From the IMG/VR virus record IMGVR_UViG_3300030104_006883, positions 62,001 to 126,000 of that record: a stretch of DNA of 64,000 bases; one strand, written 5' to 3'. This document shows positions 1 through 64,000 of the stretch, piece after piece. Source of the stretch: a virus. The notes under the pieces were generated by a model. It worked only from the letters and a program-made list of their open reading frames with translations. It was not told the DNA's origin and made no database searches. A program made the position numbers and the translations under genes. Each line of letters begins with the position of its first letter. Within the stretch, counting starts at the first letter, position 1.

Positions 1-2
1 AC

Positions 3-434
3 AATTATATAAATTTAGCTATAGCTGTTGATGACGCCGACGAAACAAACGGATCTTTGATCGTGATCCCTGGAAGCCATAAATTTGGTATGCTGTCTTT
101 TGACCCTAGCCCAAATTTCTCACGAGATGAGAAGGGTCGTATAGTACAGGTTGCACCGATTGGAGATGCCAAAAAGCTGAGTGATTACACAAACGCTGAT
201 GGAATCGTACTTTCCGACGACCTTCCGACAGTGCAGTTAAAGTATAATGCAGGAGATGTTCTGGTAGTAAATGGATTGTTGCTACACAAGGCTGATAAAA
301 ATATGCATCCAACTCGATGGAGGCGTACAATATACGCGGTTTATATCAAGGAGAAGGAGCCTTTTTGGCCAGGATGGACCGCGCAAAGAAAACTTCTAGA
401 AAGATATGATTCTCCGAATTATAACAAAGGATAA
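3..434 (+). CDS. Phytanoyl-CoA dioxygenase (PhyH)-like oxygenase, 5'-truncated by window
   Basis: The reading frame is open from the first bases of the window, so the start lies upstream and only the C-terminal part, about 143 residues, is seen. The segment DADETNGSLIVIPGSHKFG is the typical PhyH core: an acidic/NG stretch followed by PGSH. Further on, LLLHKADKN followed by an RR-containing strand resembles the distal His/Arg region that binds iron and 2-oxoglutarate in Fe(II)/2OG oxygenases. The family hydroxylates small organic substrates, and members are common in bacterial O-antigen and capsule clusters. The next gene begins 3 bases after the stop, so this is part of the sugar operon and may act on a sugar or lipid-linked sugar. 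The substrate is unknown. Family assignment is good; function is inferred. Confidence 0.8.
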   Translation, partial: NYINLAIAVDDADETNGSLIVIPGSHKFGMLSFDPSPNFSRDEKGRIVQVAPIGDAKKLSDYTNADGIVLSDDLPTVQLKYNAGDVLVVNGLLLHKADKNMHPTRWRRTIYAVYIKEKEPFWPGWTAQRKLLERYDSPNYNKG

Positions 435-437
435 AAA

Positions 438-1445
438 TTGAAGAGAGCAGTTATTACAGGAATCACAGGTATGGTTGGTTCTCATCTGGCAGATTATCTG
501 CTTGAGAACACAGATTGGGAAGTGTATGGACTGGTTCGATGGAATGACAAGATGGATAACATTGAACACCTCATGCCACTAATCAATAACAAAGAAAGAA
601 TTCATCTTTTAAATGCGGATATTAATGATCTGGCTTCGCTATTAACTTGCTTTAAGGAGTCAAATCCGGACTATGTTTTTCATTTAGCTGCACAAAGCTA
701 CCCAAAAACAAGCTTTACCGCACCTCTTGAGACATTAGAAACAAATATCCTTGGTACGGCGAAAGTCCTCGAAGCAATAAGAGTATTAAAGCAAGATCCG
801 GTGGTACACGTATGTGCGTCTTCGGAAGTTTTCGGTCGAGTGCCAAAAGAATTTTTACCAATTCACGAGGATATAACTTTTCATCCTGCCTCTCCCTATG
901 CGATTTCAAAAGTAGGAACAGATCTTGTTGGTAGATTTTATGGAGAGGCTTATGGCATGACTGTGATAACGACTCGAATGTTTACCCATACGGGTCCACG
1001 AAGAGGGGATGTGTTTGCTGAATCAACGTTTGCAAAGCAAATTGCCATGATTGAAAAGGGCCTCCAAGAACCAGTTGTTAAAGTAGGAAATTTGGAATCT
1101 CTTAGAACTTGGTCCGATGTTAGAGATGCTGTTAGGGCTTATTACCTGCTGGTCACGCAGGATCCGAAAGCCGGAGAGTATTACAATATTGGTGGATCGT
1201 TTACTTGCACTATCAGGGAGATGTTGGATCATTTAATATCTCTATCAACAGTTAAGGATATTAAAGTTGAGACCGATCCTGAAAGACTACGGCCAATCGA
1301 TGCAGATTTGCAAGTGCCCGATACGACGAAATTCAAGTCGCACACTGGATGGGAACCAGAAATATCTTTTGAAAGAACTATGTTGGATCTGTTAAACTAT
1401 TGGAGAGAGCAAGTTAATTCTGGCCAAAGGTTTTTGTCTAGATAA
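438..1445 (+). CDS. NAD(P)-dependent sugar-nucleotide dehydratase/epimerase, GDP-mannose 4,6-dehydratase/RMD-like
   Basis: A 335-residue extended short-chain dehydrogenase. The N-terminal Rossmann motif TGITGMVGSH (residues 7-16) binds the dinucleotide. The catalytic Ser region is ASSEVFG, and the Tyr-Lys pair is in SPYAISK (Y154, K158). The segment around residues 180-195, with HTGPRRG and then an FA/QIA stretch, resembles GDP-6-deoxy-mannose reductase and GDP-mannose dehydratase proteins more than RmlB, so a GDP-sugar substrate is likely. The start is TTG at 438, chosen because AAAGG lies 7 bases upstream and the next in-frame ATG would cut into the nucleotide-binding motif. The C-terminal part is full length for the family. 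The exact reaction, dehydration or reduction, cannot be settled by eye. Confidence 0.82.
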   Translation: MKRAVITGITGMVGSHLADYLLENTDWEVYGLVRWNDKMDNIEHLMPLINNKERIHLLNADINDLASLLTCFKESNPDYVFHLAAQSYPKTSFTAPLETLETNILGTAKVLEAIRVLKQDPVVHVCASSEVFGRVPKEFLPIHEDITFHPASPYAISKVGTDLVGRFYGEAYGMTVITTRMFTHTGPRRGDVFAESTFAKQIAMIEKGLQEPVVKVGNLESLRTWSDVRDAVRAYYLLVTQDPKAGEYYNIGGSFTCTIREMLDHLISLSTVKDIKVETDPERLRPIDADLQVPDTTKFKSHTGWEPEISFERTMLDLLNYWREQVNSGQRFLSR

Positions 1446-1455
1446 GGACGGACAG

Positions 1456-2190
1456 ATGTCTATTTTAGTTATTGGAGAAAGTTGTCTCGATGTGTTTAGG
1501 TATGGTGAGTGTAACCGGATGTGCCCGGAAGCTCCTGTGCCAGTGTTTAACCCTATAGAAACCACAGAAAACGGGGGGATGGCAACTAATGTCTATACAA
1601 ATCTTATTAGTATGAAATCGGAAGCAGATATTCTTACTAATGAAAATTATAATTCTATTAAGAAAATAAGATTTATAGATCATAGGACCAATCATATGTT
1701 TATGCGCCTCGATGAAAGGGATGGGGATTATGGTACGTGTCCGGTTGAGGACATAGACTTCGATAAATATCAAGCTATAATAGTATCTGATTACAACAAA
1801 GGATACCTTTCGGAAGAGCATATAAATTATATTGGTAGATCCCACGATAGTGTCTTTTTAGACACGAAAAAAATACTGGGGGATTGGTGTGAGAGTGTAA
1901 AATTTATTAAATTTAACAGCGCAGAATACGAAAGGTCTAAACCATATATAAACAGGACTATTGAAGAGAAGCTTATTGTAACTCTTGGCCCCCAGGGCGC
2001 TCGGCATAATGGCACGATCTACTCGGTGCCCAAAGTAGATATCAAGGACACCTCCGGAGCAGGAGACACCTTTGTAGCTGCGCTTGTTAGCGAATATATA
2101 GATAGCAAAGACATAGGCAAAGCTATAGAATATGCAAATAGGTGCTCAACTGTTGTAGTTCAAAAGAAAGGGGTTGCAACTATATGGTGA
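1456..2190 (+). CDS. PfkB-family sugar kinase resembling the HldE N-terminal domain (heptose-7-phosphate kinase type)
   Basis: A 244-residue ribokinase/PfkB-family kinase. The N-terminus (GESCLDVFRYG, then PEAPVPVF and NGGMATN) follows the start of HldE/RfaE domain I, which phosphorylates D-glycero-D-manno-heptose 7-phosphate at C1. SDYNKGYLS (residues 111-119) is the HldE-type strand-loop, and TSGAGDTF (199-206) carries the anion hole and catalytic Asp204. It is shorter than the roughly 315-residue bacterial domain: the stretch between the substrate-binding GG and the IRF...RLD strands is reduced. The downstream nucleotidyltransferase starts inside this gene (7-nt overlap), so together they reproduce the two halves of HldE as separate chains. 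The substrate could be another sugar phosphate. Confidence 0.78.
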   Translation: MSILVIGESCLDVFRYGECNRMCPEAPVPVFNPIETTENGGMATNVYTNLISMKSEADILTNENYNSIKKIRFIDHRTNHMFMRLDERDGDYGTCPVEDIDFDKYQAIIVSDYNKGYLSEEHINYIGRSHDSVFLDTKKILGDWCESVKFIKFNSAEYERSKPYINRTIEEKLIVTLGPQGARHNGTIYSVPKVDIKDTSGAGDTFVAALVSEYIDSKDIGKAIEYANRCSTVVVQKKGVATIW

Positions 2191-2579
2191 TTTGGACAAA
2201 TGGTTGTTACGATGTTTTACACAGAGGGCACGTTGAATTATTTAAATACGCGGCATCTTTAGGCACAAAATTGATAGTTGGAATAGACACTGACGAAAGA
2301 GTCGCCGCCGCCAAAGGCCCTAGCAGGCCTTTTAATAATTTAGAAGACAGAAAGTTTCTTCTACAGTCCATTCGCTATATAGACGAAGTTTATGAGTATT
2401 CATCTGACGCAGAATTAGAAAATCTATTGGTTGAAAATAATGTTGACACGATGGTGATTGGATCGGACTGGGAAGGAAAAGGTGTTATTGGTGAGAAACT
2501 AGTTAAAAATATTAAATTTTTTGATAGAATAGAGGGGTACTCTACAACGAAGGTTTTAGAAAATGGTATACGTAGTTGA
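2184..2579 (+). CDS. Cytidylyltransferase-fold nucleotidyltransferase resembling the HldE C-terminal domain
   Basis: A 131-residue protein when started at ATG 2184. An open frame exists upstream to 2142, but the family begins right at the first strand (VIWTNGCYD), so 2184 is preferred and overlaps the kinase stop by 7 bases. The HxGH nucleotide-binding signature is LHRGHVELF (H13, H16). GIDTDERV and the RKFLLQSIRYIDEV segment, followed by VIGSDWEG, match RfaE domain II/TagD-type enzymes, which join a sugar-1-phosphate to a nucleoside triphosphate. It probably takes the product of the preceding kinase and makes an NDP-heptose or related activated sugar. The nucleotide, ATP, CTP or GTP, cannot be told from sequence by eye. 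Confidence 0.82.
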   Translation: MVIWTNGCYDVLHRGHVELFKYAASLGTKLIVGIDTDERVAAAKGPSRPFNNLEDRKFLLQSIRYIDEVYEYSSDAELENLLVENNVDTMVIGSDWEGKGVIGEKLVKNIKFFDRIEGYSTTKVLENGIRS

Positions 2580-2886
2580 CATAGATGGGACTATTTGTAG
2601 CTCTACAGTAAGCGGAGACTACGAAGACTCAGCACCGTACATGCATAGAATAGAAAAAATCAATTCTTTGTATGAAGATGGGCACACCATAATATACTTC
2701 ACCGCAAGAGGAATGGGAAGACATAACAATAATCCGGTAAGAGCCGTTCAGGATTTCTATTCTATGACAGAGGTGAGGCTTAGGCAGTGGGGAGCTAAGT
2801 ATCATGAGCTAATACTTGGGAAACCAGCAGCCGATGTTTATATAGATGATAAAGGGATAGAAGCAAATGAGTTCTTCAACAAATAA
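2563..2886 (+). CDS. HAD-superfamily phosphatase of a surface-polysaccharide cassette
   Basis: A 107-residue compact HAD protein. Motif I is VDIDGT (nucleophile D6, acid D8), motif II is the FTARG strand, and motif III/IV is GKPAADVYIDDKG with paired acids for Mg2+. It has no cap domain, as in small phosphatases of LPS and capsule clusters. It overlaps the nucleotidyltransferase by 17 bases and the cupin by 20 bases, so the four genes are translationally linked. In the heptose pathway a phosphatase removes the C7 phosphate after the kinase step, and this protein could fill that role, although it is not an obvious GmhB (which carries DRDGT-type motifs). The substrate is therefore inferred from context only. 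Confidence 0.75.
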   Translation: MVYVVDIDGTICSSTVSGDYEDSAPYMHRIEKINSLYEDGHTIIYFTARGMGRHNNNPVRAVQDFYSMTEVRLRQWGAKYHELILGKPAADVYIDDKGIEANEFFNK

Positions 2887-3238
2887 AACTCCCCCCATAA
2901 AGTTTGTTAAAAAAGGATGGGGATATGAAAAATGGATTGTTAATAAAAAAGAATATTGTGGAAAGCTATTGTTTTTTCTACAAGGCAAAAGATGTTCTTG
3001 GCATTACCATGTTTTGAAAGACGAAGTGTTTTATCTACAGTCTGGTAAGATGATGTTATACTATTCTGAAAATGATGATATAACAAAGGCTAAACAACTA
3101 ATATTAAACCCTGGGGACAATTTTTATGTTTACCCAGGCCTGAGACATCAGATGGTTGCGTTGGAAGATAGCGAACTATATGAATTCTCAACAGAACATT
3201 TTGACAGTGACTCGTACAGAGTTATAAAAGGTGATTAG
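2867..3238 (+). CDS. Cupin-domain protein, mannose-6-phosphate isomerase type II-like
   Basis: A 123-residue single cupin. KGWGYEKWI at residues 16-24 is the conserved opening of the GMP/PMI C-terminal cupin family. SWHYHVLKDEVFYLQSG contains the HxH...E metal-binding set of cupin motif 1, and PGDNFYVYPGLRHQ carries motif 2 with the distal His. Family members isomerise sugar phosphates or bind sugar nucleotides, and small stand-alone copies are frequent in O-antigen clusters. The start ATG lies within the preceding HAD gene, and the stop overlaps the GTG start of the next gene by one base. The sugar cannot be named. It may act as an epimerase/isomerase on the intermediate made by its neighbours. 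Confidence 0.78.
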   Translation: MSSSTNKTPPIKFVKKGWGYEKWIVNKKEYCGKLLFFLQGKRCSWHYHVLKDEVFYLQSGKMMLYYSENDDITKAKQLILNPGDNFYVYPGLRHQMVALEDSELYEFSTEHFDSDSYRVIKGD

Positions 3239-4200
3239 TGAAATTAGTAGTTATAACAGGATGTTTGGGGTTTATTGGCTCTCACGTTACTCGTCTTTGC
3301 CTAAATAAGGGCTGGAGAGTGTACGGAATTGACGATCTTACTTATGCGGCCAACAAAGAACTGCTAGAAGAGTTCTACTCGTTTAATAAAAAGGAAGATA
3401 ACTTTGTTTTTAAGAAAGCAAATATTTGCGATTTAAAATCTATACCCGATTGCGACTATATCATAAATACAGCCGCAGAAACTCACGTTGGTAATAGTAT
3501 AATCGACAGTGAAGATTTTATTAAAAGCAATATTAATGGAGTTAAGAATATTCTTGATATCATAAAAAGCAAGCCAACAAATGTTGGACAAAGGCCAGTG
3601 CTGTTTCACTTTAGCACGGATGAGGTATATGGGGACATTATAAAAGGCGCTCATACTGAGAAAGATCCTCTTAAGCCAAGCAACCCATACTCTGCCTCTA
3701 AAGCATCGTCAGACATGCTGATTGAAGCCTGGGCTAGAACTTATGGAATTAATTACGTTATTTTGCGTCCAACTAATAATTATGGTACCCATCAAAACGC
3801 AGAAAAGCTAATACCACTTTCAGTCAAACTCTTACAGAGAGGAAAAAAGATACGATTGCACGACAGAGGAGAGCCGTATAGAAACTGGCTACATGCGGAA
3901 GATACCGCAAGTGGAGTCATAAGCATTATTGAATCTGGCGTTTTAAACGAGATTTTTAATATCGCTGGAGGATTTGAGCAGAAAAACAAAGAAACCGTTA
4001 AAAAAATAATAGAATGTTATTTCTCCCATAGTGTAGATTGGAATGATTATATTGATTTGGACTACGCTAGACCAGGACAGGATGTTAGATATTCGCTGGA
4101 CGACAGCAAACTAAGGAGCCTGGGTTGGGAGCCGAAAAAGAATTTTGATGAGGAAATAAGTGCTATTGTTTGGCACTATAAAAATAATTTTAAATGGTAA
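3238..4200 (+). CDS. dTDP-glucose 4,6-dehydratase-like SDR (RmlB family)
   Basis: A 320-residue extended SDR. TGCLGFIGSH (residues 7-16) is the NAD-binding glycine motif; NTAAETHVGNSI is close to the RmlB segment AAESHVDRSI. STDEVYG (126-132) supplies the active-site Thr-Asp-Glu triad that distinguishes 4,6-dehydratases, and YSASKASSD holds Tyr151 and Lys155. NNYG followed by EKLIPL is also RmlB-like. The enzyme oxidises C4, eliminates water at C6 and re-reduces to give a 4-keto-6-deoxy sugar nucleotide. The start is GTG at 3238, with an AAAGGTGA ribosome site just upstream. The nucleotide could be dTDP, UDP or CDP. It closes the sugar cassette; a gap of 12 bases precedes the next gene. Confidence 0.82.
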   Translation: MKLVVITGCLGFIGSHVTRLCLNKGWRVYGIDDLTYAANKELLEEFYSFNKKEDNFVFKKANICDLKSIPDCDYIINTAAETHVGNSIIDSEDFIKSNINGVKNILDIIKSKPTNVGQRPVLFHFSTDEVYGDIIKGAHTEKDPLKPSNPYSASKASSDMLIEAWARTYGINYVILRPTNNYGTHQNAEKLIPLSVKLLQRGKKIRLHDRGEPYRNWLHAEDTASGVISIIESGVLNEIFNIAGGFEQKNKETVKKIIECYFSHSVDWNDYIDLDYARPGQDVRYSLDDSKLRSLGWEPKKNFDEEISAIVWHYKNNFKW

Positions 4201-4212
4201 AGGAGAACCAAA

Positions 4213-4431
4213 ATGGCTATTGAAGAAAAGACAAAGCTTTCGGATGAGGCCCTCGGGGCAGTGATGATGTGCTTACAGAAGTGCATTATGGAGCAGAGCG
4301 ATATTGTACCTATGTTAAAGAATTTAGACTTTACAACTGTGAATGACGAATTGTTTGTACTAAATCCACCAATTGTAAAGTTTGATGTGGAGGAAGTACC
4401 AGAGGGCGAAAGCTTAGTAGACGATGCCTAG
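4213..4431 (+). CDS. Conserved small phage protein of unknown function
   Basis: A 72-residue acidic protein preceded by a good AAAGGAGA ribosome site. It has a helical N-terminal half (LSDEALGAVMMCLQKCI) followed by short strands and a Pro-containing acidic tail. No catalytic or metal-binding pattern is seen; the two cysteines are not spaced like a zinc site. It resembles small proteins I associate with marine T4-like phages, found beside baseplate and late-regulator genes, but I cannot name a family. Its stop overlaps the zinc-ribbon gene by 8 bases, so it is the first gene of the 4213-5736 run that ends in the late sigma factor. Confidence 0.65.
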   Translation: MAIEEKTKLSDEALGAVMMCLQKCIMEQSDIVPMLKNLDFTTVNDELFVLNPPIVKFDVEEVPEGESLVDDA

Positions 4432-4693
4432 ATACGTTTACAAGTGCAGTGAGTGTGAAGCATCGTTTATGGTGCGCCACTCTATAAGCGATACGGTAGA
4501 GGATTGCACAGTTTGTAAGGCTAGCGGCTGTGTGACAAGGACCATATCAAATTTTACAGTAAAAAAGAGCGATGATACTCAAAACAATTCTGAGGTTGGT
4601 AGCTTAGTAAAGCGCAGCATAGAAGAATTTCGCTCTGATTTAAAAAGAGACAAGCAAAAGCTTAGAGAGGAAGAGTATGAACCAGGGAACTAA
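4424..4693 (+). CDS. FmdB-type zinc-ribbon protein
   Basis: An 89-residue protein opening with MPRYVYKCSECEASF, the standard start of the FmdB/CxxC regulatory zinc-ribbon family. Cysteine pairs C8/C11 and C28/C31 would bind one zinc ion. After the ribbon there is a linker and a charged helix (about residues 60-85). Such ribbons bind nucleic acid or act as small protein-interaction modules; in phages they often sit next to late regulators. It overlaps both neighbours (8 bases upstream, 17 downstream). A role in transcription alongside the gp55-like factor encoded 350 bases downstream is possible but rests on position only. Confidence 0.75.
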   Translation: MPRYVYKCSECEASFMVRHSISDTVEDCTVCKASGCVTRTISNFTVKKSDDTQNNSEVGSLVKRSIEEFRSDLKRDKQKLREEEYEPGN

Positions 4694-5060
4694 AGCAGCA
4701 GTCGCAGTATCGGTACTATTGAATGCCATATTGGTGGCTTTGGTAGTAGGGTTCTTGCCATTTTTGCTTTTTCTCTCTGCTTGCTTGAATCTGCTTGCAT
4801 TCTTTTATGTCAGAGATCTACTGAGAGAGCTAGCAGTATCTGAAGAAAATATAATAGAAATATCAAGTTCCTTAAGTATGTTTGCAAATCATATTGAAAA
4901 GATATATGAGATGGAAACTTTTTACGGAGACACTGTGTTACAAGAACTTTTAGAGCATTCTCAATATGTTGTCGAAGATATTGATAAATATATTTCTATT
5001 CAAACAGAGTCTGAACAAGAAATAGAGGAAATAAATTTTGACAGCCAAGAGACGTCGTAG
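4677..5060 (+). CDS. Small membrane protein with cytoplasmic helical domain
   Basis: A 127-residue protein with a hydrophobic N-terminal stretch (about residues 6-47) long enough for two membrane segments in a hairpin, followed by a soluble helical region containing FYGDTVLQELLEHSQYVVED. That FYGD...LLEHS segment looks conserved and I associate it with small proteins of marine T4-like phages, but I know of no assigned function. It overlaps the gene before by 17 bases and the sigma factor after by 23 bases. It could tether a regulatory or replication factor to the membrane; nothing in the sequence proves this. Confidence 0.65.
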   Translation: MNQGTKAAVAVSVLLNAILVALVVGFLPFLLFLSACLNLLAFFYVRDLLRELAVSEENIIEISSSLSMFANHIEKIYEMETFYGDTVLQELLEHSQYVVEDIDKYISIQTESEQEIEEINFDSQETS

Positions 5061-5736
5061 ACCAAGAACTACTAATAAGTACTTTACAAAGATACACCAG
5101 GAAGCAATAGTTGCATACGCTATTACGGATGACCTGGAGGAAAGAACCAAGCTATACGTAGAACTAATAGAGCCTGCTTTTAGCGAACTGGTCGACAAGA
5201 TAGTATTCACTTATAAATTTAATAACTTGCCAAATATTGAGTATCTAAAAGAAGATTGTAAGATTTGGCTAACCACTATTTTGGACAAATTCGATCCTGA
5301 GAAGGGGTCGAAAGCGTTTTCTTATTTTAGTGTCATTACAAAAAATTGGTTCATCTATAAAGTTAAAAAGAATTCTAAAAACTTAAAAAGAGAAGTAAAT
5401 TTTGATGATTTATCTAGCGAACTAGAGACGGGCTACCTTTCTGTTCAAAATGAATATTTGAACGAAAGAGAAAAGTATGAATTCTGGCAACATCTTTGGG
5501 TAGAGATCGATACTTGGGAAACTTCCAAATTAAAAGAAAACGAGAAAAAGGTTTTAGAGGCAATAAGATTCCTGTTTGATAAAGCAGATGATATAGAAAT
5601 TTTTAACAAAAAAGCGATTTATTTGTACATAAGGGAAATTACGGGTCTGAATACTAAACAAGTTGTTAATAATCTTAATAAATTAAGAATAAAGTATAGG
5701 GCTTTCAAAAAGGACTGGGTTGTAGGAAAAAAATAA
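5038..5736 (+). CDS. 55: Late-transcription sigma factor, T4 gp55-like, with C-terminal helix-turn-helix
   Basis: A 232-residue protein started at TTG 5038, with an AGAGGAAA ribosome site upstream and a very basic opening (TAKRRRRPRTTNKYF). The central part matches sigma region 2 of T4/cyanophage gp55: DCKIWLTTILDKFDPEKG (about residues 75-92) followed by KAFSYFSVITKNWF, the core-polymerase-binding and -10 recognition helices. Unlike T4 gp55 (185 residues, no region 4), it continues into about 70 residues ending in IREITGLNTKQVVNNLNKLR, which has the look of a helix-turn-helix. In T4 gp55 directs late transcription with the clamp gp45 and co-activator gp33. The likely role is to turn on the head and tail genes in this window. 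Confidence 0.72.
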   Translation: MTAKRRRRPRTTNKYFTKIHQEAIVAYAITDDLEERTKLYVELIEPAFSELVDKIVFTYKFNNLPNIEYLKEDCKIWLTTILDKFDPEKGSKAFSYFSVITKNWFIYKVKKNSKNLKREVNFDDLSSELETGYLSVQNEYLNEREKYEFWQHLWVEIDTWETSKLKENEKKVLEAIRFLFDKADDIEIFNKKAIYLYIREITGLNTKQVVNNLNKLRIKYRAFKKDWVVGKK

Positions 5737-5744
5737 TTTTTTCC
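5725..5744 (+). terminator. A/T-rich hairpin over the stop of the sigma-factor gene
   Basis: A perfect 8-bp inverted repeat (GGAAAAAA / TTTTTTCC) with a 4-base loop spans the stop codon of the gp55-like gene. The stem is mostly A-T and there is no separate U-tract after it, so it is at best a weak terminator or a short RNA structure. It abuts the CCTATTTAT motif, which suggests a boundary between transcription units. Confidence 0.3.
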
Positions 5745-5751
5745 TATTTAT
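5743..5751 (+). promoter_or_regulatory. Candidate late-promoter motif CCTATTTAT
   Basis: One of several copies of a motif with consensus ACTATTTAT located in front of structural genes. Here it lies 6 bases before the ATG at 5758, where no Shine-Dalgarno site is visible, so transcription from it would give a leaderless message for that gene or serve the genes behind it. First base differs from the consensus. Confidence 0.35.
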
Positions 5752-5757
5752 TTTACT

Positions 5758-6057
5758 ATGGAAAAAATAGAAGAATATCTAGCTGAATCGGTTACAAACA
5801 TAAGAAGCGATAGGGCATTAGCCCTAACCTTGCTAACCGACATACTAGAAAAGATACAGCTAGCAGAGATGCACAAGGACCTGGGACCTGTTGCTGCGAA
5901 GTATCTAGAGACATTGCAGCGCTCTAACGAACAGTTGGTAAAAGTATCGGCGCTACTCCAGAAGAAGATATCCAGCGGTAAAGACTTATCGTCTTTTGAC
6001 AAAGACGAAATATTCAAATTAATACAGGCCGAGCCGGATGGAAACTTAGACGGATGA
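5758..6057 (+). CDS. Small helical phage protein of unknown function (possible small-terminase-like)
   Basis: A 99-residue all-helical protein. The middle (DRALALTLLTDILEKI, then KYLETLQRSNEQLVKV) forms two regular amphipathic helices and ends in an acidic tail. The pattern, a short helix, a helix with an aligned Leu series, and a helix ending in LQRSNEQL, is reminiscent of small terminase subunits of T4-like phages. No small terminase is otherwise evident in the window, but this is a weak impression and the gene is far from the large terminase (49875). ATG 5758 is the only reasonable start; no ribosome site is seen. The stop overlaps the next start as ATGA. Confidence 0.6.
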   Translation: MEKIEEYLAESVTNIRSDRALALTLLTDILEKIQLAEMHKDLGPVAAKYLETLQRSNEQLVKVSALLQKKISSGKDLSSFDKDEIFKLIQAEPDGNLDG

Positions 6058-6698
6058 CAAGCAAATTAAAACAAAGATTAACAGCGCCCATAAACAATTT
6101 ACAGAGAAGAAGAGTTGATAAAAGAAAGCTCGACCCTCTCTCTGCAACTGTTTCCGGTAGGTTGGAACAACTCTCTCAAATAGGAAAAGAAAGAGTTAGC
6201 GAGCAAGCATCTATACCTTTTAGAGAGAGAGGCGTTTTTAAAGCTTTTGTGCTGGCGGTTTTAAGCCCAGAGAAGAATAAAGTCCATCAGAGCAAGATGG
6301 AAAACGAGGTTTTTATGGACCAAGGGGCACCGGCCATAATTTTTAGAATTCCTGAAATGCACGCTTGCCTACCAGCCCCGAGCGACTTAACTACTTTAGA
6401 TGATAAGGATTCTTTTTTAATTGAAGTTCACCCTGTCGCGCTACCCATGAACGATAGTGTTGTTGCACCAAAGGTTGGTGCTATGGTCGATATTATTTAT
6501 GAAGACCCCGTTAACATGATAGGCCCTAGATATGTTGGAGCAGTAAAGGGACAAAGTGCAGAAAAGACTAATATGAACGCCTCAAAAGAAGATAAGGCAA
6601 CAAAAGCGTTTAACTCTAGGTTTTCGGGTGTATCGGTGTCGGATTTTGACGGCGGGATAAATATAGGCGCAAAGATAGCAGATCCGGAGGAAGTGTAA
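6054..6698 (+). CDS. Probable baseplate hub/spike protein with OB-fold-like core
   Basis: A 214-residue protein. The central block, roughly residues 55-165, runs as alternating beta strands (FKAFVLAVLSPE, VFMDQGAPAIIFRIPE, SFLIEVHPVALP, GAMVDIIYEDP, GPRYVGAVKG), like the N-terminal OB domain of T4 gp5 and related spike proteins that pack against the hub. The N-terminus is basic and the C-terminus is polar and low in structure. It is followed directly by the spike-like 6703 gene and the M15-like peptidase, so the three together may replace the single T4 gp5 (OB domain, lysozyme, beta-helix). No enzyme motif is seen. The assignment relies on strand pattern plus neighbourhood. Confidence 0.5.
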   Translation: MTSKLKQRLTAPINNLQRRRVDKRKLDPLSATVSGRLEQLSQIGKERVSEQASIPFRERGVFKAFVLAVLSPEKNKVHQSKMENEVFMDQGAPAIIFRIPEMHACLPAPSDLTTLDDKDSFLIEVHPVALPMNDSVVAPKVGAMVDIIYEDPVNMIGPRYVGAVKGQSAEKTNMNASKEDKATKAFNSRFSGVSVSDFDGGINIGAKIADPEEV

Positions 6699-6702
6699 TA
6701 TT

Positions 6703-7746
6703 ATGGCTGGTAGTGAGGAAAATAAGTCAACATCAAGCAACACTGTTTCGCGAGCAGTGGACTATACGGGTTATGTCACAACAGACCCCAGGGCTCAAAA
6801 AAGAACCTTAAGAAAAATGCGCAAAGACTATCCTGGTCTCGGCGGGTCTTTCATGCCTGAACCGGAACCAAAATATATTAAAACTGAATCCGAACACGTC
6901 ATTAAGGGCAAAAACAACTCTTACATAGTTATGGGGAAAGATCGACCCGGTAGTATTTTTTCTGGCTACGGAGGGGCAGGCAATACGAAATCAAACATGA
7001 TTGATATGGTTGTTGGCAGGATGGGCTATCTCGCTAAAAGTAAATTTAAAGACGGTAAAAATGCTTATGCTGACAATAATTTTATTTATGACGCTGCTAG
7101 AGTTTATATATGTCAAAAAACAAACATAGATACTAATTTCGGACTACAATCATCACCGGGTGCACCAACTCCTATGGACGAAGGTGTCGAGATGCCAAGA
7201 GCGGCTATTGGAATGAAGGCGGACGTTATCAGGATAGTGGGAAGAGAAAACATCCGAATTGTTTCTGGATTCGGCGATGGGACTGAATCTACCATGGAAA
7301 AAGGTAGAAGAAACTCTCTTGGAGGTCGCGTTATGGACGCTGGAGGTATTGACTTGATTGCCAATAACAATACCAACCTAAGAGGCGTTGATATGTCGGC
7401 AGATGTACAACCTCTAGTCAAAGGAAACAATTTGAGGGAATGCATTGACGACCTTTACGAGCAGATAAAAAGCTTGAGTGGGCATTTATCTGAGTTTGTG
7501 GTCAGCCAAACAAAGTTTAACAAGCAAACTATAGAGCACACACATAGGTCGCCGTTTTTTAATGGACCCACCAGGCCATCCGAAAGGCTAGAAAACGTAG
7601 GAAAAGGAATAAATGCGGTTTTGGCCTCATATTTCCAGAGAAAACTAAAAGCACATCAAGTGGTGATGATTAATAATAACAAAACTTATACTGATGCTCT
7701 AATGGGGCAAAAGTATATATGTAGCTATAAGAATCATACCAACTAG
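6703..7746 (+). CDS. Virion structural protein, probable central spike component
   Basis: A 347-residue protein with a disordered polar N-terminus (about 1-55) and then a beta-rich middle in which short strands repeat: SYIVMGKDRPGSIFSGYGG, ADVIRIVGRENIRIVSG, GGIDLIANNNTNLRG. This resembles the gp5 C-terminal needle/VgrG-type region, where a strand repeat winds into a trimeric prism. The block from about residue 240 (QPLVKGNNLRECIDDLYEQI, then a helix, then HTHRSPF) looks like a conserved structural-protein segment. A GGAGG ribosome site lies 12 bases upstream. The location between the OB-like protein and the peptidase supports a place at the baseplate centre. There are no catalytic motifs. 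Confidence 0.55.
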   Translation: MAGSEENKSTSSNTVSRAVDYTGYVTTDPRAQKRTLRKMRKDYPGLGGSFMPEPEPKYIKTESEHVIKGKNNSYIVMGKDRPGSIFSGYGGAGNTKSNMIDMVVGRMGYLAKSKFKDGKNAYADNNFIYDAARVYICQKTNIDTNFGLQSSPGAPTPMDEGVEMPRAAIGMKADVIRIVGRENIRIVSGFGDGTESTMEKGRRNSLGGRVMDAGGIDLIANNNTNLRGVDMSADVQPLVKGNNLRECIDDLYEQIKSLSGHLSEFVVSQTKFNKQTIEHTHRSPFFNGPTRPSERLENVGKGINAVLASYFQRKLKAHQVVMINNNKTYTDALMGQKYICSYKNHTN

Positions 7747-7755
7747 GGCATTATA

Positions 7756-8703
7756 ATGAGTACGATAGTAATAGAAGAAGAAGTAGATGCAAGAGATTAC
7801 GACACGGAGATGTCGGCACTCGATACAGTGCAGGGCGAAGAATTTGTGGATCTGTCTATAGCTGGTGAGCCTTTGAACATTTATGAAATCTTAATACTCA
7901 TTTGTCAAAGGGGGCAAAATAAAGTGGATGACAGAGGTACGGCGACTCATTTCCATAAAAAAGGCCCAAGCGGCAGAGGCAAACCAGCAAAGGCCAAATA
8001 TCCTACAGGTCTTAAAGACAACCCTATTAGGTTGAAGGTACACGCTGCTACCGCTGAAATGACAAGACAATTTTTAAGCGTCGCAACCGATAGACGCGTC
8101 ATTTATGTACCACAGCATGGAGGACTGAGGCCTCATAAAACGTTGGCCAAGGGAGAGGTAGACACGCACGGATCGGGCATAGCTTGGGACCACGGAGACT
8201 ATAGAAAAATTTCTCCACCTGCGGCACCTACTTTCTTTTACTCCGATAACAACTCTGCTCTTACGACAAGGCAACTTGTTGCAGCAGTCGCGGTCTTATG
8301 CGACCAAGGTGTTTTGCCGGAAGGCAGGTTAGGATTTTATGGCACCAAGCATGTCATCAATAACATGCATTATGATTTTCTTTTTTGGAAAAAACAAAAT
8401 AGTAGTCTTTTTAAAAAGATTGATAATAGAACGATGACGGGCGGATCTGTATCTGGTTGGTATTGGCACAATAAAAAGAAGGTTTTAAGCTTTCCAAAAG
8501 CCAACTCTATGCAAGACAATCTACAATGGGTAAAGAAAAATAGACCAAAAAATAAAAGTATAGATGAAATTTTAGATCTTTATTCAACATATTCTAATGT
8601 ATTACAAGGTAACAAAATAATTACATTAGAAGAATACCTTAGCTACCTGGAAGAGCGAGAAGCAAATGCAAATTCATGGGTGAAAATGAAGAAAATAACC
8701 TAA
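7756..8703 (+). CDS. Probable M15-type peptidoglycan peptidase of the baseplate
   Basis: A 315-residue protein. THGSGIAWD (residues 137-145) fits the H-x-x-G-x-A-x-D zinc motif of D-Ala-D-Ala carboxypeptidase/L,D-endopeptidase family M15, giving His138 and Asp145 as ligands. NNMHYDF (203-209) supplies the third ligand His205 with a nearby acid. The first 90 residues and the last 90 are outside this core. In T4 the baseplate hub protein gp5 carries a lysozyme that clears peptidoglycan during injection; a peptidase in the same gene position could do that job here. It might instead serve as endolysin, but it lies about 39 kb from the holin-like gene. Zinc-site geometry is plausible but unproved. 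Confidence 0.6.
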   Translation: MSTIVIEEEVDARDYDTEMSALDTVQGEEFVDLSIAGEPLNIYEILILICQRGQNKVDDRGTATHFHKKGPSGRGKPAKAKYPTGLKDNPIRLKVHAATAEMTRQFLSVATDRRVIYVPQHGGLRPHKTLAKGEVDTHGSGIAWDHGDYRKISPPAAPTFFYSDNNSALTTRQLVAAVAVLCDQGVLPEGRLGFYGTKHVINNMHYDFLFWKKQNSSLFKKIDNRTMTGGSVSGWYWHNKKKVLSFPKANSMQDNLQWVKKNRPKNKSIDEILDLYSTYSNVLQGNKIITLEEYLSYLEEREANANSWVKMKKIT

Positions 8704-8718
8704 AGGATTATATATTTT

Positions 8719-11700
8719 ATGGCGAAGAAAATAAAAGGTTTGACCATTCCAGTATCGCTCTATTGGACGACTGAAAAGAGTTTTGTTGACAGCGACAACA
8801 AGAGAAGGCTTTCCGAAGAGCTACAGAGCATTATAAGAAAAAAAGCTGCTGATATATTAGATTCGGAATACAGCCTATCCCCAGGAGCTTATTTTGATTT
8901 ATCCAATGGTACCGCGTTCTTGCTCCCCTCAGCTAAAAGCAAAAAGAGCTTTTCTTACCAGCCCGCCACCTCTGAAATGCAAGTTAAGGTTTTCTTACCT
9001 TCAAGCAAGGTTAAGAGTTTAGGAATTACTAAGAAATCTGACTTACCTACGACTTATTTGTTTGATTCTACCGATTATCTTATTTTAGTTTTTGATGAGT
9101 CGTTTAGCGATAGCTCTCCAATAATGAAAAAGTTTGAAGAGTTTAAGGCCATTTTGAAATCGATGGTAGATACGGCGGACAAGTTTGGTGTAGACCTTTA
9201 TAAAGAAAAGTATATCCTAGAAAATTTTGACGCTTGGACTTCAGGAGTTAGGGACGACATACAAGAATTTTATAAACAAAAAAAACAAAGTGCCCAACAG
9301 ACAGGGTTTGCCAGTCTATACGACATGGGTCCGGTTATTCCTATCCTGGGAATAACTTTCCCAAACACAAAAAATATTAACGACTACAGGTCCGAATTGG
9401 CCGAGTCGGTTCCTACGCTCGGCCAATTTATGGACACACTACCCGGCCTGGCACCGGGACAGACAGCCCGAAGCCTTAGTGAGGAAGAATCTAAAGAGTT
9501 TGAGATTACTCGAAACAGAGAGGTAAATTTAAATAATGATGATTATGTAGCAAAGATTGGTTTTAAAAAAAATCACTTCGGCTTTACTTTCATAAAGAGC
9601 ATTCCAGAAGATGCGGTTAGATTTGGAGAGGCTGAATTCGAAGCTCAATTTGCTTTGAGCGCAAATCCTTTAAGTGAGGAGGAGTTGAAAGAACTCGAAA
9701 TCCCGCCCGCGCAGGCTGGAGATGCTGAAACACTTGCCAATAATCAATTATTAAACCCTACTCCAAAAAGAACTCAAAATACTATTGGCGGCGAATATTA
9801 TCCAACGTTTGTAAATTACATTAGAAACATGAACGAGATAATAAAAGAGTATCCTGCACAAAGTGATGATGTTTATGGAGTGGATAGGCAGGTAGACTTG
9901 ATGCCGTTCTTGGAGATGTATCACTATCCACAAGACATACCGCTAAAAGACTTAGAAAAGATAGGCAGGTCTTTCGATGAAGCAGAAGAGAATTATAAGA
10001 CCGCTGCACAAGTAGACACAGAAAACAAAGAGCTACACGTTCTCAACGCGAAAATAGCAGACAAACTTCATAATCAAGTGGTCAACGCACCGTTTACACG
10101 ACAAGACGCGGCAGACACACTAAAAGAAAATGGCGGCTTGCATGGCGCTTATGGTTCTCTGATGCAAGATGGGTTTAATTTTGATTCATTAAATTATGAG
10201 TATGATGTGCCCTGGCTAAGTTATCCTGGCAACTCTAAAATTAGACCATCCCACATTATTAGCGATTCGATAGTTTCTCAAATAAGTTCTGGAAAAATGT
10301 TGTCTAGAATTAAGACAATCAAAGACATAGAAAATCTGATTGTTAAGCGATTAACAATTAGAGATCTTTTGATCATGGCACTAACTTGTGCCGATAGGTA
10401 CGGTACCCCGAACATCAATGTTCTGGAAAGAATTGATAAGTTCTTGATGGCCCTTGGTAACACAAGAGTAATGCCTGCTTTTAGAAAGACCACTCCAATT
10501 GGAGATTTCTGGGTGGATTTCACGGATCAGATCGAAGGGGTCATTAAAGAAACTGTAGAAAAAGCGATAGTCGAGTTCTTTAAGCAAACCTTGGTGATGA
10601 TAGCTTCTTGTAACGTCGAGGGGGTTGGGAAGCAATTTAAAAAAGGCACAGCCGATCTTGGAAACTTTTTAACAAACAAAGACGGCGCTCTTCTAAAGTT
10701 TGCTGATGATGTTTTAACCAAGTCTCTACAGAAAACACCTAATTCTCAAAATTTACTTAGAACTAAGAATGAGTTGGAAAGAATAGCTAAAATTGTTACC
10801 ACAAATACAACTCCGCTAGAATTAAGAGAATGTCTCCAAGGAAACGCAAGCGACGCTGTGATCGCTGCGATAGCGGAAGGGCTTGGTAGGGAACTTGGCT
10901 TTAACGCCGAGAAGTCTGCTGTTGAATCATCTTTAAAGCAAATGGGCAGAGAGGATTGTGATTTAGCACTATTAGATGAAAGAATTGAGGAATATGCACT
11001 AGAGACAGCAGATACTAGCACGGAGCTTTGTGCGGACTTCAAAAGGCAACTTAAAGAAAAATATTCAAACTATGATGATAATTTACTAGAAGAAATTATT
11101 GGCAGCTTGCCGGATAAGGACCCAGAAACTGCACTTGCGTTCGATCCGGAATTCGCTTTGCAACCTTGCGAGCTTTTAAAAATCCCTGACCCTGCTGGTG
11201 ATTTTATGAACCAGAGCGCATACGAAAGTGCGTTTACCAGCGTGAAGACTAAATTTACTTTTGAATTAAATGCTTTTCCAATTTTCCTACTTGATTCGGG
11301 CGCTGTAAGAAAGCTAAATATTAAAACTGATTTGGTCGAAATTGATGATGGCACGTTTATGCCAACCATGACTTCTAACAAGGGGGCGCTTGAAGATAAC
11401 AGCTTGGGGTTATTGAAGGAATACAAAAAACTTCTTGATGACGACACCCGCGCTTTAGTACAGGTTGTCTCTAGCGATTCTAGGCAGGATGTAAAATACA
11501 ACGCAGCTAATCCTAAAGCTACAACTCTTCTGATGGAAAATCCTAATATTCCTCCTGTTCTTCTAAAAATTCTTGAAGACCTAGCTGCTGAAGAACCTGA
11601 TGCAGTGGCAAACTTGTCTTTGAAAAAGAAGGTCAATTCTCAAGATTTGAAAAATTCTAATATTGTTGATGGCTTAGAGTATGATAAAGAGATTATACTT

Positions 11701-14700
11701 AGGAACAAGGTTTATGCTAATCTTTCTCCTGTAGGTATTAGCCAACAGCTTATTTCTGTAACAGGATTGCAATCTATAGAAATAGACAATCTTAAAGAGA
11801 CACTTTCTCTTAGAATTTCTAGCCCACCTCCTAATAAACAACTAGAATCTGCAATCAAATCATTCGATAAAGATTTTAAATATCCTAACGTGTTGGCTGC
11901 ATCTTTTGGCTTGATAGAGAACGCTCAACCGACTTCGCAGGCGGAAAGATTTTCACAAGTAGCGACAAAGGGATGGAAAGATATTTTAGGCAAGATTGAC
12001 GATAGCTACACGTCGGCATTTAGGACCGCCATGCGCATTCACTACCCTGTTGCGGTAGATGCTTTCGCTGGCAGATTTTCTAAAAAAGCTAAGTATTCTC
12101 CGTTTTTAATGTCAGATAAGCTAACCACTATGAGTATCTTCGATGACCCTCTATGTCCGACAAAACAAGTTGACTTGTTGGATCTCGCCGCATTAACTGC
12201 GTCGATGGAGACAATTAGAAAAAACTTTATATGCCAAGGCATGGATGAACAAGAGGCACTGCAAAGAGCAATTCAGGCGGGTTTGACTATAACATTTATG
12301 AGGGTGCTAATCTATGAGAAGTTCTTACCATCAATTTTTTACTTCTCTGAGGTGGGGATGGACAACGTTAATAAAGAAATTTATATGGCGTTTATATTCA
12401 GTCTGTTCTGTGCTGAGATCGATGGCGGCGGGGACGATATACTAGGGATTATGGCACAAGCCTCTCGCGACCTTCTTTCCGAAGAAGAAGCAATTGACCT
12501 TTCGAACACTGATGCGCTGAAGCTTTTGTTAGAAAAAACTCTTTACGAAGTTAGCGACAAAGTTAAAGAAAATATACAGACAACCTCCGAATTAGATGTA
12601 AACGCAGAAAAGTTTGGAGAAGTTAGCGATGTGTTATTAAGGAGGATATTGGACACTCCAGTAATTGCAACCTATGGGCCTGTGCAAGATGACTTAAAAA
12701 ACAAACCTCTTACGGACGATACGTTAAAGCTTCAAGGCCGCACAGTATATCCAGAGATACTTAACGTGCCTACTTTTATGAGTGTGTACGAGGACACAGC
12801 CAACCAGGCGCTGGACACTGCGAGATACTTAGCATATACATATAACGGAAAGAAAAACGATGATTTGATAGGGATCTTACAACAAGCATCCAAAGATAAG
12901 ACAATTGATTTAAGCTCTCTAGATGCAGCAATCGCTTTAGCAGATGGAGCGGTGCCTCCTGAGCTTTTTAATAACGAATCCGGCAAGCTTGTCTCTATAG
13001 AAAAGCAATTATTAAAAAACGATATTGACAAAAAATATTTTAAAGAAGGCGGCTTTCTTCTAGAACAGTTCATAGAAGTTCAAACAAAGAAAGGGTTTAG
13101 TCTAAAAGACATTACTAAAGACACGCAGGTTAAAAAGATTAACTTTAACTTAAACCCCCTATTCTCAAATGTATCCGCTGAAGACGCCTTGGCAGAAGGG
13201 GTATATGGTGAAATTAGTGAAGAATCATTTGATTATGTTGATGACTTCTTAGAACTTGCTGGTTCCACTCCGTTGCTGAGCGGCTACGTTGGCCTTGATG
13301 ACTTTTATTCTCTGACAACGATTACACAAAATATAAATGAAGGATTTTCGGAACTTTCTCAAATCGATAAAGATCTTCATAATATGCTAGAAGAATGGAA
13401 GCAATTTAGGTACAGACCAACAGCTATACCAAAACAAGTTTTAGATCTCAACCAAGAATCGGAGATCTTTAAAAACATAAACTCTATAGATGAAAGTGGA
13501 AATATAAATGTTTTTAAAAGCATAAACAGTATTGATGATATTGCTAATACAAACGGTAATTCGCATGTTCCCATTGGAGCACATAGGCTTGTAGCGCCAA
13601 ACACTAGCAAGGCAAAGAAAGGAGCCAATTTTTCTTTTTATATTAGAGGCGATAGCTTAAACAGCGCAAAAAAATCAACAGTAAAATATACTCCAAATTC
13701 TTTGTTAAAGTTTGATGCTGATCTAGATGCTATTGATTGGGCTAAGTGGGAAACTCTTGACTTTGCGGATATTCCGGCAAAGCAGAGTGTGCTATATGAT
13801 ACGGTAGTCTCACTCTATCAAATTATGTTTAAAAAACAAGGCACGAACCTTGACGTCTTCAAAGCAGAATTAATGATGCGTGGATTTGTACCATACACGG
13901 GAGACACTCTGGACACAACAGAGCAAGGCGCTAGTCTCAGCGTTCAAGATAACAATGTTATTGTCGCCCCTGCGGGATATTCTGTAACAGACCCATACCT
14001 ACTAAAAGCTTGGCTTAACGTTGGGTACATACACAAATATCTAAGATCTCTTAAATATCGTGTTGAGTATGAATCAAAATTTACCTGGGAAATTTGGGAA
14101 GACACTGACTACCAAGGTCAAGAAAAAATTATACTAGGAGGTGGGGATATTGATAATCCTACTTCTACTGACGACTGCTATGCTGTGTTTGGAAAAATTT
14201 ATAGCAACCTGTCTAAACTTTTTGGTGATCAAGAAGAACAAAGATTCCACGTAAAGCAGCTAGAATACGATGCTGAAAACGAAAAATGGAGATTATCGTT
14301 TAAAAGCTCCGTAATTCCACGTCTTCTTCTTTACATGGAAAACCTATATCAAGAAGAACTAGGCCTGTTCCCAATCGAAAAAGATCTAATAGAGTACGTT
14401 AAAGATACTGATTTTTCTAATATAAACGAAGCATCTGAAAATATTCTTAGCTTCTTAAATCTACAATATGCCATACCGAAGCCGGAAGAAGGCACGTCGG
14501 AAATGGAGAATTGGCAAGCCATCTTCAACCCAGTCTATGTCACCGTTTCTCTACCTTTTGGTAAGTCTCTTGGCCTTAGCAACGCAGCCACTTTTGGTGA
14601 AATGAATAATAATTTCGTAGAGTTTGATGTTAATACTATGGCACAATCTTTTAAGGACGATGAACTAAAGTTTTCAGCGAACCTAGTAACTTCTTATAAT

Positions 14701-17562
14701 CAAGTAGACGAAATTTTATTTAATCTTAACGCCGAAGAGCTTTATTGGCACTTTGATCATGTACTGAAAAATATTACTTTTTATGGACTGTTTACGGACA
14801 AGTCGGTGGGAGCTAACTGGACCAAGTGGGTTAGCTGTTTAAACGGGTACAATTATTATCCTTACGAACTTACTGAACGCGAAATAGACCCAACTGAGAC
14901 CAAGGGAGATCCGGATAAATCAAAGATTGCTTGGAGACAATTTTCAAATCCCGATGTGGAGATAGAGTTTTTACATCAGGTCACTAAGAAGAATAAAAAA
15001 GATAAATATCTTAATTCAACCTCACTCCCTTTGCTTGACTACCAAGACAAAAATTATGATTTTGCCAAGAAAACATTTGGGGATGGAAAAACTACCAACT
15101 TACACATAAAGCCCTCATTGTTGTTTGGAAAGACCACCATCCATTATGACAATGGCGAATACAGCAATGAGCCGGAGGGGCATCCAAACGTAACTAATTT
15201 TCAATCATTTAATTGGTATACTGACCACGGAACTTATGGTCAGAACGTAAACGATGGCATCGACGATGACATTAGCGAGCACATGGCGAAAAGATATCAT
15301 CCTGATTATTTGCATGAAGAAACAGCTAGAGTCGGCTTTAAAATTCTAAAGAGCGATGCAGGATCCAATGCTTTACCTGAAAAGAATGTTAACACGACGC
15401 CCTACACTCCCTCACAATATGCTAGAATTTGGGGTATCAAGGCAAAAAATTATTCACCTCTCCTTAATGAGTCTTATGGTAACATGAAGGACTGGGATCC
15501 TAATTGGGACGGCGGGTTCTTTGCGGGTGCAGGCGACGCCGGAAAAGCAATCTTGGAGGGTATAGGGAATATCTTCGGTCTAGGCGGCTTTACAGACTCA
15601 GAAAATCCAGGCCCTAGAAGCGTCCTCTGGTTTTTAAACGAATTTAAAGACATATGGACAGAGGACCATGGTAGAAGAAAGGCTACTCTAGATACTCTAC
15701 TGATGAACATGAAATTTTATCTAAACCAAATAGAAAACTACGATACCCTACCCCAGAGTCACATGAACGATTGGACGGCTCTTTACGTTAGTGATGCCGT
15801 TGACAACATCATGCTAAATGGGCCGGATCTTGGACTTAAGTCAATTAGAATTGGTAGAACAACTCCGGTCGGCAAGCAGTACGAAATAAACTCGATGGGC
15901 AACTTAGATGGACTTGATGCTCGTGGCCTTGATTTTGATAATGAGATTGGAGATGTGATAAATAAATTTATGTCTAAACCAAATTATGACACTTTATATG
16001 GACAGGATTTTGAACTAGCAGAAGACGCGGAATACACGCCGATCATTAAAATTCCTTTAGTTAGACAAGGCATATCTGGACATAAAGCAGGATATGAAAA
16101 CTTTAACTTCCCTATGGATAAATTTGCCGTCCACATGCAAGACTCGGCGTTCTTTGCTACGGGCAAATCAAAGAGCGCATATAACAATATGTATAATGCT
16201 AGATCCCTATACTTGTACAATTCGACTGCCAATACTTATGAAAGAATAGACGGACAACAAACGGTAGCGTATAAATTATTGAAGCACTGGTACGACAGAA
16301 TTGAGGAGCTTCGTGACAAGAGAGCAAAAATACTAAATAACTTGAGAGATAAAATAATAAAGTTTATGCCCGCATCTCCACCTGGAGATTCTTATAAGGT
16401 GCAAGACGGAGACGCCGAAGTAACTTTCCCAGGGAGTGGATTTTTTGCAGACCAGCCGCATACGAACTACTTTAAACCTTTTAAAGCAGGAGTTAGGCTT
16501 AGCTATGTTCTCCCCGTTTCGGAAGAGTCAGAGGACGCGATACCTGCGGAAATGCCAATTCCAAAAGAAGTTTTGTCTAGCATGGTTCAAGCGCGCCGAG
16601 TTGAGGCTGGAACGCCTGGGAAATGGTACCCACCTCTTTACAGAAAGTCGTATGAGATAATTGAAAGGCAAGCTAGAGAAGTGAAGGTCGATGATGATGT
16701 AGAGGTGCAAATTACCAATAAACAAGTTTATAAAATTCCAATTGCTGAATCTAAAATTAAAATTAGTGAGATTTACGGAATTGAAGATCAAGAGCTACCA
16801 GTAGCATTCGCGCTACAGCTAGATGAAAACAATGATATAAAATACGATTATAACAAAGTTTACGAAGCTATTTTTAAACTTAAAGAAAAGCTATTAGAGA
16901 GCCCCGACTTCCAGGTTATGTTCAATTACTCTCTTCCTGTTGAAGACTTATCAACAATGAGCGCTCTGGCGACTTACAATACTGTGGTGGATAAAGCCAA
17001 GCCAGGTCTAGGACAAATGTTCGCTACAACTAAAAAAGATCTATTGAATACAATGCAAGCATTTAGCCTGCCTCTTAGCTATGATTCGGAAGCCTTAATT
17101 AGATCTTATGAAGAAGAATATGCTTTTACCACTACTGATCCGATTGACGAAACAGGAGTAGACGCAAAAGTTATTTTTGATGCAAGCCGGATGATTTTGA
17201 AAGCAGTGGCAGAAATTAGCGATCCAACAGTTGCAACAGCTAAGGCAATTAAAGATGTGACATACTTGGGTGTAAAATCAACAATAAAAGCTGGCGAAGC
17301 AGCATTTGGTGGAGACGCCTCATCGCTTTATGACAACAGTACTATGAGATACTGGAGAAGTTCAAAAGCGATGGCCCCAATTATTCTTTCATTGCTGCCG
17401 TATCCCATAATCCCGGCCCCGCTCTTGTTCAGCATGGGGATTGTCAAGCCATTTCATATTACGCCCCTTGGTATGGCTTATCTTGGCAATTCAATTTATG
17501 AACATATTGAGCCGCGTGATCAAACCCTTGCTGCTGGGTATCACTCTGATAAGGACTGTTAA
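8719..17562 (+). CDS. Giant virion structural protein, 2947 residues, baseplate region
   Basis: A single uninterrupted frame of 2947 codons between the peptidase and gp25. The N-terminus is a beta-strand-rich domain (KKIKGLTIPVSLYWTTEKSF). The remainder alternates acidic helical stretches with Asn/Tyr-rich beta regions and shows no obvious internal repeat. The last 110 residues contain a long Pro-interrupted hydrophobic stretch (MAPIILSLLPYPIIPAPLLF), then PFHITPLGMAYLGNSIYEHI, as if buried in a complex or able to insert into a membrane. I found no enzymatic motif. It is not built like a classic tape measure (no long continuous coiled coil), and tail-tube genes are not adjacent. It is most likely a baseplate or adhesion-apparatus component; the precise role is unknown. 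Confidence 0.75.
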   Translation: MAKKIKGLTIPVSLYWTTEKSFVDSDNKRRLSEELQSIIRKKAADILDSEYSLSPGAYFDLSNGTAFLLPSAKSKKSFSYQPATSEMQVKVFLPSSKVKSLGITKKSDLPTTYLFDSTDYLILVFDESFSDSSPIMKKFEEFKAILKSMVDTADKFGVDLYKEKYILENFDAWTSGVRDDIQEFYKQKKQSAQQTGFASLYDMGPVIPILGITFPNTKNINDYRSELAESVPTLGQFMDTLPGLAPGQTARSLSEEESKEFEITRNREVNLNNDDYVAKIGFKKNHFGFTFIKSIPEDAVRFGEAEFEAQFALSANPLSEEELKELEIPPAQAGDAETLANNQLLNPTPKRTQNTIGGEYYPTFVNYIRNMNEIIKEYPAQSDDVYGVDRQVDLMPFLEMYHYPQDIPLKDLEKIGRSFDEAEENYKTAAQVDTENKELHVLNAKIADKLHNQVVNAPFTRQDAADTLKENGGLHGAYGSLMQDGFNFDSLNYEYDVPWLSYPGNSKIRPSHIISDSIVSQISSGKMLSRIKTIKDIENLIVKRLTIRDLLIMALTCADRYGTPNINVLERIDKFLMALGNTRVMPAFRKTTPIGDFWVDFTDQIEGVIKETVEKAIVEFFKQTLVMIASCNVEGVGKQFKKGTADLGNFLTNKDGALLKFADDVLTKSLQKTPNSQNLLRTKNELERIAKIVTTNTTPLELRECLQGNASDAVIAAIAEGLGRELGFNAEKSAVESSLKQMGREDCDLALLDERIEEYALETADTSTELCADFKRQLKEKYSNYDDNLLEEIIGSLPDKDPETALAFDPEFALQPCELLKIPDPAGDFMNQSAYESAFTSVKTKFTFELNAFPIFLLDSGAVRKLNIKTDLVEIDDGTFMPTMTSNKGALEDNSLGLLKEYKKLLDDDTRALVQVVSSDSRQDVKYNAANPKATTLLMENPNIPPVLLKILEDLAAEEPDAVANLSLKKKVNSQDLKNSNIVDGLEYDKEIILRNKVYANLSPVGISQQLISVTGLQSIEIDNLKETLSLRISSPPPNKQLESAIKSFDKDFKYPNVLAASFGLIENAQPTSQAERFSQVATKGWKDILGKIDDSYTSAFRTAMRIHYPVAVDAFAGRFSKKAKYSPFLMSDKLTTMSIFDDPLCPTKQVDLLDLAALTASMETIRKNFICQGMDEQEALQRAIQAGLTITFMRVLIYEKFLPSIFYFSEVGMDNVNKEIYMAFIFSLFCAEIDGGGDDILGIMAQASRDLLSEEEAIDLSNTDALKLLLEKTLYEVSDKVKENIQTTSELDVNAEKFGEVSDVLLRRILDTPVIATYGPVQDDLKNKPLTDDTLKLQGRTVYPEILNVPTFMSVYEDTANQALDTARYLAYTYNGKKNDDLIGILQQASKDKTIDLSSLDAAIALADGAVPPELFNNESGKLVSIEKQLLKNDIDKKYFKEGGFLLEQFIEVQTKKGFSLKDITKDTQVKKINFNLNPLFSNVSAEDALAEGVYGEISEESFDYVDDFLELAGSTPLLSGYVGLDDFYSLTTITQNINEGFSELSQIDKDLHNMLEEWKQFRYRPTAIPKQVLDLNQESEIFKNINSIDESGNINVFKSINSIDDIANTNGNSHVPIGAHRLVAPNTSKAKKGANFSFYIRGDSLNSAKKSTVKYTPNSLLKFDADLDAIDWAKWETLDFADIPAKQSVLYDTVVSLYQIMFKKQGTNLDVFKAELMMRGFVPYTGDTLDTTEQGASLSVQDNNVIVAPAGYSVTDPYLLKAWLNVGYIHKYLRSLKYRVEYESKFTWEIWEDTDYQGQEKIILGGGDIDNPTSTDDCYAVFGKIYSNLSKLFGDQEEQRFHVKQLEYDAENEKWRLSFKSSVIPRLLLYMENLYQEELGLFPIEKDLIEYVKDTDFSNINEASENILSFLNLQYAIPKPEEGTSEMENWQAIFNPVYVTVSLPFGKSLGLSNAATFGEMNNNFVEFDVNTMAQSFKDDELKFSANLVTSYNQVDEILFNLNAEELYWHFDHVLKNITFYGLFTDKSVGANWTKWVSCLNGYNYYPYELTEREIDPTETKGDPDKSKIAWRQFSNPDVEIEFLHQVTKKNKKDKYLNSTSLPLLDYQDKNYDFAKKTFGDGKTTNLHIKPSLLFGKTTIHYDNGEYSNEPEGHPNVTNFQSFNWYTDHGTYGQNVNDGIDDDISEHMAKRYHPDYLHEETARVGFKILKSDAGSNALPEKNVNTTPYTPSQYARIWGIKAKNYSPLLNESYGNMKDWDPNWDGGFFAGAGDAGKAILEGIGNIFGLGGFTDSENPGPRSVLWFLNEFKDIWTEDHGRRKATLDTLLMNMKFYLNQIENYDTLPQSHMNDWTALYVSDAVDNIMLNGPDLGLKSIRIGRTTPVGKQYEINSMGNLDGLDARGLDFDNEIGDVINKFMSKPNYDTLYGQDFELAEDAEYTPIIKIPLVRQGISGHKAGYENFNFPMDKFAVHMQDSAFFATGKSKSAYNNMYNARSLYLYNSTANTYERIDGQQTVAYKLLKHWYDRIEELRDKRAKILNNLRDKIIKFMPASPPGDSYKVQDGDAEVTFPGSGFFADQPHTNYFKPFKAGVRLSYVLPVSEESEDAIPAEMPIPKEVLSSMVQARRVEAGTPGKWYPPLYRKSYEIIERQAREVKVDDDVEVQITNKQVYKIPIAESKIKISEIYGIEDQELPVAFALQLDENNDIKYDYNKVYEAIFKLKEKLLESPDFQVMFNYSLPVEDLSTMSALATYNTVVDKAKPGLGQMFATTKKDLLNTMQAFSLPLSYDSEALIRSYEEEYAFTTTDPIDETGVDAKVIFDASRMILKAVAEISDPTVATAKAIKDVTYLGVKSTIKAGEAAFGGDASSLYDNSTMRYWRSSKAMAPIILSLLPYPIIPAPLLFSMGIVKPFHITPLGMAYLGNSIYEHIEPRDQTLAAGYHSDKDC

Positions 17563-17577
17563 TAATAGTTTTATCAA

Positions 17578-17586
17578 ACTATTTAT
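17578..17586 (+). promoter_or_regulatory. Candidate late-promoter motif ACTATTTAT before gp25
   Basis: Exact consensus copy in the 41-base gap between the giant protein and gp25. It is followed by TTTA and an AAGGAG ribosome site, with the ATG 18 bases after the motif. Position and sequence match the copies before the fibre gene at 40791 and the scaffold at 57625. Confidence 0.5.
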
Positions 17587-17603
17587 TTTAAAGGAGCCAT
17601 GTT

Positions 17604-17978
17604 ATGCCTGGATACGGAGCAAAACTTCCATTAATAATTGATGCACAAGATGGGCCATATTCTCTAGTACACGATTACGCGACGCTTATGCGGCAAAACC
17701 TAAAGATGCTTTTGCTTACTGCTCCTGGTGAGAGGATGATGATCCCTAGCTACGGCGTGGGATTAAGAAATTTTCTTTTTGAAAATAGGGGGCCTAATGT
17801 TAAAAACGATATTAGGGCAAAAATAAAAGAGCAAGTAAAAATTTACTTGCCATTTATAAAAATTTTGAGGATAGCGTTTTTCGATACAGAGGAAAACACT
17901 TTATCCTTAGAGGTCTCCTATGTTGTTGAGTCTTTGAATTTAAAAGACCTTGTAACAATAAATGTTGATTTGAACTAA
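17604..17978 (+). CDS. 25: Baseplate wedge protein gp25
   Basis: A 124-residue protein of the GPW/gp25 family, about the same size as T4 gp25 (132). Conserved features are the helical DYATLMRQNLKMLLLTAPGERMM segment, the strand-turn IPSYGVGLRNFLFE (about residues 49-62) and the C-terminal paired strands. T4 gp25 forms part of the wedge core bundle with gp6 and gp53 and nucleates sheath assembly through a handshake with gp18. The gene is directly upstream of the gp6 homologue, the same order as in many contractile-tail systems. A strong AAGGAG ribosome site and a candidate late promoter precede it. There is no sign of degeneration. Confidence 0.88.
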   Translation: MPGYGAKLPLIIDAQDGPYSLVHDYATLMRQNLKMLLLTAPGERMMIPSYGVGLRNFLFENRGPNVKNDIRAKIKEQVKIYLPFIKILRIAFFDTEENTLSLEVSYVVESLNLKDLVTINVDLN

Positions 17979-18004
17979 TTATTTTTGCTTGAGGAAACAT
18001 AGCA

Positions 18005-19798
18005 ATGGCAAAAAAAAATAATCCTATAAATTATACCAATAGAGACTTTGAATCGATAAAACAATCACTTGTAGAATATGCAAAAAGATATTATCCTACA
18101 AACTTCAAAGATTTTAACGAATCCTCATTTGGTTCTTTGATGCTTGACACCGTTGCATACGTAGGAGATATGCTCTCCTTTTATCTTGATTATCAAGTTA
18201 ACGAATCCTTCATAGATAGTGCTGTTGATTATGATAATGTCGTTAGGCTAGCAAGGCAGCTTGGATACAAACTCGATAAGGCTTATACGTCTTCCGGACT
18301 TGTCTCTTTTTTCTTAGTGGTCCCAGCAAAGACTGTTGGTGGAGGTCCCGACACCGACTACATGCCAAAAATATTAAAGGGCAGCACGGTTAGAAGCCAA
18401 AATGGTTCCTCTTTTACTTTAGCGGACGATATAGATTTTTCCGATGATAATAATTTAGTTTATCCGGCAACGATTGATTCGTCTACCGGAAGGCCGCTAA
18501 AGTATGCTGTGAAGGCGACTGGCAATGTGGTTTCGGGTGAACTGGCCGTTAAAAGAATCTCGGTGGGCAACTTTACTAGGTTTTTGAGATTGGCAGTAGA
18601 TGATGAAAACACGACAGAAATTATATCGGTCTATGATGCAAGCGGAAGACAATACTACGAAGTAGAGAGCCTAACGCAGGACTTTGTTTATAGGTCGGTT
18701 CCGAATCCGGGGTCGGACAGGCAACTTGTAAAAGAATTGATGAAGCCTGTGGTTGTGCCTAGAAGATTTGTTGTTGAGAAAGATGACGATAATACATTCC
18801 TACAATTTGGATTTGGATCGGAGTCCGAGCTTGATTCAGACGATGTAGTGGATCCTAGCAAGATTAATTTTAATTTGTACGGAAAAAAATATATTAGCGA
18901 CTCTACTTTTGATCCCACAAAGCTTTTATCGAATAGTAAGCTGGGCATAGCCCCTAGTGATACCACCCTGACAGTAACCTATAGAAAGAATAATACAACA
19001 GATTCAAATGCTCCGGTGGGCGGAATTGCAAGTCCGGGCAAGATTAACTATTTCTTTTTAGCAGAAGAAAGTTTAGATGCTTTTAAATTACAAGAAGTTA
19101 GAAGCAGCATCGAGATCTATAATGAAGAACCGATAAATGGAGACATAGAAAATCTATCTGCGGACGAGATTAGAGTTAGAGCTTTGGGCGCTCAAGCCTC
19201 TCAGGGGAGAGCAGTCACTAGACAGGATTACGTAAACCTTTGCTATAGAATGCCTGCCAAATTTGGAGCGATAAAGAGAGCCTCTATATATCAAGATCAA
19301 AACTCGGTAAAAAGAAATCTAAACTTATACACAATTAGTGAAGACTCCGACGGCAACCTTACGGAAACCAACTCCACAATAAAAGAAAATTTAAAAACTT
19401 GGATTCAGGGGTACAAGATGCTTAACGACACTATTGATATCTTAGACGCTTATGTTATCAATTTAGAGATTGATTTCGTTGTAACTGGAGATAGACAGTT
19501 CACGCCTGAGCAAACACTTACAGACTGCCTGAACGCTCTCAACGAAAAGTTTTCTGTAGTGCCGGAGATAGGCGAACCTTTTAAAGTTAGAGACATTTAC
19601 AAAGTTCTAAATAAGCTAGATAGTGTCTTAGATGTCGTAGACGTAAAGATTGGACAAAAGCTAGGCGGTCAATACTCTAGTAATGAATATAATATACCTA
19701 TCAACACCAGCGGCGATGGCTCACAGATCCTCATACCTGCCAACATGATATACGAAATCAAGTTCCCCAACACAAACATCAAAGGCGAGGTCAGATAA
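18005..19798 (+). CDS. 6: Baseplate wedge protein gp6 (baseplate J family)
   Basis: A 597-residue protein close in length to T4 gp6 (660). The opening INYTNRDFESIKQSLVEYAK and the following FNESSFGSLMLDTVAYVGDMLSFY stretch reproduce the signature of gp6/J-like wedge proteins, and RALGAQASQGRAVTRQDYVNL (about residues 395-415) is the conserved J-domain segment. gp6 dimers form the continuous inner ring that holds the baseplate together and expands on contraction. A TAATG overlap couples it to the next gene. All parts of the family seem present. Together with gp25 it fixes this region as the baseplate wedge operon. Confidence 0.9.
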   Translation: MAKKNNPINYTNRDFESIKQSLVEYAKRYYPTNFKDFNESSFGSLMLDTVAYVGDMLSFYLDYQVNESFIDSAVDYDNVVRLARQLGYKLDKAYTSSGLVSFFLVVPAKTVGGGPDTDYMPKILKGSTVRSQNGSSFTLADDIDFSDDNNLVYPATIDSSTGRPLKYAVKATGNVVSGELAVKRISVGNFTRFLRLAVDDENTTEIISVYDASGRQYYEVESLTQDFVYRSVPNPGSDRQLVKELMKPVVVPRRFVVEKDDDNTFLQFGFGSESELDSDDVVDPSKINFNLYGKKYISDSTFDPTKLLSNSKLGIAPSDTTLTVTYRKNNTTDSNAPVGGIASPGKINYFFLAEESLDAFKLQEVRSSIEIYNEEPINGDIENLSADEIRVRALGAQASQGRAVTRQDYVNLCYRMPAKFGAIKRASIYQDQNSVKRNLNLYTISEDSDGNLTETNSTIKENLKTWIQGYKMLNDTIDILDAYVINLEIDFVVTGDRQFTPEQTLTDCLNALNEKFSVVPEIGEPFKVRDIYKVLNKLDSVLDVVDVKIGQKLGGQYSSNEYNIPINTSGDGSQILIPANMIYEIKFPNTNIKGEVR

Positions 19799-21426
19799 TG
19801 TCAATTAAAAGATATTTTGCTACAGCAGACAATACGATAACTAATGCCTTCAAGTCTAGTTTAACTACAAGGGGTACCGGATCGAACATGGGCGCTGCTG
19901 ATGTTTTAGAAGTATTTTCTATTTCTGGCCAAGCAAGTTCTGGATCAACTGAACTATCTAGAGTTTTGATACAATTCCCTATTTCTGGGTCAACGACTGG
20001 AGAAATAAAAGCAGACCGAACAGCAGGCACTATCCCTGCTAGTGGTAGTGTTAGATTTTATCTTAGAATGTTCAATGCAAAGCATAGTCAAACGCTTCCT
20101 AGAAATATGATTCTCAACGTACAGGCAGTTTCGCAGTCATGGAGCGAGGGAACTGGCCTAGATATGGAAAACTATACAGACAGGGGCGTTTCGAACTGGG
20201 TCTCCGGTAACATCTCTGGAAGCGTCGGTGCGCCTGCCTCTGGTAAAGGCGGCTGGGACGGGGCATGGGGGACTTCCAGTATGGACCAAACGACTGGGTT
20301 TGTCCCTGGAGGCACGTTCCACACGGCGGCGTATTCTGCCGGAACTGATGGAATGCCAATGTACACTGCAACCTTCACCAATGGTGATGAAGATATGGAA
20401 GTGGACGTGACTGCGGCAGTGGAAGAGTGGATTGCGGGTACATACTTAAACTATGGTTTTGGTGTGTATCTTACATCTTCACAAGAGGCATATTCGGTGG
20501 GGGACGGAACTAACGTTCCAAGAAATTTAGGCGGCTCGACTGACTCGTACTACACAAAGAAGTTCTTTTCTAGAACAAGCGATTTCTTTTTCAAGAGACC
20601 AGTACTAGAAGCCAGATGGGACTCCTCCGTTCAAGATGACAGAGGCCAGTTCTTTATGAGTAGTTCTTTAGCAACCGCGACAGACAATCTAAACACTCTC
20701 TTTTTGTACAACTACATAAAAGGGCAATTAAAGAATATACCGGAAGTTGGCACAACAGGATCAATCATGGTTGCACTGTACTCTGGTTCTGCTGATGATA
20801 CGGAGCCATCGGGCTCCAAGATGATTCTTAGCGCAGGCGGAAACGCAGGGGCAAGCCTCTTATACGCTACGGGAGGATATCACGACACGGGTATTTATAC
20901 GGCGTCTGTAGCCTTTACTGGGTCCTCAGCGTTGGAAACAATTTACGACGTCTGGACTTCCGGAACTTGGGATAATCACGAAGTAACGCAGTTCTTTACA
21001 GGCACGATAACTCCCGTGGGAATCACAGGGTCAATAAATTATCCAATTAGAGAATATGTGACAAACATAATCAATTTGAAGGCGGCATATACGGATAAAG
21101 AAAAGCCAAGACTTAGACTGTTCGTTCGAGACAAAAATTGGAATCCGAATATATACAGCCTGTCTTCTACCACGCCAAACACAGAGGTCATTGAAGAAGC
21201 ACACTATAAGATCGTTAGAGCAGTAGATGGTCTAGAGGTTCTTGCATATAACACTGGCAGCACCAAAGCAACCAAATTATCTTACGATTCTAATGGCAAC
21301 TACTTTGATCTAGATATGAGTATGTTAGATACAGATTATATGTATAAAATTTACTTTGCATATAATATCAATGGCGATTATCAAGAGCAACCGGAAGTTT
21401 TTAAGTTTAGAGTCGAAGAAAAATGA
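19798..21426 (+). CDS. Baseplate-associated structural protein with DNRLRE/CBM-like N-terminal domain
   Basis: A 542-residue protein. The first 200 residues (ATADNTITNAF, then SSGSTELSRVLIQFPI and later VTAAVEEWIAG...NYGFGVYL) follow the DNRLRE-type jelly-roll pattern: a thread of a 'T.tnaf...sN.G' start, an SR-L-I-F strand and a late VxxWxxG helix. Such domains bind carbohydrate or serve as structural modules in cell-surface and phage proteins. The C-terminal 100 residues form an Ig/FN3-like set of strands ending in QEQPEVFKFRVEE. It starts in the stop codon of gp6 and ends in an ATGA overlap with the 2896-residue protein, so stoichiometric production with both is likely. Its place matches T4 gp7/gp8/gp10-type wedge or peripheral proteins. 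Confidence 0.65.
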   Translation: MSIKRYFATADNTITNAFKSSLTTRGTGSNMGAADVLEVFSISGQASSGSTELSRVLIQFPISGSTTGEIKADRTAGTIPASGSVRFYLRMFNAKHSQTLPRNMILNVQAVSQSWSEGTGLDMENYTDRGVSNWVSGNISGSVGAPASGKGGWDGAWGTSSMDQTTGFVPGGTFHTAAYSAGTDGMPMYTATFTNGDEDMEVDVTAAVEEWIAGTYLNYGFGVYLTSSQEAYSVGDGTNVPRNLGGSTDSYYTKKFFSRTSDFFFKRPVLEARWDSSVQDDRGQFFMSSSLATATDNLNTLFLYNYIKGQLKNIPEVGTTGSIMVALYSGSADDTEPSGSKMILSAGGNAGASLLYATGGYHDTGIYTASVAFTGSSALETIYDVWTSGTWDNHEVTQFFTGTITPVGITGSINYPIREYVTNIINLKAAYTDKEKPRLRLFVRDKNWNPNIYSLSSTTPNTEVIEEAHYKIVRAVDGLEVLAYNTGSTKATKLSYDSNGNYFDLDMSMLDTDYMYKIYFAYNINGDYQEQPEVFKFRVEEK

Positions 21427-24400
21427 GTTTAAAAGATCTCTTTAAAAAAGAAAAATTTAGTCAAGTCTTGACTAAAAAAAGCAAAAAGGATTTGGAGCAA
21501 GAGGTAGAATCTTCTGCTTTTGTGCCAACTTATTTAAAAAAGTCTAATAGAGTTCTGCCTCAAGTGGACTACTCTGATCCTAAAAACTTTGCTAGATACG
21601 GCCTAGCGTCTCGATATTATAGGGATTCAATTGAGCGTATCTACAAAGAGTATCCCTATGATGGCTCATTAAGAGAAAAGATGGAGTGGGATGAAAGCTC
21701 TCTTTTAATTGATAAATATATTTTTGAAGAGCATTACCCTAGAACAAATGGATATATTAATTTTCTAGGATCTAGAGAAATGAGTACTGTAGCTGGTAAT
21801 TTTACTAGTTTTACTCACCCGTATGCTTATAACGATTACGCACAATATATCTTTTTAAAGGGAGGACCGCATCCTAGCAAACTTAGAGGCACAGAAACCC
21901 TAAGCGGAGAGCTTGTGCCAAGCTCCTCTATCAACTCTTTACCAAATTATTATGATTCTAACATTAATAGAACATCGAATCTTGAATTTAATGGAACCGA
22001 TGGAGTTACGGTAGAGTTCTGGCTTAGGAAAGATTCTTACCAAACGGCATCTGAATCTCCGACACAAACAGTTTTTGATCTTTGGAGTAGCGGCTCTTGG
22101 GGTGCTGATGTCGCAGGACAGCCTGGTTATGGACGTCTAAAGGTCGTCTCTTGTGTCGATCCTGTTGCATCTGGTTCTTCATTGTACATCTCTTTAATGT
22201 CCGGGTCAGGGCAGTATACCCAAGGAGTTTTCGACCCTCAACCTGCCACGATTGGCGGAGAAACACTAATATCAATAGGTACGGACGTTCCTGTCACAAG
22301 CTCAACATGGCACCATTATGCCCTTAGCTTCGCCAATACGGGGAGCAATATGAGAGCAAGATTATATGTGGATGGAGCCCTAAACCAAGAGATAGTAACA
22401 GGATCCTCTATTTCTTCAATAACGGGCACAATGGTGGCACAACTCGGCGCTCTAATTACTTCTCCTTCTGGATCTCATGCCGCCACACAGGGCTATGGAG
22501 CCCTAAGCGGGTCTTTAGATGAGTTTCGATTCTGGAGAAAAGAAAGAACTCCTGAACAGATTGGAAGATACTGGAAAAGACAGATTGGCGGCGGCACTAA
22601 CACGGACGATGTAAAATACTACTACAGTGGTTCCGTAGACGAAGGTAATGCTGTAGAGCTTGGGTTCTACTACAAGTTCAATGAAGGAATAACGCAAACA
22701 GCCAGTGTTGATTCAAACATTCTAGACTATTCCGGAAGAGTAACAAACGGTACTTGGACAGGATATAGCAACAGCAGCGCGCTATTAACGGATATGAGAT
22801 CAACAAATTCTGCAATTGTAGAGGCAAGCGCGTCAGCGGCAGAGTTTAAAGATCCGATAATTTACGAGAGACATCCAGATGTGCAGTCACTACTGGAAAC
22901 GAAAATAAAAGAAGGCGAACTACATGACCTTACTAATAACGCATCGATATTTAATTCATTCCCCTCTTGGATAAGGGAAGAGACAGAAGACAATCCGACA
23001 CTCGAACAATTATCTCAAATAATGGGCAGCTATTTTGATGAGCTACACATTATGATTGAAGATGTGAACAAAGTAAAGGATATCAGATATGTGTCTGGGT
23101 CTCTATCTGATGTTAATAAAGAATCTTCAATTGCTAAAAATCTCTTGTCAGGGGTCGGCTTTGACACGCCGGAGTTATTTGTTGATGCGGAGGTAATCGA
23201 AAAGTTTCTTCAAATGGGCGATGATAGAACCTATTCACAAAGCATAGATGATATTAAGAACCTCATATATAAAAACATTTATAACAATTTAACACACATA
23301 ATGAAATCTAAGGGGACTGTTAAATCTCTTAGAAATTTGATGCATTGCTTTGGTGTTAGTGAAGACTTAATAAAGATTAACACCTTTGCCGATAATATGA
23401 CTTTTGCTGTTAAAGACGAATATTATGATTCAACAATAAAAAAGACTTTCTTAGACTTTAGTTCTCTAGATGCGAGCAGTGCCGCTGTCTACCAGCAAAC
23501 TTCATCCTTGATCACGGATTCTACCGCGTATCTGTCGGCGTCTGGTTATCCCGCTGCACAGCAGGAATCGGATGGCTTTGGCTCTACATTTGAAAGCGAA
23601 GTGTTATTTCCATACCTACCGGATCAAGATACAGTAGAGTTTAAAGGCAACTATCCTTTAACATCTTCTATTTTTGGTGCACACTCCGCAAGACTGACTG
23701 CTCCGGCGGATACAACGTGGCAAGATGACAGCGGGGAAGATTACTTTTTCGAAGTACGCTCTGTAAAGAGCGTCAAAGACACAAGACACTCGTATTTCCA
23801 ACTTGCCAGCCCGCTGTTGTCTACTGGCTTTCTAGAGACTGAAGTTTTTTATGATGTATACGACAACTCGAATTGGACTTTTGCTGTTAAGGTTGCGCCT
23901 TCTAAGTACCCTCAATCTACACTAGACAATAGAACAGTGGGCACTGCCGACACTTATGTAGTTGAGTTTTATGGAGTCAACAACGTACAAGATATTATTA
24001 AAAATGAGTTTCATCATACGGAGACAATTAGTAATACGCTTGGAAAGAACTTTATGTCTTCGGCCAAAAGACTGTTTGCGGGAGCTAGTGTGGCCAACTT
24101 CACAGGCTCAGTCAACTTCTACTCAGATGTAAAAATTTCATCTGTCAAAGCATGGATGTCTCATCTTACTAACGAAGAAATTAAATCTCATGCAATAGAC
24201 GCTGGTAATTACGGAACTAGACAACCAGCGAACAACGCGTTTGTTTTCCAAACAGGGTCAACTTCTAACGACGGATCTACGAATGTTTTTATTCCAAAAA
24301 TAAAAACTCTTGCGCTTGATTGGGACTTCGGGCTTGTCACGGGCTCGGATGCCGCAGGAGCTTTTGCGGCATATGACATAACCTCCGGCTCCAGCGACCT

Positions 24401-27400
24401 TAGAAGAGAATACGGATGGCTTGGGAATGTTGTCAACTTACCAAATTCTGGAATTGGCAGAGGGTTCCCTGCGTCGACCGCTTCTTTTGTTTCTGTAGAA
24501 TACTTAGAGGATTCTAAAAAGCAGTTGCCAGAGATCCTGTATTCAGAAGACATGGTATCAATTTTATCTTTTGACGACGATAATCTTTATAGAGACCAAA
24601 AGCCGGTCGGATTTTTTACCTCTATAGAAAAAAACATGTACCAAGCTCTTTCTGAAGAGATTATGAACTTCTTTGCATCAATAAGAGATTATGGAGCACT
24701 AATTGGTCGAACTGAGGAAAGATACCGACAAGATTATAAGAGACTGTCGTTCCTGAAACAAATATTCTTTGAAAGACTTGGGAACACTCCGGACGTAGAC
24801 AGATTTGTTGAATACTTTAAATGGATAGACCAATCACTAGGCACAATGATAATGAATCTTGTTCCTGCATCTGCTAATATCAATAAGGGAATCAAGACGG
24901 TTATCGAAAGTCACGCTCTTGAAAGAAATAAGTACAGAAATAAATTTCCAACAATTGATTCTAAATTTGCTGAACCGGCATCATCGGGACAATTACAGCC
25001 AAACCTAGACACTACGAAGGTAAAGGTAAACTTAGCGATTCCAGACACGCTTGCTGGAAAATACCAAGATTTTATCGCAAAGCCAAATCCTTCTTTAGCA
25101 GGGCCTAAGCTCAATTCCCCACCGAGTACTGATCAAGATGTTCATATCTTATGGTGGAAGAACAAAGTCGACAAAACAAAGTTTGCGAAAACTGGCAACG
25201 CTGCACTAGATGTCATTAGACAGAAGTTATTTACGGTTTTTCAAAACAGTAACCAGGACTTACAAAACAAGCCATTTGTTTTTAGCACGAGTGTGAAAGC
25301 AAAAGAAATCGCTGGCGGTGCCAAGATGCCAGCGAACAAAAAAGGAATGTCTATAGCTTCAAAGATTTTATCTTTCGCGTCGAATAAGCAATTTGTAATT
25401 AATAATTCTAACGTGTCGGATCCGACAAAGACCTATATAGAAGAAATTATTCCAATAGAATTATTAACCAAGAGAAAGATAGTTGAGGTTAATATTGACA
25501 ACGAGCCAGATGCTTATCTTGTCAGCGGCAGCGACTCTGTTTTACCATTTGCTTTTTATAGTGCGAGCCATGAATATGACAGTGGAGCTTCGCTAGGCGG
25601 CTATTTGGCCTCTTTGGGCGTTTCTTTGAGTAATACGCAGATAAGTTTTGGCAATGATTTTTCAAATAATGAATTCGAAACCCCGCTGCAAGGGCCGTTC
25701 ACGGAAAGATTTGTAGGAGGGTATCAATATAGAAATGTCGCTCCTAATAAATTAGACGAAGCCGGGAATTTTAATACGGCGTACAATAGACCGGAAGGCT
25801 ATAATATAGTCCTTGCTTCAAATGAAATCACCGTTGTTCCCGTTGACAGTATTAATACAAATTTTGCTAGAGGTACTAGAATAAGACTACCTGGCGTTAA
25901 GAGGCCTGTCAACATCACAAACAGACCGTTTTATGCAACTAGTGGCTCTGTTATAAGTGGTAATTTAAATTTCACAAACCCAACAAGAACAGTTGGCAAT
26001 TTTGAAAGAAACTATGAATTAGTAATGACTACGGGCAGAGACACTAACAACCTATGGTTTAAGTCTGGCTCCACAGGAGCAGGCGGCGCTAGCAACCAGT
26101 ACGCTGAAGTTCTTACTTTAACTGGTAATTTGAACTTTGCTCTGCCGGATAGAGCCACTGGATCTAATAAGACTGTCATAGCAGAAAGATTCTCCGCACC
26201 AGGCAGTAAAGAAGTGTTGACAAGAGGGTTTTTAGACCCAGCGTCAGAGACGTACTCAGTTTATAACCAGTTGAATTATAGAAACTCGGTTGTCAGAACT
26301 AGTTTAAATGTTAGTGGAACTTTACATTCATTAGCATATGGTATACAAACTGGCAGCTTTGCCATTGGAGACGCGTATTCTTCTCTTGTTATGGCATCGT
26401 CTCACAAAGTAAATAGAAATGCTAGAAGAACAGTTTTTGTTACTGGAACAAGTTATTTTGCGCCAGTAATTTCAGTGGTAGTATCTGGCTCTAGATTTGA
26501 CAATGATAATGTAACGCATCAGATACCGCAGAGCGATAGAAATTATAATTGGATTACAGCGTCGATGCTTGATATAAACGGTGCTCCATATGGATTTGCT
26601 AACGCTGCTGGTTTTGTATCAAGTGCTGCTGGCGAGGTGTCTGAGTTTAAATTCTTAAGCGCAAGTCAAACATCAGTTAATAGTCATGTTGTAGATTTTG
26701 TTGGATTAAATACACTTATAAACGCACCATTACTAACTGGAACAAACGCTGTGAGTACGGCGTCCTTAAATACTTCTATCGCTTCATTAAGCTCGGCGGA
26801 TCTTTTAAATGCTCTACTTCTTCATCAGAACGGACCTTATGGGTTTGTTAGTTGGAAACAAATCAATAATTCAACCAACCCGCTGGTAAGGAACATGGTA
26901 AAGAATAATAGAATTTCTACCTTTACAGCGATGAATGATTTCTTCACTAAATCAAAATATAAGTGGTCGGGCGCTTCTGGAAAAGAAAAAGTATCCCACA
27001 ATAGCGCGACTAATGTGCGACGATTGTCTTCTTTTACAGAGCCGCCTGTTATTACTAGCTTCAAGCCAATTACACACAAGGTTGCTACAAAAGACTACGA
27101 TGGGAATAAGGCTAATTTTGATATCAAACATAGCTACGCCAATAATCTATCCAAATTCGCTTCGCCTGACTTAAACAACTCACTGGGCGCAGAAAGTAAT
27201 AAGCCAACACAGGCTTATGATAAATTATATAAAATATATACAAATAAAGAACTTGGAGAGGATAATCCGATTTCTGATTTGTTATCGCTTGAATATAAAG
27301 AAAATGTATATCCTCGATCTGTCAACGCCTATCTCGGCAAGTCTAGAGGGCGACAAAACTATACAGAGGTGCCGGGAACAGGACAGAATGGTTTCGATCG

Positions 27401-30113
27401 CAGAGAACATAGAACGTTTTGGCGAGATTCTCTTTTTGCGAGAGAAAGAACAGCAGCAACGGCGGTAAACTCTCAAGGATATACAATCTACAACAACCAA
27501 AGTAGAACACTTAGTGTTTGGCCTGTAGACTGCGGGGACGTATCTGAGATAGCCGGTCTATATGGCTTTCCTATTGATCTTACTGATTTGAACGGCGCGG
27601 TAGGTGAGCTTACTCACTATCCGTTCGTCAATCCCACGGGCTCTGTCACTGATGGCATCTTCCCTTCAGGCTTCTACGCCCCAATGTATGGGTATCACGT
27701 ATCGGCCTCCGCTGCGATGCATAGAAGAGCAATAAACCACAAGGTATATGCAGACACATATATCAGACCCCCAGTGTATCGCACAAATATACTTGCGGGC
27801 AAGAATCCTTGGTTTGATAGTTATGAAGACTATTCGGAAGATATAAGAAGGATAGCAAAAGACTACACTGTGCTGCCCGAATTTAGAATATCGGACCACA
27901 TGGACTTCTATCTAAATAATCAGACGGCATCTTTTGTTGGAACAAATAATAAATTCCTTAGTCTTGACGGAACAGCACACACCTCTAGCGCTCAAGGAGA
28001 GTTCGCTGAATTTGACGAAAGTTTTTTCAATGTTTATTCTAATTCTGACTTTATGAAATACTTTGATGTCATTCAAGAGGATCATGTCGGAGAGGAAATA
28101 GGTAAGCCGAGTAAAATTAAAATGACTTGTAGGGGAGTTAAAAAACTATTGCCATATAACGGATTTTATCCGACAACCAGAACACTTCAATTGGCTTCTC
28201 TACTCTCGCAGTCACTTGGGCCTTTCCTAAGCGGCTCGACTGAAAACTTAAACAATCCCGATACAGAGAGGTTAAACGCTGTTAACCGTCTTTTTGTGGC
28301 ACCTGGCTTGTTATTTAATAGTATCAAATCAGCAGTCGCGGTGGATTTTCCTTACTATACTTCTGCTGTGTCGGGCACAACCGCGTACCCTGGAGGATCG
28401 ACGGCAATTCAACAGCAGCTTCTTGGATATGAAACTCCGTATGATATGAGGCTACCATTTGAGGCGCTGGTAGATATCACTAAACACTTGCCCCCTACAA
28501 TTAAAGAGGTCACAGCGTGGGACTCCCTTACTTCGTTTCAGACAAACCTTTTCTTAGGCGAGCCAACTGCTACCGGTTCACATCCTTATGTAAACTGGAT
28601 GTTCGAAAAGAAACCTAATTTTGAGCTAGCCATGCATAACTTTCTGGGAGAGACGGTTAAGTTTTTCTTAAAAAATGAAAGTCTTACCAATTTCTATTCC
28701 GCACAACAGAGCCAGTTTAAAACTATGAAATCTGGTTCGACATATGGCCTGAGAGTAAATATGTTTAAGTCAAACGGCATGACGCTAACAGAGAATGTTG
28801 ATGCAAATCCTTCAAGGGGTCGAGCACGAGGAGCAATATACGGACCTCCCATGTCAAGTAGTTATTGGGCGTCGAAGAGCCATCCTAGCCTGAGCGGTTT
28901 TGACGATCCAGCGTATGCACCTCACACGCCACCCTACTTTTATGGTTTAGCACAAGCAAGTCTTAGCTTCGAGTGTTCTGAAACTAAAAAATATACTCTA
29001 CAAGAAATTTTGGCTGGACTAACTGTCTCTTACGCAAATGCACATCCTGGTTTGGTGCTAAATTGCTCAGCCTCTCTTAACAAGATGGAAGTTAGCTCTT
29101 CTATGAATTTGTTCGGAACTACAAGGGTGCAAAAAGTAAACTACTCAACAGGCCTTGGCCCTGAAGGTAATTACTTGCCAAGCTCTTTTGAGACTCCCGC
29201 TGACGACGCTTTTGATGTTTGGTCTATCGGAACTAAATGGGAATGCCCTGCATTGAACTTTAGCGCGTCGCACACTTCAACAGAAGGCGTAGGGATTTGG
29301 GCTGGGTATGGAACTATTCCGGACGAGACGACAGGAGTTTACACCGGACTGTCAAACGTTTCTGAGCAAGAGTCTTTACTGGAAGTGGTAGGGTTCCAAA
29401 CTACGAGAGAAAAGATCGGTAAAATTGCAGACGCTAAAGAAATATCCGAAGGTGTTGTTGCCATACCTTTTGTTGACAGTCCTGATTTAACTGATCTAGA
29501 GACAGTCGAATACCTTGGTAAGTCGTTCTTTAAGATAGATAGTGACACATATAAATACCAAACAGAGCTTAAAGAGGCAAAAGGCATTGCAGTGGAAAAG
29601 GCTAGCACGGAGGATGGAGCAGACAACGTACAACAAACCAGCATCACGGATATGTACGAAAAGATGCACAAATATGTAATCCCGCCACAACTTGATTTTA
29701 CTGATAAAGATTTAAATAAATCTCCGTTTGTGATGTATATCTTTGATTTTAACCACACATTAGACCAGAAAGACTTGGCTGATATTTGGCAAGGAGTCAT
29801 GCCAAAAATTTCAATAACAGCAGAGAAGCAGGATATTACTATTGAACATGCCATGAGCAAACACGAGTTCTTTGGAGGAATGCCATTGCCGCCGGAAACA
29901 AGGTGGATGGTGTTTAAAGTTAAGAAGAGAGCAGAGAATAACTACTTTAAAGTTACCGCCGATTCTAAAGATGACGATAGGTTCAAGTTCCTATTCAAGT
30001 CGTCAGAAAAAGATTATAAACATAGTTATAATTGGCCATATGATTTCTTCTCTTTGGTTGAGTTAGGACAGATAGAGGCCGCTGTAGAAATTGAGGGAGA
30101 CAAAAAAGAATGA
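21423..30113 (+). CDS. Giant virion structural protein with LamG-like domains, 2896 residues
   Basis: One continuous frame. After a helical N-terminus (1-115) there is a clear LamG/concanavalin-like jelly roll at about residues 185-385: VTVEFWLRK, TWHHYALSF, RLYVDGALNQ and SLDEFRFWRKERTPEQI are its hallmark strands. A second, more divergent copy may lie at 815-930, ending in SSVKAWMSHLTNEEIKSHA. The rest is Asn/Ser-rich beta sequence, with helical stretches near 1060-1190. The C-terminus (from about 2750) contains SPFVMYIFDFNHTLDQKDL and an ordered basic end. LamG folds bind glycans, so a role in host attachment from the baseplate is likely. It is joined by ATGA overlaps to both neighbours. 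No enzyme motif was recognised. Confidence 0.78.
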   Translation: MSLKDLFKKEKFSQVLTKKSKKDLEQEVESSAFVPTYLKKSNRVLPQVDYSDPKNFARYGLASRYYRDSIERIYKEYPYDGSLREKMEWDESSLLIDKYIFEEHYPRTNGYINFLGSREMSTVAGNFTSFTHPYAYNDYAQYIFLKGGPHPSKLRGTETLSGELVPSSSINSLPNYYDSNINRTSNLEFNGTDGVTVEFWLRKDSYQTASESPTQTVFDLWSSGSWGADVAGQPGYGRLKVVSCVDPVASGSSLYISLMSGSGQYTQGVFDPQPATIGGETLISIGTDVPVTSSTWHHYALSFANTGSNMRARLYVDGALNQEIVTGSSISSITGTMVAQLGALITSPSGSHAATQGYGALSGSLDEFRFWRKERTPEQIGRYWKRQIGGGTNTDDVKYYYSGSVDEGNAVELGFYYKFNEGITQTASVDSNILDYSGRVTNGTWTGYSNSSALLTDMRSTNSAIVEASASAAEFKDPIIYERHPDVQSLLETKIKEGELHDLTNNASIFNSFPSWIREETEDNPTLEQLSQIMGSYFDELHIMIEDVNKVKDIRYVSGSLSDVNKESSIAKNLLSGVGFDTPELFVDAEVIEKFLQMGDDRTYSQSIDDIKNLIYKNIYNNLTHIMKSKGTVKSLRNLMHCFGVSEDLIKINTFADNMTFAVKDEYYDSTIKKTFLDFSSLDASSAAVYQQTSSLITDSTAYLSASGYPAAQQESDGFGSTFESEVLFPYLPDQDTVEFKGNYPLTSSIFGAHSARLTAPADTTWQDDSGEDYFFEVRSVKSVKDTRHSYFQLASPLLSTGFLETEVFYDVYDNSNWTFAVKVAPSKYPQSTLDNRTVGTADTYVVEFYGVNNVQDIIKNEFHHTETISNTLGKNFMSSAKRLFAGASVANFTGSVNFYSDVKISSVKAWMSHLTNEEIKSHAIDAGNYGTRQPANNAFVFQTGSTSNDGSTNVFIPKIKTLALDWDFGLVTGSDAAGAFAAYDITSGSSDLRREYGWLGNVVNLPNSGIGRGFPASTASFVSVEYLEDSKKQLPEILYSEDMVSILSFDDDNLYRDQKPVGFFTSIEKNMYQALSEEIMNFFASIRDYGALIGRTEERYRQDYKRLSFLKQIFFERLGNTPDVDRFVEYFKWIDQSLGTMIMNLVPASANINKGIKTVIESHALERNKYRNKFPTIDSKFAEPASSGQLQPNLDTTKVKVNLAIPDTLAGKYQDFIAKPNPSLAGPKLNSPPSTDQDVHILWWKNKVDKTKFAKTGNAALDVIRQKLFTVFQNSNQDLQNKPFVFSTSVKAKEIAGGAKMPANKKGMSIASKILSFASNKQFVINNSNVSDPTKTYIEEIIPIELLTKRKIVEVNIDNEPDAYLVSGSDSVLPFAFYSASHEYDSGASLGGYLASLGVSLSNTQISFGNDFSNNEFETPLQGPFTERFVGGYQYRNVAPNKLDEAGNFNTAYNRPEGYNIVLASNEITVVPVDSINTNFARGTRIRLPGVKRPVNITNRPFYATSGSVISGNLNFTNPTRTVGNFERNYELVMTTGRDTNNLWFKSGSTGAGGASNQYAEVLTLTGNLNFALPDRATGSNKTVIAERFSAPGSKEVLTRGFLDPASETYSVYNQLNYRNSVVRTSLNVSGTLHSLAYGIQTGSFAIGDAYSSLVMASSHKVNRNARRTVFVTGTSYFAPVISVVVSGSRFDNDNVTHQIPQSDRNYNWITASMLDINGAPYGFANAAGFVSSAAGEVSEFKFLSASQTSVNSHVVDFVGLNTLINAPLLTGTNAVSTASLNTSIASLSSADLLNALLLHQNGPYGFVSWKQINNSTNPLVRNMVKNNRISTFTAMNDFFTKSKYKWSGASGKEKVSHNSATNVRRLSSFTEPPVITSFKPITHKVATKDYDGNKANFDIKHSYANNLSKFASPDLNNSLGAESNKPTQAYDKLYKIYTNKELGEDNPISDLLSLEYKENVYPRSVNAYLGKSRGRQNYTEVPGTGQNGFDRREHRTFWRDSLFARERTAATAVNSQGYTIYNNQSRTLSVWPVDCGDVSEIAGLYGFPIDLTDLNGAVGELTHYPFVNPTGSVTDGIFPSGFYAPMYGYHVSASAAMHRRAINHKVYADTYIRPPVYRTNILAGKNPWFDSYEDYSEDIRRIAKDYTVLPEFRISDHMDFYLNNQTASFVGTNNKFLSLDGTAHTSSAQGEFAEFDESFFNVYSNSDFMKYFDVIQEDHVGEEIGKPSKIKMTCRGVKKLLPYNGFYPTTRTLQLASLLSQSLGPFLSGSTENLNNPDTERLNAVNRLFVAPGLLFNSIKSAVAVDFPYYTSAVSGTTAYPGGSTAIQQQLLGYETPYDMRLPFEALVDITKHLPPTIKEVTAWDSLTSFQTNLFLGEPTATGSHPYVNWMFEKKPNFELAMHNFLGETVKFFLKNESLTNFYSAQQSQFKTMKSGSTYGLRVNMFKSNGMTLTENVDANPSRGRARGAIYGPPMSSSYWASKSHPSLSGFDDPAYAPHTPPYFYGLAQASLSFECSETKKYTLQEILAGLTVSYANAHPGLVLNCSASLNKMEVSSSMNLFGTTRVQKVNYSTGLGPEGNYLPSSFETPADDAFDVWSIGTKWECPALNFSASHTSTEGVGIWAGYGTIPDETTGVYTGLSNVSEQESLLEVVGFQTTREKIGKIADAKEISEGVVAIPFVDSPDLTDLETVEYLGKSFFKIDSDTYKYQTELKEAKGIAVEKASTEDGADNVQQTSITDMYEKMHKYVIPPQLDFTDKDLNKSPFVMYIFDFNHTLDQKDLADIWQGVMPKISITAEKQDITIEHAMSKHEFFGGMPLPPETRWMVFKVKKRAENNYFKVTADSKDDDRFKFLFKSSEKDYKHSYNWPYDFFSLVELGQIEAAVEIEGDKKE

Positions 30114-31918
30114 CATTCTTCAATAGAAAAGAAGAAGTTATAGATATTGAACTAACTCAATATGGCAAACTACTATTGTCTAAAGGAAAGTTCAAGCCAA
30201 AGAAGTACGCTTTTTTTGATGATGACATCGTTTACGATGCACAATACGCAACTCCAACAGATAGAACAAGTGTTGCGGGCGCTGTAGAAGAAAATCAAAA
30301 TGATATTTCTACTAGAATCAAAGAATCCGTTAGGAGCCATGCTCAACATAACTATGGAGATGCTTACAACTTAGGGGAGATAGAAGAGGCGGAAGAAAGT
30401 GTTCTAATGAGCACTTCGGTAAAAAACTTTAAAGGTATAGAATATGAATTGGTTTCAACTGATGCCGAGCTTGTATTGATGACTAAGACATTTGAATATT
30501 CGGATTACACGAAATACTTCCCCGCAGGACAGCAACAGTTGTGGATAGCCTGGATGATGAACAAAATCAATAAAATATTTTTAGGCCAAAAGAAGACGTA
30601 TTCAACACAATTGAAGTCTTACTCGCAATTTAAAATAGAAGTAGATGCCAATGCCCTTAACCCAGACGACAACACTCTGAGTCCAAAAATAACTCTCATC
30701 AAATATTATCCATATACCGAGACAAGCAAAAAGGCTTTTCCTACTTATGAGACGAGTTTTGAAACCATGGAGTTTGGAAAAAGTAGAACAGTGTTTGATC
30801 ATGATCTTTACTATGAAGGCCTCCCGCTGGGATCGATGGAACTTAAAAATCAAAAAATGCCAGCGTGGGACATTCTGTCTCTAAATGACAAAGAAATAAA
30901 TTTAAGATCTCTAACGTTAGATTTGTTTAGCTCTCCACCTGGCAACAAGCCGCTGGACAACTTTAACACAAAATATTATACTTATGGAAATCTTCCAATA
31001 CCACAAATTAGTGCTGACATAAAAGTTAGAACTATACTGGACGATGACAAGACTATAAACCTTCTTGAAGAAGATATAGTAGAGTCGCAACGCCTAATAG
31101 ACGGGCTTACTTTAAGAGTTAAGAACGATTATCTTTTACTAATAGTGGATGAAAAAAATACTTATTTTGAAAATGAAAATTTTGATATTGAAGTTTTTGA
31201 AATGCAAAACAACTCAAAGCCAGCGACCGCAACTTTTGTTGTGAGCGCGGTTGGCAGCATCTCTAATGGACAAACCCTTAAATTTACCACATACGATGGC
31301 GCACTATACAGCGCAGCCGTAGACACATCGGTGACTAAAGACAACTCAACTGCGACTGTGATAGGCACAAGCGGCGTCTCTACAGATGCGGACTTGGCAG
31401 AATCTATTAGCAACAGCATTAATTCTTTTAATAAAACACAATACACGGTGGTAGATGGAGTTGAGGCCACTTTCAATGAAATAGGGTCCACCGGAGATCA
31501 GCAGTTTGTACTGCAACAAGCTGGGTTTACCGAGGTTTACACTAAAGAACATGCTGTACAGGGGACTTTATTTACTGACGGCGTTTTGACATCTCTTGTT
31601 AATTGGGACGAAGATCCTGCATCTAAAACTCTAAAAAGGCTGTATTTTTCTAAGGACGCGACCAACATGGAATCGGGGATGCTATACTCTCCTGAAGAAG
31701 CCACTGCTGTCTCTGCCACGCCGGTAAGTGATACCCACGTAGCATATTATTTAAATGTTCTTGTAGATGAAGAGATTGATAGTCAATTGTTCAACAAGTA
31801 TCAAGATAAACTCAAAAACATGAGAGTTGACAAGTTGCTAAAACCCGAAGTACAAACAAATCCCAACAACTTTAATATTTACGGAGATGATACGGAAGAT
31901 CCGGGGAGTATTTGTTAA
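30110..31918 (+). CDS. Virion structural protein with shared fibre/baseplate N-terminal module
   Basis: A 602-residue protein. Residues 1-45 (DIELTQYGKLLLSKGKF, then KYAFFDDDIVYD) belong to the same module as the start of the 38673 protein, a segment widely found at the N-terminus of virion proteins in marine T4-like phages. A beta-rich insert near residues 385-470 (ISNGQTLKFTTYDGALYSAA, later LAESISNSIN) resembles the small repeat domain found in various phage tail proteins. The C-terminus is acidic. Translation is coupled to both neighbours (ATGA at the start, TAATG at the end). A place on the baseplate periphery or as a fibre connector is likely; there is no catalytic motif. Confidence 0.7.
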   Translation: MTFFNRKEEVIDIELTQYGKLLLSKGKFKPKKYAFFDDDIVYDAQYATPTDRTSVAGAVEENQNDISTRIKESVRSHAQHNYGDAYNLGEIEEAEESVLMSTSVKNFKGIEYELVSTDAELVLMTKTFEYSDYTKYFPAGQQQLWIAWMMNKINKIFLGQKKTYSTQLKSYSQFKIEVDANALNPDDNTLSPKITLIKYYPYTETSKKAFPTYETSFETMEFGKSRTVFDHDLYYEGLPLGSMELKNQKMPAWDILSLNDKEINLRSLTLDLFSSPPGNKPLDNFNTKYYTYGNLPIPQISADIKVRTILDDDKTINLLEEDIVESQRLIDGLTLRVKNDYLLLIVDEKNTYFENENFDIEVFEMQNNSKPATATFVVSAVGSISNGQTLKFTTYDGALYSAAVDTSVTKDNSTATVIGTSGVSTDADLAESISNSINSFNKTQYTVVDGVEATFNEIGSTGDQQFVLQQAGFTEVYTKEHAVQGTLFTDGVLTSLVNWDEDPASKTLKRLYFSKDATNMESGMLYSPEEATAVSATPVSDTHVAYYLNVLVDEEIDSQLFNKYQDKLKNMRVDKLLKPEVQTNPNNFNIYGDDTEDPGSIC

Positions 31919-34900
31919 TGGCTGTAATGCAAACGGCAGGATCTGGACCTTTTCCAGAGATGGGAGTCAAAGAGATATGCTTGTTTTCACTTGGACAACA
32001 AACTAAGGTCAAGCTTAAAGTTGTGTTAAAAGACAGAGGGGACAAGTTTGTTAAATGGTTCACAAAGTCCTCCAAAAAAAATCTATATTTAAAAGTTGTA
32101 CAGACAACTGATAATGATGCTCTGTCTGAAATTATGACCGAAAAGACTTTTGTATCCAGTCAGGAACTAAAACAAATAACCACAAAAACAAAGACTGAGC
32201 AGATTTTAAACATCGGATCAGAACTAGCGGATATGGGCCTCAAGTTCAATGTCACGCAACTTCAAAAATTCTTTGTAAGACAAGAAGCTGGAGGTAAGCT
32301 CTACGAGATTCCGTTAGAGCTTGAATTCCTTGTAAACACTACAACCCCCGAAGATCTATGCTATGTTTTAATTCCAAAAATAACAGGCAAGACTTTTAGT
32401 GACAGCAACACCGGCCTGTACTCAAGTAGTAACCAACTAAACTCTTTGATAAAAAAAGAGGTTGTTTTTGATGGCGGCGCGCTTACGAAAGATTCTAAAG
32501 TCTATTTGATGAACCAAGGCGAAAAAGGAATACCCGTAGCTTGGACAGGGGCAGTTCATTTTATGGGCGAGAACAGCACTTCACCAATGACTGGGCTATA
32601 TCATACGGGACAAAATAAATATTTAAGCGTGGGCACGGTTCCAAATACAAAGATAAAAGACTTTAGAGTCTTGAAGCATGTCTCGAACATAAACTTTTCA
32701 AAGCCTATGCCTGCGAGTGAAACCTTTAAGCCTGCTATTTTTTCTAAAATTTATCTTTCAAGGACTTACTACGATACAACGACTGGTTACTTTTCGGTCA
32801 ACGTAAACAACTTACTAAAAAAATACATATCCTTTTCAAAGCATTTCAATGATTCGGGCCTGAACTTAAAAGACTTCGCGTCATTTAAATCTTTTAAGCT
32901 CGTCAGAAGAAAGGTACAAATAATAGACGGAGAGACAATTCCTGTTGGGCCGAAAGAGGTTGTTAGAGAATTTAAAAATCCTGATAAAGCATTAACTACG
33001 GGTGCAGAGGACAATAAGTTCTCCTCGGTGGGAAATACTTTTAATGATAAAAGGTCTAATAGCTTAGTAAAAATGTTTGACTTTCACGACGAACTAGACC
33101 AATCAGAGGGCGCAAAATATCAATATGGTATTGAAGGCACTGTTGTAGACTTGACAAGCATCAAAGCAAACGCTTTAGTAAAGCAATTGTCAAAAAGATC
33201 TAAGGAGCTTGAAACTTACAAAGTAAACGCTGAAAAGAATTATAATTCCGATTCTGGGTGCTACACCACAAGTTTTATAAATGCCAATCTAAACAACAAA
33301 GTTGTTCATGGATCTATCAAAGACTTGGTAACAGTCTTGACAATTGGCAATGGACCGTTGGATATTTCTAGTACGGTGAGATTTTTTGTAAATATGACGT
33401 CTCCTGTTTCGGGAGATCCGGAGGGAATAACGGCGCTGATTAAGGCTATAAACGAAACAGCAAGCCGATTACAGAACTATTCGAGCGCATACGTCTCTAA
33501 AAAGCCTGGTACAACGTCCGGCAGTTCGACTAAAGCAAACAACAAGTCACCAAAAAATGTGAAAGAAATTAGCTTTTCTCATTATTTTAAAGATGTTATT
33601 AATGCCGATTCCACATATTATGGTTATGAATTCTTATCTTCGGCTAACAAGCTTGCCAACCTGACAGCGCAGCCTAGCGTATCGCCGATAAGATATATGC
33701 CTAGTCGTGACGTGAAGAGGCAAGAGTTTTTGGATAGGGTCGAACTAGAAACAAATAAGTATTTTATACCGGATGCCGCGAGCGACGCCGGGAACTTTTC
33801 AAGCACCCTTATACCCCTGGCTGGCGGCTCTAGCGTAAACCCGGATGATTCTATTGAAAATACGAAATATTCTTTCTTGACTCCTGCTGTGATAAAAATG
33901 GCACAAATTAAAGTTAAGCAGAAAGAAACGCCCGGAGGAGAAAAAAAGAATCTTGCTCTCATCTATAATTCATATGACGATAAGCCTGCTTTTGACAATT
34001 TAAATGTTGATGTCACAAGCATTGATTTAGATGAATACAATCAGGTTGCATCTAAAATTGTAAAGTTTAACCAGACCGGCAAGGTTTTTTCTGAAAACTC
34101 TGATAACAGCAAAAAAGCAACTGACTTGGTTATGAAAGAATTTTTTGGCAACTCTGGTGTTACAATTAAGACATCTGATAAAAACGCAAAGAAGACTTTT
34201 AATATTATTGATGTTGACTCTACAACAAAGAAGTCTTTTTCAAATATCAAAAAGGACTTGTTAAAAAAGAAGAAAAGCAAGCAATCCTTGTTTATGTTCT
34301 CTATCGCGGCGGATTCCTACTTAGATTATGACAACGACAGTATGGAGCTTTATAACATTAATAGCCCCAAATCTGCCATAAGTAAAAAGGGCTTTGCCCC
34401 GGACAGTTCCCCGGAGCAGATTACAAAAGCAGTTCGGCTTTTACCAAACCAAGTAAAATCCTTAATGTTTAACGCCATTGAATCAAGTGTGGTTAAGAAA
34501 AATAATTTAGGCAATGAGAACAATTCTCTAAACACTTCTAAAAACTTTGGTGCATATGCAATGTTATACAAAACCATGGTCATTATAGAATATTTGTCCG
34601 GATATGAACTGGACGAAAACGGAAGTCCGGATTTGAAGAAAGAAGTCTGGCGAGCTTTAGATCTTGCTAAGCTGTCTGACACTACTGTTGAAAATACCCT
34701 GTGTAGAATGACAAGATACGAGATACAGCAATTTAACATCAAAAAAATCAATTTGTTAGATCTTCCTATTTATGATGAGTACTTTAAAATTGTAAATGAA
34801 AATTTTGACCAAGGACAGACAGGCGGAATTCAATCAATGTCCCCACAGCAGGAAGAGACAATAAGCGCAATTGAGGCGGCAATCAGCCCGACAAACAGCG

Positions 34901-34953
34901 ATTTAATTGGTGGGAATGTTAGGGTGATGCCAGAGGACACGTTTACACTGTAG
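31918..34953 (+). CDS. Virion structural protein of unknown function, 1011 residues
   Basis: Started at ATG 31918, overlapping the previous stop as TAATG; the frame is open from a TTG 6 bases earlier, but that is a weaker start. The first 150 residues form a strand-rich domain (VKEICLFSLGQQTKVKLKVV), then a series of Lys/Ser-rich beta stretches and a helical C-terminal third (LPNQVKSLMFNAIESSVVKK). The last 60 residues are Gln/Gly/Pro-rich. No family is recognised. The operon position between the baseplate proteins and the 1211-residue protein makes a peripheral baseplate or fibre role the best guess. It is rich in Lys and Asn like its neighbours and shows no sign of decay. Confidence 0.68.
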   Translation: MAVMQTAGSGPFPEMGVKEICLFSLGQQTKVKLKVVLKDRGDKFVKWFTKSSKKNLYLKVVQTTDNDALSEIMTEKTFVSSQELKQITTKTKTEQILNIGSELADMGLKFNVTQLQKFFVRQEAGGKLYEIPLELEFLVNTTTPEDLCYVLIPKITGKTFSDSNTGLYSSSNQLNSLIKKEVVFDGGALTKDSKVYLMNQGEKGIPVAWTGAVHFMGENSTSPMTGLYHTGQNKYLSVGTVPNTKIKDFRVLKHVSNINFSKPMPASETFKPAIFSKIYLSRTYYDTTTGYFSVNVNNLLKKYISFSKHFNDSGLNLKDFASFKSFKLVRRKVQIIDGETIPVGPKEVVREFKNPDKALTTGAEDNKFSSVGNTFNDKRSNSLVKMFDFHDELDQSEGAKYQYGIEGTVVDLTSIKANALVKQLSKRSKELETYKVNAEKNYNSDSGCYTTSFINANLNNKVVHGSIKDLVTVLTIGNGPLDISSTVRFFVNMTSPVSGDPEGITALIKAINETASRLQNYSSAYVSKKPGTTSGSSTKANNKSPKNVKEISFSHYFKDVINADSTYYGYEFLSSANKLANLTAQPSVSPIRYMPSRDVKRQEFLDRVELETNKYFIPDAASDAGNFSSTLIPLAGGSSVNPDDSIENTKYSFLTPAVIKMAQIKVKQKETPGGEKKNLALIYNSYDDKPAFDNLNVDVTSIDLDEYNQVASKIVKFNQTGKVFSENSDNSKKATDLVMKEFFGNSGVTIKTSDKNAKKTFNIIDVDSTTKKSFSNIKKDLLKKKKSKQSLFMFSIAADSYLDYDNDSMELYNINSPKSAISKKGFAPDSSPEQITKAVRLLPNQVKSLMFNAIESSVVKKNNLGNENNSLNTSKNFGAYAMLYKTMVIIEYLSGYELDENGSPDLKKEVWRALDLAKLSDTTVENTLCRMTRYEIQQFNIKKINLLDLPIYDEYFKIVNENFDQGQTGGIQSMSPQQEETISAIEAAISPTNSDLIGGNVRVMPEDTFTL

Positions 34954-34963
34954 GAATACATAA

Positions 34964-37900
34964 ATGAATTTATCAAGCATTGCTAAAAAAAATTGTTACT
35001 ATAGTTTAAACTGCGTTGGATCTGCAACTGTAGACGCATTTAAAATAGAATTTAAGTCCTACTACACTTCTCCAAGTCCTTTTGGAATTGCGACGGTTGA
35101 AGAAGTAGACCTGCCTCCTTTGGACGGGAACACGACACAGACTGACATGTCTAGCGGATACTCCGAAAAATTCCAACATGTGGACGCGGTGTACCTCGAC
35201 GATTCAGGCGCAGGCTCTTCGTATGAAACACCAACTTTAGATAAGAAAAAATCTTCTTACTGGGAGTTTTACGAATATGATCAGACGGTAGTTATAACGC
35301 CTGACAACAACATGGCAAAAGCTGGCGTGATAGAAACTTCTTTTGAAACTTTTGTTATTGCTTTAAGGACTAACTGGTTATCATTTGAAACTGTTGACGA
35401 TAATAAGGTGTTAGTTACTCCACAAGCACAAAAGCTAGATATATATTCTTTGCCTTACAGCTTGGCATCTCCAACTGGCTATAACATGAATATAGGTGGA
35501 CCTGAAGGTGCCGCTGAGGACCAAGCAGATATCGACCTTGAGACAATTGTAGCTGCTGCAACCGCCGGAACAACCGAAGGCTCAGCGTACGCGTTTAAAG
35601 CAGTAGGCAAGGACGAGGCTAGCTACATAGAGGACTTTTCTTTTGAATATGACACCCCCTATACTAAAGACGGCATCACTGCTTCTGGAATAGAAGGCAA
35701 AGCTCTCGACGCAGATGTCAAGTTCAGATACCATTACTATCTCAAAGATTACGAGGATGCGGTTAATAGGTTGTCGGATGTGTCAACTAGTATATCAGAA
35801 GTAGCTGGCTTAGGAATTGGATTAAAAACTAACGGCGATAGAGTAGAGTTTTTATTGCCAAGCCCTTATGAATATGAGTATGCAAATTTTGTTTTAGATA
35901 ATCCTTACTATGCGAATATTTCTTCTGGAAATGGCAATGAGCAGGTCAGCCCCCTAGTGGACACGACAAAGAATGTTTTAAACTCTATCGCTGTCTTTAA
36001 CGAACTATATGGGACGGACTACGTAGACTACACTAGTCTTGGAGGAAAGATATCTTTTGCTCTGATAAAGGACGGGGCTGTTGTTGACTACCTTAGAGAG
36101 TGGTCTAAGATTGCAAGATGGTACCAAGAAAAAGCAGCGCAATTTGAAAACAAACAAGTAGAATATGTAGGAGAGGGGGAAAATACGCAAGCACTAGTTT
36201 ATGAGCACTTTAGTGAAGTGGCAAAAAACAGAAACAGATTTCTGGCAGAAAGCGCCAAAATAGACACGGAAGATCCGGGCGGGCTAAAAATACCGGGAGT
36301 GCAAACTAACGTCCCCAGTGCCCCGGACGCTTTAAATTCCCTCTTAAATAATGCTACGTTTGACTATTTTAATTTTAATCATCCAGATATAGAGAAATAT
36401 TTCGGAGACCTAGACTTTACTCTTAGAAATTCTCTTAACATCGGACAAGAAAACTCTAAGGTACAAACTACGGCAGCAGCTTTTCCGATGAGCGTTGAAA
36501 TAAAATTTAAATATCCAATACTTACGCTATTTCACCCTCTAGCACAAAGGACAAAAGAGTGGCTCCCAAACAAAGTTAATACTGATTTGGGTTTTGGCGG
36601 CTCCTTAACTCTTGAAAAGCATGGGGGCCTCATGCAAAAAATCATGGCTATGAATTTAGCAGATCCGTTCATGCGCCATGTAGTTAGCGAAATAGACGTG
36701 CCTAGTGGTGGCCCGACCCCAATTAATGAAAAGATGGATGATCCGACCGTCCTATCGGCGATAGCTAGAACACCTAATTTTGCCAAACAAACAAAGATAC
36801 TACAAAAAGAACAATATGGCTATAGGACTGATTCTATAAAGCTACACTCTGCAAAGCTAGACACGATCGTAGAGAAAATGTTTACCTTTGCTTATTCGTC
36901 TGAGAACGAAGAAAATCCTATGGGTGGACTGAACACCATGAGAAGAACATCAAAAACGTTTTTTTCAGATAGAGCGGAGGATTTCTTTTTGCCGATGGAA
37001 CAGGAAAAGGCACTAGATTTGCTATTAACAGTTAGAGACCATAAAAAAACGTATGAAGACATAGGCGAAGACAAAGGAACAAGAAGAGACTTTAAAGATA
37101 TTCTAGAGGGAAAGAAGTGCTTTGTTGAAACGTTATTTTTTGGAATTGAAAAATATGAAGTCACGAGAGATGATAGAGGCAGACATGTTCCAATTAATAG
37201 AAGTAACTCTGTTCAAAGGTTTTTTGTCACACCTCCTCCTTTGGCCGGAAACGGAAATACAGACGAATACGTTAGATACGTTGACACACAAGTTAAGTAC
37301 GGAAAAAAATATGTGTATCAAACATTTGCATATGTTCTCGTATATGGAACAAAATATAGATGTAGCGAGATAGCGGAGACAGCAAGGGCCTCTAAGCTAG
37401 CGGTAGCTGTGTACGGAGATGAAGTAAATGCTCCGGTACCGGCATTTGAAGTAACATATCAAACTAGTCCGGCGTATAAAATTTTTAAAGTACCGTATCA
37501 TGGTATTGATTTTGAAGACAAAGGTGGAGTTTTCTTTCCTACAACGATAAAAAGTAATCCTCCAACAGCACCCTACATGAGCGTGGTCGGATACAGAGAC
37601 GTAAACGATAAGATTTTAATTAATATGCAGCCTAGCTCCGGCGATGTTCTACAGTTCCCAATATCAATAAAAGAGGACGAGAAGTTTTCTTACGAAATAG
37701 ATCCTGCCGATATATATTATGGCAATTCTCCATCGGGCATGGTTAGGTTCGCAGCAGACGATAGGATTGGCGGCTACAGGATTTATAGGTTAGACACGCC
37801 CCCTTCTAGCTACGAAGATTTCAAAGATGCAACAATTTTTGAAATAGATACGGACCAAGGTTCTAGCCTAAAAGATACAATAAGACCAAATGTTAGATAC

Positions 37901-38599
37901 TACTATACGGCAAAGTCGATTGATATACACGGCATGTATTCAAATCCTTGCCCTGTAATGTCTGTAGAAATAGTAGACGAAAAAGGATTGATATATTCGG
38001 TTATAGAAGAATACCAAATGAATATGAGTAACAAGAAGACTAGAACCAAAGCAGGAAGAAAAGCGGTTTACATCTCTCCAGACATAGACCAGATAAAGAT
38101 TAGCGCGAATACAGACCCAGAGAACCCAACGTTGGGAATCAAAAATAAATCAATCTTTGGCAAGAGATTTAAAGTAAGACTTACGTCTAAGAAGACTAAC
38201 AAGATGGTTGATTTTAATGTTCGATTTAATCAAGTAGATGAAAACAAGAAAACTTTAGAAAAAACTAATTTTACTACCAAAGAGTTTTTGCCAAAGCATA
38301 CTCTTTATTCTGTTTACGGAGATCTTTTGACCCCTGACTTTGATTTGGCTCTAGCGGTATCTGGGGCTGAGCTTGAAGAGCAGGTCGATACCAAGAGCGA
38401 GGAGACCAGCGGAGCGCCGGAAGGGATGGGTTTAGTAATAAAGAAGAAGGTAGTCCAAAAAAGCAAATATCCTGCAACTCCTCCAAAGACCAAACAAGAG
38501 GCCGAGGAAGGAACTGAGCAAAAGAAAAAGCCAACATATGCGGATAGCGAGAAAAACGAAGATAAAAAAGTTAACAATACGTATACAAGCGGTAGATGA
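34964..38599 (+). CDS. Virion structural protein with FN3-like segment and charged tail, 1211 residues
   Basis: The gene begins 10 bases after the previous stop, with an AGGA ribosome site. The N-terminal 300 residues are mixed beta. The middle contains helical stretches with EWSKIARWYQEKAAQFENKQ. At about residues 925-1010 a fibronectin-III-like strand set is visible (IGGYRIYRLDTPPSSYEDF, then VRYYYTAKSIDIHGMYSNP). The final 70 residues are a Lys/Glu/Pro-rich, probably disordered tail (EEGTEQKKKPTYADSEKNED). FN3 modules are common surface-exposed parts of phage tails and can touch host glycans. It closes the translationally coupled baseplate block that started with gp25; a 73-base gap with an AT-rich promoter-like sequence follows. 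No enzymatic motif was found. Confidence 0.68.
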   Translation: MNLSSIAKKNCYYSLNCVGSATVDAFKIEFKSYYTSPSPFGIATVEEVDLPPLDGNTTQTDMSSGYSEKFQHVDAVYLDDSGAGSSYETPTLDKKKSSYWEFYEYDQTVVITPDNNMAKAGVIETSFETFVIALRTNWLSFETVDDNKVLVTPQAQKLDIYSLPYSLASPTGYNMNIGGPEGAAEDQADIDLETIVAAATAGTTEGSAYAFKAVGKDEASYIEDFSFEYDTPYTKDGITASGIEGKALDADVKFRYHYYLKDYEDAVNRLSDVSTSISEVAGLGIGLKTNGDRVEFLLPSPYEYEYANFVLDNPYYANISSGNGNEQVSPLVDTTKNVLNSIAVFNELYGTDYVDYTSLGGKISFALIKDGAVVDYLREWSKIARWYQEKAAQFENKQVEYVGEGENTQALVYEHFSEVAKNRNRFLAESAKIDTEDPGGLKIPGVQTNVPSAPDALNSLLNNATFDYFNFNHPDIEKYFGDLDFTLRNSLNIGQENSKVQTTAAAFPMSVEIKFKYPILTLFHPLAQRTKEWLPNKVNTDLGFGGSLTLEKHGGLMQKIMAMNLADPFMRHVVSEIDVPSGGPTPINEKMDDPTVLSAIARTPNFAKQTKILQKEQYGYRTDSIKLHSAKLDTIVEKMFTFAYSSENEENPMGGLNTMRRTSKTFFSDRAEDFFLPMEQEKALDLLLTVRDHKKTYEDIGEDKGTRRDFKDILEGKKCFVETLFFGIEKYEVTRDDRGRHVPINRSNSVQRFFVTPPPLAGNGNTDEYVRYVDTQVKYGKKYVYQTFAYVLVYGTKYRCSEIAETARASKLAVAVYGDEVNAPVPAFEVTYQTSPAYKIFKVPYHGIDFEDKGGVFFPTTIKSNPPTAPYMSVVGYRDVNDKILINMQPSSGDVLQFPISIKEDEKFSYEIDPADIYYGNSPSGMVRFAADDRIGGYRIYRLDTPPSSYEDFKDATIFEIDTDQGSSLKDTIRPNVRYYYTAKSIDIHGMYSNPCPVMSVEIVDEKGLIYSVIEEYQMNMSNKKTRTKAGRKAVYISPDIDQIKISANTDPENPTLGIKNKSIFGKRFKVRLTSKKTNKMVDFNVRFNQVDENKKTLEKTNFTTKEFLPKHTLYSVYGDLLTPDFDLALAVSGAELEEQVDTKSEETSGAPEGMGLVIKKKVVQKSKYPATPPKTKQEAEEGTEQKKKPTYADSEKNEDKKVNNTYTSGR

Positions 38600-38627
38600 C
38601 AATAACTTTATTTTCAGACACATAGGG

Positions 38628-38635
38628 TATAAATT
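38628..38635 (+). promoter_or_regulatory. Possible T4-late-like element TATAAATT
   Basis: In the 73-base gap before the 38673 fibre gene, TATAAATT differs by one base from the T4 late promoter TATAAATA and lies 37 bases before the ATG. A 10-base palindrome TTAAATTTAA overlaps its end (38634-38643). The region is very AT-rich, so a chance match is possible. Confidence 0.3.
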
Positions 38636-38672
38636 AAATTTAAATGCTAATTATTATGCAAGGAGACAATAG

Positions 38673-39614
38673 ATGGGATTCTTAGACAATTCAGGGGACA
38701 TTATTTTAGATGCTGTCCTAACCGATACAGGAAGGTTTAGAATCGCAAGAGGCGGTTTTAAAATTACTAAGTTTGCTTTAGGTGATGATGAAATTAATTA
38801 TCAACTTTATAGAAACTCAAACCACCCGGATGGGGCACACGCAAGCGGAAGCGCTTATTATGATCTACAAATCATGCAGACGCCTGTCCTTGAATCTTTT
38901 ACGAATAACACATCTTTAATGCACTCCAAGCTAGTCTCGTATCAGTCAAACGACTTATTTTATTTGCCAGTTACGAGACTGAACACCGTCGTACAGCCGA
39001 ACATTCCAAACGCAGCGCACATGGATTCACAAGGCTTCATTGTCGGTGTTGATGCCGCTACTCAAGATTCTATAGCTGATAAGTTTAGCAGTCTAGAGGG
39101 TGTCTTAAAAGGGGCAACGCCAGACGGCGCTAAGTTTATTAGGCTAGATCAAGGCCTTGATACTACTGAGCTACCAGCAACCACGGCGCTAGACATTGAT
39201 CTAAGAGAAGATCAATACCAAATTCAAATAGATAACAGGCTGGCGCAGCTAATCAGCCCAGACGGCAGCCTAGTGGCAACTCCATCTTTTATAGATGATG
39301 ATAATATAGCCAACTATTACTTGTCGGCGGGCACTGACACTTCATACGTCACTATAGCCAGTCCCAAGGCAACAGATTCTGGAACGCTTAATGATTTTGG
39401 AGTATCGGGTCCTCGCGGCACGGTGTTAAGATTTTCACTAAAGTCTTCGATCAATCTCAATACGTCAACATATCTTTATGACTTGATTGGTAATGCCACC
39501 AATTTGACTGTCGGCGGTCAGGAATATAGAGTAATCGATACTACGGTTAGAGTGATCGGAGTATCCACGGGCTATAGAATTGATATTCCAATCAAGCTCT
39601 TGAAAAAGGCATAA
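38673..39614 (+). CDS. Fibre/baseplate structural protein with 'GFLDN...LTDTGR' N-terminal module
   Basis: A 313-residue protein with a strong AAGGAG ribosome site. The opening MGFLDNSGDIILDAVLTDTG, followed by FKITKFALGDDEINY, is a module typical of virion proteins in marine T4-like phages. It is clearly related to the start of the 30110 gene (LTQYGK...FFDDDIVYD), which suggests that both attach to the same or an equivalent site on the particle. Residues 70-313 are strand-rich with short Asp/Ser loops, ending in a compact block (VRVIGVSTGYRIDIPIKLL). It heads a three-gene group with 39636 and 40791 that looks like a tail-fibre cluster. Function beyond structure cannot be stated. Confidence 0.7.
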   Translation: MGFLDNSGDIILDAVLTDTGRFRIARGGFKITKFALGDDEINYQLYRNSNHPDGAHASGSAYYDLQIMQTPVLESFTNNTSLMHSKLVSYQSNDLFYLPVTRLNTVVQPNIPNAAHMDSQGFIVGVDAATQDSIADKFSSLEGVLKGATPDGAKFIRLDQGLDTTELPATTALDIDLREDQYQIQIDNRLAQLISPDGSLVATPSFIDDDNIANYYLSAGTDTSYVTIASPKATDSGTLNDFGVSGPRGTVLRFSLKSSINLNTSTYLYDLIGNATNLTVGGQEYRVIDTTVRVIGVSTGYRIDIPIKLLKKA

Positions 39615-39635
39615 ACAATAAAGTAGGAAACAACT

Positions 39636-40751
39636 ATGGGAACATCTTTTAAAAATATTACAGCGGACGACGTAACTACTACGAGAACGCTATTACATGA
39701 AAACATACCGCTCACTGGTACGCTGGTCTCCGGCACATACGGTATTAATGGCAGTCCAACAGCATTTCCAAATGAAGCAAATATTAAAAATTATTCTCAT
39801 GGCATGTTCCAGTCAGTGTACGATTACCCGTACTTAAGCTCTTCTGCGAATCACATTTTTGATATCACAATTGGGTACTCGTCGGGTTCGGCAATAGCGG
39901 CGTCTACTAACTCCCAGCATGAAAAGAAGCGTAATATTTATAACCAGATGGCACAAGTGCTTATGGGCAATGATGTAACTGGAGCTATCCAACTTTTCGA
40001 CGAAGACGGAGATATCACTGGGGGCGGAACAAAGCTCACAAGTTGTATTTTCTTAAACTTCTCCAGGTTGCTTACAAAAGATGAAATTAAAAAGGGTGAG
40101 ACAACGTTACAGTTCTTGACTGGTGGTCATCTTGTAACAGGTGCCTTGAGCGCCGGTAGTCTTAGAACTCTTGTAGATGCAAGCGCTAGTACAGACTACA
40201 GAATAAACTCCCCCGCAGGAGAGTATGGAATCTTATATGAGCAGCACACAACTAATCCATATGGATTGATTTACTATCAAGCAGGCATTGCAGTTTTAAC
40301 TTCTTCTGTGTTTAGCAATCTAAGCGCGTCAGCCGAAAGTGCTACTGCATACAATGCCTCGCAGGCGAGCACATCCCCTATTAACTCTGACTTAAATGCG
40401 GCAGTACTGCATGTAACGGGCGTGTTTACCGGATCTACCATTAGGCAGGCGGCAGATCAGATTAGACATAGAACTCATAATATATCGTTCAACAATACGA
40501 CAGAACTCAATTCTACAATTTATTTCTGTAGAGCGAATCATAATGAGTTTAACTATAGTTCTAACCCAACTTATCTGAGCGCTAGCAAGGTATTTGTTAA
40601 GGAAAATAATTTAGACGTTCCGGTGGCCTATGCCACTACTGTTGGCCTGTATTCGGCTGACAACGAATTGATGGCTGTCGCTAAGCTGTCCGAACCTCTT
40701 AAGAAGACTCCAAATAACGAGATAACGTTAAAAGTCCGCTTAGATTACTAA
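39636..40751 (+). CDS. Fibre-type virion protein, paralogue of the 40791 gene
   Basis: A 371-residue protein preceded by AGGA and 21 bases from the previous stop. The C-terminal third contains YYQAGIAVLTSSVF, then RANHNEFNYSSNPTYLS and finally TVGLYSADNELMAVAKLSEPL...EITLKVRLDY. The next gene has the same three blocks in the same order (LYNEGIITLTGSW, RGELNHSNNPTFV, IGIYDDFDNLIGVAKLATPI...LTFRLKLDV). The HNEFNYSSNPT element is familiar from structural proteins of marine T4-like phages. The N-terminal half (SVYDYPYLSSSANHIFDITI) differs from its paralogue, so a shared C-terminal scaffold with divergent N-parts is likely. Probable fibre or fibre-connector. Confidence 0.68.
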   Translation: MGTSFKNITADDVTTTRTLLHENIPLTGTLVSGTYGINGSPTAFPNEANIKNYSHGMFQSVYDYPYLSSSANHIFDITIGYSSGSAIAASTNSQHEKKRNIYNQMAQVLMGNDVTGAIQLFDEDGDITGGGTKLTSCIFLNFSRLLTKDEIKKGETTLQFLTGGHLVTGALSAGSLRTLVDASASTDYRINSPAGEYGILYEQHTTNPYGLIYYQAGIAVLTSSVFSNLSASAESATAYNASQASTSPINSDLNAAVLHVTGVFTGSTIRQAADQIRHRTHNISFNNTTELNSTIYFCRANHNEFNYSSNPTYLSASKVFVKENNLDVPVAYATTVGLYSADNELMAVAKLSEPLKKTPNNEITLKVRLDY

Positions 40752-40764
40752 ATTAGACACGAAT

Positions 40765-40773
40765 ACTATTTAT
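40765..40773 (+). promoter_or_regulatory. Candidate late-promoter motif ACTATTTAT before the 40791 fibre gene
   Basis: Exact consensus copy in the 39-base gap between the two fibre paralogues. It is followed by ATTAAAAGGA, the ribosome site for the GTG start, which lies 18 bases after the motif, the same spacing as in front of gp25. Confidence 0.5.
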
Positions 40774-40790
40774 ATTAAAAGGATTCTGGT

Positions 40791-42128
40791 GTGTCTTATT
40801 ATAGGTTTGGAAAAGATGATCTGTTTTATTCAAGACTAAAAACGTTTCCTAAGAACGAATTTTGGATAACTGCAAGCAATATCTTCTTAAACAATGAGCA
40901 GAGGTTTAGAGGAAAGCTGTATCCCGGTGCGGAAGATTATGGAGGATTGTCAACTGGAAGTGGAGGCATTGTGCTTCACCTTGGTAATTCCGCAGACCTT
41001 AGCAGCGGGTCTATTAGTTTATATGAAATGAACGTTGACAGACCGTTTCTTAGCACAGTAACAGCCTCTGTCGTCAAGAGCGGCGAGCTTGAATCTTTTA
41101 AAACAGTCACCACTAGCTCTTTTAACGAATCAGAGTACGGAACGATTTTTTCTACGCAATACCCGCTTAGCTCAAGTATCTCGATCCAATTTGTTTCCGC
41201 CAGTAATGGACTGGCGATTGCGGACAATAATGCAACCTCCTCAACGGCAAATCCACCAGATACCAGGGGCTACAAGCAGCTAGCAGCAGTTAGCACAACT
41301 AGGCATGTAGATGCTCTACGAAATATTTTTGATAACTACACAACCCTTAGCCCGCACTATCAGTTTTCTAGTAGTAAAGGAAACGACACAGGCTGGGAAA
41401 AAGATAAGCAAGCGATGTCTTTTATTAACATCCCTTCTATATTCTACGGCTCATCAATAAACAAAGGGAGCGTGAGGCTGCGTTTTTATATCACCGGCAC
41501 ATTGCTGGGAGAACTAAAAGATGAAAAACAAAATGGAGAACTTATTCAAGTTGGCCCTAACGGAAGCGGTGGTTCTGGCAGCGTTGCTGGTCTTGTTTTA
41601 TATAATGAAGGAATAATTACTCTAACTGGTAGCTGGGATCCTTCTAACGGATCTGTTACGGGATCGTTCTTGGGCGCTGACGCAGATGACCGAGCCCCTG
41701 CATGGAAGTATTTTGGCCTCTTGGGGACAACAGGGTCTTCCGTAGCAACCGCTAGCTATCACATGGAGTTTGAGGGAGTCAACTATGTCCCCACAATGAC
41801 AATGCATGCACTAGCTCCAAGGGGTGAATTGAACCATTCGAATAATCCTACCTTTGTGAAATATAATTTTACATCGGGCAGTTTTAGCTCGGGCTCGGGG
41901 GTAACAACCGGAAGCGCGACTTTCATACAGAATCCAAACATAGAGTCGGTGGCTATTAATAGTAGTTCTTTTTCAAGCCATTCGGCTTCTTATGAGAGCA
42001 CAACGTATATATCCAGAATTGGCATATATGATGACTTTGATAATTTAATTGGAGTGGCCAAACTAGCAACCCCTATTCGTAAAAGAGAAAAGGACGAACT
42101 AACGTTCAGACTTAAATTAGATGTTTAA
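40791..42128 (+). CDS. Fibre-type virion protein, paralogue of the 39636 gene
   Basis: A 445-residue protein using GTG 40791 with an AAAGGA site 8 bases upstream. The N-terminus (YYRFGKDDLFYSRLKTFPKN) is distinct; the middle is Ser/Thr/Gly-rich beta sequence. From about residue 200 it shares the ordered blocks of the previous gene: a SVRLRFYITGTLLGEL region, the GLVLYNEGIITLTG strand pair, RGELNHSNNPTFV, and a C-terminal unit with IGIYDDFDNLIGVAKLATP. These look like a duplicated fibre module. It is the last structural gene before the DNA-metabolism block; the following gene starts 18 bases later with no ribosome site. Confidence 0.68.
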   Translation: MSYYRFGKDDLFYSRLKTFPKNEFWITASNIFLNNEQRFRGKLYPGAEDYGGLSTGSGGIVLHLGNSADLSSGSISLYEMNVDRPFLSTVTASVVKSGELESFKTVTTSSFNESEYGTIFSTQYPLSSSISIQFVSASNGLAIADNNATSSTANPPDTRGYKQLAAVSTTRHVDALRNIFDNYTTLSPHYQFSSSKGNDTGWEKDKQAMSFINIPSIFYGSSINKGSVRLRFYITGTLLGELKDEKQNGELIQVGPNGSGGSGSVAGLVLYNEGIITLTGSWDPSNGSVTGSFLGADADDRAPAWKYFGLLGTTGSSVATASYHMEFEGVNYVPTMTMHALAPRGELNHSNNPTFVKYNFTSGSFSSGSGVTTGSATFIQNPNIESVAINSSSFSSHSASYESTTYISRIGIYDDFDNLIGVAKLATPIRKREKDELTFRLKLDV

Positions 42129-42146
42129 TTGTGATATAGTGTTTTA

Positions 42147-42680
42147 ATGATATTGGGGCTGGACATATCAACTAGTATTACGGGCGTTGCCTTACTAGAG
42201 AAAGACGGGGCGTATTTTTCAACTTTATCTTGGAATACAAAAAAGCCTAAAGATCTTTTTGAAAAAGCCAAAATTATACACAATTTAGCTTTAGAGTTAA
42301 AAGACGAATTGGGCGATACTAAAGTAGAGAAGATTTTTATAGAGCAATCCCTGATGTTCCTTAGCTCTGGTATGTCCTCGGCAGGCACCATTACAAAGTT
42401 AGCTAAGTTTAATGGAATGGTCTCCTGGCTGATATATGAAGTCTTTGGAGTTACGCCGGAGTTCATCGGTGTAACATCAGCCAGAAAGGCATGTGGAATT
42501 AAAGTTCCAAGAGGCAGGAAGGGCAAGGACTGTGTTATGGAATTTCTACTTGACACAGAGCCTCGCTTTCCGGTAGAGTACACTCGTCATGGGAATCCCA
42601 AGCCTGAAGCTTTTGATCGTGCTGATGCCTTGGTGATTGCAAAGGCCGGTTATACTCTATGTCGGACAGAAAAAAGCTAA
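42147..42680 (+). CDS. RuvC-like RNase H-fold nuclease (Holliday junction resolvase type)
   Basis: A 177-residue protein, the normal size for RuvC. The acidic residues expected of the fold are visible: Asp6 in ILGLDIST, Glu66 in IFIEQSL, and Asp157/Asp160 in FDRADALVIA near the C-terminus. RuvC-type enzymes cut four-way DNA junctions; phage versions help resolve recombination and replication intermediates before packaging, the job of endonuclease VII in T4. The start ATG 42147 has no Shine-Dalgarno site, and the sequence before it is AT-rich (TATAGT at 42135-42140 could be a -10 box without a good -35). The 3' end overlaps the primase gene by 22 bases. Confidence 0.8.
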   Translation: MILGLDISTSITGVALLEKDGAYFSTLSWNTKKPKDLFEKAKIIHNLALELKDELGDTKVEKIFIEQSLMFLSSGMSSAGTITKLAKFNGMVSWLIYEVFGVTPEFIGVTSARKACGIKVPRGRKGKDCVMEFLLDTEPRFPVEYTRHGNPKPEAFDRADALVIAKAGYTLCRTEKS

Positions 42681-43600
42681 AGATACTTGGTGATATATTA
42701 GGGTCGTTCTATCGATCTGGTGACGAGCTTTTATTTCATTGCCCTGCCTGTGACCACCACAAGAGGAAGTTGTCCGTAAACATAGACAAGGATGCTTTTA
42801 AATGCTGGATATGTGATTGGTCTGGACTAAGCGTTTATAGAGTAGTCAGAAAGTACGGAACGTATTCTCAAAAAAGTGAATGGAGATCCTTTGGCGACTT
42901 TGTTGATGTTAGCGATTTCTCAAGGGATTTGTTCAGCAAAGAAGAATCTTTAAAGATTCCGCAAATAGTAGATTTGCCTGTGCCCTTTAAGTCGCTAACG
43001 TCCTCTAAAAAATCGTATGCATGCAGACCAGCGCGTACCTATCTGAGCAGCAGAGGAGTAAGCCAAGAGGACATCCTTCATTGGAAAATAGGTTATTGTA
43101 GCGATGGAGAATACAAAAATAGGATTATTTTGCCTTCTTTCGATGAAGACGGGCACTGTAACTATTTCATTGCTAGAACGTACACACAAGACTATATGAA
43201 GTACAAGAACCCTCCAGCGAGCAAAGACATTATTTTTAATGAACTTTATCTTGAATGGGACGAAGAGTTGATGATTGTTGAAGGGGTCTTCGATGCAATA
43301 AAAGCAGGAAAGAATTCTGTTCCGATTATGGGATCAACATTGAGACAAGAGTCCAGGTTGTTCACAAAAATTGTAGAGAATGACACTCCGATATTGGTAG
43401 CCCTCGACCCGGACGCGGAAAAAAAATCCATGAGACTAATTAAAGATCTACTGGATTATGGTATAGAAGTTAGGAAGATGGATGTCTATCCATATCAAGA
43501 TATCGGAGAGATGCCCAAAGAGGAGCTAGATATCCGCAAGAAAAACGCGGAGTTTATCAACCCCTCTAACTATTTATTGAGGAAGATCCAAAATGTATAG
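42659..43600 (+). CDS. 61: DNA primase, DnaG/gp61 type (CHC2 zinc finger plus TOPRIM)
   Basis: A 313-residue protein. Zinc-binding cysteines are C28/C31 (HCPAC) and C49/C52 (KCWIC), the layout of T4 gp61 and related phage primases. The TOPRIM domain is seen as MIVEGVFDAIKAG (about residues 203-215), with the catalytic Glu, and LVALDPDAEKK (about 246-256), with the DxD pair. Between them lies the basic RNA-polymerase subdomain. It makes RNA primers for lagging-strand synthesis, presumably with a gp41-like helicase encoded elsewhere. It overlaps the RuvC-like gene; an ACTATTTAT motif sits inside its last codons, before the next gene. All key residues appear intact. Confidence 0.85.
   Translation: MSDRKKLKILGDILGSFYRSGDELLFHCPACDHHKRKLSVNIDKDAFKCWICDWSGLSVYRVVRKYGTYSQKSEWRSFGDFVDVSDFSRDLFSKEESLKIPQIVDLPVPFKSLTSSKKSYACRPARTYLSSRGVSQEDILHWKIGYCSDGEYKNRIILPSFDEDGHCNYFIARTYTQDYMKYKNPPASKDIIFNELYLEWDEELMIVEGVFDAIKAGKNSVPIMGSTLRQESRLFTKIVENDTPILVALDPDAEKKSMRLIKDLLDYGIEVRKMDVYPYQDIGEMPKEELDIRKKNAEFINPSNYLLRKIQNV
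43569..43577 (+). promoter_or_regulatory. Candidate late-promoter motif ACTATTTAT inside the primase 3' end
   Basis: Exact copy of the consensus, followed by T as in three other copies, 34 bases before the ATG of the 43612 gene. It lies within the coding frame of the primase (near residues 304-307), so a chance match is possible. The downstream gene looks like a late, head-associated protein, which fits a late promoter. Confidence 0.4.
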
Positions 43601-43611
43601 GAGACCTCTCA

Positions 43612-43998
43612 ATGAAAATAACAAAATCAAAACTTAGACAAATCATTAAAGAGGAAATAGAAGAAGTGGTATTTGGAAGCAAGATAGGCTTTTCTTTTAA
43701 AAGCCCGCGCCCGCTAACGGACAGCGCTATATTTGGTGAAAAAGAAGAAGAGGTTAGCGAGTCGCTTTACTCGGGCACTGCGATGCCTGAAGATATAGAT
43801 GCAGTAAACGACGCTCTGTATCTGCTTGGCAACGTAGAGAGAACTTTGGAGAATGAAGAGGGCGCACCCGCCAGGAGAGCCCGCAAAGATGTCGCCTCCG
43901 CAGCAGACTTAATTCAGAAGGCCCTGGGGCACATGGAGCAGGGAGAGCTTCAATTTACTGCCATGCGCAGAGCAGCTTTACAGAAGTCGCGTAGCTAG
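43612..43998 (+). CDS. Small protein with possible capsid-targeting N-terminal helix
   Basis: A 128-residue protein. It opens with MKITKSKLRQIIKEEIEEVV, an amphipathic basic/acidic helix that recurs, with variation, at the start of the 55119, 56115 and 56348 proteins near the prohead genes. Potential gp21-type cleavage sites (I/L-x-E) follow immediately (IKE, IEE). In T4, internal head proteins carry an N-terminal capsid-targeting sequence of about 10-20 residues that is cut off by gp21. The rest is a polar region and a helical C-terminus (ADLIQKALGHMEQGELQFTA). It is possibly a packaged internal protein, but located in the DNA-metabolism block. No known domain was recognised. Confidence 0.6.
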   Translation: MKITKSKLRQIIKEEIEEVVFGSKIGFSFKSPRPLTDSAIFGEKEEEVSESLYSGTAMPEDIDAVNDALYLLGNVERTLENEEGAPARRARKDVASAADLIQKALGHMEQGELQFTAMRRAALQKSRS

Positions 43999-44003
43999 TT
44001 TTC

Positions 44004-44032
44004 TTGACATTAGAACCTTGGTGCTGTATACT
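44004..44032 (+). promoter_or_regulatory. Sigma70-type promoter for the Mre11-Rad50 fusion gene
   Basis: TTGACA (44004-44009), a 17-base spacer and TATACT (44027-44032), five of six matches to TATAAT, in the 60-base gap before the fusion gene. Expected transcription start is about 44039-44041, with GGAGG (44050-44054) and ATG 44059 following. This is the clearest host-type promoter in the window and suggests early expression of the nuclease independent of the late genes upstream. Confidence 0.8.
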
Positions 44033-44058
44033 CTAGCCAGCACAATCATGGAGGTTGT

Positions 44059-47000
44059 ATGAGGTTCGCTCATTTTGGGGATACCCACATTAGAAATCTG
44101 AAATACCACAAAGAGTATCGAGTGGTATTTGAGCAGATGTATAAGAAGCTTCGAAGGTTGAAGCCTGACGCAATTATTCATTGCGGCGACATCGCCCACA
44201 CAAAGACACAGATCTCTCCCGAGTTTGTACAGATGTGCTCGGACTTTTTTAAAAATCTTGCGGATATCGCACCGACCTATATTATATTAGGCAATCATGA
44301 CGGCAACCTCAAGAATAGTAGTAGGTTGGACTCTATTAGTCCGATTGTGGAGTCTCTTAATCATCCTAGCTTGCACTTGCTTAGAGAGGCACAAGAAGTA
44401 GTTCTTGATAAAAACTTTGCTTTAAATGCTCTTTCTATTTTCGATGAGGACAATTGGGTAGAGCCTAGTGATCTAGACAGAGTAAATATCGCTCTTTATC
44501 ACGGCTGTATTAAAGGGGCAATGACTGATATCAATTTTCTATTGGATCACGGAGATCATCCAATAGATATCTTTCAAGGATTTGATTTTGCTTTTCTTGG
44601 TGACATACATAGAACTAATCAAATCCTAGACAGCGAGGGCAGAGTTAGGTACTGCGGCAGCACAGTGCAGCAGAATTTTGCAGAATCAGACGACAAGGGG
44701 TTTTTGATTTGGGACATCGACAATAAGCAAGACTTTAAAGTTAAACATTACGCTTTTAACAATCCAAAGCCATTTGTTACAATTGAGTTAGACAGCAAGG
44801 GCAAGATTGCCAGCGATTTAGAAATCCCAGCAGACGCTAGAGTCAGGCTCATTGCCAGTTATAGCTTAACACTAGAGCAGATGCGCCGTGCGATTGATGT
44901 TTGTAAAACTAGGTTTAAGCCTGAGTCTGTTACTTTTGTTAACAAGGGAGACGTAGAGCCCTCTGCGGAAGAAGTGACCGACTGTATTGTTCATGAAGAT
45001 CTAAGAGATATCTCTGTTCAAGAAGAAATTATCGAAGAGTTTTTAAAAGACTATCAAACTGAGCCGGAGACATTAAAAGAGGTTTTCTCTCTAAACAAGA
45101 GATATAATGTAGCTGCGGAGCAGTCCGAAGAAGTTGCCAGAAATGTTAAGTGGAAGTTGAAAAAATTCAAATGGGACAATCTGTTTAATTACGGGACAAA
45201 GAACGAGATAAACTTCACCAGGCTTAGAGGACTTGTGGGAATATTCGGCAAAAACTATTCGGGCAAATCAAGCATTGTTGATGGGTTACTCTATACGGTA
45301 TTCAACACTACTTCTAAAAATAATAGAAAAAATCTTAATGTTATAAACCAAAATGAAGACTCTTGCTATGGCAGAGTAGAGATAGACATTGGCAAAGATA
45401 CCTATACGATTATAAGAGAATCGGAGAAGTATAGAAAGAAGCTTCGTGGCAAAGAGACTGTCGAGGCGAAAACCGATGTGTCTTTTAGTAAAAAGAACAA
45501 GACAACTCGTGAAGTGACTGAGATGAATGGGATTGATAGGAATGAAACAGATAAGAATATTCGTCGTGCATTTGGCGATATAGACGAGTTCTTGTTAACT
45601 TCGCTGGCATCCCAACTGGGATCTTTGTCTTTCATAGGGGAAGGTTCTACGAAGAGGAAAGAAATTTTGGCTAAGTTCTTAGACCTTGATATTTTCGACC
45701 AGAAGTTTAAGCTGGCGAAAGAGGACTCTTCTGATATAAAGGGCGCTCTAAACAAACTGAAAGATCACGATTTTATTGCAGAAATATCCGAGGCAACAAC
45801 TAACTTAGCTTACAGTGAAGTAGAATTAGATAGGAAAAAACAACAAGTAGAAGATTTAAAGACCCATATCGCTGCTTTAAGCGAGTCTCTAAAGGAGATA
45901 AATGATAAGCTGGACACTTCTCAACAAGAAGTTCTTAATATAGACGATATAACCAACGAACTACAGACGGTAGAATCTAGAATAGATTCCGTGAAGAAGG
46001 ATAATGTTGGTCTAGAGGAATCTATCGATAAAGACAAAGAGATACTCTTGAAAATAGAAGAGCATCTACAGGAGATTGATATTGATTCATATGAAGAGAG
46101 GCTAGAAGAAATAGACGCTAAGACTAGGGAACTCTCTTCTCTTGAAAAAGAAATAGAACTGCTGGAACAAAAGGAGACAACTGAGTCCAACAAAATCAAG
46201 CTGTTGTCGGAAGTACCATGTGGATCCGAGTTTGCCAGTTGCAAGTTTATTAAAGACGCGTATGGCGCAAAAGAAAAGCTTGAGACAATACAGGTTCAAA
46301 TGAATGATCTTTCTATTTCCAAGAAAGGCATAAGTCAGGAAGTGGACAGTTTAGATCCGGATGTGGTCAAATCATATTTGAAGAAATATAATGATTTGAT
46401 TAAGAAGAGGAGAGAGGTGACTGAACGGTCTAGCGACAATAAGGTTTTGCTAGAAAAAAATAAATCTTCTCTTCTAAATGCGATGAGGTCTCACAATGAT
46501 CTTCAAGAAAAGAAAAAGAGATATGAAGACAACGAAGATTCAATAAAGCAGCTTGAATTGATTATTGAAGCAAAAAATAAGCTAGTATCCAACATTGAAC
46601 TAAGCGACGAAGACCTGTCGTCCGCGCAGGAAGAGCTATTGTTGCTGTTTAAAAATCATGGATCTCTAGAGCAGAAGGTGAAAAATCTAGAGGAAAGGCA
46701 GCAAGAGCTTGAGGAGCTACAAAAAGAATACACCTCTTATGAGTTGTATTTGAAGTGCATGCACAGTAATGGAATATCTTATGATATAATCAAAAAAAGA
46801 TTGCCAATTATTAATGAAGAGGTTTCAAAAATTTTAGCAAATATTGTTAACTTTGAAGTGTTCTTTGAAGAGGATGGAAGAAAATTAGATATCATGATAA
46901 AACATCCAAAGTTTGAACCGCGACCCATCGAGATGGGTTCGGGAGCAGAGAAGACCATAGCCTCTATGGCAATAAGGTTAGCCCTGATAAAAATTAGCAC

Positions 47001-47211
47001 TTTACCTGTTGGCGATGTATTTATTCTCGATGAGCCCGCAACGTCGCTCGATGAAGAACATATGGAAGGATTTGTTAGATTGCTAGAGATGGTTAAGACT
47101 GAATTTAAAACAGTTCTACTTATTTCTCATCTTGATACTTTAAAAGATGTCGTAGACAAACAGATAATTATTGAAAAGGATTATGATGGGTATGCTCATG
47201 CAAGCTTTTAG
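44059..47211 (+). CDS. Fused recombination nuclease: Mre11/SbcD (gp47) plus Rad50/SbcC (gp46) in one chain
   Basis: A 1050-residue protein. Residues 1-340 are a calcineurin-type phosphoesterase: GDTH (7-10), GDIAH (43-47), GNHD (78-81), YHGC near 147 and GDIHR near 181, the metal ligands of Mre11. From about 370 the Rad50 ATPase begins: Walker A GKNYSGKSS (397-405), long coiled coils (about 560-700 and 735-900), and Walker B FILDEPATSLD (about 988-998) preceded by an MGSGAEKT signature. The hinge has C721 and C728 (PCGSEFASCKF), eight positions rather than the CxxC of a zinc hook. In T4 these are two genes (47, 46) whose complex resects DNA ends for recombination-dependent replication and host DNA breakdown. 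Here one continuous frame encodes both. Confidence 0.88.
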   Translation: MRFAHFGDTHIRNLKYHKEYRVVFEQMYKKLRRLKPDAIIHCGDIAHTKTQISPEFVQMCSDFFKNLADIAPTYIILGNHDGNLKNSSRLDSISPIVESLNHPSLHLLREAQEVVLDKNFALNALSIFDEDNWVEPSDLDRVNIALYHGCIKGAMTDINFLLDHGDHPIDIFQGFDFAFLGDIHRTNQILDSEGRVRYCGSTVQQNFAESDDKGFLIWDIDNKQDFKVKHYAFNNPKPFVTIELDSKGKIASDLEIPADARVRLIASYSLTLEQMRRAIDVCKTRFKPESVTFVNKGDVEPSAEEVTDCIVHEDLRDISVQEEIIEEFLKDYQTEPETLKEVFSLNKRYNVAAEQSEEVARNVKWKLKKFKWDNLFNYGTKNEINFTRLRGLVGIFGKNYSGKSSIVDGLLYTVFNTTSKNNRKNLNVINQNEDSCYGRVEIDIGKDTYTIIRESEKYRKKLRGKETVEAKTDVSFSKKNKTTREVTEMNGIDRNETDKNIRRAFGDIDEFLLTSLASQLGSLSFIGEGSTKRKEILAKFLDLDIFDQKFKLAKEDSSDIKGALNKLKDHDFIAEISEATTNLAYSEVELDRKKQQVEDLKTHIAALSESLKEINDKLDTSQQEVLNIDDITNELQTVESRIDSVKKDNVGLEESIDKDKEILLKIEEHLQEIDIDSYEERLEEIDAKTRELSSLEKEIELLEQKETTESNKIKLLSEVPCGSEFASCKFIKDAYGAKEKLETIQVQMNDLSISKKGISQEVDSLDPDVVKSYLKKYNDLIKKRREVTERSSDNKVLLEKNKSSLLNAMRSHNDLQEKKKRYEDNEDSIKQLELIIEAKNKLVSNIELSDEDLSSAQEELLLLFKNHGSLEQKVKNLEERQQELEELQKEYTSYELYLKCMHSNGISYDIIKKRLPIINEEVSKILANIVNFEVFFEEDGRKLDIMIKHPKFEPRPIEMGSGAEKTIASMAIRLALIKISTLPVGDVFILDEPATSLDEEHMEGFVRLLEMVKTEFKTVLLISHLDTLKDVVDKQIIIEKDYDGYAHASF

Positions 47212-47220
47212 GAGAAATGA

Positions 47221-47871
47221 ATGAAGTTTTTTATTGCCGTGTGGCAACAAATAAAAAAAAGACTAGCTAAGATATTTTATAAACCTATTTTTTATCATTG
47301 GCTGGCTTGGAATAAATTAAGTCACCTAGTACACTACTCGAAGTATAAGAACGTAGAATTACAGAGAGATCAGCCGCTAACCAAGGTGCAAAGTGTGTTA
47401 GAGATGCTGGAGTGGAAGGTGGATGCTTGGAGAGACTTGTTTGATATTCACGGTACTCCAAACTATGTACAGCACATCATAAATGAGAGCCGTGACAACA
47501 TCTATAAGCACGGGCCAAGAATTAAAATTAAAAGTGGCCAAGTTGACCTGCCGCTGGGTCCTGATGAGTTTTCCATATGGGCGTGCAATGTTTTGGATAA
47601 AAACTACTACCCTCGTTTGTTTGTGTTTACTTGGATGGGCGGAGACGGAGAACTCGTTAGCCGCGTGATTTGTCTATGCAGGATGTCAGACGGAAGAATG
47701 TTCCATATAGGCAACTGGGGGACATCGAGACCGTTTGTTGATCTACGCCAGTTGACACTGGACATACTTAAGCGGACTGCGGCGAGAGAGGCGATAGGCT
47801 GGGCAATGCTCGATAAAAACTTGAAGATTCTAAAAATTGGAAAAGAGATACCAAGTGGAAGTGTCAACTAA
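47221..47871 (+). CDS. Unknown protein in probable lysis cassette; possible inactive transglutaminase-like fold
   Basis: A 216-residue protein with a GGAG site 6 bases upstream. The N-terminal 40 residues are basic and aromatic (RLAKIFYKPIFYHWLAWNKL), perhaps membrane-contacting. The middle, with VDAWRDLFDIHGTPNYVQ, LPLGPDEFSIWA and then LFVFTWMGGDGEL...VICLCRMSDGRMFHI, looks like bacterial transglutaminase-like cysteine peptidases, whose core reads GDCDDFAxWA and then GHxV. But the catalytic Cys is replaced (GPDEF) and the His after the glycine is absent. It sits just before a holin-like gene and a spanin-like pair, so it could be the lysis enzyme of an unfamiliar type or a non-enzymatic binding protein. 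The function is not established. Confidence 0.55.
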   Translation: MKFFIAVWQQIKKRLAKIFYKPIFYHWLAWNKLSHLVHYSKYKNVELQRDQPLTKVQSVLEMLEWKVDAWRDLFDIHGTPNYVQHIINESRDNIYKHGPRIKIKSGQVDLPLGPDEFSIWACNVLDKNYYPRLFVFTWMGGDGELVSRVICLCRMSDGRMFHIGNWGTSRPFVDLRQLTLDILKRTAAREAIGWAMLDKNLKILKIGKEIPSGSVN

Positions 47872-47893
47872 TTAAGGAAGGAGGCTTACAATT

Positions 47894-48091
47894 ATGAGTG
47901 AACAGACAAAAGAAATATTAGATAGAATGATAGCAAAGGTGACTAGTAGGAAGCTATTGGTTTGGTTAACTGCGACAGGTCTTGCCTTGACAGGCAATGT
48001 AACATCGGAAGATTGGGTTGCTGTCGCACTTGTTTACATTGGCTCGGAGGCGCTAGTAGACATAGCATCGACTTGGAGGCACGGCAAGTGA
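47894..48091 (+). CDS. Small membrane protein, holin-like
   Basis: A 65-residue protein behind a strong AAGGAGG site. A short charged N-terminus with TSRK leads into one hydrophobic segment (LLVWLTATGLALTG), a break with NVTSEDW, and a second (VAVALVYIGSEALVDIA), ending in a basic WRHGK tail. Size, two membrane segments and basic C-terminus are typical of class II holins, and the following genes encode coiled-coil membrane proteins, so a lysis role is likely. Similar small proteins occur in many phages without tested function. GTGA overlap couples it to the next gene. Confidence 0.6.
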   Translation: MSEQTKEILDRMIAKVTSRKLLVWLTATGLALTGNVTSEDWVAVALVYIGSEALVDIASTWRHGK

Positions 48092-48492
48092 CGTGGTTTG
48101 TGGCCAAGCATGCTTTGAAAAAAGCATGGCTTTGGACTAAATCATATTGGTATATCCCTGCTGTTTTAGCGTATACGCTAGTGCTGTTATTTGTTTTTAG
48201 AAGAGACAGTCAAGAGGCGGGCGAGCTTCTTGGTACGACTATAGACAGCTATGAAAAACAGCTAGCAGTTTTAAATAAAACCCATCAAGACGAAATCGAC
48301 AAAAGAGACGCTGCGCTACAGAAGTATCAACAGGTGTTGAGCGATCTAGAGAATAAGTATGCAGAAGAAGAGAAGAAGTTGTCTGAGTCTAAAAAAAGAA
48401 CTTTGAAGAGAATAGTTGAAAAGTATCATGATGATACGGAAGGGCTAGCTAAAGAGATAAGTAAAAAATTTGGAGCTACTTATGTACCATAA
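48088..48492 (+). CDS. Membrane-anchored coiled-coil protein, i-spanin-like
   Basis: A 134-residue protein. The frame is open upstream to 47962, but GTG 48088 is preferred: GGAGG lies 8 bases before it and it overlaps the holin-like stop as GTGA. A single N-terminal membrane segment (WYIPAVLAYTLVLLFVF, about residues 21-37) is followed by a long charged coiled coil (about 50-125, for example QQVLSDLENKYAEEEKKL). This layout is that of an inner-membrane spanin (Rz-like), which spans the periplasm and fuses the two membranes with a partner at the end of lysis. The next gene overlaps its 3' end by 11 bases. It could instead be any tethered coiled-coil protein. Confidence 0.6.
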   Translation: MTWFVAKHALKKAWLWTKSYWYIPAVLAYTLVLLFVFRRDSQEAGELLGTTIDSYEKQLAVLNKTHQDEIDKRDAALQKYQQVLSDLENKYAEEEKKLSESKKRTLKRIVEKYHDDTEGLAKEISKKFGATYVP

Positions 48493-48946
48493 TTTTAAAA
48501 CAAAAATAATTTCACTATTTATGAGCGCTCTTCTTTTGCTAACACCCTCTGGAGTGTTAGCTACTGAGACGGGGAAGGTCGCTAGCCTTAAAGAGGGACA
48601 GCCTGCGCCTTATAGCGGAGTACTGTTCGATGAAACATTCGCGGCGAGACTAATCGCAGAAGAGGAGCACAAACAAATTGAATGTAATCTCAAAATTAAA
48701 TTCGAGCTTGAAAAGATGGAAGCAAAACATGCTTTGGAAATGGGAAATGTTAAAGCTACGCTTGACTCGCTTAGGTCGCAACATAGTGCGCTTATTAACA
48801 TTAAAGAAGATGAGATAAAGAGGCTACACACTCTTGCTTTAAAAAATCCAAACGATAACGCAAATTGGTGGTTTGGTGGAGGAGTTGCTGTTGGTATTAT
48901 TACTTCTATTATTATTTTTTATGCTGCTGTTGAGGTCCAAAAATGA
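48482..48946 (+). CDS. Exported coiled-coil protein with signal peptide and C-terminal membrane segment, possible spanin partner
   Basis: A 154-residue protein started at ATG 48482, with GGAG 6 bases upstream inside the previous gene. The N-terminus (KTKIISLFMSALLLLTPSGVLA) is a standard signal peptide, with likely cleavage after VLA near residue 27. There is no lipobox cysteine. A coiled coil (about 55-110) leads to a C-terminal hydrophobic segment WWFGGGVAVGIITSIIIFYAA and a short basic end. With the preceding gene it makes a pair of overlapping, oppositely anchored coiled-coil proteins. That resembles a two-component spanin but with a membrane-anchored rather than lipoprotein partner. A lysis role is inferred from context. 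Confidence 0.6.
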   Translation: MYHNFKTKIISLFMSALLLLTPSGVLATETGKVASLKEGQPAPYSGVLFDETFAARLIAEEEHKQIECNLKIKFELEKMEAKHALEMGNVKATLDSLRSQHSALINIKEDEIKRLHTLALKNPNDNANWWFGGGVAVGIITSIIIFYAAVEVQK

Positions 48947-49335
48947 GTGATGACCTGGACTATATTGTGAGGTTAGAAAAGGCCATAAGATTAAAATATG
49001 GTGAACAAGCAATTAAGAATCCAAAGTCTGGTTGGGACACAGAAAAAGAAAAAGAATATTTACAACAACTTAAAGCTTTGGCAATAAAAGAAAATAAAAT
49101 TCAAGAAAATAAAGATAAGGTAGAGGTTGACGGGTTTTTCGTACCTAAAAAACTACTTACTAGAGACGCACAAAGAAATTGTCCGGTTTGTAAAAAATAT
49201 TCATTCAAAATAAAAGACGATGTTTATATGGCTAAGTATGATGCTTGCCATAGTTGTTTTATTGAGTACATAGAAGGAAGAGAAGATAGATGGGAAACAG
49301 GCTGGCGACCCGAAAAAATCCAAGGAGAACAATAG
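48943..49335 (+). CDS. Zinc-finger protein of unknown function
   Basis: A 130-residue protein coupled to the previous gene by ATGA. A helical, charged N-terminal half is followed by a four-cysteine zinc site, C80/C83 (NCPVC) and C102/C105 (ACHSC), with a beta hairpin between (YSFKIKDDVYMAKYD) and a conserved-looking end, FIEYIEGREDRWETGWRP. I associate this C-terminal block with small proteins of marine T4-like phages beside terminase genes, but its role is unknown to me. The position between the lysis genes and the terminase suggests a late protein, perhaps DNA- or protein-binding. Confidence 0.68.
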   Translation: MSDDLDYIVRLEKAIRLKYGEQAIKNPKSGWDTEKEKEYLQQLKALAIKENKIQENKDKVEVDGFFVPKKLLTRDAQRNCPVCKKYSFKIKDDVYMAKYDACHSCFIEYIEGREDRWETGWRPEKIQGEQ

Positions 49336-49866
49336 ATGTCACAGAAATCGTTAGATATAATTAGAGGAGTCGCACAGGCGGCAGCTAATGCCTATGATGG
49401 AGCCTTCGATTCGAATGGAGATCCGATATCTTTAGGTTTAAAAAGAGAAGAGGGGCACCCAGTGCTAAGTTCTAGAGACATGGACGGGTTCAAGGTTAAG
49501 ATGAGTGGGAACCACCTAATGGTTAACTACCAAGCCGAGATCAAGCTCAGGGACGTTCACAATACTAAGTTTGAAGAAGAACTAGAGCAAACTGTTGCTG
49601 ATATTGCTAGCTGGCTAAAGAAAGAATATAAGAAAGTAACAGGCGATACTCTTTCCTTAACGCCGGTAGGAGAAGTTGACGCAATTGTTCAAAGCACTTC
49701 AAAAGTAAGAGTCTTTGTTAACGCTACAAAGAAGTTTAAAGTTGGTGGCCTTGAAGGGGTTGAGGATAAGCTAGAGCCAAGCGAGGAACTAGTGCAGAAA
49801 AATTTTAAGGACTTTTTAAACCAAGGTGGATTAGGCTCAAGAGACGCTAAAAACGTTACAAATTAA
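49336..49866 (+). CDS. Conserved phage protein of unknown function upstream of terminase
   Basis: A 176-residue protein starting right after the previous stop with an AAGGAG site. It shows an alpha/beta mix: SQKSLDIIRGVAQAAANAYDG helix, several strands (FKVKMSGNHLMVNYQAEI), a helix (ELEQTVADIASWLKKEY) and strands again. In T4 the gene before the large terminase is the small terminase gp16, but this protein is not mostly helical as those are, so I do not call it that. It may be a virion or morphogenesis protein. No catalytic pattern is visible. Confidence 0.62.
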   Translation: MSQKSLDIIRGVAQAAANAYDGAFDSNGDPISLGLKREEGHPVLSSRDMDGFKVKMSGNHLMVNYQAEIKLRDVHNTKFEEELEQTVADIASWLKKEYKKVTGDTLSLTPVGEVDAIVQSTSKVRVFVNATKKFKVGGLEGVEDKLEPSEELVQKNFKDFLNQGGLGSRDAKNVTN

Positions 49867-49874
49867 GAGCCAGC

Positions 49875-51449
49875 ATGACACACGAGCTAACGAAGAAACA
49901 AATAGTTGCTGAGATAGTTAAGGCGGGAAAAGATCCCGTATACTTTATCAACAATTATGCAAAGATATCCCACCCTATGAAGGGTCTCATCCCCTTCAAG
50001 GTTTTTGATTATCAGGAAGATCTCCTTAGAGACTTCAATGATTATAGGTTTAACGTAATCCTAAAGGCTAGACAGCTAGGCATTTCGACGATTACAGCGG
50101 CCTATATTGTATGGTTAATGATGTTTCACAAAGACAAGAATATTCTTGTCATTGCAACTAAGTTTGGCACGGCAGCTAACTTAGTTAAGAAAGTTAAACA
50201 CATGATTAAAAACCTTCCGCCATGGATAATGATTACTGATATTGCGGTTGATAATAGAACCTCCTTTGAATTGTCTAATGGTTCACAAATCAAGGCTTCA
50301 TCTACAAGTAGCGATGCTGGCCGATCGGAGGCATTGTCTCTTTTGGTAATAGACGAGGCTGCACATGTTGAAGGGCTGGAAGAACTTTGGACTGGTTTAT
50401 ACCCTACTCTTTCAACCGGCGGTCGATGTATAGCATTATCGACACCAAACGGAGTTGGGAATTGGTTTCACCAGACTTTTATCGAGGCGGAAGAAAAGAA
50501 AAATAAATTCCATTCCGTAACACTACCCTGGGATGTGCATCCTGATAGAAATGACAATTGGTTTCATGAAGAAACTAAAAATATGTCCCCACGACAGATC
50601 GCTCAAGAGTTAATGTGTAACTTTAACATGTCGGGAGAAACAGTTTTTGATGCACAAGACATGGCCTTAATACATGACAGAGTTTGTGAGCCAAAATATA
50701 GAACAGGCTTCGACAGAAATATCTGGATATGGGAAGAGTTCGATGAATCCCAGCAATACTTGATATCGGCAGACGTGGCTCGTGGAGATGGAAGAGATCA
50801 CTCTGCCTTCCACATTTTTAAAATTGAAACGATGGAAATTGTTGCAGAGTATCGGGGCAAGCCTACCCCTGACATCTTTGCCAATGTTCTTTTTAATGTT
50901 GGCAAAGAATATGGAAATTGTCTGCTGGCAGTAGAAAATAACTCTGTTGGGTGGACTGTGATAACTAAGCTACAAGAAATGGCCTATCCTAATCTTTATT
51001 ACGCAAGAAAGTCTAGCCATGAGTTTGTTGACGCCACTGTTGCGGAGTCTTCTAGAAACACGATCGGCGGCTTTACGATGTCCAGAACTACTAGGCCGCT
51101 TGTTATTGCTAAGTTTGAGGAATTCATAAGGAATAAACTAATTAAAATAAACTCTAATAGGTTGTATAATGAAATGAAGACGTTTGTGTGGCAAAACGGA
51201 AGAGCCCAAGCTATGAAAGGATTCAATGATGATTTAATAATGGCTTGTGCGATTGGATGTTGGATAAGAGACTCTGTTTTTGTTACAAATGTTAGAGAGG
51301 GTGAATACCAAAAAGCATTTTTAAGTGCGATGACTAGAGCAGATACTAAAATGAATACGACAATTCCTGGCATGATTGGACATAAACCTATCAAAGAAGA
51401 CACTGCTAAGGAAGAGTATCAAAAATTTGGCTGGATCTTGAAGGGATAA
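49875..51449 (+). CDS. 17: Terminase large subunit (gp17)
   Basis: A 524-residue two-domain packaging motor. The ATPase has the variant Walker A KARQLGIST (residues 64-72), Walker B LLVIDEAAH (156-164, D160/E161) and coupling motif ALSTPNG (187-193). The RNase H-like nuclease has Asp300 (ISADVARGDGRD), Glu354 (AVENNS) and Asp452/Asp453 (GFNDDLIMA). It cuts concatemeric DNA and pumps it into the prohead through the portal encoded next. It is shorter than T4 gp17 (610) because the extra N-terminal and hinge segments of T4 are lacking. A convincing small subunit is not adjacent. All catalytic residues are present. Confidence 0.95.
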   Translation: MTHELTKKQIVAEIVKAGKDPVYFINNYAKISHPMKGLIPFKVFDYQEDLLRDFNDYRFNVILKARQLGISTITAAYIVWLMMFHKDKNILVIATKFGTAANLVKKVKHMIKNLPPWIMITDIAVDNRTSFELSNGSQIKASSTSSDAGRSEALSLLVIDEAAHVEGLEELWTGLYPTLSTGGRCIALSTPNGVGNWFHQTFIEAEEKKNKFHSVTLPWDVHPDRNDNWFHEETKNMSPRQIAQELMCNFNMSGETVFDAQDMALIHDRVCEPKYRTGFDRNIWIWEEFDESQQYLISADVARGDGRDHSAFHIFKIETMEIVAEYRGKPTPDIFANVLFNVGKEYGNCLLAVENNSVGWTVITKLQEMAYPNLYYARKSSHEFVDATVAESSRNTIGGFTMSRTTRPLVIAKFEEFIRNKLIKINSNRLYNEMKTFVWQNGRAQAMKGFNDDLIMACAIGCWIRDSVFVTNVREGEYQKAFLSAMTRADTKMNTTIPGMIGHKPIKEDTAKEEYQKFGWILKG

Positions 51450-51452
51450 GAC

Positions 51453-53420
51453 ATGGTTACGAAAAACACAAAAAATAATAATCCGAGAAACGCAGCCAGT
51501 GAGTTATTTAAAAGACTCACAAGGCTTTTGTCTGGTCCTGTTGTGGATAGGAGAAGACAAGCGCCAAGAAGAAATAAAAGAAGACAGCTAGATAAGTACA
51601 AGTTCACCTCAGCCTCTGGGCAGCAGTTTAAGAAGGCTAGTGTTAATCCGTATGAATCCCTCCAGTTAGACTTTATGGCCACCCAAAGTAGGCTGGATAG
51701 ATATGTGGACTTTGATCAAATGGAATATACACCGGAGATCGCGTCAGCTTTAGATATATATGCTGATGAGATGACAACATCTAATACGTTCCATCCGATG
51801 CTTAGAATCAAAACCCATAATGAAGAGATTAAAGGGATCTTAAGCACGCTATATAATGATGTGTTAAACATAGAGTTTAGTCTGTTCGGATGGTGTAGAA
51901 CCATGTGTAAGTACGGCGACTTCTTCCTCTATCTGGATCTTGACGAGAAGGTTGGGATTAAGAATACCATAGCGCTGCCGGTTGGTGAGATAGAAAGGCT
52001 AGAAGGGGAAGACAAAACCAACCCAAATTATGTACAGTTTCAGTGGAACTCTGGGGGCATGACTTTTGAGAATTGGCAAATTTGTCATTTTAGAATTTTA
52101 GGTAATGATAAGTTTACTCCGTATGGGACTAGCGTTCTTGATCCTGCGAGAAGAATCTGGCGGCAATTAATTTTGTTAGAAGATGCCATGATGGCTTACA
52201 GGATTGTTAGATCTCCCGAAAGAAGAGTTTTTTATATCGACGTTGGTAGCATCGCACCGCAGGATATTGAGCAGTACATGCAAAAAGTAATGACTCAAAT
52301 GAAGAGAAACCAGCTTGTAGATTCTAACACTGGTCGAGTTGACCTTAGATATAATCCACTTAGCACCGAAGAAGATTACTTTATTCCGGTAAGAGGTGAT
52401 ACTTCTTCCAAAATTGAGACGTTGCCTGGTGGCACCTACACTGGCGACATAGACGACGTAAAGTACCTGAGAGATAAACTTTTCTCTGCTTTAAAAATTC
52501 CCGCGTCTTATTTGTCAAATTCAGACGAGGGGTCCGGGGAAGACAAAACAACTCTAGCTCAAAAGGATATTCGCTTTGCTAGAACTATCCAAAGACTTCA
52601 GAGGTCTGTGATATCTGAACTAGAAAAACTAGGTATTATTCATCTGTATACGCTTGGCTATAGAGGGTCGGATTTAATATCTTTTGAATTACAGCTAAAC
52701 AACCCCTCTAAGATCGCAGAACTACAAGAGCTTGAGCAGTGGAGAACAAAGTTCGATGTAGCTAACGGAGCAACGGATGGGTATTTTAGCAAGAGGTGGA
52801 TATCCGAACATCTGTTTGGACTGGCAGAAGAAGAGCTTACTAGAATGCAAAGAGAAATGTTCTTTGATAAGAAATTTGAAGCTGCTCTTGAAGTTGCCTC
52901 ACAAGAGGTGGCTGAGCAGGGCGGCGGACTAGAGGGTCTGGGCGACGCCGGGGGAGACCTGGGCGGAGCGTTCGGCGGAGCAGGAGACGCCATGGAGGAT
53001 ATTCTTGGAGGCGAGGAAGGAATAGAAGACGAGGTAGATGCTCCGGCTGAAGAAGCAGACCAAGGGGCACTACTCGCTGAGCCGCCCGCCGAAGAAGCTC
53101 CTGCCAAAAGAGATGATGATGAAAAGATTTCTTCCAAAGGCAAAGTATATATCAAGAGGGGCCACAAGGGCAGCGGAGAAGTTAATCAGAGAAGCATGGC
53201 CGGTAGATCTAACACATGGAAATCGTCCGGAGGAAGCCGACTAGCTAGTTCTTCTAAGTCCAACCTATTTAAAGGACATGGAGACTTGTTGGGATTGGGG
53301 AGACTTTCTGAAGGTTTAGAAGCTACTTATATTAAAGAAGAGAATAAAATATTTGAAACTACTGAAGATATAAAGCAACTTTTAGAAGGACTTTCATCTA
53401 AGAAGGAATCGGAAGTATAA
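51453..53420 (+). CDS. 20: Portal vertex protein (gp20) with long acidic/basic C-terminal tail
   Basis: A 655-residue protein against 524 in T4. The core (about 55-480) has the gp20 hallmarks: YVDFDQMEYTPEIASALDIY, SLFGWCRTMCKYGDFFLYLD, RIVRSPERRVFYIDVG, and LKIPASYL near the channel. After about residue 480 comes an added tail: Gly/Ala/Glu-rich low-complexity sequence (GLGDAGGDLGGAFGGAGDA), an acidic Pro stretch and then a Lys/Ser/Gly basic segment. The tail may lie inside the head or contact core proteins. The portal forms the dodecameric ring at the packaging vertex that initiates prohead assembly. A TAATG overlap joins it to the next gene. Confidence 0.93.
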   Translation: MVTKNTKNNNPRNAASELFKRLTRLLSGPVVDRRRQAPRRNKRRQLDKYKFTSASGQQFKKASVNPYESLQLDFMATQSRLDRYVDFDQMEYTPEIASALDIYADEMTTSNTFHPMLRIKTHNEEIKGILSTLYNDVLNIEFSLFGWCRTMCKYGDFFLYLDLDEKVGIKNTIALPVGEIERLEGEDKTNPNYVQFQWNSGGMTFENWQICHFRILGNDKFTPYGTSVLDPARRIWRQLILLEDAMMAYRIVRSPERRVFYIDVGSIAPQDIEQYMQKVMTQMKRNQLVDSNTGRVDLRYNPLSTEEDYFIPVRGDTSSKIETLPGGTYTGDIDDVKYLRDKLFSALKIPASYLSNSDEGSGEDKTTLAQKDIRFARTIQRLQRSVISELEKLGIIHLYTLGYRGSDLISFELQLNNPSKIAELQELEQWRTKFDVANGATDGYFSKRWISEHLFGLAEEELTRMQREMFFDKKFEAALEVASQEVAEQGGGLEGLGDAGGDLGGAFGGAGDAMEDILGGEEGIEDEVDAPAEEADQGALLAEPPAEEAPAKRDDDEKISSKGKVYIKRGHKGSGEVNQRSMAGRSNTWKSSGGSRLASSSKSNLFKGHGDLLGLGRLSEGLEATYIKEENKIFETTEDIKQLLEGLSSKKESEV

Positions 53421-54250
53421 TGAAATTGAGACATAATAAAAAAAGAAATACCGCATTTATTTTCGAAGCTCTTGTCAAAGAGATGACCAAGAGCGTTATG
53501 AAGAAGAACAGCGACAAGAAGAGAAAGATTGCTGGTATTATAAAAGAACATTTTCGAAGCGGGTCTATTTTAGGTCAAGAGCTAAGACTGTACCAGTCCG
53601 TGATCGAAGAAGGATCTTTTGATTCAATTAATACTGCCGAGAGAGTATTGCAGGAAACGAAAAGACAATACAGCTTTTTAGACAAAGAGCAGATCTTTAA
53701 TGAACAAAGTAAGGTTATAAACAAGATTAACAAAATATTATCAAAGGATGTTTTTACCAATTTTGTTCCAAATTATAAGAGCTTAGCCTCAGCATATCAA
53801 ATATTTAATCAAGAAATGCCCCCAAAAAACAGGGTTTTGTTAGAGAACAAGTTGCTAGAGGGAATTGTTAGCACCACTAAGGCTGTTGCTGATAAGTTTC
53901 CTTCCGATACATTAGTTCTTAAGAATTTTATAAAGAAGTTTAACTCGGAGTATTCCGAAAAATTATTTGAAGAGCAAAAGAATTTATTAAACAATTACAT
54001 CACTTCTTTTGTCGACAATGGTATAGATTTTAAAATATTTCTAAATGAGGAACTCGGAAGGTTAAAGCAGGAGATAAGAAACGCTAGAGATCTCGAAGAA
54101 ATCGAGACAAGCCCGGAGATGCTGGATAAGACAGAAAAGGTGCTTGAATTTGTTGAGTCCTTTAGAGAAAAGAAAATAGACGATAAGTCTATAGAAAAGA
54201 TACTAAAAATACAAAAATTAGTTAGAGAGCTACAAACAGATGGCAATTAA
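53420..54250 (+). CDS. Helical protein next to portal, probable prohead core/assembly protein
   Basis: A 276-residue, almost fully helical, Lys/Glu-rich protein. It opens with KLRHNKKRNTAFIFEALVKE, a basic segment followed by an L-x-E site (VKE after AL) of the kind cut by gp21 proteases. In T4 the genes between portal and protease (67, 68) encode prohead core components; the location here is equivalent. Long amphipathic helices (for example RLKQEIRNARDLEEIE) suit a core or chaperone role. It resembles proteins I associate with this site in marine T4-like phages, without a known function. It overlaps the next gene by 11 bases. Confidence 0.62.
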   Translation: MKLRHNKKRNTAFIFEALVKEMTKSVMKKNSDKKRKIAGIIKEHFRSGSILGQELRLYQSVIEEGSFDSINTAERVLQETKRQYSFLDKEQIFNEQSKVINKINKILSKDVFTNFVPNYKSLASAYQIFNQEMPPKNRVLLENKLLEGIVSTTKAVADKFPSDTLVLKNFIKKFNSEYSEKLFEEQKNLLNNYITSFVDNGIDFKIFLNEELGRLKQEIRNARDLEEIETSPEMLDKTEKVLEFVESFREKKIDDKSIEKILKIQKLVRELQTDGN

Positions 54251-54809
54251 TATTACAATAAATAAAGACGTGGGGCTCCTAGCTGCCCCAGAAGTCCCTA
54301 CACAGCCGGAAAAGAAGCCAGTTGTTGCGACAAGAGAATTAAAGGTAAGAAAGACCCTTTCGGGTGACTTGATTATTTTCGATCATAGAGACATAGATAT
54401 CGTAGTGATGCCTGATAAGAACAAGATCATGTCTTTTTCCAAAGAATCCTATACAGAGGAGTCTTACCATTCGGCAGACAGGCTTTTTAAATATTTGACG
54501 GACAAGGGTATTGTGCAGAGAAGCAGTGTTCAGGGTGGGAATGTCTATTCTTCTCTAGAGGCAAAGATCGAGGAAACAAAAGACTATAATACTACGCAGC
54601 TTGCACTATTCACCATTGCAAACTTTATAGAAGAAGAGCGTCCCTATCTAGAATTTGAGGATGATGTAGAAGAAGCTTACGAAGATAGGATGACCGATCC
54701 GTCCCCAGAGGAGTCTAGCGAATATGACCCTCGACGCCACTCAGACAAGAAGGGGTCTGTAAGGCCAGAGCTTCGCCCGTATGGATTGTATACTAACTAC
54801 GTATACTAG
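54240..54809 (+). CDS. Unknown head-region protein
   Basis: A 189-residue protein with a short disordered N-terminus (about 1-30, Pro-rich), a compact strand set (LKVRKTLSGDLIIFDHRDID, then IVVMPDKNKIMSF), a helical middle and an acidic, Pro/Arg-containing tail. No motif for catalysis or metal binding is seen. The start ATG is inside the previous gene (11-base overlap). By position it belongs to the portal-protease assembly block and is probably a minor head or assembly factor; I cannot assign a family. Confidence 0.6.
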   Translation: MAINITINKDVGLLAAPEVPTQPEKKPVVATRELKVRKTLSGDLIIFDHRDIDIVVMPDKNKIMSFSKESYTEESYHSADRLFKYLTDKGIVQRSSVQGGNVYSSLEAKIEETKDYNTTQLALFTIANFIEEERPYLEFEDDVEEAYEDRMTDPSPEESSEYDPRRHSDKKGSVRPELRPYGLYTNYVY

Positions 54810-54819
54810 GTTGGTTTCT

Positions 54820-55122
54820 ATGGACATTCTAATTTTTATTCTTTGCGCTTATGGCATGACGCAGATCCTCGTCTATGGGAGCATATTCAATTTAATAAGG
54901 CCCCAGACAGGGAGGATGGGCGAATTATTTAAGTGCCCTATGTGTGTAGGCTTCTGGGTTGGTGTTTTTCTTTTCGGTATTAACAAGTACACGGAACTAT
55001 TTAATTTTGAATATAATTTTGTAAATATACTGCTGCTTGGATGCTTGAGTTCCGGAAGCTCTTACATCCTTAATATGCTCTTTGGAGATAACGGTTTAAA
55101 ATTGGAAAACAGATTGAGATGA
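54820..55122 (+). CDS. Small membrane protein with CPMC motif, DUF1360-like
   Basis: A 100-residue protein started at ATG 54820, 10 bases after the previous stop; the frame is open upstream to 54781, but that would run through the neighbour. Three hydrophobic segments are visible (ILIFILCAYGMTQILVYG; VGFWVGVFLFGI; FVNILLLGCLSSGSSYIL). The KCPMCVGFWVG element (C39/C42) between the first two recalls DUF1360-type membrane proteins, which carry a conserved CxxCxxFW at a membrane border. Its presence in a head-gene operon is unexpected; a role at the host membrane is likely but unknown. It ends in an ATGA overlap with 55119. Confidence 0.6.
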   Translation: MDILIFILCAYGMTQILVYGSIFNLIRPQTGRMGELFKCPMCVGFWVGVFLFGINKYTELFNFEYNFVNILLLGCLSSGSSYILNMLFGDNGLKLENRLR

Positions 55123-55424
55123 CAATAACGAAAGAAAATCTTAAAAAATTTATCTTAGAGCAAGTACAGGGTCTTTTAGACCCAGATGCAGCGGACGACA
55201 ATGCAGAGAAACCGGACAGTTCACAATTAAAGCAAATAAAAAGAGGGGCAAGTACGGGGGGAAGGATGCCGGTAGAAGATTATGTTGAAGCACTAAGTGC
55301 CATACTGGCCTCTGAAAAAGTAAGTCCTCAAGTTAGGTTAGAGGCTTTTAGAAAAGTTTTTGGGCAAGGCCCAGGCGCGAGGATACACGCCGAAATAACA
55401 AAAAGAATGAAGGAGCAGCCATGA
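55119..55424 (+). CDS. Small protein with possible capsid-targeting N-terminal helix
   Basis: A 101-residue protein. The first residues TITKENLKKFILEQVQG match the pattern of the 43612 protein (KITKSKLRQIIKEEIEE): I-T-K, then a Leu/Lys/Ile amphipathic helix and a Glu, with an I-L-E candidate protease site. After a polar linker with a Lys/Gly patch there is a helical C-terminus (DYVEALSAILASEKVSPQVR). The location directly before the prohead protease supports a head-internal or core protein cleaved during maturation. Translation is coupled to the previous gene by ATGA. No known domain. Confidence 0.6.
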   Translation: MTITKENLKKFILEQVQGLLDPDAADDNAEKPDSSQLKQIKRGASTGGRMPVEDYVEALSAILASEKVSPQVRLEAFRKVFGQGPGARIHAEITKRMKEQP

Positions 55425-55471
55425 GAAGAAGAAACATACCTGAAGTAAGGCGATGTTGTAAGGGATCTTAG
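55421..55471 (+). CDS. Possible 16-residue micro-ORF before the protease
   Basis: ATG 55421 overlaps the previous stop (ATGA), has AAGGAG 5 bases upstream, and encodes the very basic peptide MRRRNIPEVRRCCKGS before TAG, 2 bases ahead of the protease ATG. The strong ribosome site may serve mainly to pass ribosomes on to the protease gene. Whether the peptide matters is unknown. Confidence 0.35.
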   Translation: MRRRNIPEVRRCCKGS

Positions 55472-55473
55472 CT

Positions 55474-56109
55474 ATGTCAAAGAAGCTTTTACAAGAGTAT
55501 TTTCAGTTGTGCCCTGACGGCGTTTGCGCTGTTGAAACATTAACTGAAACTGAAATTAAAAACATGGACAACGGTTCTGTTTATTTGGTAGGTGTATGCC
55601 AAAAAGCTGGTACTAAGAACGGCAATGGAAGAGTATACAAAAAGGAAACTTTGCAAAGAGAAGTAGAGGCCTATCAAAGAGCAATCCGTGAGAAACGAGC
55701 ATTGGGTGAGCTTGATCATCCTGATGACAGTGTTATCAATTTAAAAAACGCATCTCATTTAGTAACAAAGATGTGGTGGAAGGGTGATGATGTCATGGGC
55801 AAGATTGAGGTTCTCGACACTCCGTCTGGTAACGTTTTAAAAGCGTTGTTAAACTCTGGCGTGAAGCTGGGCATCTCTTCTAGAGGTCTTGGTTCCGTAA
55901 GTGAGTCCAACGGAGTAACGATGGTGGAGGATGATTTCCAACTTATCTGTTTTGATATTGTTTCGGAGCCTTCTACCCCTGGTGCTTATCTAAATCCAAC
56001 CATGAGCGACACTAAGTCGGCGGATTTAAATTTGTATATAAATGAGCAAAAAGACAAATCTAAAAGGGACATACTTAATGAAACTTTAGATGATATATTG
56101 GGAGACTAG
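55474..56109 (+). CDS. 21: Prohead core protease (gp21, serine peptidase S77)
   Basis: A 211-residue protein almost the size of T4 gp21 (212). The catalytic His is His82 in LGELDHPDD, and the Ser is in LGISSRGLGS (Ser135/136); FDIVSEPSTPGA (160-171) is the conserved C-terminal core strand. Family members are made as zymogens, assemble in the core and, once heads are complete, cut scaffold, core and capsid proteins after L/I-x-E. Candidate cleavage sites are present in the scaffold and capsid proteins downstream. The last 35 residues are likely a self-cleaved tail. It heads the run of small head proteins up to the scaffold. Confidence 0.92.
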   Translation: MSKKLLQEYFQLCPDGVCAVETLTETEIKNMDNGSVYLVGVCQKAGTKNGNGRVYKKETLQREVEAYQRAIREKRALGELDHPDDSVINLKNASHLVTKMWWKGDDVMGKIEVLDTPSGNVLKALLNSGVKLGISSRGLGSVSESNGVTMVEDDFQLICFDIVSEPSTPGAYLNPTMSDTKSADLNLYINEQKDKSKRDILNETLDDILGD

Positions 56110-56114
56110 ACATA

Positions 56115-56351
56115 GTGAAAGAATCTATTAATGAAATAATAAGTGAAGAGTTAGATCAATTGGAAGAGATTGACATGTTCGGCAAGAAAGCGTCAGCGAA
56201 CTATGACCGAGCCATGAAGTCCCACCATGATGATCTCGCCGCTATTCACAACCAGCTAAAAGATGCCTTGGGAGATCCCGGCAGGCTGCAACAGGTTGCT
56301 AGCGAGATAGTAAAAAAGTTAGCGCTTAAATTCAGAACGACGGATAGATGA
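56115..56351 (+). CDS. Small head-region protein with possible targeting helix
   Basis: A 78-residue protein started at GTG 56115, five bases after the protease stop. It opens with KESINEIISEELDQLEEID, a short acidic helix with several I/L-x-E steps (ISE, LEE) that could be protease sites. The rest is helical (HDDLAAIHNQLKDALGD, QQVASEIVKKLALKF). It overlaps the next gene by ATGA. The context, between the protease and the next helix-bearing protein, suggests a core or internal head protein. No known family. Confidence 0.55.
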   Translation: MKESINEIISEELDQLEEIDMFGKKASANYDRAMKSHHDDLAAIHNQLKDALGDPGRLQQVASEIVKKLALKFRTTDR

Positions 56352-56752
56352 TGAAGAAAAGTGAATTAAAAAATATTTTAAAGCCATTAGTAAAAGAGTG
56401 TATTAAAGAGTGTCTTTTTGAAGACGGAGTTTTGTCTGGTATTATTAAGGAAGTAACTCAAGGACTTTCGAGCAAGACTGTTGTGGAATCTAATCACCAA
56501 CAGGTTGAGATTTCTGATTCACGACAAAAGATGGCCGAAGAAGAGTATGAAAGACAAAGACAAGAAAGAATAAAGAGGCTTAATGAGAGCGCTTCAAAGC
56601 AATTCGGAGTCGATATATTTGAAGGAACACGGCCAGCAGCGCCAGACACAAGTGGCCAAGGAGCGTTGTCTGGGGTGGACGCAGGAGACAAGGGCGTCGA
56701 CATTGACGGGATCGTTGGCCTTGCTAAGGGCAAGTGGAAGCATTTAATCTAG
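56348..56752 (+). CDS. Small head-region protein with possible targeting helix
   Basis: A 134-residue protein. The N-terminal helix KKSELKNILKPLVKECIKEC is followed by a region with the I-I-K-E and L-F-E steps expected of gp21-type cleavage. The middle is a highly charged helix (EEEYERQRQERIKRLNESAS). The C-terminus is Gly/Asp-rich with GVDIDGIVGLAKGKW, a compact end that may bind another head protein. Two possible starts (ATG 56348, 56351) lie next to each other, the first overlapping the previous stop. It is probably a prohead core or internal protein; no function is known. Confidence 0.58.
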   Translation: MMKKSELKNILKPLVKECIKECLFEDGVLSGIIKEVTQGLSSKTVVESNHQQVEISDSRQKMAEEEYERQRQERIKRLNESASKQFGVDIFEGTRPAAPDTSGQGALSGVDAGDKGVDIDGIVGLAKGKWKHLI

Positions 56753-56761
56753 GAGTTAATA

Positions 56762-56977
56762 ATGGGAAGCCCCATACATGTTGAGGTTACGTTAGATGAA
56801 GTCAAAGGCAACGTAACTAGAATGATTAAAAGATTTATAAAAAAAGCGAAGAAGATGCGCATTGTTGAAGAATACAAAGAAAGAATGTATTTTACCAAGC
56901 CATCTAAGAAGCGAAGGCTTGCTAAGAAGCGTAAAAAAGATAATGCTAGAAAAGCAGAAAAGAAACGAAAGAACTAA
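56762..56977 (+). CDS. rpsU: Ribosomal protein bS21 homologue
   Basis: A 71-residue, very basic protein with a GGAG site. It follows bS21 throughout: an N-terminal strand (HVEVTLDEVKGN), the helix with RMIKRFIKKAKKMRIVEEYK, the marker FTKPSKKRR, and a Lys/Arg-rich C-terminal helix, matching the length of bacterial bS21 (about 70). bS21 joins the 30S platform near the anti-Shine-Dalgarno and is needed for initiation on structured messages. Phage-borne copies are known, notably in pelagiphages, and may enter host ribosomes to favour phage late messages. It is encoded in the head operon just before the 57000 protein. All conserved parts are present. Confidence 0.85.
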   Translation: MGSPIHVEVTLDEVKGNVTRMIKRFIKKAKKMRIVEEYKERMYFTKPSKKRRLAKKRKKDNARKAEKKRKN

Positions 56978-56979
56978 GT

Positions 56980-56988
56980 ACTATTGAT
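56980..56988 (+). promoter_or_regulatory. Weak copy of the late motif (ACTATTGAT) before the 57000 gene
   Basis: One mismatch to ACTATTTAT in the 22-base gap before the gene. Its last base is shared with the TAGGAG ribosome site, so a transcript starting downstream would lack that site. It may be chance. Confidence 0.2.
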
Positions 56989-56999
56989 AGGAGCAAAAA

Positions 57000-57545
57000 A
57001 TGGCTTATGATAACATGTTCAAACGCTACCAGGCGGGAATTCAAAATGTTGGATCTTTCCAGGTAAGCGGCCACCCCTTTATTACTGGTGGGGTTTTCTT
57101 ACCCGTATCTCATGGATCTATAAAGGGCTCCGGAATGGGCGTCGATGCCGATGATCATCCTCAAGCGGTTGGTACCTTCGACACAATCGAATTTCCAAAG
57201 GTAACTAAGACTATAACCATCATTAACACGAACTTTTACACCGGAAGTCAGTACAACTCGACTTTGGGCGACGGCGTGATCCATGTTTACTTTGGTGATG
57301 GCGGAGAAGCGCACGCAGCGGCGGGAAATCAGAACAGTGCTATTGCACAAAACCACTACATTACATTGCCAAATACTAATGATTCTATTACTTTAGATAT
57401 CAAAACTAATAAAGTGCATATAGCTAACGGAGCCGCAGCCAATAGCGCGAGCTTCCAGTTATTAGCCGAGTTGACTCTTATTGAGCCTGGTGAAATGTAT
57501 GAACTCACTGGTTCTGGTATTAGTGAATTGACTGGTAGTAGCTAA
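57000..57545 (+). CDS. Beta-rich virion protein, possible capsid decoration protein
   Basis: A 181-residue protein with a TAGGAG site. After a short start (YDNMFKRYQAGIQNVGSFQVSG) it is strand after strand with Gly/Asn turns (GTFDTIEFPKVTKTITIINT, GVIHVYFGDGG, SFQLLAELTLIEPGEMYELT), the look of a small beta-barrel or jelly-roll. The location between bS21 and the scaffold/capsid genes and the composition suggest a head surface or minor capsid protein; it resembles structural proteins I associate with marine T4-like phages. No glycan-binding signature is sure. A hairpin and a candidate late promoter follow. Confidence 0.6.
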   Translation: MAYDNMFKRYQAGIQNVGSFQVSGHPFITGGVFLPVSHGSIKGSGMGVDADDHPQAVGTFDTIEFPKVTKTITIINTNFYTGSQYNSTLGDGVIHVYFGDGGEAHAAAGNQNSAIAQNHYITLPNTNDSITLDIKTNKVHIANGAAANSASFQLLAELTLIEPGEMYELTGSGISELTGSS

Positions 57546-57558
57546 TAGAAAACTATTA
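57543..57558 (+). terminator. Short hairpin after the 57000 gene, weak terminator candidate
   Basis: TAATAG / CTATTA form a perfect 6-bp stem with an AAAA loop, starting in the stop codon. There is no T-tract after it (it is followed by AAAACG), so termination efficiency would be low. It lies about 25 bases before the candidate promoter of the scaffold. Confidence 0.25.
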
Positions 57559-57583
57559 AAAACGTCACTTTAGCGAAAAAAGC

Positions 57584-57592
57584 ACTATTTAT
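57584..57592 (+). promoter_or_regulatory. Candidate late-promoter motif ACTATTTAT before scaffold and capsid genes
   Basis: Exact consensus copy in the 79-base gap between the 57000 gene and the scaffold. It is 32 bases before ATG 57625, with the TAGGAG ribosome site between. This gap is one of the longest in the window, and the genes behind it must be strongly expressed. Confidence 0.5.
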
Positions 57593-57624
57593 TTGTGACT
57601 TAAAATATTTTAGGAGTGTTTACT

Positions 57625-58851
57625 ATGTCATCTATGTTGGAACAAGCAGTCATTGATGCTGCTGCTTTAAAAGAGGTAGCGCTAAAAAATGCTGAAGCTG
57701 CTGTAGTTGAGAAGTATTCGTCTGAGGTCAAAGAGGCCATGCGAACTTTGCTAGAGCAAGAAGATGACATGGACCTAGATGATCTCGACACAGACCTCAC
57801 AGGGGAAGATGACATGGAGGCTGAAGAAGACTCTGTTGTAGATAGTGTGCCGCTAGCCGCTACTGATGGGGAGGATATGTGCCCATGCCCTGACGAGGAA
57901 GAAGTTATCGTATTAGATTTCGACGATCTTGCAAAGCAGATGGACGATGAAGAATCTATGCCTGGAGAGATGATAGATGCGGAAGACACCGCTGAAGAGC
58001 TTCTTGACGATGAAGGTGAGTTGGATCTAGATGACATAGATCTACAAGAAAGCATTAAGGGCATTCTTGGCCTAGACGAGGCTGGGGCAAAGCCGGACTT
58101 CTTAGATCTCGATAAAGATGGAGACAAAGAAGAGTCAATGAAAGACGCCGCAGAAGACGCAAAAGAAAAACTAGATGAGGACGCTGATGACGACGAAGAT
58201 CAAGATGATCTTGATGAGGAAATCGATCTTTCTGAAGAACAACTAGAAGAGATTGTCGGTGCCCTGGAAGAGAAGCTCACTGTTGATATCGATGATGTAT
58301 TAACTGGGTGGGCTGGAAGACCTCAGTCGGACCAAAAGCTCGCTGCTGAAAAGATTCTTGCTCATATGCAAGATGATGAGGTTAAGGAAGAGGAGGGGCT
58401 TTCAAAAGAAGCAGTAGAGCAGGTCGAAGAATTAATGGAAGCCAAGCGAGAGCTTGAAGAAAAAATTTCCAACATTACAGAACACAATACAAAGCTAACC
58501 ACAGCAGTGGTGGCTTTAAAAGAGCATGTAGAGGAAGTGAACGCAGCTAATGCCAAACTCCTTTACACAAATCGCGTTTTAACTAGCGACTCCTTGAATG
58601 AGCGACAAAAGAATAAAATTGTCGAAGCTATTTCAAACGCGAATACTGTAGAAGAAGCAAAGGTAATCTTTGAGACACTTCAGAGCGCAGTGGGCAGCAC
58701 CGATAAGAAACAGCCAAAATCACTGAGCGAAGCCGTTGATAGATCTTCTACTCACGTTATGTCTAGCAGAAATTCATCGAAAAGACGTAACAGCGAAGTA
58801 GATCCAGCCGTAACACGCTGGCAACTATTAGCAGGACTAAAACAAAAATAA
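57625..58851 (+). CDS. 22: Prohead core scaffold protein (gp22-like)
   Basis: A 408-residue protein. ATG 57625 is chosen because TAGGAG is 8 bases upstream; a GTG at 57616 lies inside that site. The first 40 residues contain an L-x-E step (LKE in AAALKEVAL). The middle 200 residues are extremely acidic and Asp/Glu-rich, with DFLDLDKDGDKEES resembling a calcium-binding loop. The C-terminal part is a coiled coil (about 260-340, EAKRELEEKISNITEHNTKL), ending in TRWQLLAGLKQK. Length, acidity, coiled coil and position directly before the capsid gene match T4 gp22 (269 residues), the scaffold that is degraded by gp21 before packaging. It is longer than T4's. Confidence 0.85.
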   Translation: MSSMLEQAVIDAAALKEVALKNAEAAVVEKYSSEVKEAMRTLLEQEDDMDLDDLDTDLTGEDDMEAEEDSVVDSVPLAATDGEDMCPCPDEEEVIVLDFDDLAKQMDDEESMPGEMIDAEDTAEELLDDEGELDLDDIDLQESIKGILGLDEAGAKPDFLDLDKDGDKEESMKDAAEDAKEKLDEDADDDEDQDDLDEEIDLSEEQLEEIVGALEEKLTVDIDDVLTGWAGRPQSDQKLAAEKILAHMQDDEVKEEEGLSKEAVEQVEELMEAKRELEEKISNITEHNTKLTTAVVALKEHVEEVNAANAKLLYTNRVLTSDSLNERQKNKIVEAISNANTVEEAKVIFETLQSAVGSTDKKQPKSLSEAVDRSSTHVMSSRNSSKRRNSEVDPAVTRWQLLAGLKQK

Positions 58852-58871
58852 TAATTGGAGGATTTTACAAA

Positions 58872-60662
58872 ATGTCTGTTTTAGAAACATTAACTGAGGG
58901 CATTGTTAACCGTGACGTCCAGAAGGAAGGTGCTGCACTACTTGATAAGTGGTCAAACACCGGGCTTCTAGAGGGAATTGGTAACGATATTGCCCGTAAC
59001 AATATGGCACGTCTGCTTGAAAACCAGGCTGCTCAATTACTAAAAGAGTCGTCTGCAATGAGCGCAGGCGATGTCGAGGGTTTTGCTGCTGTAGCATTCC
59101 CGATCGTTCGTCGTGTATTCGGCGGACTTATTGCTAATGATCTCGTGTCGGTTCAGCCAATGAGCCTTCCTTCGGGACTCATTTTCTTCATGGATTTCAC
59201 CTACTCTGACGATACAACACAGAGACTTTCTTACGAGCAGGGCGATTCCATTTATGGTGGTGGCGTTGTTGGTCAGGCGTTGACTGGCGGTGTTAACCTC
59301 ACTGGTGAGAGTGGCGAAGATAGTTTTTACAACTTGAATAACGGCTTCTCTTCTCCAACAGGTTCCACCTTGTTTGCAGGAGCAGGCTACGTTGTAGTTG
59401 CGTCTGGTACTGTTGGAAATCCCGCTGGTACCGTTCCGCACCCACTTTCGCTGGCAGACCAGGCTAAGTTGGACAAGATGGCAAGCCATGACCCGGACCT
59501 CAGTGGTTCTGTGGTTGTTGTTTGTGAGATCACCGGAGCCACCGGACTTGCACAGCTTAACGTGGAAAATCTAATCGCCTTAAACATTACACCTGGCGGT
59601 GGACAGTTGATTCGACGCACAACGCAGCTTTCTTCGGGTTCTGTCGGAGATTACGCACCGGGCAATGCAGGATGGAAGGCGACGTTCCTTGTTGAGGCGA
59701 CTGGCTCGCAGACCATGCACGGCACCACCGCTGCTCAGATTAACAACCTAGTCGGAAATGTGACAGGCTCCCTGGCCGACGCTGCTACGTTCCCGATTAC
59801 CGACAACTTCGGTGGTACACCTACTGCTGATGGGCTCGCTCTCGGTGCTGTTGTAGGCACTACTACATGGGGACTAGAGAATGAGGTTGGCATTCCTGAG
59901 ATCGACATCAAGGTTGATTCCGTAAGTGTCACGGCGATGACCAAGAAGCTCAAGGCCAAGTGGACCCCAGAGCTAGGTCAGGACCTCAATGCTTATCACA
60001 ACCTTGATGCAGAGGTTGAGCTTACTTCGGTTCTCTCCGAGCATATTGCTCTAGAGATCGATCGTGAGATCCTTGAGGATCTTGTTAAGGGCTCGACGGC
60101 TGGTACACTGTACTGGTCACGCCGTCCTGGTAAGTTCGTTAACCGCGAGACAGGCGCAGGAATTAGTTCTTCAGCAAATGAGGAGCTTCTCGGTGCAGAC
60201 TTCACGGGTACGGTATCTGAGTGGTACGAGACACTCATTGAGACAATCAATGACGTCTCCGCTAGAATCCACAGAAAGACTCTCCGTGGTGGCGCGAACT
60301 TCGTGGTGGTATCACCTGAAGTCGCTAACCTCATGGAGTTCACTTCTGGATTCCGCGCTTCTGTTACTCATGATGAGGACAGAGGAACCGCAGGTGCTGT
60401 AAGAGTAGGTAGCCTTAGCAAGAAGTTCGATGTCTATGTCGATCCTTACTTCCCACGTAACGTGGTTCTAGTAGGTCGCAAGGGATCAAGCTTCCTTGAG
60501 AGTGGCTATGTATATGCCCCGTATGTACCTCTACAGGTCACACCGACCATCTTTGGTACGGAAGATTTCGTACCACGTAAGGGTGTCATGACCCGTTACG
60601 CCAAGAAGATGGTGCGTCCTGATATGTACGGTCTTGTCATCGTAGAAGACCTAATCGGGTAA
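58872..60662 (+). CDS. 23: Major capsid protein (gp23)
   Basis: A 596-residue HK97-fold protein against 521 in T4. The N-terminal region follows T4 gp23: LLDKWSNTGLLEGI, ARLLENQ, then FPIVRRVFGGLIANDLVSVQPM and later FMDFTY. A gp21-type site L-K-E after residue 59 is the likely maturation cut. The extra length is mainly an inserted segment at about residues 110-300 (Gly/Ser/Thr-rich), probably a surface loop or domain. The C-terminus (FVPRKGVMTRYAKKMVRPDMYGL) is the typical end. Codon use differs from the neighbours: of 23 Arg codons 18 are CGN and 5 AGA, while most other genes here prefer AGA/AGG. It has a GGAGG site; a strong terminator follows. Confidence 0.95.
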   Translation: MSVLETLTEGIVNRDVQKEGAALLDKWSNTGLLEGIGNDIARNNMARLLENQAAQLLKESSAMSAGDVEGFAAVAFPIVRRVFGGLIANDLVSVQPMSLPSGLIFFMDFTYSDDTTQRLSYEQGDSIYGGGVVGQALTGGVNLTGESGEDSFYNLNNGFSSPTGSTLFAGAGYVVVASGTVGNPAGTVPHPLSLADQAKLDKMASHDPDLSGSVVVVCEITGATGLAQLNVENLIALNITPGGGQLIRRTTQLSSGSVGDYAPGNAGWKATFLVEATGSQTMHGTTAAQINNLVGNVTGSLADAATFPITDNFGGTPTADGLALGAVVGTTTWGLENEVGIPEIDIKVDSVSVTAMTKKLKAKWTPELGQDLNAYHNLDAEVELTSVLSEHIALEIDREILEDLVKGSTAGTLYWSRRPGKFVNRETGAGISSSANEELLGADFTGTVSEWYETLIETINDVSARIHRKTLRGGANFVVVSPEVANLMEFTSGFRASVTHDEDRGTAGAVRVGSLSKKFDVYVDPYFPRNVVLVGRKGSSFLESGYVYAPYVPLQVTPTIFGTEDFVPRKGVMTRYAKKMVRPDMYGLVIVEDLIG

Positions 60663-60689
60663 TTTTAGAGCTACTATAGCTTAGAAAAA

Positions 60690-60717
60690 GGTCTCCACGA
60701 AAGTGGAGGCCTTTTTT
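60690..60717 (+). terminator. Intrinsic terminator after the capsid gene
   Basis: A 9-bp stem (GGTCTCCAC at 60690-60698 with GTGGAGGCC at 60703-60711, one G-U pair), a GAAA tetraloop and six T residues. It lies 27 bases after the capsid stop. It is the only strong Rho-independent terminator seen in the window, and it separates the capsid unit from the neck operon. Confidence 0.92.
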
Positions 60718-60746
60718 GTTTCTAAGTCCGAAATGCACATATGGAC

Positions 60747-60755
60747 ACTATTTAC
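60747..60755 (+). promoter_or_regulatory. Candidate late-promoter motif (ACTATTTAC) before the neck operon
   Basis: One mismatch to ACTATTTAT. It lies 29 bases after the terminator and 23 before ATG 60779, with the AGGAG site between. Because the terminator would stop upstream transcription, a promoter for the neck genes is needed here, and this is the best candidate. Confidence 0.5.
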
Positions 60756-60778
60756 TCATAGCGCAGGAGACAACATGC

Positions 60779-62110
60779 ATGGCAATGCCCACCCTATCAC
60801 CAAAACAAAATCCAAGCCCTGTGGTTTTGACCTCCACTGGCTCAACTGCTGAGTCGAGTGAAAACGAGTGGGACAATTCCGCTGGCAATTCTACAAACTA
60901 CGCGTTTGGTATTTATTTAACCAACCAATACGGTGCTTCCAATAACGATTTTATTTCCGGCGCATCGGATCAAGTAGCCTACACTTATAAGAAGCTAGGC
61001 GGAGATGTATTAGATATTGAGTTAACTGTTGGAAATATTTATACTGCTTATGAAGAGGCAGTTTTAGAGTATTCTTATATTGTCAACATACACCAAGCCA
61101 AAAATGTCTTGGGCGACTTGATGGGCAACAGAACTGGGTCGTTTGACCAAGATGGCGAAATGAAAACTGGAGAACTCTCTTCGAGTCTTGGAGGGGACAG
61201 AGTAGAGCTAAAGATGCCAAGATTTACCTTTGAGTATTCTAGGAGAGCTTCTGATGGAGTTTCTGAAGCTGTTGGTATCGGAGGGGCTTTGCCGGAATAT
61301 TCCGCGTCGTTCGATTCGGTTAATGATAAACAAGATTATGATTTACAATCAATAATTTACTCTGCCTCAATTGATGGAACCACCGCTGGGAGCCTATTTA
61401 CAGGATCCATAGGCAAAAATAAAATTACAATTAAAAAAGTATTCTATAAAACTCCCCACGCTATGTGGAGGTTCTATGGCTATTATGGTGGTTTGAACGC
61501 AGTAGGAAACATGTCAACGTATGGAATGTTTTCTGACGATTCAACGTTTGAAGTAATTCCTGCATGGCAAAATAAAGCACAAGCAATGGCCTATGAAGAT
61601 GCCATTTATACTAGAAATTCTCATTATTCTTATGAAATAAAAAACAATACTTTAAGACTTTTCCCTTCACCAACGTCGATGTCCCCGGACAAGTTCTGGG
61701 TCCAGTTCACAGTAAAAACAGATGCTTGGGTAGAAGAGTCTGACAAGGAAGGCGGCGCTGATGGTGTTAATAATATGAACACGCTGCCATTTGCTAATAT
61801 ACCATATGCAAGCATTAACAGCATCGGTAAGCAATGGATTAGAAGATTTGCATTAGCGACTGCAAAAGAAATGCTAGCACAGGTGAGAGGAAAGTTTGGT
61901 AATACGATACCAATTCCAGGGGACAATGTTAACCTAAACGCAACTGAGCTTTTGTCCCAAGCAAAGGATGAGCAACAGGCACTGAGAGAAGAACTGAAGA
62001 CAGTTCTTGATGAGCTAACTTATGCGAAGCTTTCCGAGAGAGACGCCACTATACAGGGGAATGTCAACAACACTATGAAGGTGGTGCCGTCTGGCATTTA
62101 TACAGGGTAG
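60779..62110 (+). CDS. 13: Neck protein (gp13-like)
   Basis: A 443-residue protein starting at ATG 60779 with AGGAG 9 bases upstream; the frame is open to 60716, but that overlaps the terminator. The C-terminal block WIRRFALATAKEMLAQVRGK, then IPIPGDNVNLNATELLSQAK and a final helix, is the signature of gp13-type neck proteins. The N-terminal half holds a beta-rich part and YTAYEEAVLEYSYIVNIHQA. In T4 gp13 (309 residues) binds the portal after packaging and, with gp14, closes the head and receives the tail. The gene has an extended N-terminus relative to T4. It is directly followed by gp14- and gp15-like genes. Confidence 0.78.
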   Translation: MAMPTLSPKQNPSPVVLTSTGSTAESSENEWDNSAGNSTNYAFGIYLTNQYGASNNDFISGASDQVAYTYKKLGGDVLDIELTVGNIYTAYEEAVLEYSYIVNIHQAKNVLGDLMGNRTGSFDQDGEMKTGELSSSLGGDRVELKMPRFTFEYSRRASDGVSEAVGIGGALPEYSASFDSVNDKQDYDLQSIIYSASIDGTTAGSLFTGSIGKNKITIKKVFYKTPHAMWRFYGYYGGLNAVGNMSTYGMFSDDSTFEVIPAWQNKAQAMAYEDAIYTRNSHYSYEIKNNTLRLFPSPTSMSPDKFWVQFTVKTDAWVEESDKEGGADGVNNMNTLPFANIPYASINSIGKQWIRRFALATAKEMLAQVRGKFGNTIPIPGDNVNLNATELLSQAKDEQQALREELKTVLDELTYAKLSERDATIQGNVNNTMKVVPSGIYTG

Positions 62111-62120
62111 GGGGAGTTAG

Positions 62121-62600
62121 ATGTCTAAATGGAAGCAGCCAGATAGTCCCCCGCCTCCCTTATTTGCTGGGAAAAAAGAACGAGATCTTGTAAAGCAAGT
62201 TAATGACGAGCTAATTGAAAGAGTCATAGGACAGCAAATAGTTTATTATCCAATTAGTTTAGAAAAAACTGACTTTCACCCTGTCTATGGAGAAGCGATA
62301 AAAAAATCTTTTTTGCCTCCGGTAAGGGTTTATGCGCTAGTTGAGTATGGAGGGAACCAAAGTAATTCAGATGTCTTTGGTATAGATAAGACTTCTACAA
62401 TAACTGTTTCATTTCACAAAAGAAGACTCTTAGAAGAACAAGACTTATATGTAAGAGAAGGTGACTTTGTGCTATATGGAGAACAATATTACGAAATCAC
62501 AACGATAACCTGGCAAAGACAGCTATTTGGCCAGATTGACCATAGATTTGAGATTATTGCTAGTTGTACGAGAGCCAGAGAGGGACTATTCAATGTCTGA
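62121..62600 (+). CDS. 14: Neck/head-closure protein (gp14-like)
   Basis: A 159-residue protein, shorter than T4 gp14 (256), with a GGGGGAG ribosome site 4 bases before ATG. A helical opening (DLVKQVNDELIERVIGQQIVYY) is followed by a beta-barrel-like run (TSTITVSFHKRRLLEEQDLY, REGDFVLYGEQYYEITTITW, RFEIIASCTRAREG). The GDF-x-YGEQYYEI element matches head-closure proteins, in which a strand pair lines the channel. Together with gp13 it should seal the filled head. The assignment is supported by order (13, 14, 15, 18) as in T4. It overlaps the next gene by 8 bases. Confidence 0.7.
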   Translation: MSKWKQPDSPPPPLFAGKKERDLVKQVNDELIERVIGQQIVYYPISLEKTDFHPVYGEAIKKSFLPPVRVYALVEYGGNQSNSDVFGIDKTSTITVSFHKRRLLEEQDLYVREGDFVLYGEQYYEITTITWQRQLFGQIDHRFEIIASCTRAREGLFNV

Positions 62601-63495
62601 TCCTAAGAACGAACATAAAAGTAAACTTGATTATAGCTTTACGGGACTAGAAGACACTTCAAAGGTGCAAGAAAAGATTTTAGAGCCCTCAACTTTAGAA
62701 ACTATAGATGAATCTCTATATGATTTTGTCAACGAGCTTGACATCTTTGCTACGACAAACCGAGGGTTTAGCAAAGTCCCAGTAATTTGGACATCAGCGG
62801 AGAGAGCTTTTCATATTAAAGAGTCGCCGGAGCTACACGACTTAAACGGAAATATAATTCTTCCTGTTATTTCGATTGTTAGAGGTAATATAACTAAAGA
62901 TCCTGCAAATCGCGGAGGAATATATGCGAATGCACTCCCACAGAACAAAGAAGGCGGCACTATAACAATAGCAAGAAGGATCAAGCAGGATAAGACTTCG
63001 AACTTTGCGAATGCAGACGCCAAGAGACTACACGATCAAAGTACTTTCAAGAGAAAAAATGAAAAAGTTGTATACGAGACAATAACGATGCCATTGCCGG
63101 TATATGTTGATGTAGAATACTCAATTTATGTTAGAACAGAGTACCAACAACAGATGAACGAGATAACAACACCATTTTTGAATGTCGGCAGAGGCCTAAA
63201 TTATTTCAGCTTGGGAGCGAATGGTCACAGGTTTGAAGGCTTTATAGATCCTACACATAATTTTGAAACAAACGCTTTAGACGTAGCTGATCAGGAAAAA
63301 ACTTTTTTGACTACTATAAATTTAAAGGTAAGAGGCTATCTTGTAGGGAATGACAAGAACCAGGCACCGCCAAAACTTGTTAAAACGCAAAACGCTGTTG
63401 AGGTTCGACTACCGAAAGAGCATGTTATTTTTGGAGACATACCGGAAACTACAGACAAGGCCTTTTATAGGGAACAATCCTTAAAAACGAAATAG
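62593..63495 (+). CDS. 15: Tail completion / sheath terminator protein (gp15-like)
   Basis: A 300-residue protein started at ATG 62593, inside the gp14 stop region; an open frame back to 62527 is inside gp14 and ignored. VPVIWTSAERAFHI, followed by NGNIILPVISIVRGNITKDPAN, is the pattern of T4 gp15-type proteins (V-P-x-x-W/Y-x-x-x-x-x-A-F, then PxISVxR). YVDVEYSIYVRTEYQQQMNEI and GYLV strands follow. T4 gp15 (272 residues) caps the finished tail tube and sheath and joins tail to neck. Placement directly before the sheath gene supports it. The C-terminus is polar. Confidence 0.75.
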   Translation: MSDPKNEHKSKLDYSFTGLEDTSKVQEKILEPSTLETIDESLYDFVNELDIFATTNRGFSKVPVIWTSAERAFHIKESPELHDLNGNIILPVISIVRGNITKDPANRGGIYANALPQNKEGGTITIARRIKQDKTSNFANADAKRLHDQSTFKRKNEKVVYETITMPLPVYVDVEYSIYVRTEYQQQMNEITTPFLNVGRGLNYFSLGANGHRFEGFIDPTHNFETNALDVADQEKTFLTTINLKVRGYLVGNDKNQAPPKLVKTQNAVEVRLPKEHVIFGDIPETTDKAFYREQSLKTK

Positions 63496-63526
63496 CCCCA
63501 ATTTTATTCTTTTCGTCGCTCCATTT

Positions 63527-63535
63527 ACTATTTAA
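63527..63535 (+). promoter_or_regulatory. Candidate late-promoter motif (ACTATTTAA) before the sheath gene
   Basis: One mismatch to ACTATTTAT, in the 78-base gap between the gp15-like and sheath genes, 38 bases before ATG 63574. It overlaps a near-palindrome CTATTTAATAG. The gap is otherwise AT-rich, with a GGGAG ribosome site. Confidence 0.45.
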
Positions 63536-63573
63536 TAGAGAATAACCATTTTATTTCATGGGAGAACATTAAC

Positions 63574-64000
63574 ATGTCGGTTAAGAAGTTTAAATTTGTT
63601 TCACCTGGAGTTTTCATCAATGAGATCGATAACTCCCAAAGACCAAACGAGCCAACAGGAAGAGGCCCACTTATCATCGGTAGAACCGAAAGAGGCCCAT
63701 CAATGGTGCCGTATCAAGTAAATTCTTTTGCAGAATTTGTAACTGTATTCGGCAATCCAATCTCTGGCAAAACAAACACAGATAGTTGGAGAGATGGCAA
63801 TTACGGCGCTCCAACATACGCTGCATATGCGGCACAAGCTTGGTTGACAAATAATTCCCCCGTGACAATAGTCAGGCTTCTTGGTGATGAGAATTCCAAA
63901 GGCACTGGAACCGGAGACGCATTGGCAGGGTGGAACACAGCGAACGAAATTAAGGCCGCTGGAGCTTCTAACGTTATCGCAGGCGGCGGAGCCTATGGCC
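63574..64000 (+). CDS. 18: Tail sheath protein (gp18-like), cut by the window end
   Basis: An open frame from ATG 63574 to the window end, about 142 codons seen. It starts MSVKKFKFVSPGVFINEIDN; the SPGVFINEID element is the classic N-terminal handle of contractile-tail sheath proteins, which links subunits between rings. GRGPLIIGRTERGP, FAEFVTVFGNP and the Tyr/Ala-rich AAYAAQAWLTNNSPVTIVRL follow as in T4 gp18. The protein polymerises around the tail tube on the baseplate and contracts during injection. A GGGAG site and a candidate late promoter precede it. The remaining roughly 500 residues lie beyond the window. Confidence 0.92.
   Translation, partial: MSVKKFKFVSPGVFINEIDNSQRPNEPTGRGPLIIGRTERGPSMVPYQVNSFAEFVTVFGNPISGKTNTDSWRDGNYGAPTYAAYAAQAWLTNNSPVTIVRLLGDENSKGTGTGDALAGWNTANEIKAAGASNVIAGGGAYG

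Follow-up and report, generated by a model that had tools for sequence, protein, structure and literature searches.

Two N-terminal tags in a clade of marine T4-like phages, probable capsid-targeting propeptides on packaged cargo

Do small proteins encoded around the prohead protease of a marine phage carry a signal that directs them into the head? The stretch analyzed here (the window; 64,000 bases, G000:C1:62001-126000) belongs to a 185,927-base virus record of a T4-like marine phage, whose first 50 bases are repeated near the opposite end. Among annotated phages, its nearest relatives are T4-like and infect cyanobacteria or Flavobacterium, with protease identity below 55%, and IMG/VR holds hundreds of relatives, many of them nearer than the annotated T4-like phages. 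A first-pass annotation had proposed that four proteins, starting at 43612, 55119, 56115 and 56348, share an amphipathic N-terminal helix ending in I/L-x-E, cut as in T4 by a gp21-type protease, and that three of them sit beside that protease. All four open reading frames and their quoted N-termini are present in the window, and the protease flanked by three of them is real: 55474-56109 matched Pfam Peptidase_S77 (PF03420, 1.1e-32) and the head maturation protease family phrog_207 (2.8e-60), and its matches in T4-like phages are annotated as prohead protease.

Gene order at the head locus is T4-like, running (window positions) from a terminase-like gene at 49875 and a portal-like gene at 51453, both assigned from sequence and position, through small genes to the S77 protease at 55474, and on to 56115, 56348, a bS21-like gene at 56762, a gene at 57000, a scaffold-like gene at 57616 and the major capsid protein (MCP) gene at 58872. 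Gene starts are those called in this analysis. The features that bear on the question are as follows (arrows mark predicted cut positions; type A is one of the two tags defined below):

43612-43998, plus strand: protein of 128 aa whose first ~22 residues (43612-43677) form a canonical type A tag, type A PWM score 44.5 bits
55119-55424, plus strand: protein of 101 aa, its type A tag diverged (MTITKENLKKFILE↓Q); homologues in close relatives
55474-56109, plus strand: S77 prohead protease (T4 gp21 type; PF03420, phrog_207), the presumed cutting enzyme
56115-56351, plus strand: 78-aa protein with a GTG start and a degenerate type A tag, judged from its homologues L016 and L019
56348-56752, plus strand: 133/134-aa conserved helical protein, a probable prohead core protein or scaffold partner (81 loci, alignment, model, C-terminal motif)
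57616-58851, plus strand: scaffold-like protein at the T4 gp22 position, between protease and MCP, kept in 11/11 genomes, with C-terminus RWQLLAGLKQK containing the C-terminal motif
58872-60662, plus strand: gp23-like MCP, by tblastn to annotated T4-like MCPs
58872-59048, plus strand: predicted propeptide of the MCP (residues 1-59), with LLKE↓SS at its end (LL[KR]E↓[ASQ] kept in 11 genomes)

The bS21-like ribosomal protein gene between protease and scaffold (window 56762-56977; PF01165 at 4.2e-5, slightly below the cut-off) has homologues in 70 relative loci, and Mel-JY01 carries RpsU at the same place. A small membrane-like protein between portal and protease (window 54781-55122) had matches in 88 relative loci. 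Farther upstream, and extending into the start of the window, genome positions 40559-66200 appear by eye to hold a long glycosyltransferase/nucleotide-sugar gene island, followed by tail genes.

Two tags recurred at the N-termini of proteins with non-homologous bodies. Type A has the consensus M-K-I-T-K-x-x-L-K-x-I-I-K-E-E-[LI]-x-x-V-L-x-E, exemplified by 43612, and type B the consensus M-K-L-L-[LF]-E-N-W-R-K-[FY]-[LI]-N-E, also given as MKLLLENWRKFLNE. Sharing was measured as the best ungapped BLOSUM62 score over residues 2-25 in 109,379 non-homologous protein pairs within 10 genomes; 143 pairs scored 45 or more, against none at residues 31-54, none in shuffled sequences and 2 at C-termini. 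We rebuilt the PWMs using one N-terminus per body family; the seeds came from 45 families for type A and 21 for type B in the 10 genomes, mutually non-homologous in their bodies. At a threshold of 14, the type A PWM recovered 54 N-termini in the 10 genomes, with 8 matches elsewhere in proteins and 2 in shuffled proteins. The type B PWM recovered 24-26 N-termini.

Each genome had 3-15 strong carriers by PWM. The genome-wide search for the N-terminal pattern, which the first-pass annotation had suggested, yielded at least 13 PWM carriers in the phage's own genome (7 type A and 6 type B) plus several diverged ones, most of them absent from its list of four. These carriers, and the type B carriers among them, lie mostly outside the window. 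The 13 strong carriers start at the following positions:

genome 11926, 17130, 20926, 21762, 26537, 27493, 28611, 28957, 29308, 105612 (window 43612), 164219, 164558 and 164835

By eye, diverged members were also recognized at genome 12256, 20100, 23215 and 142552 and at window 55119 and 56115, and the ORF at genome 24819 contains a clean internal type B start, MKLLLESWKRFLKEE. In IMG/VR, exact DNA patterns, which force the residues named in them, gathered at least 306 carriers in at least 213 body clusters. When the bare tag peptides of both types were compared with INPHARED by tblastn, nothing useful came back, possibly owing to low-complexity filtering.

Both tags place a potential cleavage site at a fixed distance from the start. 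T4 gp21 cleaves after L/I-x-E (PMC9026906), and the MCP of 11/11 genomes retains ...MARLLENQA..LL[KR]E↓[ASQ]... where T4 gp23 reads FLTE65↓A. Type B ends in [LI]-[NK]-E14. Type A has I12-K-E14 plus a second [LI]xE site at fixed spacing, with its glutamate at residue 22 in 48 and at residue 21 in 21 of 135 independent bodies (69/135 together), compared with at most 11/135 at any other position in residues 18-45; the E22 peak was also seen in the set without pattern-forced residues. Cleavage of type A after residue 21/22 has at least as much support as cleavage after IIKE-14.

Mutagenesis of T4 IPIII has shown that residues 4 and 7 are important for targeting and residues 8 and 10 for processing (PMC9026906). 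In a glutamate-anchored alignment, these positions fall on W8, [FY]11, [LI]12 and E14 of type B, and the spacing of key residues in the T4 capsid-targeting sequence (CTS; MKTYQEFIAE) matches type B by eye. Given that the type B PWM gave no score to the T4 tags, we regard this match as a correspondence and not as proof of homology. The proposal of T4-like peptides cut by a gp21-type protease is well supported by the comparative evidence as a whole. The T4-style signal, however, corresponds to type B, which none of the four listed proteins carries.

The tags also occurred together with the protease. S77 was encoded by 22 of 23 tag-carrying contigs of at least 100 kb, among the matches listed, and was absent from the remaining one, in comparison with 2 of 9 contigs in a small control drawn by random 15-mers (Fisher p 8e-5). 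This control replaced an earlier one based on a signal-peptide pattern, whose contigs were all below 70 kb and had S77 in 0/14 cases. A scan of bacterial and archaeal genomes (257 Gb) for the exact type A pattern hit only 5 contigs, all from MAGs; 2/5 of these MAGs hold an S77 match and 3/5, with short contigs binned into them, do not. Given that T4, Flavobacterium phage immuto and Microcystis phage Mel-JY01 encode S77 and lack even a relaxed type A pattern, we take the tags to be clade-specific.

What the tags are attached to differs between the two types. Type A bodies are short (median 105 aa, vs 195 aa for type B) and nearly devoid of known domains. Among the matches listed, type B bodies included ART-PolyVal, NUDIX, AAA_33, Pkinase, ParB_N, Amidase_2, DUF192 and other domains, deoxyribonucleotidase and polynucleotide kinase PHROGs, and HAD-like starts by motif in 21/142 bodies. 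Within the phage's own genome, the carrier at 17130 is a NUDIX protein (6.5e-13), and the carrier at 28957 had a weak ART-PolyVal match (0.006, below the cut-off). L540, found with 28957 and aligned to it over residues 1-70 at 32%, exceeded the ART-PolyVal cut-off and starts MKKLLTEWRKYLKE↓S; L270, which also has a type B start, exceeded it as well. An AlphaFold model of a type B ART made without an alignment reached pLDDT 40 and was discarded in favor of the Pfam match. Judged by their domain matches, ART-PolyVal and similar predicted cargo domains are compatible with injected effectors.

Related bodies occurred with either tag or with none. Among related 2H-phosphoesterase-like bodies (33% identity, E 3e-13), one phage has the type A version and two have type B, with one member of this group (L286) matching Pfam tRNA_lig_CPD. 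One Nudix homologue, L545, carries a B-like tag of its own (ALNEWKAFLGE↓A); in the Nudix homologues L546-L557 the protein begins essentially with the domain and has no tag. In the 56115 family the type A tag is degenerate or canonical depending on the member. In 8/11 genomes, carriers were neighbors more frequently than expected (p about 0.02 or less). Identical codons among carriers of the same genome were more frequent than expected from 5'-end codon usage (type A, 0.65 vs 0.48; type B, 0.58 vs 0.50), so these copies seem to share DNA ancestry. Given that the 30 nt upstream of carriers were not conserved (about 30% identity), the spread of tags seems to involve coding 5' ends.

Seen against these two tags, the four proteins do not form the single helix class first proposed: 43612 is canonical type A and 55119 and 56115 are diverged type A, but 56348 has a distinct conserved sequence. 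The body of 43612 was matched in the near relative G001 only, with all other matches limited to the N-terminus, and neither 43612 nor 55119 belongs to a Pfam or PHROG family. The N-terminus of 55119 reads MTITKENLKKFILEQ and that of its homologues, found in close relatives only, MKLTEENLKKFILEQ and MRLTKEGLKKIILEQ. Encoded directly before the protease, 55119 may by its sequence and place be either cargo or a core protein, given that this is the T4 gp67/gp68 position. The N-terminus of 56115, MKESINEIISEEL, is degenerate type A, and its homologues L016 and L019 (62-63% identity) open with canonical type A, MKITKEHLKKIVQEEL and MKINKEEITQIVKEEL.

The N-terminus of 56348, MKKSELKNILKPLVKECIKE, is conserved, differs from types A and B and is present in 81 loci, which rules out one signal on all four proteins. 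Many homologues keep LNE↓S, and the predicted structure is helical (residues 3-24 and 27-84; pLDDT 69, pTM 0.24). The 56348 family and the scaffold-like protein (57616-58851) have in common a C-terminal [RK]W[KRQS]x[LMI] motif, which is C-terminal in only 1-3 proteins per genome and occurs in 0.2% of internal windows; it is possibly a shell- or portal-binding tail. Like the genes of the prohead core proteins gp67/gp68, that of 56348 lies between the portal and MCP genes, and relatives conserve it. It is also small and helical and lies beside protease and scaffold, and 55119 has the corresponding gene position; unlike these likenesses, sequence and fold searches gave no match to gp67/gp68, and 56348 itself matched no Pfam family and had no confident hit among PHROGs or viral folds. 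This helical protein with the scaffold's terminal motif is not a tag carrier; it is probably not cargo, and most likely a prohead core protein or scaffold partner.

Taken together, we consider it likely that types A and B are clade-specific N-terminal capsid-targeting propeptides, removed by the protease from packaged and probably injected cargo. This reading draws on the confinement of the tags to N-termini, their unrelated bodies, the S77 association, the L-x-E site of the MCP, the second L-x-E of type A, and tag swaps and absences. The steps that we infer run from docking to ejection: as the prohead is assembled, the short amphipathic tag helix would dock a late protein onto its core, the gp21-type S77 protease would then cut the tag after L/I-x-E, and the freed body would stay inside the head, packed with DNA, probably to be ejected into the next host. 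Type A would be cut after E21/22, possibly E14, on mostly small proteins, and type B after E14, often on enzymes. Against this reading stand the missing PWM score of the T4 tags, the three MAGs and the one large contig in which S77 was not found, and the spread in carrier number between genomes.

Carriers could instead be prohead core or scaffold proteins that are consumed in head assembly, as are T4 gp67/gp68, and do not survive in the virion for ejection. The place of 55119 at the gp67/gp68 position, that of 56115 and 56348 between protease and scaffold, the conserved helical 56348 with the scaffold's C-terminal motif, and the many small type A bodies without known domains would all fit; however, most carriers lie far from head genes and vary between relatives, type B bodies are often enzymes, and most bodies lack the conservation expected of core proteins, so we find this explanation unlikely. 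A further alternative is that the helices address proteins to another site in the cell or particle, such as a membrane, the replication compartment or the tail. The comparative evidence does give a modular N-terminal address without its destination, yet the S77 association, the L/I-x-E at the helix end, the same type of site in the MCP and the way type B corresponds to the T4 tag make a destination other than the head improbable.

The shared 5' ends could also be DNA that is mobile or prone to recombination and plays no part in targeting, as the excess of identical codons within genomes over the 5'-end codon-usage prediction might suggest. Given the unconserved upstream 30 nt, a helix-plus-cleavage residue pattern kept across distant phages, and different tags on homologous bodies, we judge this very improbable. 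Finally, amphipathic, glutamate-rich helices might simply be frequent at protein starts. The I/L-x-E ending, offered originally as evidence, is indeed weak alone, with an [LI]xE ending within residues 8-22 in 24% of non-carrier proteins vs 21% in an equal-size internal window; but the shared sequence lies far above chance, PWM matches concentrate at N-termini, and the 143 vs 0 non-homologous pairs lead us to reject chance as the source of N-terminal sharing for the motif as a whole and to give this explanation negligible weight. Chance may explain part of the resemblance of 56348.

The proposed capsid-targeting propeptides have known counterparts: N-terminal head-targeting peptides have been described in T4 (PMC9026906) and P1 DarB (PMC9024508), and long propeptides in giant phages (PMC5694885). 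As in T4 (IPI, IPII, IPIII and Alt, with gp21), a short N-terminal peptide ending in L/I-x-E sits on unrelated late proteins in genomes encoding a gp21-family S77 protease, and type B shares the aromatic-x-x-[FY]-[LI]-x-E spacing. Unlike T4, which has one signal, these phages have two and 3-15 strong carriers per genome, and the ~22-residue, lysine/isoleucine-rich type A pattern is absent from T4. The N-terminal 30 residues of P1 DarB suffice to direct a reporter into the head, and its authors found no common consensus among Dar proteins (PMC9024508), in contrast to the strong consensus across many proteins here. In giant phages SPN3US and phiKZ, the prohead protease removes N-terminal propeptides after a short Glu-ending motif (PMC5694885); these are mostly longer than 100 residues, compared with 14-22 here. 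ART-PolyVal, kinase and ParB domains also feature in the polyvalent proteins of phages and conjugative elements, for which packaging and injection are predicted (PMC5512222), but those proteins are large and multidomain, whereas the proteins described here are mostly single-domain, each with its own tag; the phrase "N-terminal signal" does not occur in that paper. Our literature search, whose coverage excluded preprints and most subscription journals, found neither motif described, nor a comparably widespread consensus.

Which proteins enter the host with phage DNA is a long-standing problem, solved by virion proteomics for a few cultured phages only. If the tags are packaging signals, the injected effectors of many uncultured marine phages could be read from genomes, candidates for host takeover or anti-defence could be picked among hypothetical genes, and two new short tags would be available for loading proteins into phage heads. 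More tentatively, and with slightly less than even confidence, we propose that a large, mostly uncultured marine T4-like clade may use a head-packaging code with two addresses, in which one tag serves mainly small proteins and the other often enzymes, to load rapidly changing injected effectors (ADP-ribosyltransferases, Nudix proteins, HAD phosphatases, kinases and ParB-like proteins), with tags spread by 5'-end shuffling. Injected effectors would then be listable from sequence alone.

Tag-like stretches were also seen away from protein starts. A 1086-aa protein (genome 12256-15516) has a B-like start, internal B-like stretches (NFHKKWKSKLKE and NFKQLRKFVKE), which had no PWM match, and a kinase-like Gly loop near the C-terminus; it could be a polyprotein cut into several cargo domains. 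C-terminal tag-like copies, for example LKITKEGLMAMIKDELEN, LKRDWQNYLKE and ILFDSWRKYLK, were seen in genome 21762-22385 and 20100-20924 and in large proteins of two other genomes (G002 and G008); T4 Alt is processed at both ends (PMC9026906). Two ClpP-like protease genes were recognized by eye at genome 32324-32974 and 162657-163304, the latter close to the type A carriers clustered at 164 kb and to a GroEL-like gene at 165471.
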